Notes under the pieces: generated by a model
Told to the model about the DNA's origin: nothing
Database searches by the model: none
What the model saw: the letters and a program-made list of their open reading frames with translations, nothing else
Virus record (IMG/VR): IMGVR_UViG_3300033979_000546
Coordinates: 1-41,571 of that record
Strand: one strand, 5' to 3'
Source of the DNA: a virus
Length of the DNA stretch: 41,571 nt
In this document: positions 1 through 41,571 of the stretch, in pieces
Layout: each line of letters opens with the position of its first letter
How positions within the stretch are numbered: the first letter of the stretch is position 1
Program-made: the position numbers and the translations under genes

Positions 1-229
1 AAGCGTGTACTGCCGCCACTGGCCGTCCTGAATCGGCTCCGGGTTGTGTGGTTGAATGAACGCCTCGAGCAGGCGACCGCTCGGGTCGATCGGCCTCGGG
101 GGCGGTGGCAACTGGTGGGAGTCACGAGCGGCACAGACGTAATAACCCGCCTGAGTGATGATCATGCTCGGACCGGCAGTGGACACCAAGTAAGGACCGT
201 TCGCGGCAGTGCCCGGTGCGACGTCCTTG
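1..229. repeat. Terminal overlap, left copy
   Basis: These 229 bases match 41343-41571 except at two positions (a127 versus g41469; c226 versus t41568). The tail gene crossing the window edge stays in frame when the two copies are merged, so this is most simply the overlap of a circular or circularly permuted assembly of about 41,342 bp. Both differences are synonymous third-position changes in that gene (GCT/GCC Ala, AAG/AAA Lys). Confidence 0.93.
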
Positions 230-1497
230 ACGTCCATCCTAACCACTTTGTAGTCGAGTAGGTAATTGATCCGCTCGTGGTACGCGATGTACGGAGTGGT
301 GAGGTGTTGTTGTGAGACGCCACCCTGACCGTAGTTGTAATCGGACTCGATCATCACGTTGGGCGAGTCCACCCTTGAGATGCTGACGTCCGACGGTGCC
401 TGCGAGGATTCCGACGGCTCGCCGGTGCAAGCGTCGTAAGGTGCGACCAGAGGGGCCACGTGCGGGAACGACGGGAGACTGCCGTACGGGCTCGGGAGGT
501 ATGCCTGATCGTTCGAATCTGGCGGAGGAATGAGCATCCGCTGGAACATCGCGCCGTAGTTCGGGGTGAAGGTCCCTTGCGGCGGTGCGGCCACCGACGA
601 ACCGGAAATGGCAAACGCGATTTCGTTCCCGTACACCGAATCGTCGACGCTCGCCTCCTCGAACAGGAAGGCCGGGTCATTGAGGGGAAACTTTACCGAG
701 ATCAAGTTCGCCAAGTAGACGAACATCGCGGACTTCGGCGTCGACGGCGGGGCCTTGAATCGACCTTGGAGCGTGAAGAACACCCGGGCCCCGAGGTCCG
801 CGACCTTCACCCCGAACGTAGCCTCACCGTCCGACACGAGGGTCGGCAGCGTCCGGTACTCCTCGACGTCGACGACGCTGAAGGTAAGCGTGCGGCAGTC
901 GGGGCTCTGGGCGAACTGCTGTTGCGTCCGGCGAAACCGATTGGGGAGTGGGGGCGTGACGAGGGAGCGGTACAGGTCCGCCGGTGCGGCGTCCTTCCTA
1001 ACCTTGAGCGTGCCGCTGACCTGACGGGTCGCATAACCGCTGACGTCCACCGAGTAGGAATACGTCTTGGTCAGGCTGAGCAGGCCGTTCGGAGTGCCGA
1101 GGGCGGCACACTCCTTCTTCATCAGGTTCACTTGCCAAGAGTACCGCGCCGCCCTGAGGCCAGTGATCTGGGAGATCGTCAGGTCTTCCGGCTTCGGTGC
1201 CCAGTCGTCGACGACACCTGCCCCACCGGTTGCGACCGGGTCGAAGTCATAAATCACGACACCGGTCGAATCCTTGATCTGCAAGCGTTGAGCGTGCTTG
1301 GAAACCGCCACGCGCATCGCCACCAAGGCGTCGCGGAAACTGGCGATCGTGTCCTCTGCCTGTGTGATCCACCCCGACACCGAGATCTGGTACCGGGTGC
1401 CCAACAGGGTGCGCTCGTCGGTGTCGTAGACGTACTGCGAACGTACCGTGACCGTGGGGTACGGGAACGAATACTCGCCATACGTCACTTGCATCAT
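1..1497 (-). CDS. Tail protein downstream of the tape measure (5' 499 codons; continues across the circle join)
   Basis: The frame is open on the minus strand from ATG 1497 to the left edge and continues, after the overlap is merged, from 41342 to a stop at 41181, giving about 552 residues. The start ATG overlaps the tape measure stop (ATGA), indicating translational coupling. The protein begins MMQVTYGEYSFPYPTV. Residues 40-75 form a helical stretch and the remainder looks beta-rich and Pro-rich. Position directly after the tape measure and before another large tail gene fits a distal tail or baseplate component of a siphovirus. I do not recognise a family by motif, so the role comes from position alone. 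Confidence 0.8.
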   Translation of the reverse strand, partial: MMQVTYGEYSFPYPTVTVRSQYVYDTDERTLLGTRYQISVSGWITQAEDTIASFRDALVAMRVAVSKHAQRLQIKDSTGVVIYDFDPVATGGAGVVDDWAPKPEDLTISQITGLRAARYSWQVNLMKKECAALGTPNGLLSLTKTYSYSVDVSGYATRQVSGTLKVRKDAAPADLYRSLVTPPLPNRFRRTQQQFAQSPDCRTLTFSVVDVEEYRTLPTLVSDGEATFGVKVADLGARVFFTLQGRFKAPPSTPKSAMFVYLANLISVKFPLNDPAFLFEEASVDDSVYGNEIAFAISGSSVAAPPQGTFTPNYGAMFQRMLIPPPDSNDQAYLPSPYGSLPSFPHVAPLVAPYDACTGEPSESSQAPSDVSISRVDSPNVMIESDYNYGQGGVSQQHLTTPYIAYHERINYLLDYKVVRMDVKDVAPGTAANGPYLVSTAGPSMIITQAGYYVCAARDSHQLPPPPRPIDPSGRLLEAFIQPHNPEPIQDGQWRQYTL

Positions 1498-2660
1498 AGG
1501 TCGATCACCGTCCTCGCGTAGATCTTGCTGGACAGGAGGTGCTGTTCGTTGCGAACTGAGTGGATCGCTCGCACGAGCAGACCACGAACCTCTTCAATCG
1601 ACCGCTGAACGGCCTCCTCGTGTTGCAACTTGACTTCAGCCTTGAGTTGTACGTTGTTCACGATGCTGGCCAAGGACGGCGGTTGCATGCTGACCGACGT
1701 CCTGCCCGCGGCCACCGACGTAGGGGGCGGCTTCCCGGTCGACTTCGTACCGAACAGACCTTCGACCTTGAGCGGTGCGCTCCAGTTCGGGGCGTCGCGT
1801 TCGCCACTCGAGGGTGCCACTCCCGGCGACGCTTGCTTGCCGAGTTCCGAGAATCCTCGGATCAAGGCTTGATTCATCTGGGCCACCAAACCGTTCTGAT
1901 TCAGTCCGGTGCCTCCGACGAGGCCTTTATAAAAGGCCATCAACTTGTTGGACGCGACGTCCAACTGGTCGGCCAACCCGAACAGTGCAACGTTGAGAAC
2001 GGGAAACGTCCTCATAAGGTCCGCCACCACCCTCAAGAGTCCGGCGGTAAAAAGGACCACCGATCTCAACATGTCGCGGAACGCTCGCACCAGCCCAACG
2101 ATTACGTAAATGAGAACCTTTAGAGACGGGAGCAACAACTCGACCAAAGTGTAAATGATCTCGCGTATGTCGCGGACCATGACGGCGAGGATCGGTCCCA
2201 ACTCGTGGGCGAGGCGGATCGAAATGATCCGCATGGCGATCTGCAGTTCCCTGAACGCGACCGACAGGATCGGCGAAAACCGGGCCAGACTCTGAGCCAA
2301 GTTCCACACCGACGTGACCACGGCCTTGATCGCTTGGTACAGGGCCTCGAGGATCAGGACCACCATGCCGACGACCGCGATCGCCTTCATCAGACCGGCA
2401 CCACCGGGAAGTCCACCGACGGCACCCCCCATCGGGGTGCCGGTCAACTTGGCCTCGATCTGAGACAACTTATCTACGAGAGGTTTGGTGACGGTAATCT
2501 TGAGGGCTTCCCCGATCGAGACCGCAGTGGTGCCTTGCTGCCCACCCTTGGTGGAAGACTTGCCGCGATTCAGTGCAGCCTCGGCTTCCTGCACCTCCTT
2601 GGCGACGGAAGCCTCGTCCAACACCACCTTCAAGCCTACCTTGATGTCGTCAGTAGCCAC
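1494..2660 (-). CDS. Tail tape measure protein (short)
   Basis: This 388-residue protein has the make-up of a tape measure protein. It has a charged N-terminal helix (residues 1-35), a long hydrophobic helical centre (about 85-235) with several membrane-like segments such as AIAVVGMVVLILEALYQAI, and a Gln/Glu-rich helical C-terminus. It lies after the tail chaperone frameshift pair and two small tail genes, which is the expected position. The start is GTG 2660, preceded by GGAGGTG and overlapping the upstream gene by 11 bases. At about 0.15 nm per residue the tail would be near 58 nm, short for a siphovirus. The family assignment rests on composition and synteny. Confidence 0.8.
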   Translation of the reverse strand: MATDDIKVGLKVVLDEASVAKEVQEAEAALNRGKSSTKGGQQGTTAVSIGEALKITVTKPLVDKLSQIEAKLTGTPMGGAVGGLPGGAGLMKAIAVVGMVVLILEALYQAIKAVVTSVWNLAQSLARFSPILSVAFRELQIAMRIISIRLAHELGPILAVMVRDIREIIYTLVELLLPSLKVLIYVIVGLVRAFRDMLRSVVLFTAGLLRVVADLMRTFPVLNVALFGLADQLDVASNKLMAFYKGLVGGTGLNQNGLVAQMNQALIRGFSELGKQASPGVAPSSGERDAPNWSAPLKVEGLFGTKSTGKPPPTSVAAGRTSVSMQPPSLASIVNNVQLKAEVKLQHEEAVQRSIEEVRGLLVRAIHSVRNEQHLLSSKIYARTVIDL

Positions 2661-3138
2661 TCTTCACCTCCGGCCAAGTGGCATGCAAATGGCAACGGTA
2701 CGATTGGTCCAGATACATCAAGTAGGAACCGTCCACTTCCGCACCACGGATCGGGCTCTCGTTCTCCAAGATCGCGGCCTCATCGAGCGGTGCCTCCACG
2801 ATGTCGTACAGGCCGTGCACGACGCGGGAGACGTCGTACGCCATGTTGATGATCTCGCGAGTGGTCTCTTCGACTTGGTTCAACTCGTGCGAGGCCAGTT
2901 TCGAGTAGAGCCTGACCCCGAAGGTCATCCGCCTCACGAGGTTGGCGTCCCCCTCGCCCATTTCAAAACTCGACCCGTTGTAGTACACCTGCACGTACTT
3001 GAAGGAGTTCTGGGGCACGACCATCGGAACCGCGACAGCCCGACAGTTGTTCCTCGAGAACCGCTCGGGCAAGCCTTCGATGATCTTGTTGACCACGAAG
3101 TCGAGGACGAGGTTGGGATGGTCCTTTACTCCTGCCAT
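2650..3138 (-). CDS. Putative minor tail protein before the tape measure
   Basis: The gene encodes 162 residues starting MAGVKDHPNLVLDFVV. The ATG at 3138 forms a TGATG overlap with the upstream stop, preferred over an in-frame TTG one codon earlier. The centre reads VRLYSKLASHELNQVEETTREIINMAYDV, a mixed alpha/beta pattern seen in small tail-associated proteins. It lies between a large virion protein and the tape measure. No diagnostic motif is visible, so the tail role is inferred from position only. A tail terminator or a tape-measure-proximal minor protein are both possible. Confidence 0.6.
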   Translation of the reverse strand: MAGVKDHPNLVLDFVVNKIIEGLPERFSRNNCRAVAVPMVVPQNSFKYVQVYYNGSSFEMGEGDANLVRRMTFGVRLYSKLASHELNQVEETTREIINMAYDVSRVVHGLYDIVEAPLDEAAILENESPIRGAEVDGSYLMYLDQSYRCHLHATWPEVKSGY

Positions 3139-4397
3139 CAAGCCACCAAGGTGTCAGAGATCGTCGGGGACCCAGAAGACGGCAACTGGTACCCTAGGTA
3201 CCGAGTGAAGAAGTCTTGAAACTTACCGTCCCTCGAGTTGGTCGTGGTACACGTGAACGAGTCGCCGATCGCGTAAGCCGTGGACCCCCTAGTGACCGCG
3301 TAGTTTACGTTGGCGTGAGTCGCCGGTACCGAGAGGAAACAACCACTCACGTAGATCGACTTACCCACGTTGCCAGTGGCACTAGTCCACTCGATCGTGA
3401 CCTTCACGTCAGACGGGACGTTTTCGGGCGTCGCCAAGAACGCAGTGTACGACAGGAAGTCGGAAGAGGAAAGCGTGTTGGGGTCAACGCTGACTGCGTT
3501 CACCGACCAACCGGTGCCGCCGACCTTCACCGTGAAGGTGGAACCGGCGGTCCAGACACCGCCAGACCTCTTCACCCACACGCTGAGGAAATACACCTTC
3601 CGGTTCGCCATGACCGGAGTCTGGGTCAGGCGGATGGTGGACACGCCGGAGGACTTGAGTTCAAGGCTATTGGAGAAGGCATGCAAGGCCGCAGTGGTGG
3701 AGAACACATTGGTACCGGCGGTGCCCGCAGCCACCGTCCAACCGTCGGGAACGTTCGTCACCGTGTACGTGGACAGTTCGCCGTTAGTGAGAATGGAAGC
3801 ACTTACCGCGGACCGCAAACTGGGGCCGGGGCCACTGCCGGGGTCGTTCACTCCATCCACCGATTGGGTCTTGAATCGACCGACGATCTCGAACTGTTCC
3901 GACCCGTTGCTCACTACCGATTGGACGCACGAGACTCTGACCGCCTCAGGAATGAGACCCTGACTGGCGACGCCGTTCGACCTCAACGCGGAAACATGTA
4001 AGGAACCGTTGCCGACGTTCGTGCCTGCAGTGGAGGAGACCGTGCAAGTGTTGGTGTTGACGGTCTGCGAGTCCGCGCCCATGCGATCGATGAGCAGTGG
4101 GATGATGGAACCGGCACTCGGACTCGGAGCGTTCAACTCGTTTTGCAACTCGTTGCCGAGGTAAGTGGTCGCCTGACTCGTCAGACTCGAGGCCAAGGAC
4201 CTCAGGCTACCCGCGGCGTTCTGAAACGTGGGCAGCACCGAAGTGACCCACTCTCGCCGGTCGTTGAACTCGTCCAAGATGTTGTCAGCACCGACGCCAG
4301 ACCCCAGCAACTGGCTCGACTGCCGGGAGACCGCGTTATTGATCTCGTTGATGAACGTACCGAGCCGGGTGAAGGTGGTGGTGTAGTTGATCGCCAT
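3138..4397 (-). CDS. Virion protein with beta-rich, carbohydrate-binding-like domains
   Basis: This 419-residue protein starts at ATG 4397, which overlaps the upstream stop (TAATG). The first 100 residues are helical (TTTFTRLGTFINEINNAVSR). The rest is Ser/Thr/Gly/Val-rich beta sequence. The segment around residues 225-385 (CBM-like pattern with VYFLSVWVKRSGG and VKVTIEWTSATGN) resembles a jelly-roll carbohydrate-binding or lectin fold of the kind found in exposed phage proteins. It lies between the tail chaperones and the tape measure, an uncommon place for a receptor-binding module. It may be a tail-tube decoration or adhesin. The fold assignment is by eye. Confidence 0.6.
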   Translation of the reverse strand: MAINYTTTFTRLGTFINEINNAVSRQSSQLLGSGVGADNILDEFNDRREWVTSVLPTFQNAAGSLRSLASSLTSQATTYLGNELQNELNAPSPSAGSIIPLLIDRMGADSQTVNTNTCTVSSTAGTNVGNGSLHVSALRSNGVASQGLIPEAVRVSCVQSVVSNGSEQFEIVGRFKTQSVDGVNDPGSGPGPSLRSAVSASILTNGELSTYTVTNVPDGWTVAAGTAGTNVFSTTAALHAFSNSLELKSSGVSTIRLTQTPVMANRKVYFLSVWVKRSGGVWTAGSTFTVKVGGTGWSVNAVSVDPNTLSSSDFLSYTAFLATPENVPSDVKVTIEWTSATGNVGKSIYVSGCFLSVPATHANVNYAVTRGSTAYAIGDSFTCTTTNSRDGKFQDFFTRYLGYQLPSSGSPTISDTLVA

Positions 4398-4666
4398 TAG
4401 AACCTCGTCACTGACTCGATCGCGATGGCCTGTGCCTGCTCGTCGCCGTCAAACGCCATCTTGATCAGTTGAGTCAGGTAATGACTGACCCCCTTGGCGT
4501 CGCTAGGCATCGCAGCCATGACGTCGCAAACGAACTCGAGGCGACGCCTAGCGTTGATCCTAGGCATGTTCTCTACGAGTCCGCGGACCTCTTCGTCAGC
4601 GAGAGCAGCCAACTCCGAAGGTTGAATGCCGTAGAAGGCGATCAACTCTGCGGAGTTGGCATAAGC
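4397..4666 (-). CDS. Tail assembly chaperone, frameshift extension (T part)
   Basis: This frame encodes AYANSAELIAFYGIQPSELA and continues to a stop at 4397. It has no ATG or GTG start near its beginning, only a TTG at 4645. It is open back to the slippery site in the upstream gene, in the -1 frame. In siphoviruses the T extension of the gpG/gpGT chaperone is made by -1 frameshifting, and position, size (about 89 residues) and the site all match. The fused product would be about 173 residues. The chaperones bind tail tube subunits and the tape measure and are absent from the finished tail. Confidence 0.75.
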   Translation of the reverse strand, partial: AYANSAELIAFYGIQPSELAALADEEVRGLVENMPRINARRRLEFVCDVMAAMPSDAKGVSHYLTQLIKMAFDGDEQAQAIAIESVTRF

Positions 4667-4920
4667 CCCTTTATGGCACCGCTCTCTTCCACGAACTTGG
4701 TCAACTCACGGATCAGGAAGAGGGTCTGGTAGTCGGTGATCGCCTCAGGGAGGTCAAACGACTTCCGAGCGGCGGCGATGAGAACCGGGTACTTGACGTC
4801 GCCCTCGATGTGAGGCGACAGCGACCGGATGACGGCGAACGGATCGTACCGGCGAACGGTACCATCCGGCATCTCGACTTCCATCATCGGAGTCGAGACG
4901 TCTTTCAACTTGATGCCCAT
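4642..4920 (-). CDS. Tail assembly chaperone (G part)
   Basis: This 92-residue protein begins MGIKLKDVSTPMMEVEMPDG. The ATG at 4920 follows a GAGGA ribosome binding site. It lies immediately after the major tail protein and ahead of the tape measure, the standard place for the G-type chaperone. Near its end the codons ATA AAG GGG create a slippery site that moves ribosomes into the T frame. Ribosomes that do not slip end at the TGA at 4642. Function is assigned from synteny, size and the frameshift. Confidence 0.75.
   Translation of the reverse strand: MGIKLKDVSTPMMEVEMPDGTVRRYDPFAVIRSLSPHIEGDVKYPVLIAAARKSFDLPEAITDYQTLFLIRELTKFVEESGAIKGLMPTPQS
4666..4672 (-). promoter_or_regulatory. Programmed -1 frameshift slippery site (A AAG GGG)
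   Basis: On the minus strand the heptamer A AAG GGG fits X XXY YYZ in the frame of the 4920 gene: the AAG codon begins at 4671, 249 bases after the start. Slipping one base back leads to codons GCT TAT GCC AAC, which is the frame of the downstream chaperone extension, with no stop between. The site lies eight codons before the zero-frame stop. Confidence 0.72.
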
Positions 4921-4928
4921 TACAGTCC

Positions 4929-5390
4929 TCAGGTGACGGTGAAGTGAACCCCGCTAGCGTCCGGCAGGAGCAGGAACGTGAGCGGGCCCTTGCGAAGGTT
5001 GTTCGCAAGGAGAATCTCGGTGTCCGACAGGATGATGGCCCTCGGGGCAGTCAAGGTGGCGATGTTACCGGCGAGGGCCGCACTGGTACCCGCGGTGGCG
5101 GTAAGGACCAGTTGTTTCGACAAGGCGGCGAGCGTGTACCCGACCTTCGACATCGTGCCGAAGGTACCGGCCTGACTCGCGACCACTGGTTTGATCAGGT
5201 CGTACTCAACGTATTCAAGGGTGAGACGGTAGTCCACGCCCCGTTGGATCGCGTCACGCATCGCGTCACCATGGTCGTCGATCATGACCGTCTCATGGTG
5301 GTTGTTCATCTGGAGGCGAAAACCCCGCTCGGTCGTGCCGATGCTGGTGCCGTTCCAAGTTGCGCTGTAATGACCGGCGACAAAAGACAT
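4929..5390 (-). CDS. Major tail tube protein
   Basis: The product has 153 residues and begins MSFVAGHYSATWNGTSIGTT, a sequence style typical of siphovirus major tail proteins. The middle (YRLTLEYVEYDLIKP) and the C-terminus (GPLTFLLLPDASGVHFTVT) suggest the beta-sandwich of tail tube subunits. The ATG at 5390 follows directly after the upstream stop, with GGAG eight bases before it. Neighbours are the gpG-like completion protein upstream and the frameshifted chaperone pair downstream. The subunit should polymerise into the tail tube around the tape measure. Confidence 0.82.
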   Translation of the reverse strand: MSFVAGHYSATWNGTSIGTTERGFRLQMNNHHETVMIDDHGDAMRDAIQRGVDYRLTLEYVEYDLIKPVVASQAGTFGTMSKVGYTLAALSKQLVLTATAGTSAALAGNIATLTAPRAIILSDTEILLANNLRKGPLTFLLLPDASGVHFTVT

Positions 5391-5972
5391 TCAAGGTTCT
5401 CCTTTGAACAGGTCCGCGATCTCTTCAGCATTATTACGAGAAACGCGAAGGAACGGTCTGGGTGGTATGTCGGCCTTCTTCAAGAAGATGAAATCAACGC
5501 CCGGGGTGAGGTCGAAGTTCATGACCTTACCCTTTTTCTTCTTGGTGCCCTGTCGAACGATCTTCGGACCGCTCTTGACCCTGACTGACTTCTGTGCTCG
5601 GGTGGTCAGCGGAATGAAAAGGGCCTTGGCCCGTTTGGGAACGATCGTGGGCAGCGTACCCTGACCGACTCCGTCGGCGTCCGCCCCGACGGTGCCAAAC
5701 TGGTGGACCTTAGCACCCTCCCACGTGGTCCCGACCCACGGGCCGTCCGCGTCTATCCCATGAGTGATCGAGTCCAGCAGGTGGGACCCGGTGTCGTAGA
5801 GGGGCCGGGACCGACTGCCGTTCGGTCGGTCGCGGGGAAGTTTCTTGAACAGGATCTCGTCGTCGCCGGAACTCTCGATCCGGTCGATGGTCTGCTCCAT
5901 CAACAAGATGGATATCTGCTTCTTGACCCTCCTGAGGGGTTCAACCCCGAGGGCCCGCTGCAAGTCGACCAT
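5391..5972 (-). CDS. Mu gpG-like virion morphogenesis / tail completion protein
   Basis: This 193-residue protein carries the hallmarks of the phage virion morphogenesis family (gpG of Mu, gpS of P2): RPLYDTGSHLLDSI around residue 55, a KVHQFGT segment near 88, and PPRPFLRVSRNNAEEI near the C-terminus. A Lys-rich stretch (GTKKKKGK) lies near residue 140. Family members act at the head-tail junction or tail completion. I chose ATG 5972; a GTG at 5987 is in frame but lies inside the long inverted repeat at 5984-6075. No clear ribosome binding site precedes the ATG, so the structured leader may matter for its translation. Confidence 0.8.
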   Translation of the reverse strand: MVDLQRALGVEPLRRVKKQISILLMEQTIDRIESSGDDEILFKKLPRDRPNGSRSRPLYDTGSHLLDSITHGIDADGPWVGTTWEGAKVHQFGTVGADADGVGQGTLPTIVPKRAKALFIPLTTRAQKSVRVKSGPKIVRQGTKKKKGKVMNFDLTPGVDFIFLKKADIPPRPFLRVSRNNAEEIADLFKGEP

Positions 5973-5983
5973 GATCACGACAG

Positions 5984-6075
5984 CCACGGGAAGGTACCTC
6001 CGAGACGCCTCTCCGGGAGGGAGGACTGGAAGGCCCCCCGGAGGCCACCGCGACCTCGGAGATACCTTCCCGTGG
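5984..6075. repeat. 92-bp intergenic inverted repeat with 21-bp arms
   Basis: The left arm 5984-6004 (CCACGGGAAGGTACCTCCGA...) and right arm 6055-6075 are complementary at 20 of 21 positions. The 50-base interior can form further short stems (CCTC/GAGG and GGCC/GGCC), giving a branched structure if transcribed. It fills the gap between the gp36-like connector and the gpG-like gene and ends 11 bases before the latter's ATG. Neither side has a T-run, so it is not a standard terminator. A processing site, a translation-control element or a small mobile inverted repeat are possible. Confidence 0.85.
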
Positions 6076-6081
6076 CTCCCG

Positions 6082-6588
6082 TCACACTCCGCGGTTCTCC
6101 TGATCGGACGGAAGGACTCGAGTGCCTGCGATCCTCAAGCCGTCGAAGTACCCGCAGGCGTCGAACATGGTAGCGGCCTTGCCCTTCTTCGACCGGACGG
6201 CCATGGACTGGCTCGAACGGGCACCCCGGACTTCGGCGGCGTCCTGCTTACCCATCGCCTCGAGCCGCTCGAACATCCGCTTCCTCAGGTTCGTGACCTG
6301 CTCGGACTCCTCACCGCGACGCTCCCAGAGCATGCACCAAGTCAAGGCGGCGGTTATGCCCTTGATTTCGGAAGTCAGGAACCCGCCCACGAGCGGGACC
6401 TCGTAGACGTACCGCAAGAAGTTGTCCACGGTCTGGGCCGCGTCGTTCTCGGCGGTCTGCAGCACCGACTCGTTGATGCTGTTCAAGTCGTTCGGGTCGA
6501 CCTGCTCGTCGTCGTTCGTCAGTTGAACGATGACGCGGGCGTCGAAACGCTTGAGGATCTCGGCCTTGTCAGCGTAGACGTAAGGCAT
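6082..6588 (-). CDS. Head-tail connector, Mu gp36 / DUF1320-like
   Basis: The 168-residue product starts MPYVYADKAEILKRFDARVI, matching the style of Mu gp36-like proteins (YA...D...RFG...). It continues with an Asp/Asn-rich loop and an alpha-helical part (ESVLQTAENDAAQTVDNFLRYVY-EVPL). Members of this family follow the major capsid protein and act as head completion adaptors. The gene starts 71 bases after the capsid gene, across a strong hairpin, and is followed by the 92-bp inverted repeat. The C-terminal 50 residues are basic and extended. Confidence 0.8.
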   Translation of the reverse strand: MPYVYADKAEILKRFDARVIVQLTNDDEQVDPNDLNSINESVLQTAENDAAQTVDNFLRYVYEVPLVGGFLTSEIKGITAALTWCMLWERRGEESEQVTNLRKRMFERLEAMGKQDAAEVRGARSSQSMAVRSKKGKAATMFDACGYFDGLRIAGTRVLPSDQENRGV

Positions 6589-6604
6589 TGCGTTTCCGAA
6601 TACG

Positions 6605-6638
6605 ACGAGGGCCCCGCCGTTTCTGACGGGGCCCTCGT
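6605..6638. terminator. Strong hairpin after the major capsid gene (no T-run)
   Basis: ACGAGGGCCCCG (6605-6616) pairs perfectly with CGGGGCCCTCGT (6627-6638), a 12-bp GC-rich stem with a 10-base loop. It lies 21 bases beyond the capsid stop. No T-run follows on the minus strand, so it may act as a partial terminator or protect the abundant capsid mRNA from 3' decay while letting some transcripts continue to the tail genes. Confidence 0.7.
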
Positions 6639-6658
6639 GTGGTTACTGCCGGTCAGGA

Positions 6659-7747
6659 TCAAGTGGCGGCGTTGTCGACCTTCATCGCCGTCCACGGGAT
6701 GCCGTAGGAGACCTCACCGCGCCACCGGGCGGCCATGAGGAACTCCTCGTGCAGGATCACGTGCGAATCGGCGTTCATGCCGCCACGCTCGCCGAGGTTG
6801 GTCAGGATCTCGACGGAGGACAGGTTGCGGAGGTCCTCCATCGTGATGTTGAACGGCGAGCCGGTGCTCTGGAACTGCGAGAGCGAGTCCTGCATCTCGG
6901 CGTCGGTCCGCATGCGGAACCGGCTGTACACGAGGGGCCGGTTGACATGGCCGACGTTCATGAGATACCAGTCCGCGGCTTCCGCACCAGAGACCGGCAG
7001 GTAGTTGGACGAGTACACCCCGCCGACGAAACCCTCGTAGACGTTGTCCGTCTGCTTGATGAACTTGGCCGAAAGGGCCAACTTCATCGTGCTGTAAAGG
7101 AGGGGCGAGCAGACGACGACGAGGTCCTCGGGGCGAATCTTCTGGTAGAACGGCTCACCCTGATCGTCCTTCCACGCGAGCATCTGGACGAGGGCCCGGT
7201 CGAGGTCGATGATCAACTTCTCAGCAGTGTCGGCCCGAACAGTGGTCGAAGTCCACGAATTGGTGGCAGTCTGACCAGTGATCAGGTTCGACTGGGCGGA
7301 CTGAGTGCCGAGGACGTGGTCGGTGGCGAAGAAGTTCGAACCGGTGATGCACTTCGAGGACGAACCGTTCCGGAGTCGGGTCATAGCCAACTTGTCCGGG
7401 AAGTTCACGACGCGACCGGCCATCGAGTGGAGCAGGGTCCGGCTCTGGCCAGTCTGGTCGAAGTCCACGAGGCTCCGCTTGAGCCGAATCAGGCTCTTGT
7501 AGAGTTTGTTCGTGAAGTCGAACGTGTACTCGTTCAACTCGCTGAACGGGACTTCCATCTCGTCCGTGATCTGCTGAACCTGCGGCACCGTACCGAGGGT
7601 CGCGAAGAACTCCTTCTCGGAGTACGTGTCGACGGTCTCGGTGAAGAGCGGGTACAGCACGTCACGCGACTGCGTGATGAAGGACTTCGCGAAGAGGCCG
7701 CGAACTTCCTTACGAGTGATCTGCCGGTTGCGGGTCAGGATGGGCAT
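6659..7747 (-). CDS. Major capsid protein, Mu gpT-like
   Basis: This 362-residue protein begins MPILTRNRQITRKEVRGLF and contains segments typical of the Mu gpT major head subunit family, such as QQITDEMEVPFSELNEYTF near residue 60, LVVVCSPLLYSTMKLALSAK near 215, and EILTNLGERGGMNADSHVIL near 325. Its length suits an HK97-fold capsid subunit. Upstream lie a small decoration-like protein and the protease/scaffold, and downstream the gp36-like connector, which is standard Mu-type head order. Several copies should assemble on the scaffold and mature after protease action. Confidence 0.88.
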   Translation of the reverse strand: MPILTRNRQITRKEVRGLFAKSFITQSRDVLYPLFTETVDTYSEKEFFATLGTVPQVQQITDEMEVPFSELNEYTFDFTNKLYKSLIRLKRSLVDFDQTGQSRTLLHSMAGRVVNFPDKLAMTRLRNGSSSKCITGSNFFATDHVLGTQSAQSNLITGQTATNSWTSTTVRADTAEKLIIDLDRALVQMLAWKDDQGEPFYQKIRPEDLVVVCSPLLYSTMKLALSAKFIKQTDNVYEGFVGGVYSSNYLPVSGAEAADWYLMNVGHVNRPLVYSRFRMRTDAEMQDSLSQFQSTGSPFNITMEDLRNLSSVEILTNLGERGGMNADSHVILHEEFLMAARWRGEVSYGIPWTAMKVDNAAT

Positions 7748-7770
7748 GGGTGTTCAGACCTCTCGAAGGT

Positions 7771-8199
7771 TCAGGCGTCGACGCGGTCCTCGAGGTCGAC
7801 CTCGACGGTGTTGTTGGTGGTGTCGACCGCCACGATGCGACCGACACAATACTTGGCGTTGGTGAGGGGAACCGAGAGACCAACGGCGTTGTTGTCACCA
7901 GCCACGACGAAGGCGAGTTTGCCAGTGTCCGAGACCGCGGCGGAAGCCTTAGGGAACACCCGGGTTCCGCGGCGTTCCACGACGCAGGTGACGGTGCTGC
8001 CGTCCCCGACTCCCCCCTTGATGCATACTCCCATGAAACGGAAGTTAGCGGTGTCGGTGGGACTGGCGATGGCGAGTCCGCTCGCGTTTACCGCGACGAG
8101 GGCACCCTCGTAAATGGTGTTGCTGGAAGCGATGATGAGTTCGGCGGTGCGTCCGTCGAGACGGCCAGTGACGTTGGCGTTGGCGGTCAGGTTTGCCAT
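7771..8199 (-). CDS. Head decoration-like protein
   Basis: This 142-residue Ala/Val/Thr-rich protein (MANLTANANVTGRLDGRTAE) has the pattern of small beta-barrel capsid decoration proteins: FRFMGVCIKGGVGDGSTVTC, then short beta strands and VEVDLEDRVDA at the end. It sits between the protease/scaffold and the major capsid gene, the usual position of a lambda gpD-type or DUF2190-type capsid-stabilising protein. AAGGAA precedes the ATG. Family membership is inferred from size, composition and position. Confidence 0.7.
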   Translation of the reverse strand: MANLTANANVTGRLDGRTAELIIASSNTIYEGALVAVNASGLAIASPTDTANFRFMGVCIKGGVGDGSTVTCVVERRGTRVFPKASAAVSDTGKLAFVVAGDNNAVGLSVPLTNAKYCVGRIVAVDTTNNTVEVDLEDRVDA

Positions 8200-8218
8200 G
8201 GTTCAGATTCCTTCTGTA

Positions 8219-9541
8219 TCAGCCGCTGAGGACGTCGGAGAGGTCGAGGATGGTGCGGTCGAGGCCGAGACGCTGGACCTGATCGGTGTTATCAGCGACG
8301 TAGCGTTCGTTTTCGCTACCGGCACGACCGGGACGCTCGATGTAGTCACTGATGCCGTGACGAGCGGTCATCTCGACCTTGGGCGAACGCTTGAGGACGT
8401 CCTCGACGTAGTCGCGGACTTCCTCCGAACGCATGGTCATCATGCGGTTGACGTGGCGATCGATCTGGTCGCGGTCGCCGATCGCGTACCCGAGCGAGGC
8501 GATCTCCCGGCACTTGGCCGTGAGCATCATCCGCTTAGCGGCCTGAGCCTCGCGGGCGTTGTGCCGCTGGAGTTCGGCAAGACTGCCGCGGAGTTCGTCG
8601 ATCTGCGAACGGAGAGCAGAGTTCTCCTGCTCGTACCGCGAGACCGGGGAGGGATTCGAGTTCTTCGTGGTGGTCTTGCTCACGCCTTGTTCCTCGGTGC
8701 TGAAGTCGACGCTTTCGGCGTCAGTCGGAGGAGTGAACCGGTCGCTGCCGTGGTCCGCTCCCTTGTTCGTGTGTTCCATCTCATACCGGAGCCGCTTGCG
8801 GGTCTGGCGGTAAGTGGTCGTCCCGTCACCCTTCTTCTCGGGGTCCGAACCTTCCTCCTCAGCACCACCGTCGGTCGGGTCGGTGTCCATCCCACTGGGG
8901 GAAGCCATCCCGCCCCCGCCCTCCATGGTATCCATGCCGGAAGAAGCCATGTCGTTCTGGGTCGCGTTCGCCTGACCCTCTGCGAGGATCTGCGCCACGA
9001 GCGGAGCGATCTGCTGCGCCAGCGTCTGGGGGTCCATCATGTCGTCACAGTCCTCGGTGTAAACGTAACGGGCGATCTCCGCTCCGTTCTGCTTGAAACG
9101 CATGACGGGAAGCGAGAAGTGCGGGTACCGTCCTCCGAGCAGGCTCACGTTGGTGAGACGATGCTTTGAGGGGATCACTTCTGCAGACCGATACGGAAAG
9201 TCACCACGTTTGATTTGGTCCCATGCGTGACGGCTGATGTTGACGAAGTCAGCGTACAGGACCTTGCCGATGCGACGGAGGTTGTCGACGAAACCGACGC
9301 GGGGAGGCTCGGGGGCGTCCGGCGACTCCGGGGTGTGCCCGATCGTGACGCTCGGAAGCATCGCGTATCTGGCGTTGCCGTTGGCGGCTTCGATCGAGTC
9401 GAGTTTCTGGTGGAGGAAGTCAGCGACGCAGCGGTCCAACCAGACCTCGTCACAAACATACTTGCGGTCGTGGTGGGCCTTGAAGACCGGGACGTTGAGG
9501 ACGTCGACGGAACCGTCTTTGTTCTCTTGCACGTCAAACAT
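8219..9541 (-). CDS. Prohead protease / scaffold, Mu gpI-like
   Basis: The 440-residue protein has two parts. Residues 1-175 look like the protease half (NVPVFKAHHDRKY, MLPSVTIGHTPESPDAP, VGFVDNLRRIGKVLYADFV, FPYRSAEVIPSKH), close to the pattern of Mu gpI-type prohead proteases. Residues 180-285 are acidic, Gly/Met-rich and disordered. Residues about 300-365 form a coiled coil (YEQENSALRSQIDELRGSLA), the expected scaffold part. Such proteins organise the procapsid and are then cut. The His in GHT and the Ser in YRSAE are candidate catalytic residues, not proven. Its ATG overlaps the upstream stop by eight bases. Confidence 0.78.
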   Translation of the reverse strand: MFDVQENKDGSVDVLNVPVFKAHHDRKYVCDEVWLDRCVADFLHQKLDSIEAANGNARYAMLPSVTIGHTPESPDAPEPPRVGFVDNLRRIGKVLYADFVNISRHAWDQIKRGDFPYRSAEVIPSKHRLTNVSLLGGRYPHFSLPVMRFKQNGAEIARYVYTEDCDDMMDPQTLAQQIAPLVAQILAEGQANATQNDMASSGMDTMEGGGGMASPSGMDTDPTDGGAEEEGSDPEKKGDGTTTYRQTRKRLRYEMEHTNKGADHGSDRFTPPTDAESVDFSTEEQGVSKTTTKNSNPSPVSRYEQENSALRSQIDELRGSLAELQRHNAREAQAAKRMMLTAKCREIASLGYAIGDRDQIDRHVNRMMTMRSEEVRDYVEDVLKRSPKVEMTARHGISDYIERPGRAGSENERYVADNTDQVQRLGLDRTILDLSDVLSG

Positions 9542-9857
9542 ACGTGATGTACCTCGCGGTGCAACTGCTCGCCCCGGACCGCTTCAACCACACCCGACTC
9601 GGGACCACACTGTGCAAGTACACGGACCCACCGGCGGCAAGGTCGATTGAACCAGCGTCGTCAGCCGGAGCGGAATCACCCACAGCCACGAACATAGTCG
9701 TGCTGGCGAGGTCGTTCACGATGAACACCCCACACGCGAAGGAATCGTTCTCCAGTTGAACGTAAGTGGCCGCAATCGAAGCCTTGGAGCCGATCTTCTT
9801 CACCCTCTGCGACGAGGATGAACCCGTACCTACGACGTATCCTGCGTTGGCAGTCAT
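9534..9857 (-). CDS. Small virion protein, paralogue of the next gene
   Basis: This 107-residue protein (MTANAGYVVGTGSSSSQRVK) resembles the product of 9865-10206 along its whole length: AGYVVGTGSSSSQRVKKIGS against TGYVVGVGRSSSQRVKSFGS, GGSVYLHSVVPSRVWLKRSG against GGSIYLHNVNPNKVWVARTA, and ARYITYV against VRYVIYV. The pattern is all beta, as in a small surface or spike-like capsid protein. The pair lies between accessory head genes and the protease. Role unknown; a decoration protein or head fibre is likely. Confidence 0.75.
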   Translation of the reverse strand: MTANAGYVVGTGSSSSQRVKKIGSKASIAATYVQLENDSFACGVFIVNDLASTTMFVAVGDSAPADDAGSIDLAAGGSVYLHSVVPSRVWLKRSGASSCTARYITYV

Positions 9858-9864
9858 TTTAACC

Positions 9865-10206
9865 TCATACGTAAATCACGTATCGAACGGTCGTGGTGCC
9901 CGTGGCGGTGCGGGCCACCCACACCTTGTTGGGGTTGACGTTGTGCAGGTAAATCGACCCACCGAGATCGAGTTGAATTGTGTTGGTGTAGTCCGCGTCC
10001 GCCGGGGCGTCGTCTTGATGAGCCACAGCCAAAGCGGCGGCAGAACCATCTTCAAACACCAGAAAGGCACCGCACGACAAGCCGGATTCGACGCTGGCCA
10101 AGTTCACGAACTTCCCAACGTTGGTCAGGCTGAACGAGCCGAACGACTTCACCCTCTGGGAGGATGAACGCCCGACGCCGACGACGTAGCCGGTACCCGC
10201 AGGCAT
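9865..10206 (-). CDS. Small virion protein, tandem paralogue
   Basis: This 113-residue beta-rich protein begins MPAGTGYVVGVGRSSSQRVK and is clearly related to its downstream neighbour, so the two arose by tandem duplication followed by strong divergence. The ATG at 10206 overlaps the upstream stop (TGATG). Conserved blocks are the N-terminal YVVG.G.SSSQRVK, the central FxSG/DSAPADD-like segment and the C-terminal RYxxYV. It may be a capsid decoration or head fibre subunit, and the pair may form hetero-oligomers. This is inference from position among head genes. Confidence 0.75.
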   Translation of the reverse strand: MPAGTGYVVGVGRSSSQRVKSFGSFSLTNVGKFVNLASVESGLSCGAFLVFEDGSAAALAVAHQDDAPADADYTNTIQLDLGGSIYLHNVNPNKVWVARTATGTTTVRYVIYV

Positions 10207-10478
10207 CAGGACTTCTTGAATCGCTTCTCGACGCCCTCGCGAACGAGCGACGGCTCACGTCCGGATTGGAGAGCACCGGCCATCATAGCGGCCTTGGATA
10301 AGTTTTCACCACTCAACTTGGCGACGTTGGCCTTGCCTTCTTCGCTGCCCGCGACCTGCTCGGTGAGGAACCTGCGGCGGCGTTCGTCCGGGGTTGCATA
10401 CCCGAGACGACGGTCGAGTCCGTCGAGTTCAGAATAAAAGTCTTGGTCGTCGTTCTTCATAAGGAATCCGCCCATCAT
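10206..10478 (-). CDS. Small protein with the FYxxLDxxDR motif
   Basis: This 90-residue protein starts at ATG 10478 (ATGA overlap with the upstream stop; a more upstream ATG at 10493 is possible). It carries DQDFYSELDGLDRRLGY near residues 11-28, the same motif found in the proteins at 23488-24810 and 25424-25978. The remainder is helical and charged (LTEQVAGSEEGKANVAKLSG). It sits between a 337-residue unknown and the decoration pair. The shared motif suggests a common binding partner in the virion or procapsid; no function is known. Confidence 0.65.
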   Translation of the reverse strand: MMGGFLMKNDDQDFYSELDGLDRRLGYATPDERRRRFLTEQVAGSEEGKANVAKLSGENLSKAAMMAGALQSGREPSLVREGVEKRFKKS

Positions 10479-11488
10479 TTCCTCGAGAGCCATGAGGCTC
10501 GGTAGTCTTCGGTCTTCTTCTTGACGCCCTTACCCTTGCCGGTCATTTCCGCAAGCATCACGTCCCGCGGAAACTCCGGCTCGCGGTCCTCGATCGAAGC
10601 GACCGCGGCGGGGCCTTGTTCGGAGTGGCGGCTGACGGACTTGAGGGCGTCGAGGCGAGCCTGACTCACGACGTGCTTCCACGCCTCCTTCAGGGGGTCG
10701 TCCCGTTCGAAAGACCGGTCGAGGTCCTCGAGAGCGTCGTCGTGCAAACGTTCGATCACCGTCTTGTCAACCCCGTAGTGCCCGTCGCTGACGGCGTCGA
10801 GGACGCGGAGGGACCGCTGAAGGGCACCCTCGAGGACGCCGATCCGGGTCAGACCACCGATAGACCGGTCCTGCGTGTGCTTGTCGCGATCGTACATACT
10901 CCACGCGACCGCGTAGGGGTTCTCGACGTCCTTCTTTCCCTTGAGACGCTTGACCACGTTCTCCATGCCGGGAGGGGCCACGTACCGGTTGATCTGGAAG
11001 GACCGGGTGGAGTACGCGACCCGCTCGAGTTCCCGGAACTTAGCCGTGGACGTGGGGTCGACCCTCTGCTGGGTCTTGCCCTGAGCACGCTTGCCGGAAG
11101 CACGACGGCTCTGGGCTTCCTTATCACTCTGGGTGAAGAAGAAGTCGGACACGACGTCGTCGTCGTCCTCACGAGGACTCTCACCGTAAGCGTGCCGATC
11201 CGTGCGGGGCATGGGCCGATTGAGCATCTTGTCGCTGCCCATTTCCTCGAGCGGACCGAGGTCCTGATCAGCGAGGGAGTCGAGCAGGTCGTCGTCGGTC
11301 CCGGCCTTTACCGCCGATCCGAAGGCCTGACCGATGGTCTGGCCTTCCACCGGCTTGTCGACGCCGATCTTCTTTGCGGCCTTGCCCTTGGCCTGCTCCA
11401 CGAGGTGTTCCGCCCACTGGTTGACGGTCTGGCTGACCGACATCGGCTTTCCGCCCTGAACGGGGATCTTGCTTGGCATGTCTGGCAC
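10475..11488 (-). CDS. Head-region protein of unknown function
   Basis: The 337-residue product starts at GTG 11488, preceded by AAGGAG with good spacing, rather than at an internal ATG. The N-terminal part is helical (VSQTVNQWAEHLVEQAKG). Residues 95-110 are acidic (REDDDDVVSDFF). Around 165-190 it has MENVVKRLKGKKDVENPYAVAWSMYD, an NP-x-AVAW motif common in phage head-region proteins. The C-terminal 130 residues are helical and charged. It lies between the MuF block and the decoration genes. It could be an internal head protein; no enzymatic motif is visible. Confidence 0.65.
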   Translation of the reverse strand: MPDMPSKIPVQGGKPMSVSQTVNQWAEHLVEQAKGKAAKKIGVDKPVEGQTIGQAFGSAVKAGTDDDLLDSLADQDLGPLEEMGSDKMLNRPMPRTDRHAYGESPREDDDDVVSDFFFTQSDKEAQSRRASGKRAQGKTQQRVDPTSTAKFRELERVAYSTRSFQINRYVAPPGMENVVKRLKGKKDVENPYAVAWSMYDRDKHTQDRSIGGLTRIGVLEGALQRSLRVLDAVSDGHYGVDKTVIERLHDDALEDLDRSFERDDPLKEAWKHVVSQARLDALKSVSRHSEQGPAAVASIEDREPEFPRDVMLAEMTGKGKGVKKKTEDYRASWLSRK

Positions 11489-11577
11489 CGAGATACTCCT
11501 TCAAGGCGAAGCGGGCGGCGTCCTCCGGAGACCATCCGGACAGGACCCAAGAAATCACGAGGTCTTCGAAGATCGGA
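11489..11577 (-). other. Gap with a protein-like reading frame (possible frameshift remnant or tiny gene)
   Basis: The 89 bases between two genes encode, in the +1 frame relative to the upstream gene, DPIFEDLVISWVLSGWSPED followed by a helical stretch (AARFALKEYLG). This looks like true protein sequence. A GTG at 11558 could start it, but its frame then runs under the next gene and looks like shadow sequence. It may be a C-terminal extension of the upstream protein lost or reached by a frameshift. Confidence 0.4.
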
Positions 11578-11967
11578 TCACTTGAAAGTGATGCCGAGGA
11601 AACGCGCGAACGAGACTGCGACGCCGTTGTCCTTCTCACCGAGGGCCTCCCTCGCGGCGTACAGGGCACCGCTCAACATCACCCGCTGAACGTGACTCAG
11701 GTTGTCCCACTCGACGCGGTTGGCCTTGATCTTGTTGATCCGCTCAACCAGCATCTCGAGGTTCTCCTTGACGGTCTTCTCGCCACGATCGATCACAGTC
11801 CCGATCGGGACCTCGAAGGCGGCGGCGAGTTCCGCGTCGGCTTCCGACGGAACGTCCTTCTTGGTCTTGGCGGTCTTGCGGGGGGCGGGGGCCTCGACGG
11901 CGACAGCCGTCTCCCCGGTGAGGCGGGAACGGCTTCCGTCGATCGGTTCCAACGTGGTCTTGCTCAT
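11578..11967 (-). CDS. Head-region protein, unknown
   Basis: This 129-residue protein begins MSKTTLEPIDGSRSRLTGET; its ATG at 11967 overlaps the MuF stop (ATGA). Residues 25-45 are Ala/Pro/Lys-rich and probably disordered. Residues 55-129 are helical (TVKENLEMLVERINKIKANR, VQRVMLSGALYAAREALGE). It is translationally coupled to MuF, suggesting a role with the portal or head vertex, but no family was recognised. Confidence 0.6.
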   Translation of the reverse strand: MSKTTLEPIDGSRSRLTGETAVAVEAPAPRKTAKTKKDVPSEADAELAAAFEVPIGTVIDRGEKTVKENLEMLVERINKIKANRVEWDNLSHVQRVMLSGALYAAREALGEKDNGVAVSFARFLGITFK

Positions 11968-12854
11968 ATCAGGTCCATCATGGCGTTGCCTCGGAATCCC
12001 TCGTCGGGGAACGTACGCATTTCCCCGTCGGCTTCCACGGCACCGCCACCTTCCGCCGCTGCTACGACCGTCCTTTGGAAGTCGTTCGCATAAATGCGAG
12101 TTTGTATAGGGTTCCCGTCCTTGCTGATCAGGCCGAACTTGATGGCGTCTGCCTTCCGGACCGGGCGGATCTTGCACCGGCAGTTGTACCCATTGGGAAC
12201 CCAGATCAACTTCCAGATCGGATCGTCCTTGGACGCCACGAACCCATTCATCGCCTTGTGCAGCGGGCGGGACCGGTGGTCTCCCTGCGACAGGTACCGG
12301 TACCCGAAGAACAGGTCCGCGACGTCCGGGTCGTTGTACTGCTTCCACCGACCGGCACCCGCCGCACTGGCGGCGTTGGTGCGGAACACGGTCTCAATGT
12401 GGGCGGCAGTCGTCTCTGCGTCCTTGATCACTTCCTGAGTGAACCAGTCGCGACCGTGGCCTTCGACCCGGGCTTGGATCAACTTCTTCCGAATCCGCTC
12501 GAGTATCCTGCCGCTCATCACCCCGGAGACGTACCAAGCGGTCTGGCGGAGTTGCTCGGAGAGACCCTTGGGGCTGAGCACCCTCAGCACCGGGTTCTTC
12601 TTGGCGAGGGCGGAGACCGCCTCGGAGAACACCGGTCCGACGAGATCTACGTGCCGGTCCACCGACAGGACGGCGTCCTCATCCTTGGCCGTACTCAGAC
12701 CTGCCATGAAGGAAGCCATGAGGACCTGTACCATGCGTTCCTGCATGGCCTCGAGGTCGGGTTCCTTGTCGTGCCATAGGAGTTGAGCCCACTTCTGGTA
12801 CTCGGAAACGGTCTCCTCGACAGCCGGGTTGATGATCGAGTCCACACCTCTCAT
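11964..12854 (-). CDS. MuF-like head morphogenesis protein
   Basis: The C-terminal half shows the Mu gpF family pattern: ETVFRTNAASAAGAGRWKQY, then a GYRYLSQGDHRSRPLHKAMNG-type segment, then WVPNGYNCRCKIRPV with the paired cysteines. These proteins bind near the portal and are needed for head assembly. I place the start at ATG 12854 (MRGVDSIINPAVEE), giving 296 residues. An in-frame GTG at 12968 would add 38 residues (MRWYRTRPGAKWWLSTLL...) but runs across the repeated element at 12870-12916. No strong ribosome binding site marks either start. Unlike most Mu-type phages, about 8.9 kb separate this gene from the portal gene. Confidence 0.82.
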   Translation of the reverse strand: MRGVDSIINPAVEETVSEYQKWAQLLWHDKEPDLEAMQERMVQVLMASFMAGLSTAKDEDAVLSVDRHVDLVGPVFSEAVSALAKKNPVLRVLSPKGLSEQLRQTAWYVSGVMSGRILERIRKKLIQARVEGHGRDWFTQEVIKDAETTAAHIETVFRTNAASAAGAGRWKQYNDPDVADLFFGYRYLSQGDHRSRPLHKAMNGFVASKDDPIWKLIWVPNGYNCRCKIRPVRKADAIKFGLISKDGNPIQTRIYANDFQRTVVAAAEGGGAVEADGEMRTFPDEGFRGNAMMDLI

Positions 12855-12869
12855 ACGTGGAGTCTGACG

Positions 12870-12916
12870 AGTCTTGACCTCGTCCGAAATAGGGGTGTCT
12901 CCCCTCGCGGAGTAGA
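12870..12916 (+). promoter_or_regulatory. Leader element, copy B (repeat with hairpin)
   Basis: A 25-base block at 12870-12894 (containing CTCGTCCGAAATAGGG) matches the minus strand at 39575-39599 with one difference. It runs into a hairpin, AGGGG-TGTCT-CCCCT (12891-12905), followed by AGTAGA. The other copy has a hairpin at the same place with a different stem sequence and loop. In this orientation the element lies upstream of the plus-strand gene cluster. The rest of 12855-13061 holds a GNRA-type hairpin (13021-13036) and a weak promoter candidate. Confidence 0.7.
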
Positions 12917-13020
12917 GTAAAGTGGAGAGCCACCACTTCGCTCCGGGGCGGGTCCGGTACCACCTCACACCTCCACCGGACTCGCCCCGTTTCTCGAGCA
13001 CTCCTTTCGCATGCGGCGTC

Positions 13021-13036
13021 GACCCGGAAACGGGTC
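13021..13036 (+). other. Small hairpin with GAAA loop
   Basis: GACCCG-GAAA-CGGGTC is a perfect 6-bp stem with a GNRA-type loop, 25 bases before the start codon of the plus-strand cluster. It may be part of its leader, as in the other element copy where a hairpin also precedes the first gene. Confidence 0.5.
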
Positions 13037-13050
13037 GGTGCCGTTTTAGG

Positions 13051-13056
13051 TATGAT
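13051..13056 (+). promoter_or_regulatory. Possible -10 box before the plus-strand cluster
   Basis: TATGAT lies only five bases before ATG 13062. No convincing -35 box was found 17 bases upstream. If it is used, transcription would begin at or near the start codon and give a leaderless mRNA. This is weak evidence; the real promoter may be in the element at 12870-12916. Confidence 0.3.
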
Positions 13057-13061
13057 GGACG

Positions 13062-13844
13062 ATGAGTAACCACCGGATCTGTTGCGATTGCCTTTCCGGT
13101 TGCGGGTCTTGCACCCAAAACCTCACCATGACGTGGCATGGTTCCGTCGAGTTCTTGGCCACTTGTTGTCCGTTCCCTAATCCCGGGTACCCAGATCCCT
13201 GCCAGAATGCCACGATCGGCTCTTGCGAGACTGAACCTTACAACTCGGACCCTAACTACAGTCCGTGCGCACCTTGGGAGTGGCCTTATGGTAACGCGTA
13301 CGGTTGCAGTTACTTCAAGATAGACGAAGTCTTAGGACCACTTACGTTCCAACTCGTTCAAGTGGCCACTTCGACCACCGGGGTTCCGTTTTGCCGTTGG
13401 GAAGGTGAGTTGAATCTCACTTACGACATAGAGAGGTGTTGCTGGTCGGAAACTCAATGCGGGCCGGGTACTTCACAATTCATCTCGCCCATAAGCCTTT
13501 TGGTGCGGGCGGAAGTGATTCGTAACAACCTCGTGGGGAGTTTAGATGGTTGGCTCGTTCGGATCACCGTCACATCGAATTGGTTGTTCTACGGGGGAGG
13601 TTCGGCGGTCATAGAGTTGAGGCCAAACCCTGCTCAACTTGATCCCAATTCGTGTCCAGACTTCACCGAGACCTTTGATTACGTCATCCGCAATGACTGG
13701 GCAACGTTTCAAGAGATCCCCTATGGGCCGATGGTGCCCAACTCGGACCCGTGCAATGCTGGTAACATATTCACGTTCTCAGCCTTTTCCATTGGTTTTC
13801 CTCCGGTCTTCGCGTATGATGCGGGGTATGCGACCTTCTCATGA
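13062..13844 (+). CDS. Cysteine-rich protein of unknown function
   Basis: This 260-residue protein begins MSNHRICCDCLSGCGSCTQN and has a dense N-terminal Cys cluster (paired CC, CxxC and CxxxC motifs), with further Cys pairs at CCPF and RCCWSETQCG. The rest looks beta-rich with many aromatic residues (NWLFYGGGSAVIELRP). Repeated Cys pairs suggest disulfides or metal binding, as in an exported or virion protein. Its codon use is visibly more A/T-rich than that of neighbouring genes, and it lies on the opposite strand to the late operon, features of a recently acquired cargo gene. No family was recognised. Confidence 0.75.
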   Translation: MSNHRICCDCLSGCGSCTQNLTMTWHGSVEFLATCCPFPNPGYPDPCQNATIGSCETEPYNSDPNYSPCAPWEWPYGNAYGCSYFKIDEVLGPLTFQLVQVATSTTGVPFCRWEGELNLTYDIERCCWSETQCGPGTSQFISPISLLVRAEVIRNNLVGSLDGWLVRITVTSNWLFYGGGSAVIELRPNPAQLDPNSCPDFTETFDYVIRNDWATFQEIPYGPMVPNSDPCNAGNIFTFSAFSIGFPPVFAYDAGYATFS

Positions 13845-14092
13845 GTTGCACTCACCTTAACGGACGCCGATGCACGCTCGGACTGTGCAACGGAACCCCC
13901 GCTAAAACCTGCTGTGCTCGTTGCGAGTCTTACTCCGGACCGCCACGGGGTGCGGGCGACGTCGTGCACAAGGTCCTTCAAGTGACCTATGTAGCCTCCG
14001 CCGTGAAGAAGATCACCGGCGGCAAGTGCGGTTGCGAGGAGCGACGGGTCAAGATGAACGAGTTGGTACCATTCAAAGGCGGCGCGACGTGA
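13841..14092 (+). CDS. Small Cys-rich protein
   Basis: This 83-residue protein (MSCTHLNGRRCTLGLCNGTP) has an N-terminal zinc-finger-like cluster (CxxxxxxxC, C, CC, C) and a C-terminal motif GGKCGCEERRVKMNELVPFK. Similar GxCGCxxRxxxxNxxxPF endings occur in small phage and prophage proteins of unknown role. The ATG overlaps the upstream stop (ATGA), so it is translated together with the larger Cys-rich gene. A metal-binding or DNA-binding role is possible but unproven. Confidence 0.7.
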   Translation: MSCTHLNGRRCTLGLCNGTPAKTCCARCESYSGPPRGAGDVVHKVLQVTYVASAVKKITGGKCGCEERRVKMNELVPFKGGAT

Positions 14093-14319
14093 TGGAGTTC
14101 TCGAGACCGATCCCGGTCGTGGTTGAAGTCAACCGAGAAGGATACGCGATCTACGTCACCGACGGAGGACCGCTCGAGAACGACCTGTGGTGCGTCGTAC
14201 TCTGTGACGGTGGCAAAGTCAGGCATTACCGGTCCGACCAGATCAGGATTCACGCGAACGCAACCCTAGGAATCGTCAAGGACAGACATGAACGCGATGG
14301 ACGTCAGGGAGCGGATTGA
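14092..14319 (+). CDS. Small protein, unknown
   Basis: The 75-residue product MEFSRPIPVVVEVNREGYAI starts at ATG 14092 in a TGATG overlap with the preceding gene. Residues 8-60 look like a small beta-sheet domain (VVLCDGGKVRHYRSDQIRIH). The end overlaps the next gene by 32 bases. No motif was recognised. Confidence 0.6.
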   Translation: MEFSRPIPVVVEVNREGYAIYVTDGGPLENDLWCVVLCDGGKVRHYRSDQIRIHANATLGIVKDRHERDGRQGAD

Positions 14320-14476
14320 AGTCAGGATCAGAGCCTGCCCGTGTGACGGTGACTGCTCGACGTGCGAACTGTTCCAACGTTGCCTCGAGGAGATCGAGAG
14401 GCACCGGGACGCACTCGAGCGGATCTCGTGCCTATCTCACTCCGAGTTACACCACGACGTGCGACGCGGGGCGTGA
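14288..14476 (+). CDS. Small CxC...CxxC protein
   Basis: This 62-residue protein begins MNAMDVRERIEVRIRACPCD. It has the cysteine string CPCDGDCSTCELFQRC between residues 17 and 32, which could bind zinc or an iron-sulfur cluster. The second half is a charged helix. It overlaps the preceding gene by 32 bases in another frame. Function unknown. Confidence 0.55.
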   Translation: MNAMDVRERIEVRIRACPCDGDCSTCELFQRCLEEIERHRDALERISCLSHSELHHDVRRGA

Positions 14477-14509
14477 TCTGGTGAGCCTTCACGCGACCGG
14501 AATGGTGGC

Positions 14510-14728
14510 ATGAACCTCATTCGCATCGACAACGTTCACACCGGCGAGGACGTCGGCACCATCGCCGTGAACCCCGAACAGATCGCCGTGGTCTTCTGGG
14601 TCGAATCCGCCAAACACACCAACCAACCGTGCGCCGTGATCTCGATGAAAGACGACACCAAGATCTATTGGCTTACCGACCGTAGTGGGTACGACAAGTT
14701 CGTCAGCGGTCTGCCCTCGCTCACCTGA
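14510..14728 (+). CDS. Small protein, unknown (last gene of plus-strand cluster)
   Basis: The product has 72 residues (MNLIRIDNVHTGEDVGTIAV) with an alternating beta pattern and a terminal helix (DRSGYDKFVSGLPS). A purine-rich stretch (GGAATGGTGG) precedes the ATG. It ends 26 bases before a strong terminator, closing the plus-strand cluster. A small PH-like or SH3-like fold is possible but cannot be shown here. Confidence 0.65.
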   Translation: MNLIRIDNVHTGEDVGTIAVNPEQIAVVFWVESAKHTNQPCAVISMKDDTKIYWLTDRSGYDKFVSGLPSLT

Positions 14729-14754
14729 CCGCTCAACCCGCTCTCCTTGTGAAG

Positions 14755-14788
14755 ACGCCCCCGGCATCCACTCCCGGGGGCGTTTTCC
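14755..14788. terminator. Intrinsic terminator at a convergent junction
   Basis: ACGCCCCCGG (14755-14764) pairs perfectly with CCGGGGGCGT (14774-14783), and TTTTCC follows on the plus strand. It lies between the last plus-strand gene and the minus-strand gene ending at 14791. It clearly serves the plus strand and may stop some late minus-strand transcription as well. Confidence 0.88.
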
Positions 14789-14790
14789 TA

Positions 14791-15123
14791 TCAGGACTGC
14801 AGGAGGCGGAAGAACCCGCTCGGCTTGTATTGAGTTCCGCCTACCGTGACCGTAGCGAACACGTCCACGAGTTGTGGCGTGACGGACGCGGTGTCAGCCG
14901 GGAGGACGTCCACGTAGCACTGGGGCTCCGCGGATGGGGTCATCGAGAGAGAGCCAGACCGGACCCACGACGAGCCTTCCGTGCGAGGCGTGAAGGTGAC
15001 GGAGACCGTCCCGCCGGTCAAGTTCACAGCCGACCCGCTCAAGTTCCGGCAATAGAAGTAAATCCTCGAGGTCGAGTTCTTCTTGATGTCCTCAATGTGC
15101 GGCTTGTGCTCGTAGAGTGGCAT
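14791..15123 (-). CDS. Ig-like virion protein (BppU N-terminal-like)
   Basis: This 110-residue protein (MPLYEHKPHIEDIKKNSTSR) has the small beta-sandwich pattern of N-terminal BppU-type domains: a start with DI...G..., then LSGSAVNLTGGTVSVTFTPR, and a final VGGTQYKPSGFFRLLQS. In other phages such domains anchor baseplate or neck proteins. It follows the lysis-like cluster and precedes the terminator. GGAG lies upstream of the ATG. The assignment is by pattern only. Confidence 0.65.
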   Translation of the reverse strand: MPLYEHKPHIEDIKKNSTSRIYFYCRNLSGSAVNLTGGTVSVTFTPRTEGSSWVRSGSLSMTPSAEPQCYVDVLPADTASVTPQLVDVFATVTVGGTQYKPSGFFRLLQS

Positions 15124-15127
15124 GCGT

Positions 15128-15355
15128 TCACTCCTGCACGAAACTGGGCGGCACGAGGTACCAACCCTCAGGCAGGCACACTTCGTTGTTGGACAGAGAC
15201 CACTCCCCGTCCACGAGAGCGTACACTTTCGACTTAGCCTTGGGGCCGATCCGTACCGGACTCCCCTCGGTCACTAGGACGGTTCTTCCGCAACCAGTCA
15301 GAGATGCGAGAACCAGCATCGCGGAGGCGACGATGGCCAAGGTCCGAATCGACAC
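15128..15355 (-). CDS. Small lipoprotein (possible outer-membrane spanin)
   Basis: Starting at GTG 15355, preceded by AAGAGGT, this gives 75 residues: an N-terminal signal (RTLAIVASAMLVLASLTGC) with a lipobox LTGC, then a mature part of about 50 residues ending in PEGWYLVPPSFVQE. Its first half is nested in another frame inside the gene at 15234-15434. This arrangement is like Rz1 (outer-membrane spanin) inside Rz. It would be processed by signal peptidase II. The spanin role is inferred from location and layout. Confidence 0.7.
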   Translation of the reverse strand: MSIRTLAIVASAMLVLASLTGCGRTVLVTEGSPVRIGPKAKSKVYALVDGEWSLSNNEVCLPEGWYLVPPSFVQE

Positions 15356-15434
15356 CGATGTGACCTCTTTCCAGTCGACGGTCAAGCCACTGGATGAGCG
15401 CGAGGGTGATCTGTGCGACGATTCGCTCAAGCAT
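15234..15434 (-). CDS. Small amphipathic protein of the lysis cluster
   Basis: The ATG at 15434 overlaps the holin-like gene stop by eight bases. The 66-residue product begins MLERIVAQITLALIQWLDRR, a short hydrophobic/amphipathic helix, followed by a charged helix (RLRDAGSRISDWLRKN). Its last 40 codons overlap the lipoprotein in another frame. It may be a partner of that lipoprotein, but it lacks a clear transmembrane segment and is short for an inner-membrane spanin. Confidence 0.6.
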   Translation of the reverse strand: MLERIVAQITLALIQWLDRRLERGHIGVDSDLGHRRLRDAGSRISDWLRKNRPSDRGESGTDRPQG

Positions 15435-15621
15435 CGGCCTCGGGTTTCTTTTCCTTGGCGTCCTTGGCGAAGATCAAGCCGATCCCGGCCATGATGGCGG
15501 CGACCGCCGACGCGTAGTCCGGGACCGTCGAGGCGTTACCGTCAAAGATCGCGGTGAGGATCGAACCGACGGCGACAAGGATGGTCGCGATTCCCGCGAC
15601 CGTGGTGTTCCGGTTGTTCAT
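15427..15621 (-). CDS. Holin-like membrane protein
   Basis: This 64-residue protein has two predicted membrane helices (TTVAGIATILVAVGSILTAI and YASAVAAIMAGIGLIFA) joined by a short polar loop and a charged C-terminal tail (KDAKEKKPEADA). Size and layout match small class II holins. Its ATG overlaps the upstream stop (ATGA), and the following genes are the amphipathic protein and lipoprotein, as in a lysis cassette. No endolysin gene lies nearby. Confidence 0.7.
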   Translation of the reverse strand: MNNRNTTVAGIATILVAVGSILTAIFDGNASTVPDYASAVAAIMAGIGLIFAKDAKEKKPEADA

Positions 15622-15785
15622 CGTTGTCTCTCGAGATTGGTAAGCCGTTCGTGGAACGACGTGCTGCGTTCATCGAGTCGGGCAAGGTGCGAGTCGATCT
15701 TGGACAGTTTGAACCACAAGAATGAAGAAGCCGCGAAGATGCTTCCGATCGTGGTCATGATGACGGACAGCGTGTCAACACTCAT
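15618..15785 (-). CDS. Small membrane protein with coiled coil (XhlA-like)
   Basis: This 55-residue protein starts at ATG 15785 (ATGA overlap with the upstream gene). It has one N-terminal membrane segment (SVIMTTIGSIFAASSFLWF) and a C-terminal coiled coil (LSKIDSHLARLDERSTSFHE...). This layout is like haemolysin XhlA or antiholin-type proteins of phage lysis cassettes. The stop overlaps the holin start. Confidence 0.68.
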   Translation of the reverse strand: MSVDTLSVIMTTIGSIFAASSFLWFKLSKIDSHLARLDERSTSFHERLTNLERQR

Positions 15786-16246
15786 GAAAGGATCTCGTTC
15801 TTACGTGATTCAGTCAATACGCCGACGGACACCAAATAATTCATTCCCGCGACCGTCACCGGATCGTCGCTCACGACTTCCTGCGCGGCCTGTGACATCA
15901 TCAGGAAATCCGCCAATGCGGGGTCAGAGAGGCTCCCAGTTCGGATCGAAGCACGCTCTCCCGGCGTAAATCGGCTCAGGAACTCGTACGAGGTCCAGAT
16001 CACACGACGCTCGTCGGCGGTTTTTGGCCTAACGGTCCACGCCCGACGCACCCGACCGGCCTCGATGACGAAATAAGACTCTACAACTTGAATGGTCGGA
16101 TCGTAAAGCGGATTCGGATCGTTGACGATCGGTAGGTAAGACTGGGCCTTGGGGTTCCCGCTGGCAACCCATTGGGCATGGAACGTCGGACTGATGTCCT
16201 TGATCTCCACGACGGCATTGGAAACGACGTATGCGTGTTCGGACAT
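15782..16246 (-). CDS. Fibre-associated protein or assembly factor
   Basis: This 154-residue protein begins MSEHAYVVSNAVVEIKDISP, using the ATG at 16246 in a TGATG overlap. The centre (YFVIEAGRVRRAWTVRPKTADERR) resembles the short beta-hairpin plus helix pattern of tail-fibre-associated proteins. The C-terminal half is helical. It follows the lectin-like gene, the position often held by a fibre chaperone. Role inferred from synteny. Confidence 0.55.
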   Translation of the reverse strand: MSEHAYVVSNAVVEIKDISPTFHAQWVASGNPKAQSYLPIVNDPNPLYDPTIQVVESYFVIEAGRVRRAWTVRPKTADERRVIWTSYEFLSRFTPGERASIRTGSLSDPALADFLMMSQAAQEVVSDDPVTVAGMNYLVSVGVLTESRKNEILS

Positions 16247-16893
16247 CAAGCAATCCTTCTGGGGTGAACGGCTACAGCAGTGGCAGCGTTGGTGATGGTC
16301 AGACCTGACCGAACATCTTGTATTTCACGCACCAGCGGAATGTACCACAGCAACTTGTCTGGTCGAATCAATGACGGACGGTATCCGCGAGCCAAGGCAG
16401 TAATCTCGTCTACGCTCAAGGCAACGTCCCAGACCGCGACTTCGGCCAACCGACCGTTGAACGGCTGGTCTGGGTTGTAGGTACCACCAGATCCGGTACC
16501 GAGAATCAGATTATCCAAGGCTCCGCCCGTGGCTCTGGAGGTCGTATTCTCAGTACCCGCAACACCATCGAGATATGCGATTCGACTGGTAGCACTAGCA
16601 AACCTAGCCACGGCATGGTGCCATGTGCCACTTCCATGGGTGGTCGAGGAGCCGCCGCCGTTCGTTCCAGCACCGCTTGAAGTGACGGCCTGAACGGCTG
16701 CACCGGTGGTGATCCTGAGGCTTAGCGACGGGCTCAAGTTCTCTGCGGTACTTCCCGACGACAGGGACACCAACGTCTTTGCGGTGGTGGTCGTGTCAGA
16801 GTTGAACCAGCACGCAAGAGTCTTCGGCACGTCATAGTTCGCGCCGAGAGCCGTTTCCATGTAGTCGTTGGTCCCGTCAAAGTCCCAAGCCAT
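16246..16893 (-). CDS. LamG / concanavalin A-like receptor-binding protein
   Basis: This 215-residue protein begins MAWDFDGTNDYMETALGANY and shows the LamG/ConA-like sequence order: FDGTNDYM, LACWFNSDTTT, WHHAVARFASATSRIAYLDG, then NLILGTGSG and FNGRLAEVAVWDVALSVDEI. Such lectin-like domains bind surface glycans and often sit at fibre tips. It starts at ATG 16893 with GGAGGT upstream, overlapping the tail fibre stop. Confidence 0.82.
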   Translation of the reverse strand: MAWDFDGTNDYMETALGANYDVPKTLACWFNSDTTTTAKTLVSLSSGSTAENLSPSLSLRITTGAAVQAVTSSGAGTNGGGSSTTHGSGTWHHAVARFASATSRIAYLDGVAGTENTTSRATGGALDNLILGTGSGGTYNPDQPFNGRLAEVAVWDVALSVDEITALARGYRPSLIRPDKLLWYIPLVREIQDVRSGLTITNAATAVAVHPRRIA

Positions 16894-18932
16894 CAAGCAC
16901 CTCCAGTCACTGGGGCCCTGCGGAGTTCAACCGCAATCACTTCCGCATCACCAGTCAAGTTGTCGCCCGTGTTCACGTCCGTGTTGGAAGAGTCCCGGTA
17001 GACCTTCAGTCGAAACGCATTTCCAGCCGCAAGACTGTCGATCTTGTTGTAGGGGATGTTGACGGTGGTGACCGAAGCGATGCCCGAGGAAGTGCTCGCG
17101 GCGGTCCGGGTTTCCATGTCCCCTTCGCTGTCAAAGGAGTCGGACGCGATATCCGTGGCGATGATCTTCTGGAACGTCGCCCCCCACCGGGCATATGTCG
17201 TGGTTCCGGGGGTGGTGGTGGGAACCCAGTGGATGATCACCTCAAAAGAGGTTCCGCTGGCGGGGTTCGTGAACCCCTGGGGGATGATCCCGACGAAGAT
17301 GGCGGCCTCATTGGTCGCCCCGTCGTCGAAGTCCAGCACCGCGATGCTGTTGCGGGTGTCGAGCGTGGCGTAGTTGGAGGCCGGAGGCTGGTTGTCTAGG
17401 GGAGTCCACACGGCGTAGGTTGCCGTTCCCTGGTAGGGGGCAGCCCATTCGAGATCCGTCCCCCCCGCGTTGACGGTCAGCACCTGACCGGCGGTGCCAC
17501 GGGCAAGACGAACCGCAGTGTCGGCGGCTGACCCCACGGCAAGATCACCGGCAGCATCCCAGATCGTGTCGGTCGCCACGCTGCCGGAACCGCCGGAAGC
17601 AGCAGCCCACTTCAGCCCGGTCGCCGTCGAGGAATCGACGGTAAGAACGTGGTTGTTGGTGGTTCCAACAGCAAGTGCAACGCTTTCGGTTCCATTGTGG
17701 ACAACAAGATCGCCCTTGCTTCCGGTGGGTGCCAAGGCATCAAACGCAGCGGTGGCGGTAGTCTGTCCGGTTCCGCCCTTATTGATCGGGACAGTAGACT
17801 CCGTAGCGACGGTACCCAAGCCAAGACTAGTACGGGCATCACTCGGCGACTCGTTCTTCCACAGGCTGGTTGCACTCTCATAGACGAGAAAGTGATTGTT
17901 GGCCAAGGTGTCGGTGTCGATCAGGACATCGTGAAGTTCGCCGAGTTCCGAGTAGTTGATGACCTTGACGTAGACCCGACCTGCAGAGCCGTTACTGGCG
18001 TTGACCACCCATCCCAAGAAGACCCCGTGGGCGGGCTGGGGGGGTCGGGTAGTGGTGAGTCCACCGGTAGTCGTACTCAGCCACAAGGCCGCACCGTTGG
18101 CGAACGAACCAGTCGGTACATTGGACAGCCCGGTTAGTTCACCGGCTATCATCATGTACCCGTCGTTGGTCGTGATCGAGGTGGCGGCAATGCCGATGGT
18201 GCCGGTAGAGGTGGCCTCGGCGGATGCATCAGCAAGTTCGACCTGAAGATGGGTACCGACTGATCCGGTGATTCGAACGACTTCGCCCTTGTTGATCGTA
18301 CCGCCAGACGCCTTGCGGACGGCATGCATGATGGCCTCGTTCACGTTGGACGAGTACGTTCCGGTCGTGACCGTAACGCCCGCAAGCGAGCCGCCGGTGA
18401 TGGCCACGTTATTGGCCGCCTGCGTGGCGATGGTGCCGAGACCCAAGGTGGTCCGCTGGGCCGCGGCGTCGGCGTCGTCGAGAAGGGCCCGGCCCGCCGC
18501 AGTGCAAGTGATTTCTTCAACGTCACCGGAACTGGGGGTGGCCCGACCAAGCAACTTGTCGGTGGCGATGTTCTGCATCTTGGCGAACGTCACCGCATCG
18601 TTGGCGATGGTCGTCGTGTTGCCGTTGGCCGAGGCGGTCACGTCGCCGGTCAGGGCGGCACGCTCGAACGCAACTTGGCCGCCGGTGGCCCAGTTGGCAG
18701 TGACCGATGTCGAGTCGGTGACGACACGCTCGGCGGTAAGGGTGCCGTTGGCGGTCTTCACCAGATAGTCGGCGTTGGTCGGGGCACCGCCACCGGTGAT
18801 CAGCACGCCACCAGCGGTCGATCCGTCACCGACGTAGAGTTTCTTGTCGTCGGTGGTGTACAGGGGCTCGCCGACCACCGGGGTGATCGCGGTCCGTTCG
18901 GCTTCGGTTCCACGCCTAAGTTGTAGGGGCAT
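16893..18932 (-). CDS. Tail fibre
   Basis: The 679-residue protein begins MPLQLRRGTEAERTAITPVV followed by GEPLYTTDDKKLYVGDG, the N-terminal fibre domain seen in many tail fibres (major tropism determinant type). The middle repeats short units typical of fibrous trimers (RTTLGLGTIATQAANN, RTSLGLGTVATESTVPINKG, GTGQTTATAAFDALAP). The C-terminal 180 residues form a separate beta-rich domain. With the adjoining lectin-like protein it probably determines host range. The ATG overlaps the upstream gene by 17 bases. Confidence 0.85.
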   Translation of the reverse strand: MPLQLRRGTEAERTAITPVVGEPLYTTDDKKLYVGDGSTAGGVLITGGGAPTNADYLVKTANGTLTAERVVTDSTSVTANWATGGQVAFERAALTGDVTASANGNTTTIANDAVTFAKMQNIATDKLLGRATPSSGDVEEITCTAAGRALLDDADAAAQRTTLGLGTIATQAANNVAITGGSLAGVTVTTGTYSSNVNEAIMHAVRKASGGTINKGEVVRITGSVGTHLQVELADASAEATSTGTIGIAATSITTNDGYMMIAGELTGLSNVPTGSFANGAALWLSTTTGGLTTTRPPQPAHGVFLGWVVNASNGSAGRVYVKVINYSELGELHDVLIDTDTLANNHFLVYESATSLWKNESPSDARTSLGLGTVATESTVPINKGGTGQTTATAAFDALAPTGSKGDLVVHNGTESVALAVGTTNNHVLTVDSSTATGLKWAAASGGSGSVATDTIWDAAGDLAVGSAADTAVRLARGTAGQVLTVNAGGTDLEWAAPYQGTATYAVWTPLDNQPPASNYATLDTRNSIAVLDFDDGATNEAAIFVGIIPQGFTNPASGTSFEVIIHWVPTTTPGTTTYARWGATFQKIIATDIASDSFDSEGDMETRTAASTSSGIASVTTVNIPYNKIDSLAAGNAFRLKVYRDSSNTDVNTGDNLTGDAEVIAVELRRAPVTGGA

Positions 18933-19836
18933 TGAAAGTTCCGAGGTCGAGGTTGTTCAAGGGAGCGGTGAAAGTGCCGAAGTTGAGGTCGTTGGTCGGT
19001 GCCGTGAACGTACCGAAGTCATACAAGTTCCCTGCGGCTTCCCCAACCACCAAACAATACGCGAAGACTTCAGGAGTCAACAAGCAATACGCGAAGCACT
19101 CGTCATTGATCAGGCAGTAGCCCGCCGGTTGGCCGAGGCCTTCCCGGACCACCGGGACGGCCACGGAGAGCCCGAGGGCCGTCGGGGGTACTGAGACCGC
19201 CAGAAGACCGAACAAGACGCTCGGAGACACCACGGCGTGGCTCAGGACCGGCGCCCCCGGCTCGAGGGCGATCCCACCAAGGTCGAGGGAGTCCAGAGAG
19301 GGCACCGAGGACGTCACCGAGGACGAGTCGGGGGCGATCGTGCGGTCGGTACCCACCAACGGGTCGGGTACCGTGAAGGTCGACTGACCCGGGTCGGGTA
19401 AGATGAACCAAGTCACCGAAGCGGACGCTGCCGGGCTCGAAAGGTTGAACTGAACCGGGTCGGGCGTCCGGGTCAAAGGCTCGAGGGCCACCGTCACCGA
19501 CGGAGCAACCAAGGGAAACGCCGTGGCGTCTGTCCCTGTCGGACCGATCAACTGGTTGATGTAGACCGAAACCGACGGAACCGGGAACTTGATCTTGGCA
19601 ATCGACGCAAGCGTCTGAGTGAAGTTCTGACCAACGCCGAGCGTGACGATCGTCACCGACGGCACCGACAAGTTGACCGACCGGGTCTGCGGCGAGACCG
19701 TCAGCACCATCAAGGTGGACGGGACGCTCGAGGTCAGGGACGCCGGGCTCGGCGTGACCGTCTTGGTCCCGAGCGTCAAGACCGGCTCGACCGGCGAGAT
19801 GAAGAAGTAAGCGTTTCCGGGTATCAGCGTCGACAA
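18916..19836 (-). CDS. Repetitive virion-type protein
   Basis: The 306-residue product is Ser/Thr/Val/Pro-rich with repeating SVTxxVPS-like units through residues 20-230. The C-terminus holds two sets of internal repeats: YCLINDECFAYCLLTPEVFAYCLVVGEA (Cys-containing) and three GTF(T/N)AP units. No ATG exists at the beginning; TTG 19836, just after the upstream stop, is the likeliest start. It lies between a common virion protein and the tail fibre, suggesting a fibre or surface protein. No homologous family was recognised. Confidence 0.6.
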   Translation of the reverse strand: MSTLIPGNAYFFISPVEPVLTLGTKTVTPSPASLTSSVPSTLMVLTVSPQTRSVNLSVPSVTIVTLGVGQNFTQTLASIAKIKFPVPSVSVYINQLIGPTGTDATAFPLVAPSVTVALEPLTRTPDPVQFNLSSPAASASVTWFILPDPGQSTFTVPDPLVGTDRTIAPDSSSVTSSVPSLDSLDLGGIALEPGAPVLSHAVVSPSVLFGLLAVSVPPTALGLSVAVPVVREGLGQPAGYCLINDECFAYCLLTPEVFAYCLVVGEAAGNLYDFGTFTAPTNDLNFGTFTAPLNNLDLGTFNAPTT

Positions 19837-19840
19837 GGGA

Positions 19841-20284
19841 TCACCCGAACTGGATGATTCCCTCGGCGTTCCACTGGATCGTCACGTTGCCACCGTTGGC
19901 CGTGAACGGGAAGCCGCCGGTGTCGACGTACGCGATCGGAACGTTGCTCGAGTCGGCCCCGACGTGCTTGTACACCACCAGACCCTTGACCTGACGGGTT
20001 CCGGCCCCGAGGCTAGTCCACGTGATGTCGGCAGCGTCGAATTCAGCCCGGTTGTTGGCCGCGTCCTCGTTCACCACCTGCGACGAGAGGGTGATGCGGC
20101 TGTAGTTCGCACCGTCCATCTCGTCGAGAGTCGTGAACCCGGACAGCGTGTTGACGTCGTCCTCGGTGTGGACGGTCGTGTTGGTCATCACCAACATCGC
20201 CTTGATCGTGGCTCCGCCAGTGCCGAAGTCGATTTCGCCCTCGGCGATGGCTCGCTTGGCCTCGTTGTAGATGAAGTTGGCCAT
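19841..20284 (-). CDS. Conserved virion structural protein
   Basis: This 147-residue protein begins MANFIYNEAKRAIAEGEIDF and contains MTNTTVHTEDDVNTLSGFTT, NRAEFDAADITWTSLGAGTR, and the ending NGGNVTIQWNAEGIIQFG. I recognise this pattern from small beta-rich virion proteins widespread in tailed phages, usually coded near tail fibre or head genes. The exact role is unknown; it may be a tail or neck decoration. Confidence 0.75.
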   Translation of the reverse strand: MANFIYNEAKRAIAEGEIDFGTGGATIKAMLVMTNTTVHTEDDVNTLSGFTTLDEMDGANYSRITLSSQVVNEDAANNRAEFDAADITWTSLGAGTRQVKGLVVYKHVGADSSNVPIAYVDTGGFPFTANGGNVTIQWNAEGIIQFG

Positions 20285-20340
20285 CTTTGTTTATCCAACC
20301 GGGGGGCGACACCCCATTTACGTACGTCGCAAAGAGACTC

Positions 20341-20616
20341 TTAGGAGAACACCAGCCGCTCGACTTTGGAACGCTTCCCGCGGTACAGGAACGCGGGTGT
20401 GCCCTCACCGAGCCACGCCCCTTCTACGTTGAACAGGAACCACTCTTCGGCCTCTTCGGTCGTCATGCCCGACGAGTCACACAAGACGCCGATGACCTTG
20501 TCCACGTCGTACACCACGACCGGTGGCTTGCCGCACCGTTGAAAGTGCCCGACGATGGCCTTGTCAAACGCCTTCTCGAGGAAGATGGTCTTGTCGGCTT
20601 GAGTCTTCTTATCCAT
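20341..20616 (-). CDS. Small conserved phage protein, unknown
   Basis: The 91-residue product has the segment MTTEEAEEWFLFNVEGAWLG, a pattern I associate with small conserved phage proteins of unknown role. The N-terminal helix is Lys/Asp-rich, and PPVVVYDVDKVIGVL forms a likely beta-strand region. It starts a few bases after the ADP-ribosyltransferase-like gene ends and is followed by a 56-base gap. Confidence 0.6.
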   Translation of the reverse strand: MDKKTQADKTIFLEKAFDKAIVGHFQRCGKPPVVVYDVDKVIGVLCDSSGMTTEEAEEWFLFNVEGAWLGEGTPAFLYRGKRSKVERLVFS

Positions 20617-20619
20617 GGT

Positions 20620-21774
20620 TCACGCGGAGTAACCGCCGTGCTCGACGGCTGAAGGACCGTTGTAACCGTACTCGGACAGGCTGTCGCCGGACGTGTGCAA
20701 GTGTTTGGCTCGAGTCGTGGCACTGATCACGTGAAAGTCGTCTCTACCGTCGGCGTGGTTGTTAGCGTAGTTTTCCGAGATCGTCACCCAATCACCCGGG
20801 TTGATGACGTTCACGTGCTTCGGGACGGCCCGGTAGATCGTCACCGCGGCGTCCGGCTTCCCCCTCGTCCTCTTGATGTGAAAGGTGGACTCCACGTCGT
20901 AACTGGTGGCCGGTCGCGAGTCGTGGTAGAAGTGCGGGTGCGTGTAGACGTCGTCCGGGTAGATTTGAGTCAAGTCGTGCAGAGGAGCACCATGCTCTGG
21001 GCCCGGAGGGCGATGTGAACCACCGTAGTCGTCGGTGTACACCTCCGACCAGTACCTCTCGAAGTCTTCGAACGTGCAGTGCCGGACGATCTTCGGGTCG
21101 TAGACCTTCGTGGCCTTGCGTGTGTTAGCGGTGGCCCCGGTGATCCTCGTGGCGGTGGCGACGTGGTCGGGAAAGTGCCTCTTCAGCACGTTCGCCATCT
21201 CACGGATCGAACCGGGGGCGGCTGGTTTGGTCTTCACGTCAATTTCGTACTCGCCCATCCCGTTGGTGTCACTGTCGGGGAGGTCGTCGGCGTCGTAAGG
21301 CTTGAAAGACGACACAGATAGTTCAAACGTTGGTTTGAAACTCGAATGCTTCACGCTCGCATTCCACTGGGTGACGGCGTGGTGAGGTTCGTCGGGGACG
21401 TGGTAGAACCTAGCACCGCTCTGATGGAATGCTGCACCCACGACGGTCGAGTTTCCGCCTTTCTTCCTGAATGCCGGATAAGCCAAAGGCAGGCTGTCTG
21501 GCGTGAAGGAACCAACTTGATGGTGCGGAATGATGCGGTCGATCTTGCCAAAGTCGGACAAATGACCGGCGTCCACCCAACCAACGTGCTCATAATCTGG
21601 GCCGAAAGCCTTTATATGGTCACCAACCATGTGCGAAGAGTTGCGGGCGTCGTGAGTCAGACTACCCGGCGGACGGCCCAAGTAACGCTCGATTTCGGAC
21701 GCGGTGAACCTCGACATGTCAAAGCCGGGGTGGTTCCAGAGTGGAGTTGGATGAGTGTCAGGACTGTAATTCAC
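20620..21774 (-). CDS. Head-associated protein with ADP-ribosyltransferase-like C-terminus
   Basis: This 384-residue protein starts at GTG 21774, overlapping the portal stop (GTGA). The C-terminal 85 residues carry AAVTIYRAVPKHVNVINPGD, then WVTISENYANNHA, and finally SLSEYGYNG. This order (Arg, then a Ser/Thr strand, then a Glu-containing motif) is characteristic of phage-borne ADP-ribosyltransferase-like domains that follow portal genes. The first 270 residues have no clear family. If active, the enzyme might be injected with the DNA and modify host proteins. Catalysis has not been shown; the domain call rests on motif order. Confidence 0.65.
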   Translation of the reverse strand: MNYSPDTHPTPLWNHPGFDMSRFTASEIERYLGRPPGSLTHDARNSSHMVGDHIKAFGPDYEHVGWVDAGHLSDFGKIDRIIPHHQVGSFTPDSLPLAYPAFRKKGGNSTVVGAAFHQSGARFYHVPDEPHHAVTQWNASVKHSSFKPTFELSVSSFKPYDADDLPDSDTNGMGEYEIDVKTKPAAPGSIREMANVLKRHFPDHVATATRITGATANTRKATKVYDPKIVRHCTFEDFERYWSEVYTDDYGGSHRPPGPEHGAPLHDLTQIYPDDVYTHPHFYHDSRPATSYDVESTFHIKRTRGKPDAAVTIYRAVPKHVNVINPGDWVTISENYANNHADGRDDFHVISATTRAKHLHTSGDSLSEYGYNGPSAVEHGGYSA

Positions 21775-23477
21775 TTGAGCCCCGCGAGGGCCTTCACGAC
21801 CCGGTCAAGGTCTCCGTTCGGGATCATGACGTCGTGGCTGTGCCCGTCGGACGGCTGACACCGGAACTTGCGGACCTCGTGGTAGTGGCCGTCGGGGCCC
21901 TTGTCGGTCTCGCCGTTCCCGGTCGAGTCAAGCGTCGCCACGTGCCGGTGGGGGTCGCCCATGCCGCCGGTCGAGAGGGAATAACGCTGCTTACCGCGAA
22001 GGTGGTTCGAACTGGCCCGGTACACCACGTCACGCATCTTCTCGATCCCCTCGGGGCTCGAGAGGTCGACGTAAGACATCGGGGAACCCTCGCCGTTGCT
22101 TTGTTCCGGGCTCCCGTCTTGACCCATCATCATGGCCTGCGGAACCGCGAGGAGCGTCTCCCCGGGCTTGGCAGTACGGAAGCCGGTCTTCTCGGTGATC
22201 ATTTCAGCCGTTACGTCGAACCCGAGCGACTGAAGCAACTGATACGCCTCGAGGATCTGGAGCGAACCCGGGTTTGTCTCGTCGATCGGCATGTCGAACT
22301 TCGGGAAGAGTTCGGGCGGGATCTTGTTGAGGGCACCGATCACCGGCACCAGTTCGGTGTTGATCGTCTCGATGAGGCCTACGCGGTCGAACTCGGTGAT
22401 CCGCCCGAACGTCGTCCGCTCGTGCACTTCGCCGAGACTCTGACTGCCGACGTCGCCCTGATCGATGATCAAGGTCGAACCGAGGATCGCCTTCGACAGT
22501 TGGCGGTCCATGTACTCGATGAAAGACAGGTAAGTCTCGGCGGGTGCCCGCGTCGCTTCCTTGACCTCGAGGTCCCACTCCTCACCGGACGGATACGCGA
22601 GTTCCTCATCCTCTTGGTAAGCCTCGAGCAACTCGAGGGCGACCGAACGGGCGTCGGGGTTCTTGTACGGATAACGGGCGACGAGCACGCCCGAAGACAA
22701 TCGTTGCAACCACCGTGTGTACAGGTTGAGGACGACGGTCTTGAAGTAGTAGTTTGGGTAGATCGAGTCCTCGAGGCCCTGACCCCAGTAAATCCGGCCC
22801 TCGTCTTGCGGGTTCCGATACGAGCCGCCGCTCGGGTTGTAGACGTGCTTGACGAATTGCCACGGGTGCACAAGGTCGCCGTAGAATACGTTGTGCCGCG
22901 TGAGCAGGGCGAGTTGGCCCGTCTTCGAGAACACGAAGCGGTCCTTGTAACACGGGTACATCCGCCCGATCCCGAGCGTGTAGTCGTCCTCGTTCAACTT
23001 CCAGAGGACTTCCTGAATCGTGATCCCGTCGAGGATCGCGTCCAGCATGTTGTTGAGCGCTTCGGTCTCGCGGTACTGTTGCTTCCAGAGCCTCGAGAAC
23101 CGCTCGGCGACCAACTTGGCCCCGGGTGTGCTGTTTGCCGGAACGAACTCCCGGCGAAGTTGAATCGTCGCCAACTTGCGGACGTTCAAGCACCCGAGGA
23201 TCTGGAGATCCTGTCGCATCCGGTTGGCGACGTCGGGATCGCGAAGCCGCGCCCGGCTCGGATCGTTCACGAGGTCGATGAAGTTCGCGAACAGCGTGTC
23301 GAAGTGGGCAGACCGGTGCCCGACGGCGAAAGGCCGCTGGGGGCGCACGACCATTTGCATGCCTTCGTACGGGGTCGGCGTCTCGAGCCGGTACTTCTCG
23401 GCCCTCGCCTCCCTCGCGGCACCGCGAGACTGGGAAGCCATGATCGGTGCGTTGAATCGGTCCATGATCTCGCTCAT
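21771..23477 (-). CDS. Portal protein, Mu gp29 / DUF935-like
   Basis: This 568-residue protein starts at ATG 23477, with GAGGA eight bases upstream. It contains DUF935-type portal motifs, notably SKAILGSTLIIDQGDVGSQS followed by LGEVHERTTF near residue 350, a 'wing/stem' pattern (ITIQEVLWKLNEDDYTLGIG) and PELFPKFDMPIDETNP. The C-terminus is His/Gly-rich (GDPHRHVATLDSTGNG, DGHYHEV, DGHSHDV), perhaps a metal-binding tail. Twelve copies should form the DNA-packaging vertex. It is followed by the ADP-ribosyltransferase-like gene. Confidence 0.88.
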   Translation of the reverse strand: MSEIMDRFNAPIMASQSRGAAREARAEKYRLETPTPYEGMQMVVRPQRPFAVGHRSAHFDTLFANFIDLVNDPSRARLRDPDVANRMRQDLQILGCLNVRKLATIQLRREFVPANSTPGAKLVAERFSRLWKQQYRETEALNNMLDAILDGITIQEVLWKLNEDDYTLGIGRMYPCYKDRFVFSKTGQLALLTRHNVFYGDLVHPWQFVKHVYNPSGGSYRNPQDEGRIYWGQGLEDSIYPNYYFKTVVLNLYTRWLQRLSSGVLVARYPYKNPDARSVALELLEAYQEDEELAYPSGEEWDLEVKEATRAPAETYLSFIEYMDRQLSKAILGSTLIIDQGDVGSQSLGEVHERTTFGRITEFDRVGLIETINTELVPVIGALNKIPPELFPKFDMPIDETNPGSLQILEAYQLLQSLGFDVTAEMITEKTGFRTAKPGETLLAVPQAMMMGQDGSPEQSNGEGSPMSYVDLSSPEGIEKMRDVVYRASSNHLRGKQRYSLSTGGMGDPHRHVATLDSTGNGETDKGPDGHYHEVRKFRCQPSDGHSHDVMIPNGDLDRVVKALAGLK

Positions 23478-23487
23478 TACATTGTCC

Positions 23488-24810
23488 TCAAGGAACCGCA
23501 CTGGACCGTTTGCCATACTCGGTGGTCGCAGTGTGCGACGTGTTACCGGGCTCCAAGAGGTGCCATTTCAGGTCCTCCCGGAGCGACTTCTTTACATCCG
23601 CGTTGTTGACGAGCGACTTATCTACCGGTAACAAGCCCTTGGTCATCAAGTTGATCGACTCGGGGTTGGTGCCTCTCGGACCCATCTTTTCCTGCGTCAT
23701 CTCGTTGGCTTGGTCTCTGGTGACGAACTTACCTTCGTGAGTCATGAAACCATCACCCCAATCGTCCCACGCCTCCGGAATCCAATCACCGGCGGCTTCT
23801 GCAGCGTCACGAGCAGCACCGTGCCACGTACCCTCGTAAATCTTGCCGTCCTTGGTGCGGATGATCGCCGCAGAGCGGAACATGCCGTCCGAGTAACGGT
23901 CCAACTCGCCTAAGACTCCGAAGAACTCATCGTCGGAATATTTAATGCCCTTCCGCTCGAGGTGTTCCTTCAACTTCTTCTTGAAACGATCGCCTAAGCG
24001 ACCCGATTCCGCAACGGATTCGTCCAAGGGCAAGTGACCTTTGACCATCAAAGTCGTCGACTCCGGATAAGTCTGAGACAATTTATTGGCCTGATCACGA
24101 TTGACAAACTCGCCACCTTGAGTCACGAATCCGTCTTCGTACTCCGCCGGGTTATGCCACGGATCGTCACCATGGCCCGCGTCACTGGCAACTTGCCTCG
24201 CCGCCTCATGCCAAGTGCCCTCAAACACTTGACCGGTCTTCGTGTGCTTGATCGCCGCGGACCGGAACATTGAGTCGACGTGACGGTCTACCTCGTCGAG
24301 GTAGTCGTAGAAGTGACGGTCGGGGTCATCGATCCAAGGCCCGAAGGATTCCTCCCGGGCGATCCTTTCCCCTCGCTTCCGCGCCTCGGCCCTCTCGTCC
24401 ATCTCCACCAGTCTCTTCTGCGCTCCCTTAAGCCCGGGGTGCGAATCGATGGCACTTTCCAGATTAGCCTTCGCCCCGGGCGTCAGCATTCCGGCGTTCG
24501 CGAGTGAGAGAGTCTCCCCCCGCGTGTAGTCGCGCTCGGGCTTGGCCTCCCTCACCTCGGCGGTGGCGCGGTCCCGGTCGTGAAACTCCCCGCCCTCCGT
24601 CATGAAGCCGTCGTCCCACATGAACGGATTGTGGGCGTCAGGATGTCCGGCCTGAGCGGCGGCGTCGTGGGCCATGACGTGCATAGGACCCTCGAACACC
24701 TGACCGGTGTTCTTGTGATAGATGGCTGCGGACCGGTAAGCGTGCCGGTCTACGACGTCGAGGCCAAGGTAGAAGTCCACGTCGTCGGACATCGTTTGGA
24801 ACTCTTTCAC
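23488..24810 (-). CDS. Protein with three copies of a short module
   Basis: This 440-residue protein repeats one module at residues about 12-85, 165-245 and 294-371. Each copy has FYxxLDxxDRH, then FRSAAIxxxKTGQVFEGxxH, an Ala-rich helix, then a DGFxTxGGEFxxRDxA ending. The linkers also repeat (TLMVKGHLPLDESV and NLMTKGLLPVDKSL). The start GTG 24810 overlaps the upstream stop (GTGA); an ATG at 24792 is possible. It sits between the terminase and portal genes. No enzyme motif is visible; a repeated binding module is likely. Confidence 0.72.
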   Translation of the reverse strand: MKEFQTMSDDVDFYLGLDVVDRHAYRSAAIYHKNTGQVFEGPMHVMAHDAAAQAGHPDAHNPFMWDDGFMTEGGEFHDRDRATAEVREAKPERDYTRGETLSLANAGMLTPGAKANLESAIDSHPGLKGAQKRLVEMDERAEARKRGERIAREESFGPWIDDPDRHFYDYLDEVDRHVDSMFRSAAIKHTKTGQVFEGTWHEAARQVASDAGHGDDPWHNPAEYEDGFVTQGGEFVNRDQANKLSQTYPESTTLMVKGHLPLDESVAESGRLGDRFKKKLKEHLERKGIKYSDDEFFGVLGELDRYSDGMFRSAAIIRTKDGKIYEGTWHGAARDAAEAAGDWIPEAWDDWGDGFMTHEGKFVTRDQANEMTQEKMGPRGTNPESINLMTKGLLPVDKSLVNNADVKKSLREDLKWHLLEPGNTSHTATTEYGKRSSAVP

Positions 24811-25427
24811 GCCATGTCGGGAGCGGTTCTGGCGTAATGATTGACCCAGACGTCCGAGACGCCACCTTCCGTCATTTTCTTAGCGGCTTCATGGATCGCC
24901 TCGGGGACGGAAAGATGGGGTGCACCCTTGTGCACCTCCGCGGCAGCGTCGGCAAGGGTCCGGGTGTAGTCCCCGTGGAAATACTTACCTTGAGTCAAGT
25001 GGTAGTATGCGGCGAGCGCGGGGTGGGTGTTTTCACCAGTCGACAAAGCCGTCCACGACGGGTGCTTCTGAGAAGTCGACGCGTACCGTTGGGCCTTGAT
25101 CCGCTCGAGGTCGGCCCGGTACCGGGAACCGGCGGACTCGGGCACCGACGAGAACGCATTCACGAACCCAGCCGCCTCCCCGCCGATCTTCCGGATCACG
25201 TTCGACGGGTCTGGAACCGGACCCATCTTGGACGGACCGGCACCGGCGGCAGTCTCGCCCGCGGCCTTGGTCGCCTGACCGGTCGCAGAGGGAGCGGCAG
25301 CCCCGCCGGTCGCAGCACCACCGGCGGAACCCCCGGCGGCACCAACAGCACCACCGGCAGCACCTGAACCGCCCGCTGCGGCGACAGCGGGGAGAACGTA
25401 CTTGAAGTAGTAATGACCGAGGTTCAT
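24807..25427 (-). CDS. Ala/Gly-rich protein, unknown
   Basis: The 206-residue product begins MNLGHYYFKYVLPAVAAAGG and has a low-complexity Gly/Ala stretch over residues 17-60. Then follows a charged helical part (YRADLERIKAQRYASTSQKH) and an Ala/His-rich end (LADAAAEVHKGAPHLSVPEA). The ATG overlaps the upstream stop (ATGA) and a GGGGG tract precedes it. The flexible segment suggests a linker between an N-terminal anchor and a C-terminal helical domain. Function unknown. Confidence 0.62.
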   Translation of the reverse strand: MNLGHYYFKYVLPAVAAAGGSGAAGGAVGAAGGSAGGAATGGAAAPSATGQATKAAGETAAGAGPSKMGPVPDPSNVIRKIGGEAAGFVNAFSSVPESAGSRYRADLERIKAQRYASTSQKHPSWTALSTGENTHPALAAYYHLTQGKYFHGDYTRTLADAAAEVHKGAPHLSVPEAIHEAAKKMTEGGVSDVWVNHYARTAPDMA

Positions 25428-25978
25428 TGCACCCCCTTCATGAAGTGCGCGTGAGCCTTGGACGCGAATGCGACCAATGGGTTTTTCTTCTGAGTCCATC
25501 CCGAGGCACGTCCGAAGACAGGACTCTTGTGGCTTCGAGCGTTGCGGTACCAGTTCAGATCAGCGTCGTCAGGGATGCCAAATCCGTCCTCGCGGTCCGA
25601 AGCGTAGACGGGGACGATGGGGCCGTCTGTGGAATCCCCAACCGCCACGACGTCGTGGCCGTCTTTGTGGGAGGTCCCCTTTGGGTGGATGGGGCCGACC
25701 TTGTTTGGAGACCACACCACAGTGTGGCGATCCTGACTCGATTTGTCGATGGCGTGTGCGGCGAAGTACCCCGTGCCTTCATGTTGGTAAACCGGAACGG
25801 TCCCCTTGCCCGGGGAAGAGGACAACTGCCGGGGCGGTCGAGCCGGGTTGCCATCTTGGGAACCGTGCACGAAACCCTCCGAAACGTGTCCGACCAGACG
25901 CATTCCCCCCTTGCCACCGGCATGCCGATCGATCAAGTCCAAACTACGGTAAAAGTATCGGTCGTCCATTGTGTTCAT
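25424..25978 (-). CDS. Protein with the FYxxLDxxDR motif, unknown
   Basis: This 184-residue protein begins MNTMDDRYFYRSLDLIDRHA; the motif is the one repeated in the 440-residue neighbour and in the small protein at 10206-10478. The centre is His/Asp/Gly-rich (VYQHEGTGYFAAHAIDKSSQ, SHKDGHDVVAVGDS). The end is a short helix (NPLVAFASKAHAHFMKGVQ). The ATG overlaps the terminase stop (ATGA). An enzyme or a virion cargo protein are both possible; no catalytic motif is certain. Confidence 0.62.
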   Translation of the reverse strand: MNTMDDRYFYRSLDLIDRHAGGKGGMRLVGHVSEGFVHGSQDGNPARPPRQLSSSPGKGTVPVYQHEGTGYFAAHAIDKSSQDRHTVVWSPNKVGPIHPKGTSHKDGHDVVAVGDSTDGPIVPVYASDREDGFGIPDDADLNWYRNARSHKSPVFGRASGWTQKKNPLVAFASKAHAHFMKGVQ

Positions 25979-27699
25979 CCTGTGACTTCGTCCCAGAGGG
26001 ACCGCTTGGCCCTCTTCATGCGAGTAACTACGCGGCTGACGCCGAAGTCGTCTGCTGCTGGTTTCTGCATCGGCTGACCCCTAAGGATCGATTCCGGATT
26101 GGCGAAAAACCCACCGAGCGGGTCCTGACCGGCGATCCAGTCGTAGACGTGAGCATGAAACTGGTGGTCCACGGACTTGATCCAATAGTACCGACCGTCG
26201 CCGTCTTGAGCCCTTACGGGTGAAGTCAACTCGGTCACGTACCGACCGTCGAGAAGACCTCCGAAGTTCGGCGGCTCGATCACGTCTCGCCTGACGTAAG
26301 CCTGAAACACGTGGTCCATCGCCTCGGTCCGGTCGACCGTGACATACCGTTGCTCGCCGTTCGCCTCGTTCGAGTTCCACGTGAGACTCTTGACGTTCTT
26401 ACCCTCGCTCGCCTTGTACTGACACCGCCAGACCCGGAATGGGGCCCGGGCCTGAAAGTCAAGGCTGAGACGCTGCTCGGGCATGGCGTCGATGACCGCT
26501 ACCGCCACCCGGTAGTTCTTGCCCACCTCGATCGCCTCCTCGACGGTACGCAACTTGCCGCAATACACGAGTCTGCGTCGGACCCGCCCGGTATCATCCA
26601 CCACGAAGTCCGAGATCCGGACGTCGAGCGTACTTCCGACGTCGATCCCCATGGTGCAAGGACCGCGGACGGTGCCGGGAGCGGGCAGCAGGTACTGATC
26701 GACGCATTCACCGAGCAGGCGTTCGTTCAATCGGTTGCCGGTCCCGCCCTCGTAACACTCGCCGAGGTCGCTGTTGACGAACACTTGAGTGGCGAGTTCG
26801 TTGCCCACCGCCTTGCGGAAGGAGAACCAGAGTCCGTCGATGTCGTCGAGCAGGCTGTTCATCCGGCTGATGTGGTAGCCGCTGACCGGGGAAAGCGGGT
26901 CGCCGGTCGGCCTCCACCCGGTGACGTCCCGCACCCGGTCGATCATCGCCCCGCACTTGAGGCAACACGCCTCGACCTTGTCGTTGACCTTCAGCCTCGG
27001 CTCGTAGTCGGAGATCACCGAGCCCGAATATACCGGACGGGCTACGTTCTGCCACCAGTCGAGCGGTTGAAGGAGGCCGCACTCGTGGCACCGGTAGTGC
27101 ATCTTCTTGGCGTCGGAATGCTGGAACTCCCAATCGAGGTTGTGCCTGCTCTCGTTGCCTGCTAGCGTCGGGTTGCCGAGGACCGTCCGGAACCGATACG
27201 GGGACCCCTTGGTCCGGTCCATCGCGAAGGCAACGCCGGTGGGCTCGCACTGGTCGAACTCGTCCACGTAGACCACGTCGGCGGGGAACTCCTTGAACTC
27301 GACCATCGCGTGGGACGCACCGAAGCGGATCGTGCCGCGACCGAGGTGCTTCAGCAGCACCGAGTCCGCCGACCCGATGCTCGTGTGCTTCATGTGCTGG
27401 TAGAGCGGCACCTGCGAGATGCACCGATCGATGCGGTTCGGGACGAAGATGTTCCGCGTGTCCTGAGTCGGGAGGACGTAGAACACGCCCAGACCGCACA
27501 GACAATCGGCGAGGGCCGAGCAGATAAAACCCTCGGTCTTGCCAGTCTGCACTGCCGACTTGATCACCTTGTACGGACTGGGGTCCGCCAAGATGTCGAG
27601 CATGTAGAAGAAGTCCTCGAACTGCATCGCCTCACCGCGGACGTTGCGGTGATGGTTCAGGGCGAGGTCGAGCGTCGTGTCACGACGGGCCAGAGCCAC
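25975..27699 (-). CDS. terL: Terminase large subunit, GpA-like
   Basis: The protein shows the phage terminase GpA family layout. The ATPase part has a Walker A-like SAVQTGKT near residue 48 and Walker B VVYVDEFDQ near 142, with LPTQDTRNIF between. Two zinc-ribbon-like Cys pairs follow (YRCHECG near 206; CCLKCG near 246). The nuclease part begins with TMGIDVGSTLDVRI. It cuts and packages DNA into the procapsid with the small subunit. I take GTG 27699 (574 residues, overlapping the upstream gene by 20 bases); an ATG at 27627 (MQFEDFFYML) would shorten the N-terminus. GpA-type terminases often make cohesive ends, but none is visible here. Confidence 0.88.
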   Translation of the reverse strand: MALARRDTTLDLALNHHRNVRGEAMQFEDFFYMLDILADPSPYKVIKSAVQTGKTEGFICSALADCLCGLGVFYVLPTQDTRNIFVPNRIDRCISQVPLYQHMKHTSIGSADSVLLKHLGRGTIRFGASHAMVEFKEFPADVVYVDEFDQCEPTGVAFAMDRTKGSPYRFRTVLGNPTLAGNESRHNLDWEFQHSDAKKMHYRCHECGLLQPLDWWQNVARPVYSGSVISDYEPRLKVNDKVEACCLKCGAMIDRVRDVTGWRPTGDPLSPVSGYHISRMNSLLDDIDGLWFSFRKAVGNELATQVFVNSDLGECYEGGTGNRLNERLLGECVDQYLLPAPGTVRGPCTMGIDVGSTLDVRISDFVVDDTGRVRRRLVYCGKLRTVEEAIEVGKNYRVAVAVIDAMPEQRLSLDFQARAPFRVWRCQYKASEGKNVKSLTWNSNEANGEQRYVTVDRTEAMDHVFQAYVRRDVIEPPNFGGLLDGRYVTELTSPVRAQDGDGRYYWIKSVDHQFHAHVYDWIAGQDPLGGFFANPESILRGQPMQKPAADDFGVSRVVTRMKRAKRSLWDEVTG

Positions 27700-28204
27700 C
27701 CGGGCCCGTCGCGTCGAGCGGGACTCCGAGGCGACGGAGACCGCTGTCGACGACGTCCCGGAGGCTGTCGTTGACCCGACCGATGCGGGAGCGGATCGCC
27801 GCGACGTGGATTTCGAACTGGTCGTCGCCTTCGTTCTCATCGCGAACCTCGAGGAGTTCCTTCTCCAGACGGATCAACTGCAGGAGTTCATTCACGGCCA
27901 CCTCGTCCTTACCCTCGAGGCGTTCGAGCCACGTGTCGATGGACCGGCTGACCGCCCGGGCCCGCCGGACCTTGGACGCGGCGAACTCATCGGTAAGTTG
28001 CTTCCGAGCCTGCTCGGTGACGTCCCGCCAGAAGTCGCCCCTCTTGTCGTGCCAACGCTCGCGGTGACACCTCTGGTACATCGTCGCCGGGTGCACTTGA
28101 TGTTTCTTCGCGAGTTCTTGGATGGTTATCGGACCCTCGCTCTGCACGAACTCCGAGCGAATCAGTTCCCACGGAATGTTCTTGACCAGTCCAGTCTTGT
28201 CCAT
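27680..28204 (-). CDS. Terminase small subunit-like DNA-binding protein
   Basis: This 174-residue protein begins MDKTGLVKNIPWELIRSEFV and has a helix-turn-helix like those of small terminases (GPITIQELAKKHQVHPATMY). The middle is a coiled coil (ELLQLIRLEKELLEVRDENE). It is coded immediately before the large subunit, as expected. ATG 28204 has AGGGG six bases upstream; an ATG at 28246 would add 14 residues. It should recognise the packaging site. The last 20 bases overlap the large subunit gene. Confidence 0.75.
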   Translation of the reverse strand: MDKTGLVKNIPWELIRSEFVQSEGPITIQELAKKHQVHPATMYQRCHRERWHDKRGDFWRDVTEQARKQLTDEFAASKVRRARAVSRSIDTWLERLEGKDEVAVNELLQLIRLEKELLEVRDENEGDDQFEIHVAAIRSRIGRVNDSLRDVVDSGLRRLGVPLDATGPGGSGPS

Positions 28205-28270
28205 GACTACCCCTACGAATCCCGTCATACGGGGTTTGACGGACATTTGCCCTAACGGATACCTTACGTC

Positions 28271-28299
28271 ACGTTAGACCTTTCACGAAATCACGTCAA
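28271..28299 (-). promoter_or_regulatory. Possible late promoter (minus strand)
   Basis: On the minus strand TTGACG (28294-28299) and TAACGT (28271-28276) are separated by 17 bases, about 70 bases ahead of the terminase start. The -10 match is modest. It is back to back with the stronger plus-strand promoter, five bases between the two -35 boxes. Confidence 0.45.
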
Positions 28300-28304
28300 A
28301 CCAC

Positions 28305-28333
28305 TTGACAAACGTTCGTGGGTGTGTTTTACT
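28305..28333 (+). promoter_or_regulatory. Sigma-70-type promoter of the plus-strand early operon
   Basis: TTGACA (28305-28310) and TTTACT (28328-28333) are 17 bases apart, a consensus -35 and a good -10. The first gene begins 39 bases downstream with AAGGAGA before its ATG. It probably drives immediate early expression using host RNA polymerase. Confidence 0.82.
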
Positions 28334-28372
28334 TCCCCCGTCGCCAATTCCGGCGACCAAGGAGACCCCACC

Positions 28373-28723
28373 ATGGACAAGACTTACAAGATCGTGCTCT
28401 TCGTCGACGGCAAGAAGACTTACACCCGCAAGGCGACCAACTCGCCCACGCGGGGCCGCTACACGTGGGTCGTCGTGAACGGTTGCAACCCGACCAAGAT
28501 CCTGAACGCCTCGGCCAAGGGCGAGTTCGCGGCGAGCATCACGACGTCGCGGCCCGGCTACTACCCGGTGTTGCTGCCGGTGACGTACGTCGAGGACGGC
28601 GTCGGGCACGTGCTCTTCGACTCGCACCTCGACGGCTACGACTACGAAGGATGCCGCACGTTCCGCACCTCCCGGACCGAAGACGGCGGAATGAAGTTCA
28701 CCCCGGTCGCTCCGACCGCCTGA
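28373..28723 (+). CDS. Early protein, unknown
   Basis: The 116-residue product (MDKTYKIVLFVDGKKTYTRK) follows AAGGAGA and the strong promoter at 28305-28333, so it should be expressed immediately on infection. The N-terminal half has a beta-strand pattern (TRGRYTWVVVNGCNPTKILN); the C-terminal half is Arg/Asp-rich. A small host-takeover or inhibitor protein would fit the position. No motif was recognised. Confidence 0.7.
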   Translation: MDKTYKIVLFVDGKKTYTRKATNSPTRGRYTWVVVNGCNPTKILNASAKGEFAASITTSRPGYYPVLLPVTYVEDGVGHVLFDSHLDGYDYEGCRTFRTSRTEDGGMKFTPVAPTA

Positions 28724-28737
28724 CCTCTCACCCTACC

Positions 28738-28765
28738 GGCCCGGTCGCGGAAACGCGACCGGGCC
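28738..28765 (+). other. Perfect 12-bp hairpin with GAAA tetraloop
   Basis: GGCCCGGTCGCG and CGCGACCGGGCC pair perfectly around a GAAA loop, just after the first plus-strand early gene. No T-run follows. It may protect the upstream mRNA or reduce read-through to the following genes, adjusting expression levels within the operon. Confidence 0.75.
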
Positions 28766-28809
28766 GATTCACCGCGACAATTCCGCCGCGGCTTCACAAG
28801 GAGACCGTG

Positions 28810-29061
28810 ATGACTGACATCGAAAAGGCAATCGGCATTCTGGACTACGCGGCAAAGGAACAGCGGAACCGCACCCTCGGAAACCTCAGGCAGTTGCGGC
28901 ACGAACTCGGCACCGTGATCGCCCGCATGGAGGACGGTTGTCACGACTTCGTCGGTTTCTGCGGGCTCGTTGACACGCTCGCGATGGCAACCAACATGAA
29001 TGCCCGACGCCAGAGCACCGAAAACGCGATCCGCATGCTCCGCGACACCGTCACCGACTGA
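28810..29061 (+). CDS. Small helical early protein, unknown
   Basis: This 83-residue protein (MTDIEKAIGILDYAAKEQRN) is nearly all helical, with GNLRQLRHELGTVIARMEDG in the middle. AAGGAGA precedes the ATG. It is the second gene of the plus-strand operon. Small helical early proteins of this sort often bind host factors, but no target can be inferred. Confidence 0.68.
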   Translation: MTDIEKAIGILDYAAKEQRNRTLGNLRQLRHELGTVIARMEDGCHDFVGFCGLVDTLAMATNMNARRQSTENAIRMLRDTVTD

Positions 29062-29076
29062 CCGAAAGGAGACCAA

Positions 29077-29469
29077 ATGTCACTCTCAGAAGCGTTCCGA
29101 GCCGTCTGCACCGAAGCCGAACCCGCCGACCCACACTACGTGTCGCTCTACGTCGAGAACCGCTGCTACGGTGGCCCCGAGGAAGGAGGATGGTACTACG
29201 ACCGCCGCACGCTCGAGTCGAGCCAGTGGTACCCGACCCGCGAACTGGCCGAAGCGGCAATGGCCGAGATCGAAAAGAAGGCCAAGGAACTGACCCGCGA
29301 CGCGAGCACCCAATACGGTCGGGCGATGCAGGAACAGGTCGACTGGTGCGAGGCCCGCGGACTCGACGCCGACTACCTCGCCGAAAACGACGGGGCCGAC
29401 GAATACGTGGTCCGCATCGAGAAGACCAAGGGCGAGTGGATCATGACCGAAGTCCCGCACTACGAGTGA
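29077..29469 (+). CDS. Early protein, unknown
   Basis: The 130-residue product (MSLSEAFRAVCTEAEPADPH) has an acidic composition, an aromatic-rich N-terminal half (YVENRCYGGPEEGGWYYDRR) and a helical centre (LAEAAMAEIEKKAKELTRDA). AAAGGAG precedes the ATG. It is the third gene of the operon. No family was recognised. Confidence 0.68.
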   Translation: MSLSEAFRAVCTEAEPADPHYVSLYVENRCYGGPEEGGWYYDRRTLESSQWYPTRELAEAAMAEIEKKAKELTRDASTQYGRAMQEQVDWCEARGLDADYLAENDGADEYVVRIEKTKGEWIMTEVPHYE

Positions 29470-29478
29470 AAGGACACC

Positions 29479-29601
29479 ATGGACGCAATCGACATCGGCA
29501 TCTGCATCGTGGGCGGCATCCTCCTCTTGGGGGGTGCCGCCCTTCCGTTCCTCGTGGAGTACGGAACTCGCCACGGACTGGTGAAGCGGGGTGACGAGTG
29601 A
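29479..29601 (+). CDS. Tiny membrane protein
   Basis: A 40-residue protein starts at ATG 29479 after AAAGGA: MDAIDIGICIVGGILLLGGA, then a polar end (HGLVKRGDE). It has one membrane helix. Its stop overlaps the GTG start of the sigma-like gene (GTGA), indicating translational coupling. It could be a superinfection or membrane-associated regulator; no evidence supports one choice. Confidence 0.6.
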   Translation: MDAIDIGICIVGGILLLGGAALPFLVEYGTRHGLVKRGDE

Positions 29602-30176
29602 AGATCGACTTCCATCAGGCTGAGCGTTGGTTCGGGGAGGCCATCTGGTTCTGGGCCAACCGCTACAAGAACCGCCTCAACACCGCCGAGGACCTGTACC
29701 ACGAGATCCTCATCCGCGTGGTCGAACACGACTGGGAGGAGCGGAACACGTACTCGGTGAACCTCGAGCGGACGATCCCGGTCGACCCCGCTCACGTGCT
29801 CACGTTCGTCCGGTCCCGCACCATCGACATGATTCGCCGCGAGCGACGGGCACCGACCGGCGACGTGCCCACCTTCGCGGTCGACCGGTCACAGGGAGAC
29901 GTCGACCCGCCGCGGATGCTCCGGGACATGTTCCCGGAACTCAACGACGCCGACGTCACCATCCTCGTCGAGATCGCCACGCCCTCGGCCCGGACGATCG
30001 CTCTCGCGACCGTCGAGCAGGACGAGGCGAAACGCGACGCCCGCAACGGTGCCCTGCGGATGAACGTCAACGGGGCCCCGAGGATCACGCAGGCTCACGT
30101 GGCCCGGTCGCTGGGAGTGAGCACGAGCCGGGTCGCGCTCGCGGTCCGACGTGCAACCGCACTGCTTGAGGTCTGA
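29598..30176 (+). CDS. Sigma-factor-like protein 1
   Basis: The 192-residue protein starts at GTG 29598. It shows a sigma-70 region 2-like pattern (NTAEDLYHEILIRVVEHDWE and LTFVRSRTIDMIRRERRAPT) and a C-terminal helix-turn-helix resembling region 4 (ITQAHVARSLGVSTSRVALA). It ends the plus-strand early operon. It may redirect host RNA polymerase to phage promoters, perhaps for middle or late genes. It overlaps the end of the primase gene on the other strand by 92 bases. Confidence 0.68.
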   Translation: MKIDFHQAERWFGEAIWFWANRYKNRLNTAEDLYHEILIRVVEHDWEERNTYSVNLERTIPVDPAHVLTFVRSRTIDMIRRERRAPTGDVPTFAVDRSQGDVDPPRMLRDMFPELNDADVTILVEIATPSARTIALATVEQDEAKRDARNGALRMNVNGAPRITQAHVARSLGVSTSRVALAVRRATALLEV

Positions 30177-31011
30177 CCGGGGCCGAGGACCGGACCTTAT
30201 TCACGAGTTCACCCATGAGGGCCCCGCCAAGATCGGCGGGGTCCTTTTCATTTCCACGCCAGAGCACCGGGAACGCCTTCAACCCGACCGACCGCATCTC
30301 AGCCGCCGCCTGCACCGCCTTGTCTTCCGCGTCCGGGTCGAAGAGGACAAACACCCGCTCGGGGCTGAGACTGGACAGGGCGAACAGTTGGGACCGGCTG
30401 ACGGTGGACCCGCACACCGCGACGCTCGAAGGAGTGGCGAGGTGATCGAACACGCCCTCGACCACGAAGACGTCTCCGACCGGCTTGGTAACGTGCACCC
30501 CGTACAGGGGCTTCTCCTCACCGAAGTCTACCGTCTTGGGCTCCTGTGACCCGAGGGCCCTGCCCATCGCCCACGTCAATCGGCGATTCTCCCAATAAGG
30601 GAACCAGACCCGACCGTCGAACGGCTTGACGCTGAGCAGGTACCGGGACACCTGCCCCTCAGTTACTCCCCGACCGGCGAGGTACTTCCGGGCCCTGAGC
30701 GTCGGAGAGCCCGCGGGAGCGATCCCGGACGCGAGGGGATACAGATGGCCCCCGAGGTCGACGGACGCGACGGAAGTACCTTCCCGGGGCTCCCCGAGGC
30801 CGCGGAGGTACTGACGCCACTCCGACCGGCTGACCTCGGCCAGCAGGCTGCCCTTGAGACCACAACGGAAGCACAAGTACAGCAACCGGGTGCGGTGGAG
30901 GTACAAGTGTTCCGCCTTGCCACACTGCGGACAGGCGGTGACGATCTGGTCCCCAGCCAGACGGGCCCTCGAGCGGAGGACCGACTCGAGGACCTCACGC
31001 CTCGAGAACAC
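30085..31011 (-). CDS. DNA primase (DnaG-like)
   Basis: This 308-residue protein has an N-terminal zinc ribbon (C27, C30, C47, C50) and a TOPRIM domain with VFVVEGVFDHLA (Glu185) and FDPDAED (Asp225, Asp227). KDPADLGG at 257-263 is also typical of bacterial-type primases. It lacks a separate helicase-binding domain. It lies directly after the helicase and overlaps it by 17 bases. The C-terminal 30 residues, encoded opposite the sigma-like gene, are Arg/Pro-rich and probably not a conserved part. Confidence 0.85.
   Translation of the reverse strand: MFSRREVLESVLRSRARLAGDQIVTACPQCGKAEHLYLHRTRLLYLCFRCGLKGSLLAEVSRSEWRQYLRGLGEPREGTSVASVDLGGHLYPLASGIAPAGSPTLRARKYLAGRGVTEGQVSRYLLSVKPFDGRVWFPYWENRRLTWAMGRALGSQEPKTVDFGEEKPLYGVHVTKPVGDVFVVEGVFDHLATPSSVAVCGSTVSRSQLFALSSLSPERVFVLFDPDAEDKAVQAAAEMRSVGLKAFPVLWRGNEKDPADLGGALMGELVNKVRSSAPVRPQAVRLHVGPRARPGSCSLPATGPREPA
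30219..30253 (+). terminator. Plus-strand terminator inside the primase gene
   Basis: GGGCCCCGCC (30219-30228) pairs with GGCGGGGTCC (30235-30244) around a six-base loop (one G-U pair), followed by TTTTCATTT. It lies 43 bases after the sigma-like gene stop, so it probably ends the plus-strand operon. The same bases encode DPADLGG of the primase on the minus strand. Confidence 0.7.
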
Positions 31012-32230
31012 GCTGTACCTCGAAGTTGGCGATCAGGGGAACGTTGGCGCCCTTCTCGGCGTCGCGGACCTTGGCCGTGGTCATGACCATCCGCCCGGTC
31101 CGGACTTCGTCCTTCCTCTGACCGACCCCGAGCACCAGATCCGCACCCTCGACCTTGCCCATGCTCTCGGCGACGTGCTCGAGGTCCACGACTTCCTCAC
31201 CGGCCCGGCTACGCTGCACCTGACTCGCCGTCCAGTGCACCACGTCGAGGTCCATCGCCATCGCCTTGCAGTCTTCCGCGATCGACCGCCATTCGTGCCT
31301 CGGTTCCCGGTTCGCCGTCGACGCCCGGAACCGGTCCGCGTAGTCCGTGACCACGAGGTCGACCGGCCTGCCCGAACGCGACTGGTGGGCCCGGACGAAG
31401 TTCCAAGCGTCCCGTACGGTGGACTGGCGGACGAGCAGTCCCTTGATGCTCGCGTTCCCGCCCTTCTTGAGGAACCGGTCCCTGAGCCTGATCGCCTTGT
31501 CTTGATCCTGTACCAACTGCTCGACGGTCATGCCGGTGATGCACTGCAAGAACCGTCGTCGGATCTTGCGCTCGCCGTCCTCGAACGTGAAATACACCAC
31601 GTTGAGACCCGCAGCCATGGCCGCGACGGCGACGTTCACCAGCAGCGTGGTCTTGCCGACGTTGATGAAGGACAGGATCGCACACAGGTCGCCCTTCTCC
31701 GGACCGCCGCGCAGCAGGTCGTTGATGAACGGCCACGGCGTGACCACGGTCGGCCTCCGCAGGTCCTCGGCACCGATGTCACCGTTCAACGTCAGGAACG
31801 ACTCGCCAATGGAAGAGCCGATCCGGCTGGCCTGAACGATCCGCTCGGCGAGTTCCTCGGGATTGAGGCCGTCGGCGTCCTCGAAGGCCGCATCGATGGC
31901 CCGCCACTGGGAGAACCCGGCGATGCGGTCCCGGACGTACCCGACGTCCCTGACCGGCGAGAACGCCCTCACCCGCTCCTGAGCCTCGTAGGCCGATCGA
32001 TGCCCGCTCTCGGCGACGGACTCCTCGAGAACCGGCAGGCTCGGCACCCGGTTGTACCGGTCGAACAGGGAGAGCAATTGGTCGGCGATCAGCCGGTTGA
32101 CCGGGTCGGCAAAGGTAGACCCGGAAACCACGACCCGGACCTGCGGGAGCAGATCCGGGTCGGTGGCTAGGGCACTGAGGATCAGGGGCTCGAGCGATGG
32201 AGGGCAGTCAGCCCGTCGAACCAAATCCAT
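30995..32230 (-). CDS. Replicative DNA helicase (DnaB-like)
   Basis: The 411-residue protein, from ATG 32230, matches the RecA-like core of DnaB helicases: Walker A SFINVGKTT near residue 187, VVYFTFEDGE near 211, Walker B LVVTDYADRF near 290, and DVVHWTASQVQRSRAG near 330. The Walker A motif is shortened compared with the typical A.P..GKT form. The N-terminal 150 residues are helical. It should unwind DNA at the fork with the primase coded after it. It overlaps dUTPase by 26 bases. Confidence 0.85.
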   Translation of the reverse strand: MDLVRRADCPPSLEPLILSALATDPDLLPQVRVVVSGSTFADPVNRLIADQLLSLFDRYNRVPSLPVLEESVAESGHRSAYEAQERVRAFSPVRDVGYVRDRIAGFSQWRAIDAAFEDADGLNPEELAERIVQASRIGSSIGESFLTLNGDIGAEDLRRPTVVTPWPFINDLLRGGPEKGDLCAILSFINVGKTTLLVNVAVAAMAAGLNVVYFTFEDGERKIRRRFLQCITGMTVEQLVQDQDKAIRLRDRFLKKGGNASIKGLLVRQSTVRDAWNFVRAHQSRSGRPVDLVVTDYADRFRASTANREPRHEWRSIAEDCKAMAMDLDVVHWTASQVQRSRAGEEVVDLEHVAESMGKVEGADLVLGVGQRKDEVRTGRMVMTTAKVRDAEKGANVPLIANFEVQRVLEA

Positions 32231-32633
32231 TGGAACCTCGCTGGGTCTCGGGGAGTGCGCCCACCACGGTCGCGTTGACCTTGGCGTACGGGAGCACCAG
32301 CAGTTGGGCGATCCGCTCGCCGGTCTCCACCCTGACCTCCCGGGCACCGCCAACGCCCGGATTGAACGCGATCACGTAGATCGGTCCGACGTACCCTTCG
32401 TCGATGATCGAAGTCGGGACGATCAGACCCTTCTTGGCGAAGGTGGAGGATCGACCCGTGATCATACCGAAGTGACCGGCGGGAATCTTCACCCTGATTC
32501 CGCTCGGGATCGACGTGAAAGTCTGGACGCCGATCGACACCGTACCGCCGACGTTCATCAGGTCGATACCGGCGTCCCCGTCGCGGGCGGGAGACAGGGG
32601 AACCGGCAGGAGTGTGTCGACGATGACTTGCAT
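32208..32633 (-). CDS. dut: dUTPase (trimeric dUTP nucleotidohydrolase)
   Basis: All five trimeric dUTPase motifs are visible in the 141-residue product: I, DAGIDL at residues 20-25; II, GRSS at 60-63; III, GLIVPTSIIDEGYVGPI at 69-85 with Asp78 and Tyr81; IV, RIAQLL at 107-112; V, RGSNGFGSTG at 132-141. It converts dUTP to dUMP and keeps uracil out of phage DNA. I use ATG 32633, three bases after the kinase stop; an in-frame GTG at 32648 would add five residues. Its place in the PurZ operon ties it to nucleotide pool control. Confidence 0.93.
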   Translation of the reverse strand: MQVIVDTLLPVPLSPARDGDAGIDLMNVGGTVSIGVQTFTSIPSGIRVKIPAGHFGMITGRSSTFAKKGLIVPTSIIDEGYVGPIYVIAFNPGVGGAREVRVETGERIAQLLVLPYAKVNATVVGALPETQRGSNGFGSTG

Positions 32634-32635
32634 GG

Positions 32636-33109
32636 TCAGGGCTTCCACGGGATCTTCACCTCCTCAATGCGAACCCCGCAGTGCTCGGCGACGTCAAGGA
32701 CGTCCTCCACGTCGTGCACGCTGTATTCGTGCCGGTTGAACTCTACCGACCCGTGCTGGTAAACCGCAGGGATGGGACGCCCGACCTTCATCACGGTCAC
32801 GCCGTGTACCGAGGCCTTCGGGAAGAACCACTCGGCCTGCTGGCGATCCCGCGGGAACCCGTCGAGAACGAGGGGCCGGTTGAGTTCGCAGGCGACCGAG
32901 AGCAAGTCGAGGACGTAGTTCCTCACCAGATCCTCGGTCAGGTCCCACCGGTTCGGGTTCTTCTGGGTTACCGCCGGGAACATGCCCACCGACTCGCGGA
33001 TCATGCGGCCCGGTCGACCGACGATCCAGAGCGGTTGGGGGAAACAGTTGTCCACCGCGTACGTCTTGCCCGACGAGGTGGTACCGATCACACAGACGAT
33101 CATAGCCAT
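32636..33109 (-). CDS. Adenylate-kinase-like nucleoside monophosphate kinase
   Basis: This 157-residue protein has a P-loop (GTTSSGKT near residue 9) and the adenylate-kinase signature LVLDGFPRDRQQAEWFF near residue 80. It is shorter than bacterial adenylate kinase and seems to lack the usual LID insertion. GGAGG lies seven bases before ATG 33109. It overlaps the end of PurZ by 10 bases. In Z-genome phages the new dZMP must be phosphorylated, so this kinase is a candidate for that step; it could equally act on another monophosphate. Confidence 0.75.
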   Translation of the reverse strand: MAMIVCVIGTTSSGKTYAVDNCFPQPLWIVGRPGRMIRESVGMFPAVTQKNPNRWDLTEDLVRNYVLDLLSVACELNRPLVLDGFPRDRQQAEWFFPKASVHGVTVMKVGRPIPAVYQHGSVEFNRHEYSVHDVEDVLDVAEHCGVRIEEVKIPWKP

Positions 33110-34116
33110 TCCGTATCCTCCGACTTGGGACCGTAGGAAACGCCCATGACGGGGGCGTCACTGATTGAGTTGAGGGTGTCGATGAACTCGCCGAGTTTGT
33201 TGCCGGGAAGGTAATCGCCGAAGGTCACGAAGAGCCGAGTCGGCCTGCACGTCCGCTCGAACTTCGTGAACTGGGCCTTCGAGAAGGAGAACACCCGGCG
33301 GACCCGCTTGGTCACGGTGGTGGTCTCCATGACTTCCTTACCGGCGATCGCAGAGACGTCCGACCACGCGAGTTCCTGCTGGTCGTCGTAGAACGGACCG
33401 GAAGAGAACTCGCCTACGTCACCGACCCGGATCGGGAACGTCCGGACCACTCCGATCACCTCGCGGCAGTCGAAGGGACTGAGACCGGCGTTGTCGAGCA
33501 TGCGGTTCGGAGTGACGTCCCGACTGGTCACGTGCGGGTACTGGTGCCCGTGGTTGAGGCTAAGATCGAATCCCTGAGAACCCTCGAGCATGATCGGGGC
33601 GCGACTGGCGATCATCTGGTTGTAGACCGCCGTCTTCATCACCATCATCCGCGAGTGAGTTGGCTTCACGTCCTTGGCGAAGGTGCCGAGACCCAACCGC
33701 TCCACCTTGCGGATCTGAGCGTTGCCGCCGCCCTGACCGGTCGACGCGATGCGGTTGACGAGATGGTCCTCCTTCATCATGTCGGCCTGTTGGACGGTGG
33801 ACGCCAGAGGGTCGACGTAAAGGACGCCCCCGAGCGGAGCGAGCCAGTTCCATTCGGTGACGAGGGCGGTCTCATAGAACGCCGCATGGGGCCCGAGCAC
33901 CCCGGTACGACCGAGGGCACAGGCGATCGGGAGGGCCTTGAGCACTCGCTTCTCGCCGTTCAGGTCGTAGACCGTATGACCGGCGTTCGGCATGTTGTCC
34001 GAGACGCCGACCTGAATCTCGGGGAACTTCTGGTAAAGGGCACCCTCTACCTTGCCCTTGCCGCACGAACCCCACTGGCTGTCGATGACGCAAATGGCAC
34101 CGGGTCCGATCTTCAC
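33100..34116 (-). CDS. purZ: PurZ, N6-succino-2-amino-2'-deoxyadenylate synthase
   Basis: The 338-residue protein is a PurA (adenylosuccinate synthetase) relative of phage PurZ type. The N-terminal loop reads DSQWGSCGKGKVEG: where PurA has the catalytic Asp of WGDEGKG, this has Ser17, the known PurZ change that admits dGMP. DNMPNAGHT (residues 40-48, His47), STGQG near 125, EGSQGFDLSLN at 178, TSRDVTPNRML at 197 and TTTVTKRVRRVFSFS at 265 match phage PurZ rather than bacterial PurA. It joins aspartate to dGMP using a nucleoside triphosphate; host PurB then yields dZMP. The start GTG 34116 overlaps the preceding stop. Length is below PurA (about 430). Confidence 0.93.
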   Translation of the reverse strand: MKIGPGAICVIDSQWGSCGKGKVEGALYQKFPEIQVGVSDNMPNAGHTVYDLNGEKRVLKALPIACALGRTGVLGPHAAFYETALVTEWNWLAPLGGVLYVDPLASTVQQADMMKEDHLVNRIASTGQGGGNAQIRKVERLGLGTFAKDVKPTHSRMMVMKTAVYNQMIASRAPIMLEGSQGFDLSLNHGHQYPHVTSRDVTPNRMLDNAGLSPFDCREVIGVVRTFPIRVGDVGEFSSGPFYDDQQELAWSDVSAIAGKEVMETTTVTKRVRRVFSFSKAQFTKFERTCRPTRLFVTFGDYLPGNKLGEFIDTLNSISDAPVMGVSYGPKSEDTEWL

Positions 34117-34868
34117 TTCTTACCCCCCTTGAGCAGGTCGCGGATGCTGGTCGCGTTGGTCTTCGGCTTCGCCGCCGGGGCGAAGATCTCTTCGGCGTCC
34201 TCGTCCTCCTCCGGCTCCGCTGCCTTGGCGGGCTTCTTGGCGACCGGGGCGGGCGTGGGCTCCTCGAGTTCGAACTCGGCGGGATCGACTCCGAGGGCGT
34301 CACCCTGACGCTCGAGACCGGGGTCCTCGACGGCGGAAATCGGGTCCTTCACGCCCTTGGCGAACTTGGAAACGTCGACGGCCTTCTGACCGACCATCAC
34401 CGAATACTTGGTCTTGAGACCGGCACCGGTCCGCTTGATCTTGAACGGCAGGCCCGCCTTGAGGTCGAGAACGTTCTCGAACTCGTCGTCGAGCAGGATC
34501 TCGAGGATCGCCTCATAAACGCTCGCCGGGAGTTGCCACACCCGGAGTTCGACGTCGCCGGAACCGCCGACCTCGACGCCGTTCACGAGGTACGCCTTGG
34601 CCTCCCGCCACGCAAAGTCGGGTGATGAATCGCGGACAGCGTCGAACAGGTCGGGCTTGCCCCAGTTACCGCGGTGCGGGACCGGACGCCCCTCCTTCGG
34701 TCGCCACTGGCGGAACTCGCGACCGACCAACTGCTTGCCAGTCTCGGCGTCGGTGAACGGGAGGATGCGGAGGGTGGTGTCCTCCTTGACGTAAGCCACG
34801 TAGCCCGTGCTGCGACGCTCCTGAGCGTCCTTCAACTGCTTCCTGAGCAGGTCCTTGTCGATCGTCAT
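34113..34868 (-). CDS. Probable single-stranded DNA-binding protein
   Basis: The 251-residue protein starts at ATG 34868 (ATGA overlap). The centre (YVAYVKEDTTLRILPF, FRQWRPKEGRPVPHRGNWGK) and the overall layout resemble phage ssDNA-binding proteins: an OB-fold-like part to about residue 175, then a disordered Pro/Ala/Glu-rich acidic stretch (AEPEEDEDAEEIF), and a short basic end (SIRDLLKGGKK). Such acidic tails bind replication partners. Position between the polymerase and PurZ genes supports this. The family call is by layout rather than by a signature. Confidence 0.65.
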   Translation of the reverse strand: MTIDKDLLRKQLKDAQERRSTGYVAYVKEDTTLRILPFTDAETGKQLVGREFRQWRPKEGRPVPHRGNWGKPDLFDAVRDSSPDFAWREAKAYLVNGVEVGGSGDVELRVWQLPASVYEAILEILLDDEFENVLDLKAGLPFKIKRTGAGLKTKYSVMVGQKAVDVSKFAKGVKDPISAVEDPGLERQGDALGVDPAEFELEEPTPAPVAKKPAKAAEPEEDEDAEEIFAPAAKPKTNATSIRDLLKGGKK

Positions 34869-35107
34869 GAGAGTTGCTCCTTCAGTGCTGCAACCAGTTC
34901 GAACGTGGTCTCGTGGACACGCGCCACGAGCCGGTCCCTGACTTCGTCGTGAGTCTCGCCCTGCCGTACTTCGTCGCCCTCGCCATACTCGACGCGGACC
35001 GACTCGTACCCGGGCATGCTCACGGTTCTCGCCATGGACACGTACACCCGTCTCGCTCCGACCGACGAGTCGGAAGATTGCCCAACCGTCGCCCGCTTAC
35101 TTGACAT
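34865..35107 (-). CDS. Small protein, unknown
   Basis: This 80-residue protein (MSSKRATVGQSSDSSVGARR) has a Ser-rich N-terminus and a helical end (DEVRDRLVARVHETTFELVA). AAGGAG precedes the ATG, which lies inside the polymerase end (11-base overlap); its stop overlaps the SSB-like start. It may be a replication accessory factor. No motif was recognised. Confidence 0.65.
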   Translation of the reverse strand: MSSKRATVGQSSDSSVGARRVYVSMARTVSMPGYESVRVEYGEGDEVRQGETHDEVRDRLVARVHETTFELVAALKEQLS

Positions 35108-37268
35108 CCTGCATCTCCTTGAGGTTGCGACCGACCTTCAGGTCGACCTTGAACGGGACCCCACGAGGTTCCCAATAATGCATTGCGTTGTGGATCAACA
35201 TGCACTCCTTCAACGTCTCGACGCCTTCTTCGAGCCACTCGTTCGACACGTCAATGACGATGGAATCGTGAATCTGCATGATGACGTCGCCCCGCAGAAA
35301 CAGCCGCTCCTGCAACATGCAGAGGCTGAGCATCGTCAACTTAGCCGCGGTGGACTGGATCGGGGAATTACCCGCCTGACGGTAAGCACGCTGCCGAATC
35401 TGTTCGTCGTTGTTCCAGACGTCCGGCAGGTGCCGACGCGACCCGAACAGGTCCCGCACGTACCCGTTGCGGACCGCGAAGGCGACCTGTTCCTGCTTCC
35501 ACCGGGCGACGCCCGGGAAGGACACGTCGTACCGCTTGAGCAGGGCCCGGGCGTCCGGCAGCGTGAGGCCGGTCTTCTGGGCGAGGCCATATTCGGTCTG
35601 CCCGTAGATGATCCCTAAGTTCATCCGCTTGCCGACGTCCCGCTGCCGATCGTCCACGTCCTCGAAGCGGACGCTGAAGATTTCGCTGGCCGCGAACCGA
35701 TGGAGGTCGAGCCCGTCATTGAGGGCTGACTTCATCTTCTCGTCACCGCTGATCCCGGCAACTAGTCTGGGCTCCTGCTGAGCGTAGTCACCGGCGACCA
35801 ACCAACCGCCCGACCTGCTCACGAAGACCGACTTGACGATCGAGTTCTTGGGCACGTTCTGGAAGTTAGGCTCAGTGCTCGAGAGCCTGCCGGTCATGGT
35901 CACGGCCTGCGAGAACTGGCCGTGCATCAGACCCTTCGGACTGACGTACTGACTCCACTTGTCGATGAAACCCGACACCATCGCGGACTTCGACCGCCAA
36001 CCGGCGAGGGCCCGGAGCACCGGGTGCTTGCCTTCCAACTTCTCGAGAACCCGCTTGTCGAGACTGGGCGACCCGCTCTTGGTCCTGCCCTTCACCTTCT
36101 CCTTGAGGACCTTGAACACGAGGTGCTGCATCATCGGGTTGCTGTTCGGGTTGAACTCGCGACCGAAGTGATCGCTGACGGCCACCACCTCAGGACTCTC
36201 GAACACCTCGCGGCGTGCCGACTCCACGTCCTTCACCAACTGCTCCCTCACCTCGGCCAGACGGTCGCGGTCGAACGCGATCCCGGTGGTCTCGAGCCGG
36301 GCCAAGCCGAGGCTAAATTCGTTCTCCATCGACCAGACGCCCCGCTGCTCGTCGTCCATCCGCTCGCACATCTTCGCCTTGAGGTCGAGGGTGGCGAGGG
36401 CGTCGAGACCGTTGTACCGGAGCAGGTCGGTGATCTTGGCCTCGATCGGGTTCTCCCCGACGCCGTCGGACTTGTGTCCCCACCGGATGCCAAACCGCTT
36501 CATGCAAGCGGAGAGCGAGTGACCGGCGGCCTCCTCGAGGACGTAAGAGGCGAGCATCGTGTCCTCCGCGGGCCATGTCTTACCGAACTTGCGGTAGTTA
36601 ACCTTGTGCTCGTACTTCACGTTGTGGGCACAAGAAGGACACGACGCGAGGACCGAGGACCAGACGGCCAGCACCGCCTCAGAGTCGATCTTCACTTGCG
36701 GGTGTTCCACCGGGAACGAGATCGCAACCGGGCCGAGTTCAGCGTCGTCGAACGCGAGGCCGATCGAGAGGATCCGGAACTCGGCATTGAGTTCCGGCCT
36801 GATGGCGTTCACATCGCCCCACGTCTCATAGTCGTAGGCGATCGGGCGCGGAGTTTCAACGAATTCTTGCAGGACGGTCAGGATCTGCTCGGTGTCGAGC
36901 AACATCACGACGTCCGGGACCTCGACCTCGTCACCCTTGGCCAGTTCGAGAGCGAACTCCCAAACGTCACACCAAGACTCCACGGTACGCTCGGCCTCGC
37001 CGCCCTTCTCGCGACTGGCTTCTACCACCTTCAGCGGGTGGTGTTGCACGACCACGTTGGTGCCGTCCTCGAGCGTGAAACGCTCGCCCACGTCCTTCCG
37101 CATGTTGACGGACCTGCCCAGCACCTTTTCAGCGGCCTTCTTGCCGAGGGCCACCACCAGACCGGACACCGGCGACCCCACCGCCGCCAGTTCAAACTCC
37201 TTCGGTATGATGCCCCGGTGCTCAGTCGGTTCCGTCACGTCTACCGCGAACAAGGGAATCGAAGACAT
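35097..37268 (-). CDS. Family A DNA polymerase with 3'-5' exonuclease (candidate DpoZ)
   Basis: The 723-residue protein has three parts. Residues 1-110 resemble the C-terminal part of a family 4 uracil-DNA glycosylase (VVALGKKAAEKVLG; VVVQHHPLK). Residues 140-300 are a 3'-5' exonuclease with YDYETW (Asp146, Glu148), AHNVKYEH (Glu220 where Asp is usual) and YNGLD (Asp289). Residues 440-723 are the polymerase: TGRLSSTEPNFQNVP, motif A GDYAQQEPR (Asp494, Glu499), motif B GKRMNLGIIYG (Lys547, Leu551, Tyr555), motif C QIHDSIVID (Asp668). Leu551 is the E. coli 762 position. In PurZ phages such a polymerase is often DpoZ, which prefers dZTP over dATP; this is inferred from the operon. Confidence 0.93.
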   Translation of the reverse strand: MSSIPLFAVDVTEPTEHRGIIPKEFELAAVGSPVSGLVVALGKKAAEKVLGRSVNMRKDVGERFTLEDGTNVVVQHHPLKVVEASREKGGEAERTVESWCDVWEFALELAKGDEVEVPDVVMLLDTEQILTVLQEFVETPRPIAYDYETWGDVNAIRPELNAEFRILSIGLAFDDAELGPVAISFPVEHPQVKIDSEAVLAVWSSVLASCPSCAHNVKYEHKVNYRKFGKTWPAEDTMLASYVLEEAAGHSLSACMKRFGIRWGHKSDGVGENPIEAKITDLLRYNGLDALATLDLKAKMCERMDDEQRGVWSMENEFSLGLARLETTGIAFDRDRLAEVREQLVKDVESARREVFESPEVVAVSDHFGREFNPNSNPMMQHLVFKVLKEKVKGRTKSGSPSLDKRVLEKLEGKHPVLRALAGWRSKSAMVSGFIDKWSQYVSPKGLMHGQFSQAVTMTGRLSSTEPNFQNVPKNSIVKSVFVSRSGGWLVAGDYAQQEPRLVAGISGDEKMKSALNDGLDLHRFAASEIFSVRFEDVDDRQRDVGKRMNLGIIYGQTEYGLAQKTGLTLPDARALLKRYDVSFPGVARWKQEQVAFAVRNGYVRDLFGSRRHLPDVWNNDEQIRQRAYRQAGNSPIQSTAAKLTMLSLCMLQERLFLRGDVIMQIHDSIVIDVSNEWLEEGVETLKECMLIHNAMHYWEPRGVPFKVDLKVGRNLKEMQDVK

Positions 37269-37797
37269 CGTCCAAGGTCCTTATCTCAAGGCCATGAGCG
37301 GATGCTTGGGCCTTGGCTTCTCGTCTCGCCTCGGACTGGACTTCTTGGACCGGACGCTTGAGCCTCCGAGCCACTTCCACGTGGACGCCCACGAAGGTGC
37401 CAGTCTCCACGTAGAACTTCACGTACTCCTCCAAGACTGGACCGGTGAACGTTAGTCGGTTCCCGTCTTCCTGCTTGGACGGACGGTAGTCGAGGTCATC
37501 GTGACCGGACTCCCGCGACTTGCTCAGCACCTTGCGGACCTCGTCCCTCATGGCCCGCACGCCGATCTTCATCACGAGAGCCTTTACTGTCGCGTCCCTC
37601 CCCAAGTCGACGTACCCGATGTTCTTCCAGACCTTGACCAGACCGCACTGTACCGCGTCGTCGACACATTGGCTCGCGATGCGACGCGCGACCGACGTCA
37701 GCACCGGCTTGAGCAAGTAGTAGAGTTCGTCAAAGTTACCCCGTTGGGCCTTACGGACCGCCGAGGACCACTCTCCGCCACGTTCTTCCGCGGACAT
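37222..37797 (-). CDS. Sigma-factor-like protein 2
   Basis: The 191-residue protein starts at ATG 37797 (GGAG upstream, 47-base overlap with the preceding gene). Residues 20-95 resemble sigma region 2 (NFDELYYLLKPVLTSVARRI, DDAVQCGLVKVWKNI). Around 135-165 GTFVGVHVEVARRLKRPVQE resembles a region 4-type helix-turn-helix. The space between is Lys/Asp-rich. It lies between nuclease and polymerase genes, so it should be made early and could start late transcription. Similarity to the plus-strand sigma-like protein is only structural. Confidence 0.68.
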   Translation of the reverse strand: MSAEERGGEWSSAVRKAQRGNFDELYYLLKPVLTSVARRIASQCVDDAVQCGLVKVWKNIGYVDLGRDATVKALVMKIGVRAMRDEVRKVLSKSRESGHDDLDYRPSKQEDGNRLTFTGPVLEEYVKFYVETGTFVGVHVEVARRLKRPVQEVQSEARREAKAQASAHGLEIRTLDDVFDSLVRGRRDGTD

Positions 37798-38179
37798 CCG
37801 TGACTCCGCAAGGGTTTTCGGGCAACTTGAGGGCCCGGCAGTCGCCATAAACGAACGTGACGCCCTCGGCCTTGACGAACAGGTAGCAATGCACGGCACG
37901 GGTCTGTTGCGCTTCCGTTCTGGCCTTTTCGATGGCTTGGTCGAGCCACGAAAGGCCGAGCATGAGAGACTTCACGGTCATCCGCCGGTCCTTGCATTCT
38001 ACCACGAATCGGTATGGATCGGAGATCGCATACACGTCTCCCTTGAGGTCGGTCCTCCCCGAGTTTCGGGTGGACGTGAACTCCATACCAGTGACCGAAG
38101 TCATGAAGCGAGCGACCTCCTGCTCGAATCGCTTTCCCTTTCGCCTCGACTTCCGACCGACGGCTGACCAGTCGCTCAC
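37751..38179 (-). CDS. PD-(D/E)XK nuclease, resolvase-like
   Basis: The 142-residue protein starts at GTG 38179, which overlaps the upstream stop (GTGA) with GGGAGGT before it. It begins MSDWSAVGRKSRRKGKRFEQ; the active-site pattern is Glu in FEQEVARF, Asp in GRTDLKGDVYAI, and ECK in FVVECKDRR. This is the archaeal-Hjc-like/RecB-type PD-(D/E)XK core. It may resolve branched replication or recombination DNA before packaging. Neighbours are the Cas4-like nuclease and sigma-like gene. Confidence 0.78.
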   Translation of the reverse strand: MSDWSAVGRKSRRKGKRFEQEVARFMTSVTGMEFTSTRNSGRTDLKGDVYAISDPYRFVVECKDRRMTVKSLMLGLSWLDQAIEKARTEAQQTRAVHCYLFVKAEGVTFVYGDCRALKLPENPCGVTDVRGRTWRRVVLGGP

Positions 38180-39030
38180 GAACACCTCCCGCGGCACCGG
38201 CTCCAGTAACCGCAAAACCGCTCCGAGCAACACCACGCCTCGGGGGCAGTGAGCGGGAAGTTGCCGAGGCTGATCGAGTTCGCGACGCTCAAGGCCACCG
38301 CCCGGAACCACTTCACCCTCTTCGGATTGTAAGCGATGAACTGGGGGTTCACCTTGCCCGACTTGAGCAGGTTCACGTACCCGACGTCGAAGTCCACGTC
38401 GCCGGTCTCCGATTCAACCATCGCGTAGAAGGACAACTGCAGGCTCGACTCGAGTTCGGCCTGACTCTTGGACCGGCTGACGGTCTTGTAGTCCACGATC
38501 GACGGCCTCGACCCGACGGCACCCGAGGCGTCGGTGATCCCGCGAACCTCGAGGTCCCCGATCTTGGCCGTGACGTCGAACTCTTGCTTCACCGGACGGA
38601 AGCCACCGGCGAAGTCGTTCATGTACGCCTTGATCATCTTCCTGCCGCGACCGATCACGTCGTCCTCGGTGTCGCCTTCCCAGTCTTCGATCTCCTTCTT
38701 CCGCTTGTCGAAGGACGCGGCGAAGGCGTCCACGACGTCGGACTCCCTGAGGTCGTCGCCGGTCTCGATCTTGTTCTTGTTGTTGGTGGCCAGTGCCTCG
38801 TGGTGGCTCGAACCTTCGACTAGAGCGATCCCCGGCGGGGACACGATCCCGTCGACATACCGCCACTTGTACTGCATCGGGCACCGCAGGTACATGTCAA
38901 TCTGCGACGGGGACAAGTACCCCTTGGGCAACTGAATCTTGGTGGTAACGAGCGACTGCTCGAACTCGTCCACCGCGGGGGCCGACTCAACCTTCAAAGT
39001 CTTCAACTGGGGAATCTTCACCTTGGACAT
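38176..39030 (-). CDS. Cas4/RecB-like Fe-S exonuclease
   Basis: This 284-residue protein has the PD-(D/E)XK pattern of Cas4/AddB-type nucleases: LSPSQIDMYLRCPMQYKW (Cys50), then GITDASG (Asp167), IVDYKTV (Asp180, Lys182) and a Gln motif near 198. Four further Cys lie at the C-terminus (WCCSERFCGYWSRCRGRC), which with Cys50 could hold an iron-sulfur cluster. It probably processes DNA ends during recombination-dependent replication. AGGAG precedes the ATG. No CRISPR system is present, so this is a phage replication nuclease. Confidence 0.85.
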   Translation of the reverse strand: MSKVKIPQLKTLKVESAPAVDEFEQSLVTTKIQLPKGYLSPSQIDMYLRCPMQYKWRYVDGIVSPPGIALVEGSSHHEALATNNKNKIETGDDLRESDVVDAFAASFDKRKKEIEDWEGDTEDDVIGRGRKMIKAYMNDFAGGFRPVKQEFDVTAKIGDLEVRGITDASGAVGSRPSIVDYKTVSRSKSQAELESSLQLSFYAMVESETGDVDFDVGYVNLLKSGKVNPQFIAYNPKRVKWFRAVALSVANSISLGNFPLTAPEAWCCSERFCGYWSRCRGRCS

Positions 39031-39040
39031 TGTGCTCTCC

Positions 39041-39076
39041 TAATACGAAAAGGAGGCCACCGAATGGTGGCCTCCT
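39041..39076 (-). terminator. Minus-strand terminator / attenuator
   Basis: On the minus strand AGGAGGCCACC (39066-39076) pairs perfectly with GGTGGCCTCCT (39051-39061) around a four-base loop, followed by TTTTCG. It lies after the small gene at 39104 and before the replication operon. It may act as an attenuator; no strong promoter was seen between it and the next gene. Confidence 0.8.
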
Positions 39077-39103
39077 GATCGTTCCGGACGGACGAACGTT
39101 CGA

Positions 39104-39478
39104 TCACACCGCGGCCTTGGCCTTCTTGCTCTGCTCACGCTGGGCCCGGGAGATCGTGCCGCGGATGCGGTTCCCGATGACCATGCGGAACTGGCCGAAG
39201 TTCGGGGCCCGGCTGAGGTAGCCCTTGACCTCAGCCGCCGGGAGGAACTCGGTCGCGAACTCCACGAGGCTGTCGACGTCAACACACCGGGCGAGTTCTT
39301 CAGCGACCCGATCGCCACGACCGTTCGACGCGACGCGGGCGTCGCCCTTCATCCGCACGCCCCAGTCGACGCCGCGGGGCTTCACGATCGCGTTCTTGGA
39401 CTTGGGTGCCACGATCGGCTCGTCGCCGTCGATGACCTTGATGCCGGGGCCCTTCTTCTTGACCTTCTTTGCTGCCAT
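39104..39478 (-). CDS. Small basic early protein, unknown
   Basis: The 124-residue product has a basic N-terminus (MAAKKVKKKGPGIKVIDGDE) and a Lys/Ala-rich C-terminus (RAQREQSKKAKAAV). The middle is charged with a short helix (SLVEFATEFLPAAEVKGYLS). It is set apart from the replication operon by a strong terminator and has its own leader with the repeated element and a hairpin, so it is likely expressed at a higher level. A DNA-binding or histone-like role is possible. No family was recognised. Confidence 0.7.
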   Translation of the reverse strand: MAAKKVKKKGPGIKVIDGDEPIVAPKSKNAIVKPRGVDWGVRMKGDARVASNGRGDRVAEELARCVDVDSLVEFATEFLPAAEVKGYLSRAPNFGQFRMVIGNRIRGTISRAQREQSKKAKAAV

Positions 39479-39493
39479 GTGTTTGTCTCCTTG

Positions 39494-39510
39494 CCGCCGG
39501 GAATCGGCGG
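39494..39510 (-). other. Leader hairpin before the 39478 gene
   Basis: CCGCCG (39494-39499) and CGGCGG (39505-39510) form a 6-bp stem with a five-base loop, ending just before AAGGAG and ATG 39478 on the minus strand. It may affect ribosome access or stabilise the 5' end. Confidence 0.55.
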
Positions 39511-39551
39511 ACGAGATTCTTTACGTTTGGCAGGAGATCGTTCAGACTCCA

Positions 39552-39599
39552 TCTACTTCGAAGGGTGCGGACCACCCTATTTCGGACGAGATCAAGACT
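39552..39599 (-). promoter_or_regulatory. Leader element, copy A (repeat with hairpin)
   Basis: On the minus strand the 25-base block (39575-39599, containing CTCGTCCGAAATAGGG) leads into the hairpin AGGGTG-GTCCG-CACCCT (39562-39578) and AGTAGA (39553-39558). The copy at 12870-12916 has the same block, a hairpin of different sequence, and AGTAGA. The element lies between the tail gene stop at 39598 and the 39478 gene (a 119-base gap). Possible roles are a promoter for a phage sigma factor or a structured leader. Confidence 0.72.
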
Positions 39600-41184
39600 A
39601 AGGGCACGCCCCATCATGAGCGTTCTCCACGTGGAACCAATATTGGCCGGACCCGTCAGCCCGCACCGACTTGTACATCGTCACCGCGTAGTCGTACTGG
39701 ACGTTGTTCCGGTCCTTGCCGACGGCGATCACCTTCCACGTGGTCGGGTACCCCTGCGCAGTGCTTACGATGACGCCCGGGCCAGCCCATGAGCCAGTGT
39801 TGGCGTTCTCGTTCTTGTTGATCGCGTAGTCAGTGGTCAGGGTCCCCTGCAACCGCGGCGGGTTGTCCTTTTGCCACTTGTCGTTGACCAAGGTGGCACT
39901 GACCCACGAATACTTCCACCTGTTCGACCCGATTGAAGCGGACCCGGTGACGATCGCGTCGAAACCGCTTGAAGATTCCGAGGTGGCGAGGGCGAGGGTC
40001 GTGCCGTCAAGCGATCGGCTCGTGACCACCGGGTGCGATGCAAACCACTCGTACGTCGGTTCCTCCCGGGCCCGGAACGGGATCGAGTGGTTGACGGAAA
40101 CCGTGGTACTGACGTCGTGGGCGTTGCACACCCACAGCACCCGCCGAAAGAGCCCGTCAATCGTGAAGTTGACGATACCGGCGAACCGCTGAGAGCCGAA
40201 GGCCGTCTGGATGTCGAGGGCGTTGCCCTTGCCCGTCGAGAACCAGTCGGCGACGTTGCCCAGTTCCGTGTTGTTGACCGTGGTCCCGGTGGAGTCCACG
40301 AACGCGAACCAGTGCCCCACGCTGATGCTGCGTGGTATGGTGCCACTGCCCCTCGGCGTACTTTTGGTGTAATACTTGATCGCTTCCGGCGTGGGAGACC
40401 CGACGCTCGTGAAACCTACTTTCACCTGTGTGGGGTAGCGGTCGTCGCTGACGTTCTGGAAGTTCGCTTCCGCGACTCTGGTCGAAAAGGCGATGGCCAG
40501 TGCCAAGTTCGAAGTCGACACCTGCCCCTTGTTCCAGATCTTTTTCGATGTCGGGTCGAAAATCAACCCGAGACCGTCCGCGATCCTCCGTACGGTCTCG
40601 GACCGGGGGCGACCGATGCAATGCAGGTTCCTGAGTTCGACCGGCGGGGCCACGAAGTCCACGGACTGCCCGACCGTGTATCCGAACGTCAAGGGCAACT
40701 CGGACCATGACGCCGTCTTCTTCACGTTCGACGCGTCTGACCTGAAGGTTGGGACCCCGCCGGTGAGTGCAAATCCGTCCTGTACGTTGTAGTTGGCGTC
40801 CGTCGCGGTGTTCCTCTCAGTCCACCACGACTTGCTCACCAACGTCACTTCCACCGAGTCCTCGCTGTCGGTGACGTAGTTCACGTCCTGATTGAGGCTA
40901 GTGACGAACGGCGTGGCACCCAACGCCCTGACCTGAACCTTCACCCTCTCATCGGCGATCTCACCACTCTGTGACGTGGTACCGAAGACCAGATCCGCAA
41001 CGACCTCGTCGGTCTGGGCCTGCTCGAGCAGTCGATAATCAACCGCCCGCATGATGACGCGACCTTCGGATGGGTGGCCCGCAGGTGCCATCTCGAACCA
41101 GTTGGATTGACGACTGCCCCGCGGGGCGTCGAGCACCGGGAAAGTCTGTCCGTTACACTCGATGCGAGCGTACGCCCGATTCAT
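39598..41184 (-). CDS. Large tail / baseplate hub-like protein
   Basis: The 528-residue protein starts at ATG 41184, overlapping the stop of the preceding tail gene (ATGA). It begins MNRAYARIECNGQTFPVLDA. Residues about 165-225 (DFVAPPVELRNLHCIGRPRS, then a helix and GLGLIFDP) resemble the hub-type domain of tail-associated proteins. The C-terminal half is beta-rich with immunoglobulin-like strands. As the last gene of the late operon, two genes after the tape measure, it probably forms part of the tail tip. The family call is tentative. Confidence 0.7.
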   Translation of the reverse strand: MNRAYARIECNGQTFPVLDAPRGSRQSNWFEMAPAGHPSEGRVIMRAVDYRLLEQAQTDEVVADLVFGTTSQSGEIADERVKVQVRALGATPFVTSLNQDVNYVTDSEDSVEVTLVSKSWWTERNTATDANYNVQDGFALTGGVPTFRSDASNVKKTASWSELPLTFGYTVGQSVDFVAPPVELRNLHCIGRPRSETVRRIADGLGLIFDPTSKKIWNKGQVSTSNLALAIAFSTRVAEANFQNVSDDRYPTQVKVGFTSVGSPTPEAIKYYTKSTPRGSGTIPRSISVGHWFAFVDSTGTTVNNTELGNVADWFSTGKGNALDIQTAFGSQRFAGIVNFTIDGLFRRVLWVCNAHDVSTTVSVNHSIPFRAREEPTYEWFASHPVVTSRSLDGTTLALATSESSSGFDAIVTGSASIGSNRWKYSWVSATLVNDKWQKDNPPRLQGTLTTDYAINKNENANTGSWAGPGVIVSTAQGYPTTWKVIAVGKDRNNVQYDYAVTMYKSVRADGSGQYWFHVENAHDGACP

Positions 41185-41571
41185 CCAAGGTTCCCTCCGG
41201 GTCGAAGCCACGGAAGGTCATCACCGAACGGCAACGGATCAAATGCGTAGTTGAGCCTCGGGTCTTCGGGGAACGCGATATAGTTCTCGGGTTCGTAGTT
41301 GCCGTGGTAGTAGACGCCGGTGTCGATCACGTACCGCCAGTGAAGCGTGTACTGCCGCCACTGGCCGTCCTGAATCGGCTCCGGGTTGTGTGGTTGAATG
41401 AACGCCTCGAGCAGGCGACCGCTCGGGTCGATCGGCCTCGGGGGCGGTGGCAACTGGTGGGAGTCACGGGCGGCACAGACGTAATAACCCGCCTGAGTGA
41501 TGATCATGCTCGGACCGGCAGTGGACACCAAGTAAGGACCGTTCGCGGCAGTGCCCGGTGCGACGTCTTTG
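41181..41571 (-). CDS. Tail protein, 3' part (same gene as 1-1497)
   Basis: This is the C-terminal part of the tail gene that starts at 1497; it runs off the right edge because of the circular cut. It ends FGDDLPWLRPGGNLG with TGA at 41183-41181, overlapping the ATG of the next tail gene. Codons in 41343-41571 repeat those at 1-229, and the frame agrees exactly, confirming the join. Only 41181-41342 is new sequence (54 codons including the stop). Confidence 0.85.
   Translation of the reverse strand, partial: KDVAPGTAANGPYLVSTAGPSMIITQAGYYVCAARDSHQLPPPPRPIDPSGRLLEAFIQPHNPEPIQDGQWRQYTLHWRYVIDTGVYYHGNYEPENYIAFPEDPRLNYAFDPLPFGDDLPWLRPGGNLG
41343..41571. repeat. Terminal overlap, right copy
   Basis: This is the second copy of bases 1-229, at an offset of 41,342. 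It matches at 227 of 229 positions. The two mismatches do not change the encoded tail protein, so sequence variation in the phage population is a likelier reason than random error. Confidence 0.93.

Follow-up and report, generated by a model that had tools for sequence, protein, structure and literature searches.

The window, by which we mean the whole 41.6 kb stretch of DNA analyzed, is the record of an uncultured virus of bacteria. Table 1 lists the genes of its head module together with three accessory proteins, here called A, B and C, that carry copies of a short peptide of the pattern FYxxLDxxDR, which we refer to as the tag. Clear carriers of the tag are confined to two slots of the head module, one between the terminase and portal genes, and the other between the genes for the MuF protein and the protease-like protein, which is possibly a protease–scaffold fusion.

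Table 1. Positions in the window of the tag copies, their carriers and the surrounding head genes
Feature	Position	Strand	Remarks
Terminase large subunit, GpA type	25975..27840	(-)	Context
Protein A, 184 aa	25424..25978	(-)	Accessory gene in the terminase–portal gap
Tag in A	25925..25954	(-)	FYRSLDLIDR; context MDDRYFYRSLDLIDRH
Alanine/glycine-rich protein	24807..25499	(-)	Between A and B; without tag, without family
Protein B	23488..24810	(-)	Three tag + core repeats; likely start ATG 24792, SD-like GAAAGAG
B tag 1, N-terminal	24745..24774	(-)	FYLGLDVVDR
B tag 2	24283..24312	(-)	FYDYLDEVDR
Core domain of B repeat 2 (approximate limits)	24078..24267	(-)	Predicted beta-beta-alpha-beta-beta-alpha; similar cores after tags 1 and 3
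B tag 3, degenerate/weaker	23896..23925	(-)	FFGVLGELDR
Mu-type portal protein	21771..23516	(-)	Portal_Mu 7e-55; context
Mu F-like minor head protein	11964..13139	(-)	Context
Protein C	10206..10493	(-)	Tag + predicted four-helix body; likely start ATG 10460 (MKNDDQDFYSELDGLDRR)
Tag in C	10410..10439	(-)	FYSELDGLDR
Head maturation protease-like N-terminal part with coiled-coil-like C-terminal half	8219..9541	(-)	Candidate docking partner
Mu gpT-like major capsid protein	6659..7747	(-)	Context

Between C and the protease-like gene lie two small minus-strand genes (9865–10206 and 9534–9857), the products of which look similar (SSSQRVK..., VYLHxVxPxxVWxxR) and are perhaps capsid decoration proteins. 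C is adjacent to this putative decoration pair and to the gene for the head protease/scaffold.

The protein after the portal (20620–21774, minus strand) matches phrog_2579 ('ParB C-terminal domain'), and its C-terminal part has what we take to be an ADP-ribosyltransferase-like look. It contains another recurring stretch, F(S/T)xE(D/E)(V/F)ERY(W/Y)xEVYxDDY, a version of which closes a neighbouring paralogue in the related phage G001 (L006 16908–17876 and 17873–18439). A was considered as a relative of this post-portal protein, and comparison gave no support. Another minus-strand gene (16893–18932) has a match to the Major tropism determinant N-terminal domain (Mtd_N, 3e-11) and encodes a probable tail or fibre protein; the plus-strand genes near it, from 13062 to 15969, gave no family where searched. 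A further minus-strand gene (33100–34116) encodes a PurZ-like succino-aminodeoxyadenylate synthase (NCBIfam PurZ 7.7e-57, 193 bits, under the 300-bit cut-off) near a nucleotide-kinase-like open reading frame and a phage DNA polymerase (32636–33109, 35097–37268), which raises the possibility of 2-aminoadenine (Z) DNA in this phage.

Occurrence and form of the tag

The initial annotation took FYxxLDxxDR to be common to three otherwise unrelated proteins and often N-terminal, and this is borne out. Five copies were located, all on the minus strand, with one each in A and C and three in B. Judged by start-codon context the tag lies no more than ~18 residues from the start in all three proteins, and sequence comparison outside the tag finds no relationship between them. 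In A it occupies approximately residues 4–19. The likely start of B is the ATG given in Table 1, and therefore B too opens with the tag, its N-terminus being MSDDVDFYLGLDVVDRH; the second and third tags open two further repeats of ~130 residues. Because each tag in B belongs to a unit repeated in tandem, the three copies there are not independent occurrences. Limits of 10206–10478 had been proposed for C; the ORF caller gives instead the limits listed in Table 1. SD-like sequences precede the likely starts of B and C, and also that of D, a protein of a related phage described below.

In 48 curated genes (12,422 amino acids) there are four strict matches to FYxxLDxxDR. Shuffling the residues within proteins 2000 times gave 0.0005 matches on average, and no shuffle produced as many as four. 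A six-frame scan of the window, with a profile built from the motif copies themselves, gave at least 30 bits for all five copies and 14.6 bits for the best other open reading frame. When the copies are aligned the consensus spans ~14 residues, [DE]-x-[HD]-F-Y-D-x-L-D-E-[ILV]-[DE]-R-[HYF]. Over 19 copies the phenylalanine and the hydrophobic position are each conserved in all 19, and the leucine and the arginine each in 17. The conserved residues F0, L4 and I/L/V7 form a helix-like amphipathic pattern, and the hydrophobic moment is high in most copies. The tags of A and of the first repeat of B have nine residues in common, of which only five have identical codons. Such codon differences at identical tag residues are frequent; selection therefore acts on the peptide, and recent copying of the tag between genes at the DNA level is unlikely. 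A wider 'xDRH' signal in the MuF and protease/scaffold proteins was set aside, as the copies outside A to D are without the rest of the tag; [VIL]DRH is enriched relative to shuffling in a greedily picked gene set that includes antisense frames.

In AlphaFold models, which are limited by shallow alignments (21 and 3 sequences), the tag is a low-confidence helix outside the folded domain. The core of the B repeat is predicted with pLDDT ~95 as two beta-beta-alpha halves, whereas the tag is at ~50; in C, with three sequences only, there is a separate tag helix at ~60 and a helical body at ~87. The differing codons, the lack of relationship among the domains that come after it, and its poorly predicted helix apart from the fold together suggest that the tag is a portable docking peptide and not part of a domain. 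It is attached to at least four bodies that have no other sequence in common, these being A, the B core, the helical body of C, and D.

B of the window has a single recognizable domain type, repeated, with the core pattern RSAAIxxxxTGxxFEGxxHxxA ... DGFxTxxGxFxxRxxA. Its matches in BFVD are named 'Large polyvalent protein associated domain-containing', with weak E-values of 0.03–0.1. Pfam, PHROGs and NCBIfam gave weak partial matches only for B and no family for C or for A, including the part of A beyond the tag. Nothing significant came from tblastn against phages for any of the three proteins, nor against plasmids for A, and sequence searches of the PDB gave nothing convincing for A, C or the B repeat profile. 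The model of C has no match in BFVD, and the repeat core has no confident Foldseek match in the PDB, the best VIA-align Z being 3.0. A SEP domain in B was rejected at 14.9 bits over 19 residues against a Pfam gathering score of 27; in the B homologue of L006 the score is 27.7 bits summed over the repeats, and the best stretch covers 22 of 75 positions.

Tagged proteins in related phages

How general is the tag? Close relatives were found through terminase and portal searches. Looking for the motif in head-region proteins of related phages, a check proposed with the initial annotation, revealed it in B homologues and in a fourth protein, D. The terminase of G001 (L006) is 85% identical to that of the window, and its B homologue of ~900 residues comprises a GNAT (acetyltransferase) domain and five repeats, four of which have a clear preceding tag. 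L003 and L005 have the same GNAT and repeat architecture with different repeat orders. In all three homologues the GNAT domain comes first, and the tag is internal only, after the GNAT region. In L009 the terminase is 71% identical and the terminase–portal gap is free of tagged genes; the contig does not include the C region. C is ~56% identical in relatives, where the N-terminus keeps FYxEL...D but has serine in place of the arginine of the motif (DS versus DR).

The head module of L044, in which the capsid protein is 91% identical, was found by a degenerate DNA motif scan of viral contigs. It contains D, a carrier unrelated to the other three, which starts MSDERQFYRRLEEVDRH and sits between a gene of the 10475 family and C; its likely start is a few residues before the tag. 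A, C and D have nothing else in common with B. A paralogue, D2, and a fused version in G001 can be aligned with D tag to tag, and these have a sister tag RYRNNxxVDRH. In L136, L138, L139 and L141 a single open frame runs from the 10475-family protein through the sister tag, (M)GGSFYRYRNNNEVDRH, into the D-type domain (L139 4242–5621). In L139 a ribosome-site-like GGAG occurs just before an internal ATG of this frame. Either the unit exists both fused and separate, or it is made from an internal start. In the relatives, then, the tag is sited where domains meet, both in the B homologues and in the 10475-family/D frame. The tag has so far been found in one phage group only; a motif scan of genomes, bacterial ones included, gave 84 matches scattered over unrelated organisms, which we read as chance level.

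What the tag may do

With three of five copies falling within the repeats of B, the similarity might be put down to chance or to trivial duplication there. This is exceedingly improbable, being refuted by the shuffle expectation of 0.0005 against four strict copies and by the profile scan; moreover, the tag occurs in three separate genes of the window and in D of a relative. The main rival to targeting makes the tag a site that the phage's own head maturation protease recognizes or cuts, with B a polyprotein that is divided into units of one domain each, while an N-terminal propeptide is lost from A, C and D. A head-protease-like gene is present in the same module, in B and its homologues the tags separate the domain units, and another peptide, QFxP, is reiterated between the domains of giant polyvalent proteins; in T4 a propeptide unites targeting and cleavage (PMC5694885). 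Yet the amphipathic pattern of F0, L4 and I/L/V7 resembles that of a binding helix more than that of a short scissile motif, and we regard the protease site as rather unlikely, while noting that it may coexist with targeting.

The tag is helical in both models and is duplicated with the B repeat, as might be expected of an oligomerization or structural helix that caps the next domain or binds other tags, spread by shuffling of head-module genes and having no packaging role. However, the domains that follow it are unrelated, it ranks with the most poorly predicted parts of both models, and the core domain is found without it in many phages, all of which makes a purely structural helix unlikely. 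Short motifs directed at the host are common in viral effectors, and B resembles an effector of the polyvalent type. The tag could then act after injection, as a short linear motif on ejected effectors that binds a host protein or membrane. Against this, C, which has putative decoration and protease/scaffold genes as neighbours, does not look clearly like an effector, and the chance-level motif scan of bacterial genomes says little about a binding partner; we consider action after injection quite improbable.

The proposal in the initial annotation, a docking or sorting tag for head cargo, is partly supported and is the likeliest of these readings. The tag is portable, N-terminal or at junctions, and amphipathic, it lies outside the predicted fold and in head-module genes only, and it has a fourth carrier in D. 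The loss of the motif arginine in C of the relatives (DS) counts against it, as do the internal-only tags of L003, L005 and L006 and the restriction to a single phage group. Because the carriers are unrelated, and the amphipathic peptide is N-terminal, outside the fold and present in two head-module gaps only, a label for docking to the procapsid interior is the best reading. By analogy with known phages, we give an even chance to the tag being a capsid-targeting peptide that loads accessory head-module proteins into the procapsid. It would form the centre of a portable targeting peptide of ~14 residues, folding into an acidic amphipathic helix on binding and docking A, B, C and D to the scaffold, the portal or the inner capsid surface, the protease/scaffold-like protein being the first candidate partner. 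The tagged proteins would be co-packaged and then delivered with the DNA, in the manner of those bearing the capsid targeting sequence (CTS) of T4 or the N-terminus of DarB; conceivably the tag might also be trimmed by a protease.

More tentatively, and with somewhat less than an even prospect of being right, this one peptide could be the general cargo code of a virus group with a Mu-like head, by which any tagged accessory protein or repeat unit is loaded into the head. Protein units could then be gained, split into genes or fused while delivery is kept. Few systems are known for how phages choose the accessory proteins that travel in the head. A recognizable common peptide would allow head cargo to be predicted from sequence in this phage group, and would give phage-based protein delivery in laboratory systems a well-defined loading tag. 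It would also make it easier to understand why domains are so freely gained and lost by multi-domain accessory proteins.

Relation to known packaging systems

The core of B recurs, without the FYxxLDxxDR tag, in giant polyvalent-type proteins of at least 2000 residues in L018–L029 (e.g. L023 1071–10244, L024 3636–11411), which are uncultured phages, several of them of ~72 kb. In these giant proteins QFxP stands before successive domains, with 3 to 8 copies per protein compared with 0.6 to 1.1 in shuffles, and in five of seven proteins the count is above the largest shuffle value. QFxP was not seen as a peptide common to neighbouring proteins of these phages. The layout is like that of the FYxxLDxxDR carriers but the peptide is different, and polyvalent-type proteins in general may have reiterated peptides at their junctions.

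In the text of Iyer et al. 2017 that was searched (PMC5512222), packaging of polyvalent phage proteins is predicted, GNAT is one of the listed domains, and inter-domain tags are not described. The B homologues resemble the proteins treated there in being multi-domain accessory phage proteins with GNAT, and like B itself they have a core domain that recurs in other polyvalent proteins. Two or more disparate domains are present in the L006 homologue, whereas a single recognizable type makes up B of the window. By this likeness B would be a polyvalent-type protein and, by analogy, would probably be packaged and injected.

For one large polyvalent-type protein, DarB of P1, the N-terminal 30 residues suffice for packaging (PMC9024508), and the N-terminal tag of B is comparable. 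No consensus signal was found among the co-packaged Dar antirestriction proteins of P1 (PMC9024508); here, in contrast, there is a consensus in four unrelated proteins, and their packaging is what we infer. There is also a likeness in kind to the CTS of the T4 internal proteins and Alt, a short N-terminal peptide serving as an address label on diverse carriers, the internal proteins having only the CTS conserved (PMC3012670, PMC5694885). A, B, C and D of L044 are likewise different proteins with a short N-terminal peptide; we claim no sequence homology. Unlike the signals of T4 and DarB, which are N-terminal, the tag is also internal, before each unit of B, and in the B homologues of L003, L005 and L006 it is internal only; the head, too, is Mu-like and not that of T4. 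The window shares portal, MuF and gpT-type capsid homologues with Mu-like head modules, but differs in having tagged accessory genes in the terminase–portal and MuF–protease gaps. If the targeting reading is right, the tag would be a variant of the known capsid targeting peptides rather than a new category.

Follow-up and report, generated by a model that had tools for sequence, protein, structure and literature searches.

An adenylate-kinase-fold gene coupled to purZ in an uncultivated phage: a candidate third type of 2-aminoadenine gene cluster

The purZ gene of the uncultivated phage IMGVR_UViG_3300033979_000546 raises the question of whether a phage that lacks the usual companions of this gene would still carry 2-aminoadenine (Z) in its DNA, and which genes would then bring this about. 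Current accounts describe two types of Z phages, PurZ/DatZ/MazZ and PurZ0/DutZ/DmtZ, each with its own DpoZ polymerase, and regard host enzymes as responsible for phosphorylating dZMP (PMC12884076). The window analysed here is the whole phage record of 41,571 bp. Because its ends repeat (1-229 and 41343-41571, identical at 227 of 229 positions), the genome is apparently essentially complete, and the absence of genes from it is thus meaningful. Its terminase gave only distant matches to isolate phages, at about 24% identity.

An earlier sequence-only reading had placed a purZ gene in a replication operon and had taken a Z genome to be probable. The setting is right. On the minus strand, the operon runs from a Cas4-like PD-(D/E)XK exonuclease (38176-39030) through a PD-(D/E)XK resolvase-like protein (37751-38311), a sigma-like protein, a family A DNA polymerase (PolA), an 80-aa protein of PHROG 5189 that is kept in locus L002 (34865-35107) and a gp32-like single-strand DNA-binding protein (34113-34868) to PurZ, followed by a P-loop protein, a dUTPase-like protein, a DnaB-type replicative helicase (30995-32353, true start probably an ATG near 32230) and a DnaG-like primase with a TOPRIM-like region (30085-31011). 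purZ therefore lies between ssb, with which it shares a GTGA overlap at its start, and the helicase and primase genes.

Identity and phylogenetic position of PurZ

The open reading frame of purZ was confirmed at 33100-34116 (minus strand, GTG start, 338 aa), and the motifs reported for it, DSQWGSCGKG with Ser17, DNMPNAGHT and ETTTVTKRVRRVFSFS, are all present. In a phmmer search of solved structures, the PurZ proteins of phiVC8 (6FM1, E 3e-42) and S-2L (7ODX, E 2e-35) came ahead of all PurA. The focal protein is 31-37% identical to PurZ of phiVC8, S-2L and SH-Ab 15497. It matches PHROG 1211 (E 2e-56) as well as the NCBIfam model amino_Aden_PurZ (NF038379; E 8e-57, 193 bits); the curated cut-off of 300 bits, which is not reached, is an annotation threshold and not a biochemical feature, and would leave out this divergent clade. 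Against three relatives of 74-77% identity, dN/dS was about 0.17-0.23, which indicates purifying selection on the gene.

The AlphaFold2 model (pLDDT 87) superimposes best on phiVC8 PurZ (Z 40.2, rmsd 2.2 over 323 residues), ahead of S-2L PurZ (Z 38.1), Pyrococcus horikoshii PurA (36.2), PurZ0 (36.1) and other PurA (about 33). The pocket for the dGMP base was defined from S-2L PurZ (PMC8342488), and its residues are kept in the focal protein (G16, S17, N44, A45, T126, Q181 and V231, with W15 replacing Y21), as are R140, R230 and R273. The assignment of the gene to PurZ is well supported by its sequence matches, the model, the dGMP pocket and the tree, and judging from sequence and model the protein very probably has PurZ activity, i.e. 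the formation of dSMP from dGMP and aspartate.

Ser17 does occupy the site of the catalytic Asp of PurA, but it is not diagnostic by itself. Short PurA homologues with Ser were found in many cellular genomes (the genome scan selected for Gly-Ser, so the Ser counts are selected), among them chromosomes of Pseudomonas, Bradyrhizobium, Paenibacillus, cyanobacteria and others, where they are accompanied neither by DatZ nor by a clear kinase neighbour. We therefore rejected Ser17 as sole proof of PurZ and regard it as necessary, not sufficient. Most of the cellular Ser-type homologues fall outside the phage PurZ clade, and it is the tree, not the Ser, that assigns the focal gene to phage PurZ. Such short homologues occur in bacterial and archaeal loci of the series L170-L248 (e.g. 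L197, L203, L228, L241 and L248); several of this series have a far longer open frame (about 540 aa or more), which points to an additional domain.

The phylogenetic placement against PurZ and PurA, which had been proposed as a check, groups the focal gene with phage PurZ and apart from PurA. In a tree of 113 sequences, the PurZ0 clade (35 entries) and the DatZ clade (37 entries, including S-2L, phiVC8, SH-Ab 15497 and Bm1) are each well supported. The focal PurZ belongs to neither but to an 18-member clade (support 100/99) in which a kinase gene stands beside purZ in every member; the viral scan for PurZ loci comprised the best 80 of more than 560 matches, which enriches this very clade. An identity as PurZ0 was rejected on this basis. 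When cellular Ser-type homologues were added, the clade (hereafter Kin) grew to 26 entries (98/93), 23 of which have the kinase; its position next to the DatZ clade has moderate support (88/78). The members without kinase are L038, L044 and L184; in L038, DUF5664 and a dUTPase are found where the kinase would stand.

Companion genes and DNA polymerase

Profiles for DatZ, MazZ-1, MazZ-2, DmtZ and DUF5664, seeded with S-2L, phiVC8, SH-Ab 15497, Bm1, Ghobes, Korra and IMG/VR relatives, gave no match at E<10 in the six frames of the focal genome. A family search of the whole record likewise found DatZ and DUF5664 absent, while the control phages were matched. Among 20 whole Kin-class (kinase-bearing) records there was no DatZ, compared with 3/3 DatZ controls, and no DUF5664. 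The Pfam MazG family (PF03819) was of no diagnostic use here, as it misses even the MazZ of S-2L. With no DatZ, MazZ, DUF5664 or DmtZ detected, a Z cluster of the classical DatZ/MazZ type was rejected. The classical reading thus holds for the identity of PurZ, which sequence, model, pocket and tree bear out, and fails for the usual companions DatZ, MazZ and DpoZ.

The DpoZ part of this statement concerns the family A DNA polymerase with its 3'-5' exonuclease domain (35097-37268, minus strand). Phe at the steric gate is the sole change common to both DpoZ clades (PMC8599892). The focal polymerase has Tyr555 at this position, as do 17 of the 18 Kin-class polymerases, whereas Phe is found in 23 of the 27 DatZ-class polymerases. 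In a PolA tree built with a quick method, of which the broad split alone is trustworthy, the focal polymerase lies among ordinary phage PolA (98% SH-aLRT) and apart from the DpoZ clades of the PurZ0 and DatZ classes. Tyr555 and the grouping outside DpoZ-1 and DpoZ-2 led us to reject an identity as DpoZ. Since the polymerase is without the only residue common to both characterised DpoZ clades, the replacement of adenine could be anything from complete to nil.

Two further features of this polymerase may be mentioned. Its exonuclease motif II (HNVKYEH) has Glu where the compared DpoZ have Asp; Glu is also found in 14 of the 15 other Kin-class polymerases that are long enough, with Asp in L075 only, and it may affect proofreading. 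Residues 36-86 match the uracil-DNA-glycosylase family domain TIGR03914 weakly (E 1e-4), and the N-terminal part is possibly a remnant of a glycosylase-polymerase fusion.

The kinase and dUTPase-type genes downstream of purZ

The P-loop gene (32636-33109, minus strand, 157 aa) overlaps the 3' end of purZ; its ATG lies inside purZ and is preceded by GGAGG. The protein was placed in a family by profile and fold searches. At the usual cut-off it fell into none of the named families: the Pfam ADK score was 13.9 bits against a gathering score of 26.8, with its relatives below or barely at that score. A single-sequence search of solved structures (PDB) gave no convincing relative, and none was found in 50,697 sequenced phages. 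The AlphaFold2 model (pLDDT 91, pTM 0.87) matched adenylate kinases (Foldseek E 2e-6; Z about 15 over 148 residues), and the Foldseek list also includes polynucleotide kinases. With the fold, the Walker A motif GTTSSGKT and the signature LVLDGFPRDRQQ (PS00113), which has the form DGFPRxxx[NQ], the protein has the features of the adenylate kinase family. It shares fold (Z about 15), Walker A and DGFPRxxxQ with AK1 and Bacillus subtilis Adk, but differs from them in its low identity (about 18%), its very short lid and its coupling to purZ.

In 21 members of this kinase group, G14, K15, G34, R38, D83, P86, R87 and Q91 are invariant. The focal-clade kinases are without an Arg-rich lid stretch that is present in other members. 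Q91 occupies the position through which adenylate kinases recognise N1 and N6 of adenine. As Z has the N1 and the 6-amino group of adenine, Q91 fits dZMP or dAMP, not dGMP. Adenylate-kinase folds act on AMP, UMP/CMP, polynucleotide and other substrates; for the focal kinase, we lean slightly towards dZMP.

A profile census of 168 loci detected the kinase in 29 distinct PurZ loci (the matches in L003, L015 and L032 being more divergent), and in most of them it starts about -57 to +12 bp from the end of purZ. A scan with the profile of one subgroup gave 11 loci, and in each of them purZ directly precedes the kinase gene. All 20 whole Kin-class records contain the kinase, compared with 0/4 control phages; as the homologous loci are not independent, its co-occurrence with purZ is partly shared descent. 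Fusions of the kinase to an all-alpha dUTPase_2 domain that scores over the Pfam cut-off occur in six phages (L031, L033, L037, L040, L041 and L061), and a fusion to a trimeric dUTPase occurs in L055. We found no literature on such a kinase in Z phages, within a partial coverage, and the purZ-kinase arrangement is apparently undescribed.

Two observations concern other loci. L075 and L077 represent a PurZ phage of the DatZ/MazZ type with a P-loop kinase gene (9304-9954) directly upstream of purZ, so recruitment of a kinase may have happened more than once. In a Kin subgroup (L016-L021 and L027, contigs of up to 136 kb), no PolA or dUTPase turned up at 10 kb or less from purZ, but two of its records have a dUTPase at a distance of about 50-80 kb.

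The kinase gene is overlapped by the next gene of the operon (32208-32648, minus strand, ATG start probably at 32633), which encodes a trimeric dUTPase-fold protein (Pfam dUTPase, E 1.5e-22) in which all five dUTPase motifs are intact. The lowest E-values were obtained with dUTPases of Microbacterium phages, several of which also gave PurZ matches. In a dUTPase tree, which has few alignment columns and can be read for its broad split only, one side (99/98) holds 20 of the 21 dUTPases from contigs without visible PurZ, and the other holds those of PurZ phages, including the focal one, with few exceptions. The protein thus combines trimeric dUTPase motifs with a grouping among PurZ-phage dUTPases, as expected of DutZ. 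The 20 whole Kin-class records contain a trimeric dUTPase (10/20) or dUTPase_2 (7/20), never both. DutZ turns dATP and dGTP into dAMP and dGMP and itself still hydrolyses dUTP (PMC12884076). In the published DmtZ-DutZ fusion of phage Wayne, which the Kin-class kinase-dUTPase fusions parallel, the Dut part hydrolyses dATP and dGTP (PMC12884076). By analogy with the characterised DutZ, the focal protein may have the same activity on dATP and dGTP.

A proposed Z gene cluster and its alternatives

Starting from what was seen directly, i.e. the gene identities, folds, clade, co-occurrence, fusions and the absence of detectable DatZ, MazZ, DUF5664 and DmtZ, we consider it reasonably probable that the operon represents a third type of Z gene cluster, with a kinase that phosphorylates dZMP. 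In this scheme, the DutZ-like pyrophosphohydrolase would remove dATP and convert dGTP to dGMP, as the characterised DutZ suggests. PurZ would form dSMP from dGMP and aspartate, an activity well supported for the family, and host PurB would convert dSMP to dZMP, as established for other Z phages. The new step would be the phosphorylation of dZMP to dZDP by the purZ-coupled kinase. Host NDK would then make dZTP, as published work on other Z phages suggests, and the phage family A polymerase would place Z opposite T. Z would be selected over A mainly through the nucleotide pool, by hydrolysis and selective re-phosphorylation, and less through a DpoZ-type polymerase; a kinase acting on dZMP and not on dAMP would add selectivity, with dATP and dGTP stripped and Z alone rebuilt. 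In S-2L, Z specificity is achieved by pool control with an unselective PrimPol (PMC8342488, PMC8065100). A Z genome is plausible for the focal phage, and some Z in its DNA is likely. The strictly kinase-gated version, in which an ordinary polymerase is combined with DutZ-like stripping of dATP and dGTP and a kinase that re-phosphorylates dZMP only, is put forward as a tentative proposal.

With the cluster of phiVC8, S-2L and SH-Ab 15497 (PurZ, DatZ and MazZ, with DpoZ in phiVC8 and SH-Ab 15497), the focal operon shares the PurZ fold, the dGMP pocket and the position of purZ beside nucleotide-pool genes in the replication region, and the PurZ clades stand side by side. Unlike these phages, it has no detected DatZ or MazZ and a polymerase outside the DpoZ clade without its Phe; instead, adenylate-kinase-like and DutZ-like genes are present. 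With the PurZ0/DutZ/DmtZ type (PMC12884076) it shares a trimeric dUTPase-type protein, with the same placement in the dUTPase tree, and the habit of fusing pool enzymes, but its PurZ lies outside the PurZ0 clade, DmtZ and DUF5664 are absent, and it carries a kinase that was not found in Ghobes.

The proposed role of the kinase has to be weighed against a simpler one, in which PurZ is classical and Z is in the genome, while the kinase is a general dNMP kinase (acting e.g. on dAMP or dTMP) that only boosts the dNTP supply. Phages often carry dNMP kinases, and the adenylate-kinase fold is broad in its substrates. Nevertheless, we regard this explanation as unlikely, since the kinase adjoins purZ in 18/18 clade members, was found neither in the control phages nor in 50,697 sequenced phages, and has an invariant base-reading Gln; a dAMP kinase would moreover refill dATP, contrary to the aim of the pathway. 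For the neighbouring gene, an ordinary dUTPase that excludes uracil from DNA, unrelated to Z, would account for the five intact motifs, and DutZ itself hydrolyses dUTP (PMC12884076). What makes this somewhat unlikely is that the protein groups with PurZ-phage dUTPases in the tree, that its gene overlaps the kinase gene and that sister phages fuse the kinase to dUTPases of two unrelated folds.

The genome itself could be a mixture of A and Z, if PurZ provided some dZTP and a polymerase with an ordinary gate inserted A and Z alike. This would agree with the lack of DatZ, with Tyr555 and with the place of the polymerase among ordinary phage polymerases, and Klenow likewise does not discriminate between A and Z (PMC8342488). 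We are somewhat doubtful of this explanation, however, because control of the nucleotide pool is by itself enough for full substitution in S-2L, whose polymerase is unselective (PMC8065100); the DutZ-like protein could exert a similar control. Normal phage DNA would be expected if the enzyme were a Ser-type PurA homologue with another product, as the Ser-bearing cellular homologues, with neither DatZ nor a clear kinase beside them, might suggest. This appears very improbable: most of these homologues are outside the phage PurZ clade, the focal PurZ adjoins the DatZ clade of proven Z phages, the top structural match is a dGMP-bound PurZ, and the dGMP pocket is kept.

If the third type is real, it would name the missing dZMP-phosphorylating enzyme, extend Z-DNA without a DpoZ-type polymerase beyond S-2L, and offer a compact gene set for the production of Z-DNA in laboratory bacteria. 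The kinase-gated version, if true, would be the first case of a dZMP kinase encoded by a phage, and would add to the routes to Z-DNA a third one that was assembled independently. This type has so far been seen in uncultivated phages only; its existence would also mean that part of the Z virosphere escapes screens based on DatZ, DpoZ or sequenced isolates.

Some minor features of the focal genome lie in or outside the operon. Two proteins with weak sigma-70 region 2 matches are encoded on opposite strands (29598-30176, plus; 37222-37899, minus); the plus-strand gene overlaps the 3' end of the primase gene and has the same position in L002. Two small neighbouring minus-strand genes (9534-9857 and 9865-10206) are paralogue-like, with a GYVVGxGxSSSQRVK start, and probably encode virion proteins. 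The protein encoded at 23488-24810 (minus strand) contains three imperfect internal repeats of the FRSAAIxHTKTGQVFEGTWH type, spaced 387 and 471 nt apart.

Follow-up and report, generated by a model that had tools for sequence, protein, structure and literature searches.

Phage-encoded kinases are known to serve the synthesis of DNA with modified bases. The dNMP kinase gp1 of T4 is one of these enzymes, and the modified base of T4 is a pyrimidine. The accessory proteins of the Z phages that are known as DatZ, MazZ, DutZ, DmtZ, and DUF5664 are hydrolases or a transferase, and none of them phosphorylates dZMP (PMC8342488, PMC12884076). In the report on the S-2L triad, the enzymes required for the conversion of dSMP to dZMP and for the formation of dZTP were not found on phage genomes (PMC8342488), and a 2026 NAR paper, in which the word "kinase" is absent, gives these same steps to host enzymes (PMC12884076). 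We found no report of a phage kinase for dZMP in the open-licence literature; such a report may exist elsewhere.

Here we describe a gene for an adenylate kinase-like NMP kinase of 157 aa, a candidate dZMP kinase, that is located at positions 32636–33109 on the minus strand of a viral DNA of 41,571 nucleotides (IMG/VR record IMGVR_UViG_3300033979_000546), the whole of which is called the window below. The assignment is based on a profile match, an AF2 model, and a structure match. The ORF starts with ATG and shares 10 bases with the 3′-end of the gene for PurZ (33100–34116, minus strand), and the shared bases take in the PurZ stop codon. The first-pass annotation had described this overlap, together with the motifs GTTSSGKT (residues 9–16) and DGFPRDRQQAEW (residues 83–94) and a missing LID insertion. 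Both motifs are present, and the absence of the LID was borne out by the AF2 model and by the alignment to the E. coli ADK.

The window PurZ, a succino-amino-deoxyadenylate synthase of 338 aa, was assigned with the NCBIfam PurZ model at E = 8e-57, which is under the cut-off of that model. Judged from the sequence directly, Ser17 (GSCGKGK; codon at 34066–34068, minus strand) replaces the catalytic Asp13 of PurA, and Ser at this position is the mark by which PurZ enzymes are recognized. In a quick ML tree with long branches and unsure deep placements, the window PurZ and a marine clade form a supported group (SH-aLRT 99), and the sister of this group (SH-aLRT 97) is the DatZ-type PurZ of S-2L, phiVC8, and SH-Ab 15497. 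A tblastn search detected no homologues of DatZ or MazZ, either in the window or in the kinase-bearing loci. On the other side of the kinase, a Dut-like gene of 146 aa (32208–32648, minus strand) starts at or inside the end of the kinase ORF, according to the start codon that is chosen. By homology it may encode a DutZ-type dNTP pyrophosphatase, and its product is 39–40% identical to the Dut-like proteins of the Z phages Sapo, Goodman, and Wayne. The cassette is followed by a DnaB-like helicase (30995–32230, minus strand), an order that is kept in close relatives, and a Family A DNA polymerase (35097–37268, minus strand) belongs to the same gene cluster.

By its structural model, the window kinase belongs to the adenylate kinase fold, as a divergent member without a LID. 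Comparison of profile A4 (seven sequences) with the PDB returned adenylate kinases at E = 7e-10. The AF2 model had a pLDDT of 88.5 and a pTM of 0.84, and the solved structures nearest to it were adenylate kinases (Z 15.2, rmsd 3.1, 148 residues). Adenylate kinases were likewise the structural match for a marine homologue of 184 aa (Z 15.1), and the window and marine clades were joined by profile–profile comparison (hhalign probability of 99%). A Pfam search with the single sequence gave AAA_33 at E = 0.004 and ADK at E = 0.06, and because single-sequence searches hardly detect this ORF, it is likely to go unannotated. The window kinase also misses the cut-offs for the adenylate kinase models PF00406 (13.9 vs 26.8 bits) and TIGR01351 (15.7 vs 168). 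No match to the thymidylate kinase family PF02223 was found in the window record, and the match of the window kinase to the PHROG thymidylate kinase (E = 0.005) covers the P-loop stretch only and falls short of family membership.

The P-loop (33062–33085, minus strand) conforms to the pattern GxxxxGK[ST], and G9, S13, G14, and K15 are invariant in the 17 PurZ-linked kinases. In the alignment, PGRMIR (residues 33–38; 32996–33013, minus strand) corresponds to T31–R36 of the E. coli ADK, with G34 and R38 invariant. The segment DGFPRDRQQ (residues 83–91; 32837–32863, minus strand) corresponds to D84, G85, P87, R88, and Q92, and its D, G, P, R, and Q are invariant in 19 of 19 aligned kinases. The last of these segments, RHEYS (residues 126–130; 32720–32734, minus strand), aligns R126 with R167. 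Arg36, Arg88, Gln92, and the catalytic Arg167 of the E. coli enzyme are all retained, as R38, R87, Q91, and R126, and the first three of these window residues are invariant across the 19 kinases. The equivalents of Arg119, Arg123, and Arg156 are lost in the window clade, and at these positions the window protein has gaps or other residues in the alignment to the E. coli ADK; two of these three, at the LID hinge, are retained by the marine clade. With the LID and these three arginines lost, catalysis in the window clade may be slow or absent. The motif N53-x-W55 (32945–32953, minus strand) aligns to the NMP-binding region; it is common to the window clade (W or F) and to the marine PurZ-linked kinases, is absent from the E. 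coli ADK, and is a candidate base-reading element. A single residue for Z-specificity at the position of Thr31 of ADK was sought by alignment across the family and was not found; since this position varies (P, V, T, I, S, A), no single Z-specific signature could be recognized.

We propose that the window encodes a minimal phage (d)NMP kinase of the ADK fold that is dedicated to the conversion of dZMP to dZDP, and we place the probability of this reading at about two in three. The catalytic activity, the substrate, and the base selectivity that we infer for the window kinase are as follows. The product of PurZ and adenylosuccinate lyase, dZMP, would be converted to dZDP with ATP or another NTP bound at the P-loop and with the phosphates held by the conserved Arg38, Arg87, and Arg126. 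The N1/6-amino edge, which is common to Z and A, would be read by Gln91 and the carbonyl of Gly84. Gln92 and Gly85 of ADK read a base edge that A and Z have in common, so the ADK fold is pre-adapted to Z. Selection against dAMP would require contacts around C2, for which the region of N53-x-W55 is the best candidate, and such discrimination would benefit the phage. The last step would be completed by the host NDK. If the Dut-like neighbour acts as DutZ does, it would clear dATP and convert dGTP back into dGMP, the substrate of PurZ. The link to Dut is also compatible with a role in pyrimidine metabolism, and this counts against the dZMP reading.

A scan of IMG/VR with a PurZ profile gave 24 loci, of which 21 were counted after the exclusion of L009, L019, and L024 (contig ends at or right after PurZ). 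An ADK-like ORF is found directly downstream of PurZ in 18 of these 21 loci with downstream sequence, and the 18 include PurZ lineages that are only 37–47% identical to the window PurZ. The ADK gene of L023 and L026 is elsewhere in the record, and no ADK gene was found in L025, a fragment of 9 kb. Four pairs among the 18 are near-duplicates (L005/L006, L007/L008, L011/L012, and L021/L022), and the number of independent phages is therefore nearer to 14. Scans of IMG/VR that started from the kinase and did not require PurZ gave 6 and 11 loci, with PurZ upstream in all. These loci were mostly already known via PurZ, with one new contig (L030) that is approximately a duplicate of L014, so the kinase-first scans speak to the absence of PurZ-free relatives and are not 17 independent confirmations. 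The first hit by tblastn (L001; 37%, 58 residues) was discarded as a deoxynucleoside kinase-like gene of a 204-kb phage. Searches with tblastn and conserved-peptide patterns, covering 50,697 records of named phages and 84,980 genomes of prokaryotes, found no relatives of the kinase. An equal abundance of the kinase in phages without PurZ was the case that the first-pass annotation had named as fatal to its own idea of a dZMP kinase. All recognizable relatives in IMG/VR adjoin PurZ, so the idea was not refuted; the linkage strengthens it, and we regard it as partly supported.

The values of dN/dS between kinase homologues are 0.06–0.39, and the kinase is under purifying selection. These values, and homologues that occupy the corresponding position in other phages, argue that the ORF is not a product of chance. 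The distance matrices of PurZ and the kinase are correlated with r = 0.89 (0 of 2000 permutations as high), and for the marine clade alone with r = 0.79 (1 of 2000 permutations), which is consistent with co-inheritance, although neighbouring genes of one genome are expected to correlate anyway. The kinase diverges faster than PurZ (about 50–54% vs 74–78% identity).

Whole records of 14 named Z phages were searched with the kinase profile and PF00406, and an ADK-type kinase was not found in 13 of them (S-2L, phiVC8, SH-Ab 15497, Bm1, Wayne, Goodman, Hiyaa, Sapo, OH, BUCT555, PMBT28, ZP6, and Olihed). The slot after PurZ in these phages holds MazZ, DatZ, DUF5664, Dut, or hypothetical genes. For Wayne, Goodman, Sapo, Olihed, and Hiyaa, the gene that comes directly after PurZ0 was considered as a divergent kinase and rejected; these genes have no P-loop and resemble DUF5664 or other non-kinase proteins. 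The 13 phages without an ADK match indicate that the host can provide the dZMP step, and the kinase is an accessory rather than an essential or general part of the Z pathway. The ADK family is very rare in phages outside the PurZ phages, and ADK genes of any type were found in 13–19 of 50,697 phage records, varying with the query. The clearer cases are pT24, two phages of 635 kb, and BpsS-140, a PurZ phage in which dut comes after adk. Many of the ADK-bearing "phage" records are short or unannotated contigs with a gene that is 44–100% identical to the E. coli ADK (e.g., OR845188.1 and OQ572403.1), and these are probably host contigs.

This rarity bears on the best of the other explanations, namely a broad-range dNMP kinase that, like T4 gp1, lifts all of the dNDP pools, with dZMP as one of several substrates. 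Broad-range phage kinases are known, as with gene 1 of T4, and the window gene is found within a replication cluster with polymerase, helicase, primase, and Dut. However, a general-purpose helper is not expected to be so rare outside the PurZ phages, and the invariant Gln91 argues for a 6-aminopurine. We consider this explanation unlikely.

The coupling of a kinase to PurZ recurs in different architectures, yet it is not universal. Just after PurZ, L021 (11094–12095) and L022 encode a protein of 334 aa in which an ADK-like kinase is joined to a Dut domain of the trimeric type. A wider scan for PurZ added 79 ORFs, each of which has Ser where PurA has Asp13, a count that is partly built in because one of the two patterns in the scan required a GSEGKG-like motif; it is from this Ser substitution that these more distant synthases are assumed to make Z. 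The gene that directly follows PurZ in L079 (11089–12105) encodes an ADK/AAA_17-like kinase joined to an all-alpha dUTPase_2 domain. Seven IMG/VR loci (L087, L088, L095, L098, L102, L105, and L110) have ORFs of 528–563 aa in which a PurZ-like synthase, with Ser at the Asp13 position, bears an N-terminal P-loop kinase domain of the AAA_18 type. No ADK-like family member was found in the locus DNA examined for the remaining loci of the wider scan. A second related kinase ORF is located just upstream of the fusion in L105 (8833–9414), and a thymidylate kinase-like P-loop ORF is located just upstream of the PurZ-like gene in L091 and L092 (9399–9968).

Since the kinase is beside, or fused to, dUTPase-like domains in several lineages, and no member of the thymidylate kinase family was found elsewhere in these genomes, the enzyme could be a dTMP/dUMP kinase that cooperates with the neighbouring dUTPase toward the supply of dTTP. 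This appears improbable, because the marine clade is linked to PurZ though no Dut match was found in its loci, and because the ADK-type Gln is kept at a position where UMP/CMP kinases have Asn. The Dut link need not indicate pyrimidines, since the hydrolytic activity of the Dut-like proteins from Z phages extends to dATP and dGTP besides dUTP (PMC12884076). We give slightly less credence to an ordinary AMP/dAMP kinase that balances the adenylate energy charge or recycles the dAMP from dATP hydrolysis. Adenylate kinases are indeed the closest fold and profile matches, but the host ADK is already abundant, the restriction to PurZ phages would be left unexplained, and the re-phosphorylation of dAMP would reverse the removal of dATP in which Z phages invest (PMC12884076, PMC8065100). 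The least credible explanation is an ADK-fold protein of weak or no catalytic activity whose role is to bind or regulate PurZ or Dut, e.g., for product channelling, since Lys15 of the P-loop, Arg38, Arg87, Gln91, and Arg126 are retained, the marine clade has two LID-hinge arginines, and the kinase is under purifying selection, even though the window clade has lost the LID arginines, the kinase diverges faster than PurZ, and other lineages have kinase domains fused to PurZ or Dut.

For the preferred assignment as a dZMP kinase, the genes for a lyase are also of interest. A PurB-superfamily lyase is found in three large records of 126–136 kb that bear both the kinase and PurZ (L076, 1441–2892; L077, 1396–2796; and L078). 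Two of the three were checked with NCBIfam, and both are above the TIGR00928 cut-off for adenylosuccinate lyase. NDK was found in none of the 12 records searched. The presence of PurZ, the kinase, and PurB in one record predicts a phage-encoded route from dGMP to dZDP. In Streptomyces phage Hiyaa (L047, PurZ0-type), a PurB-like adenylosuccinate lyase is annotated at 10474–10798. The odds seem to us even that a P-loop NMP kinase was acquired independently by several lineages of Z phages to serve as a dedicated dZMP kinase, in the form of a stand-alone ADK-like protein, an ADK–Dut fusion, a kinase–dUTPase_2 fusion, or an AAA_18–PurZ fusion, and that some of these lineages, with PurB, carry for themselves the conversion of dGMP to dZDP. 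If this is true, then Z synthesis in the PurB-bearing phages would for the most part not depend on the host.

A phage enzyme for dZMP would close the gap between dSMP and dZTP that published work has left to the host. It would also help to account for the competition of Z phages with host nucleotide pools and would be a practical enzyme for the production of dZTP in vitro or in engineered cells. Proteins from the recurrent couplings form a concrete panel for assay. As with the short-LID members of the adenylate kinase family (PF00406/TIGR01351), the window kinase has the P-loop NMP kinase fold, the Arg and Gln of the NMP site, and the DGFPR motif; unlike them, it is without the LID and the LID arginines, is under the Pfam and NCBIfam cut-offs, and is found in a phage operon with PurZ. 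It resembles T4 gp1 as a proposed phage-encoded kinase for a modified dNMP but differs in having no detectable family membership beyond the P-loop. Bacillus phage vB_BpsS-140 also has an ADK-type kinase in a PurZ phage (annotated adk, AZS49251.1), for which no link to Z synthesis was found in the open-licence literature; in contrast to the window kinase, this adk has a canonical RGRxDD short LID and is about 10 kb from PurZ. With DatZ, MazZ, DutZ, DmtZ, and DUF5664 of the Z phages, the window kinase has in common that it is a putative accessory nucleotide-pool enzyme encoded in the slot beside PurZ.
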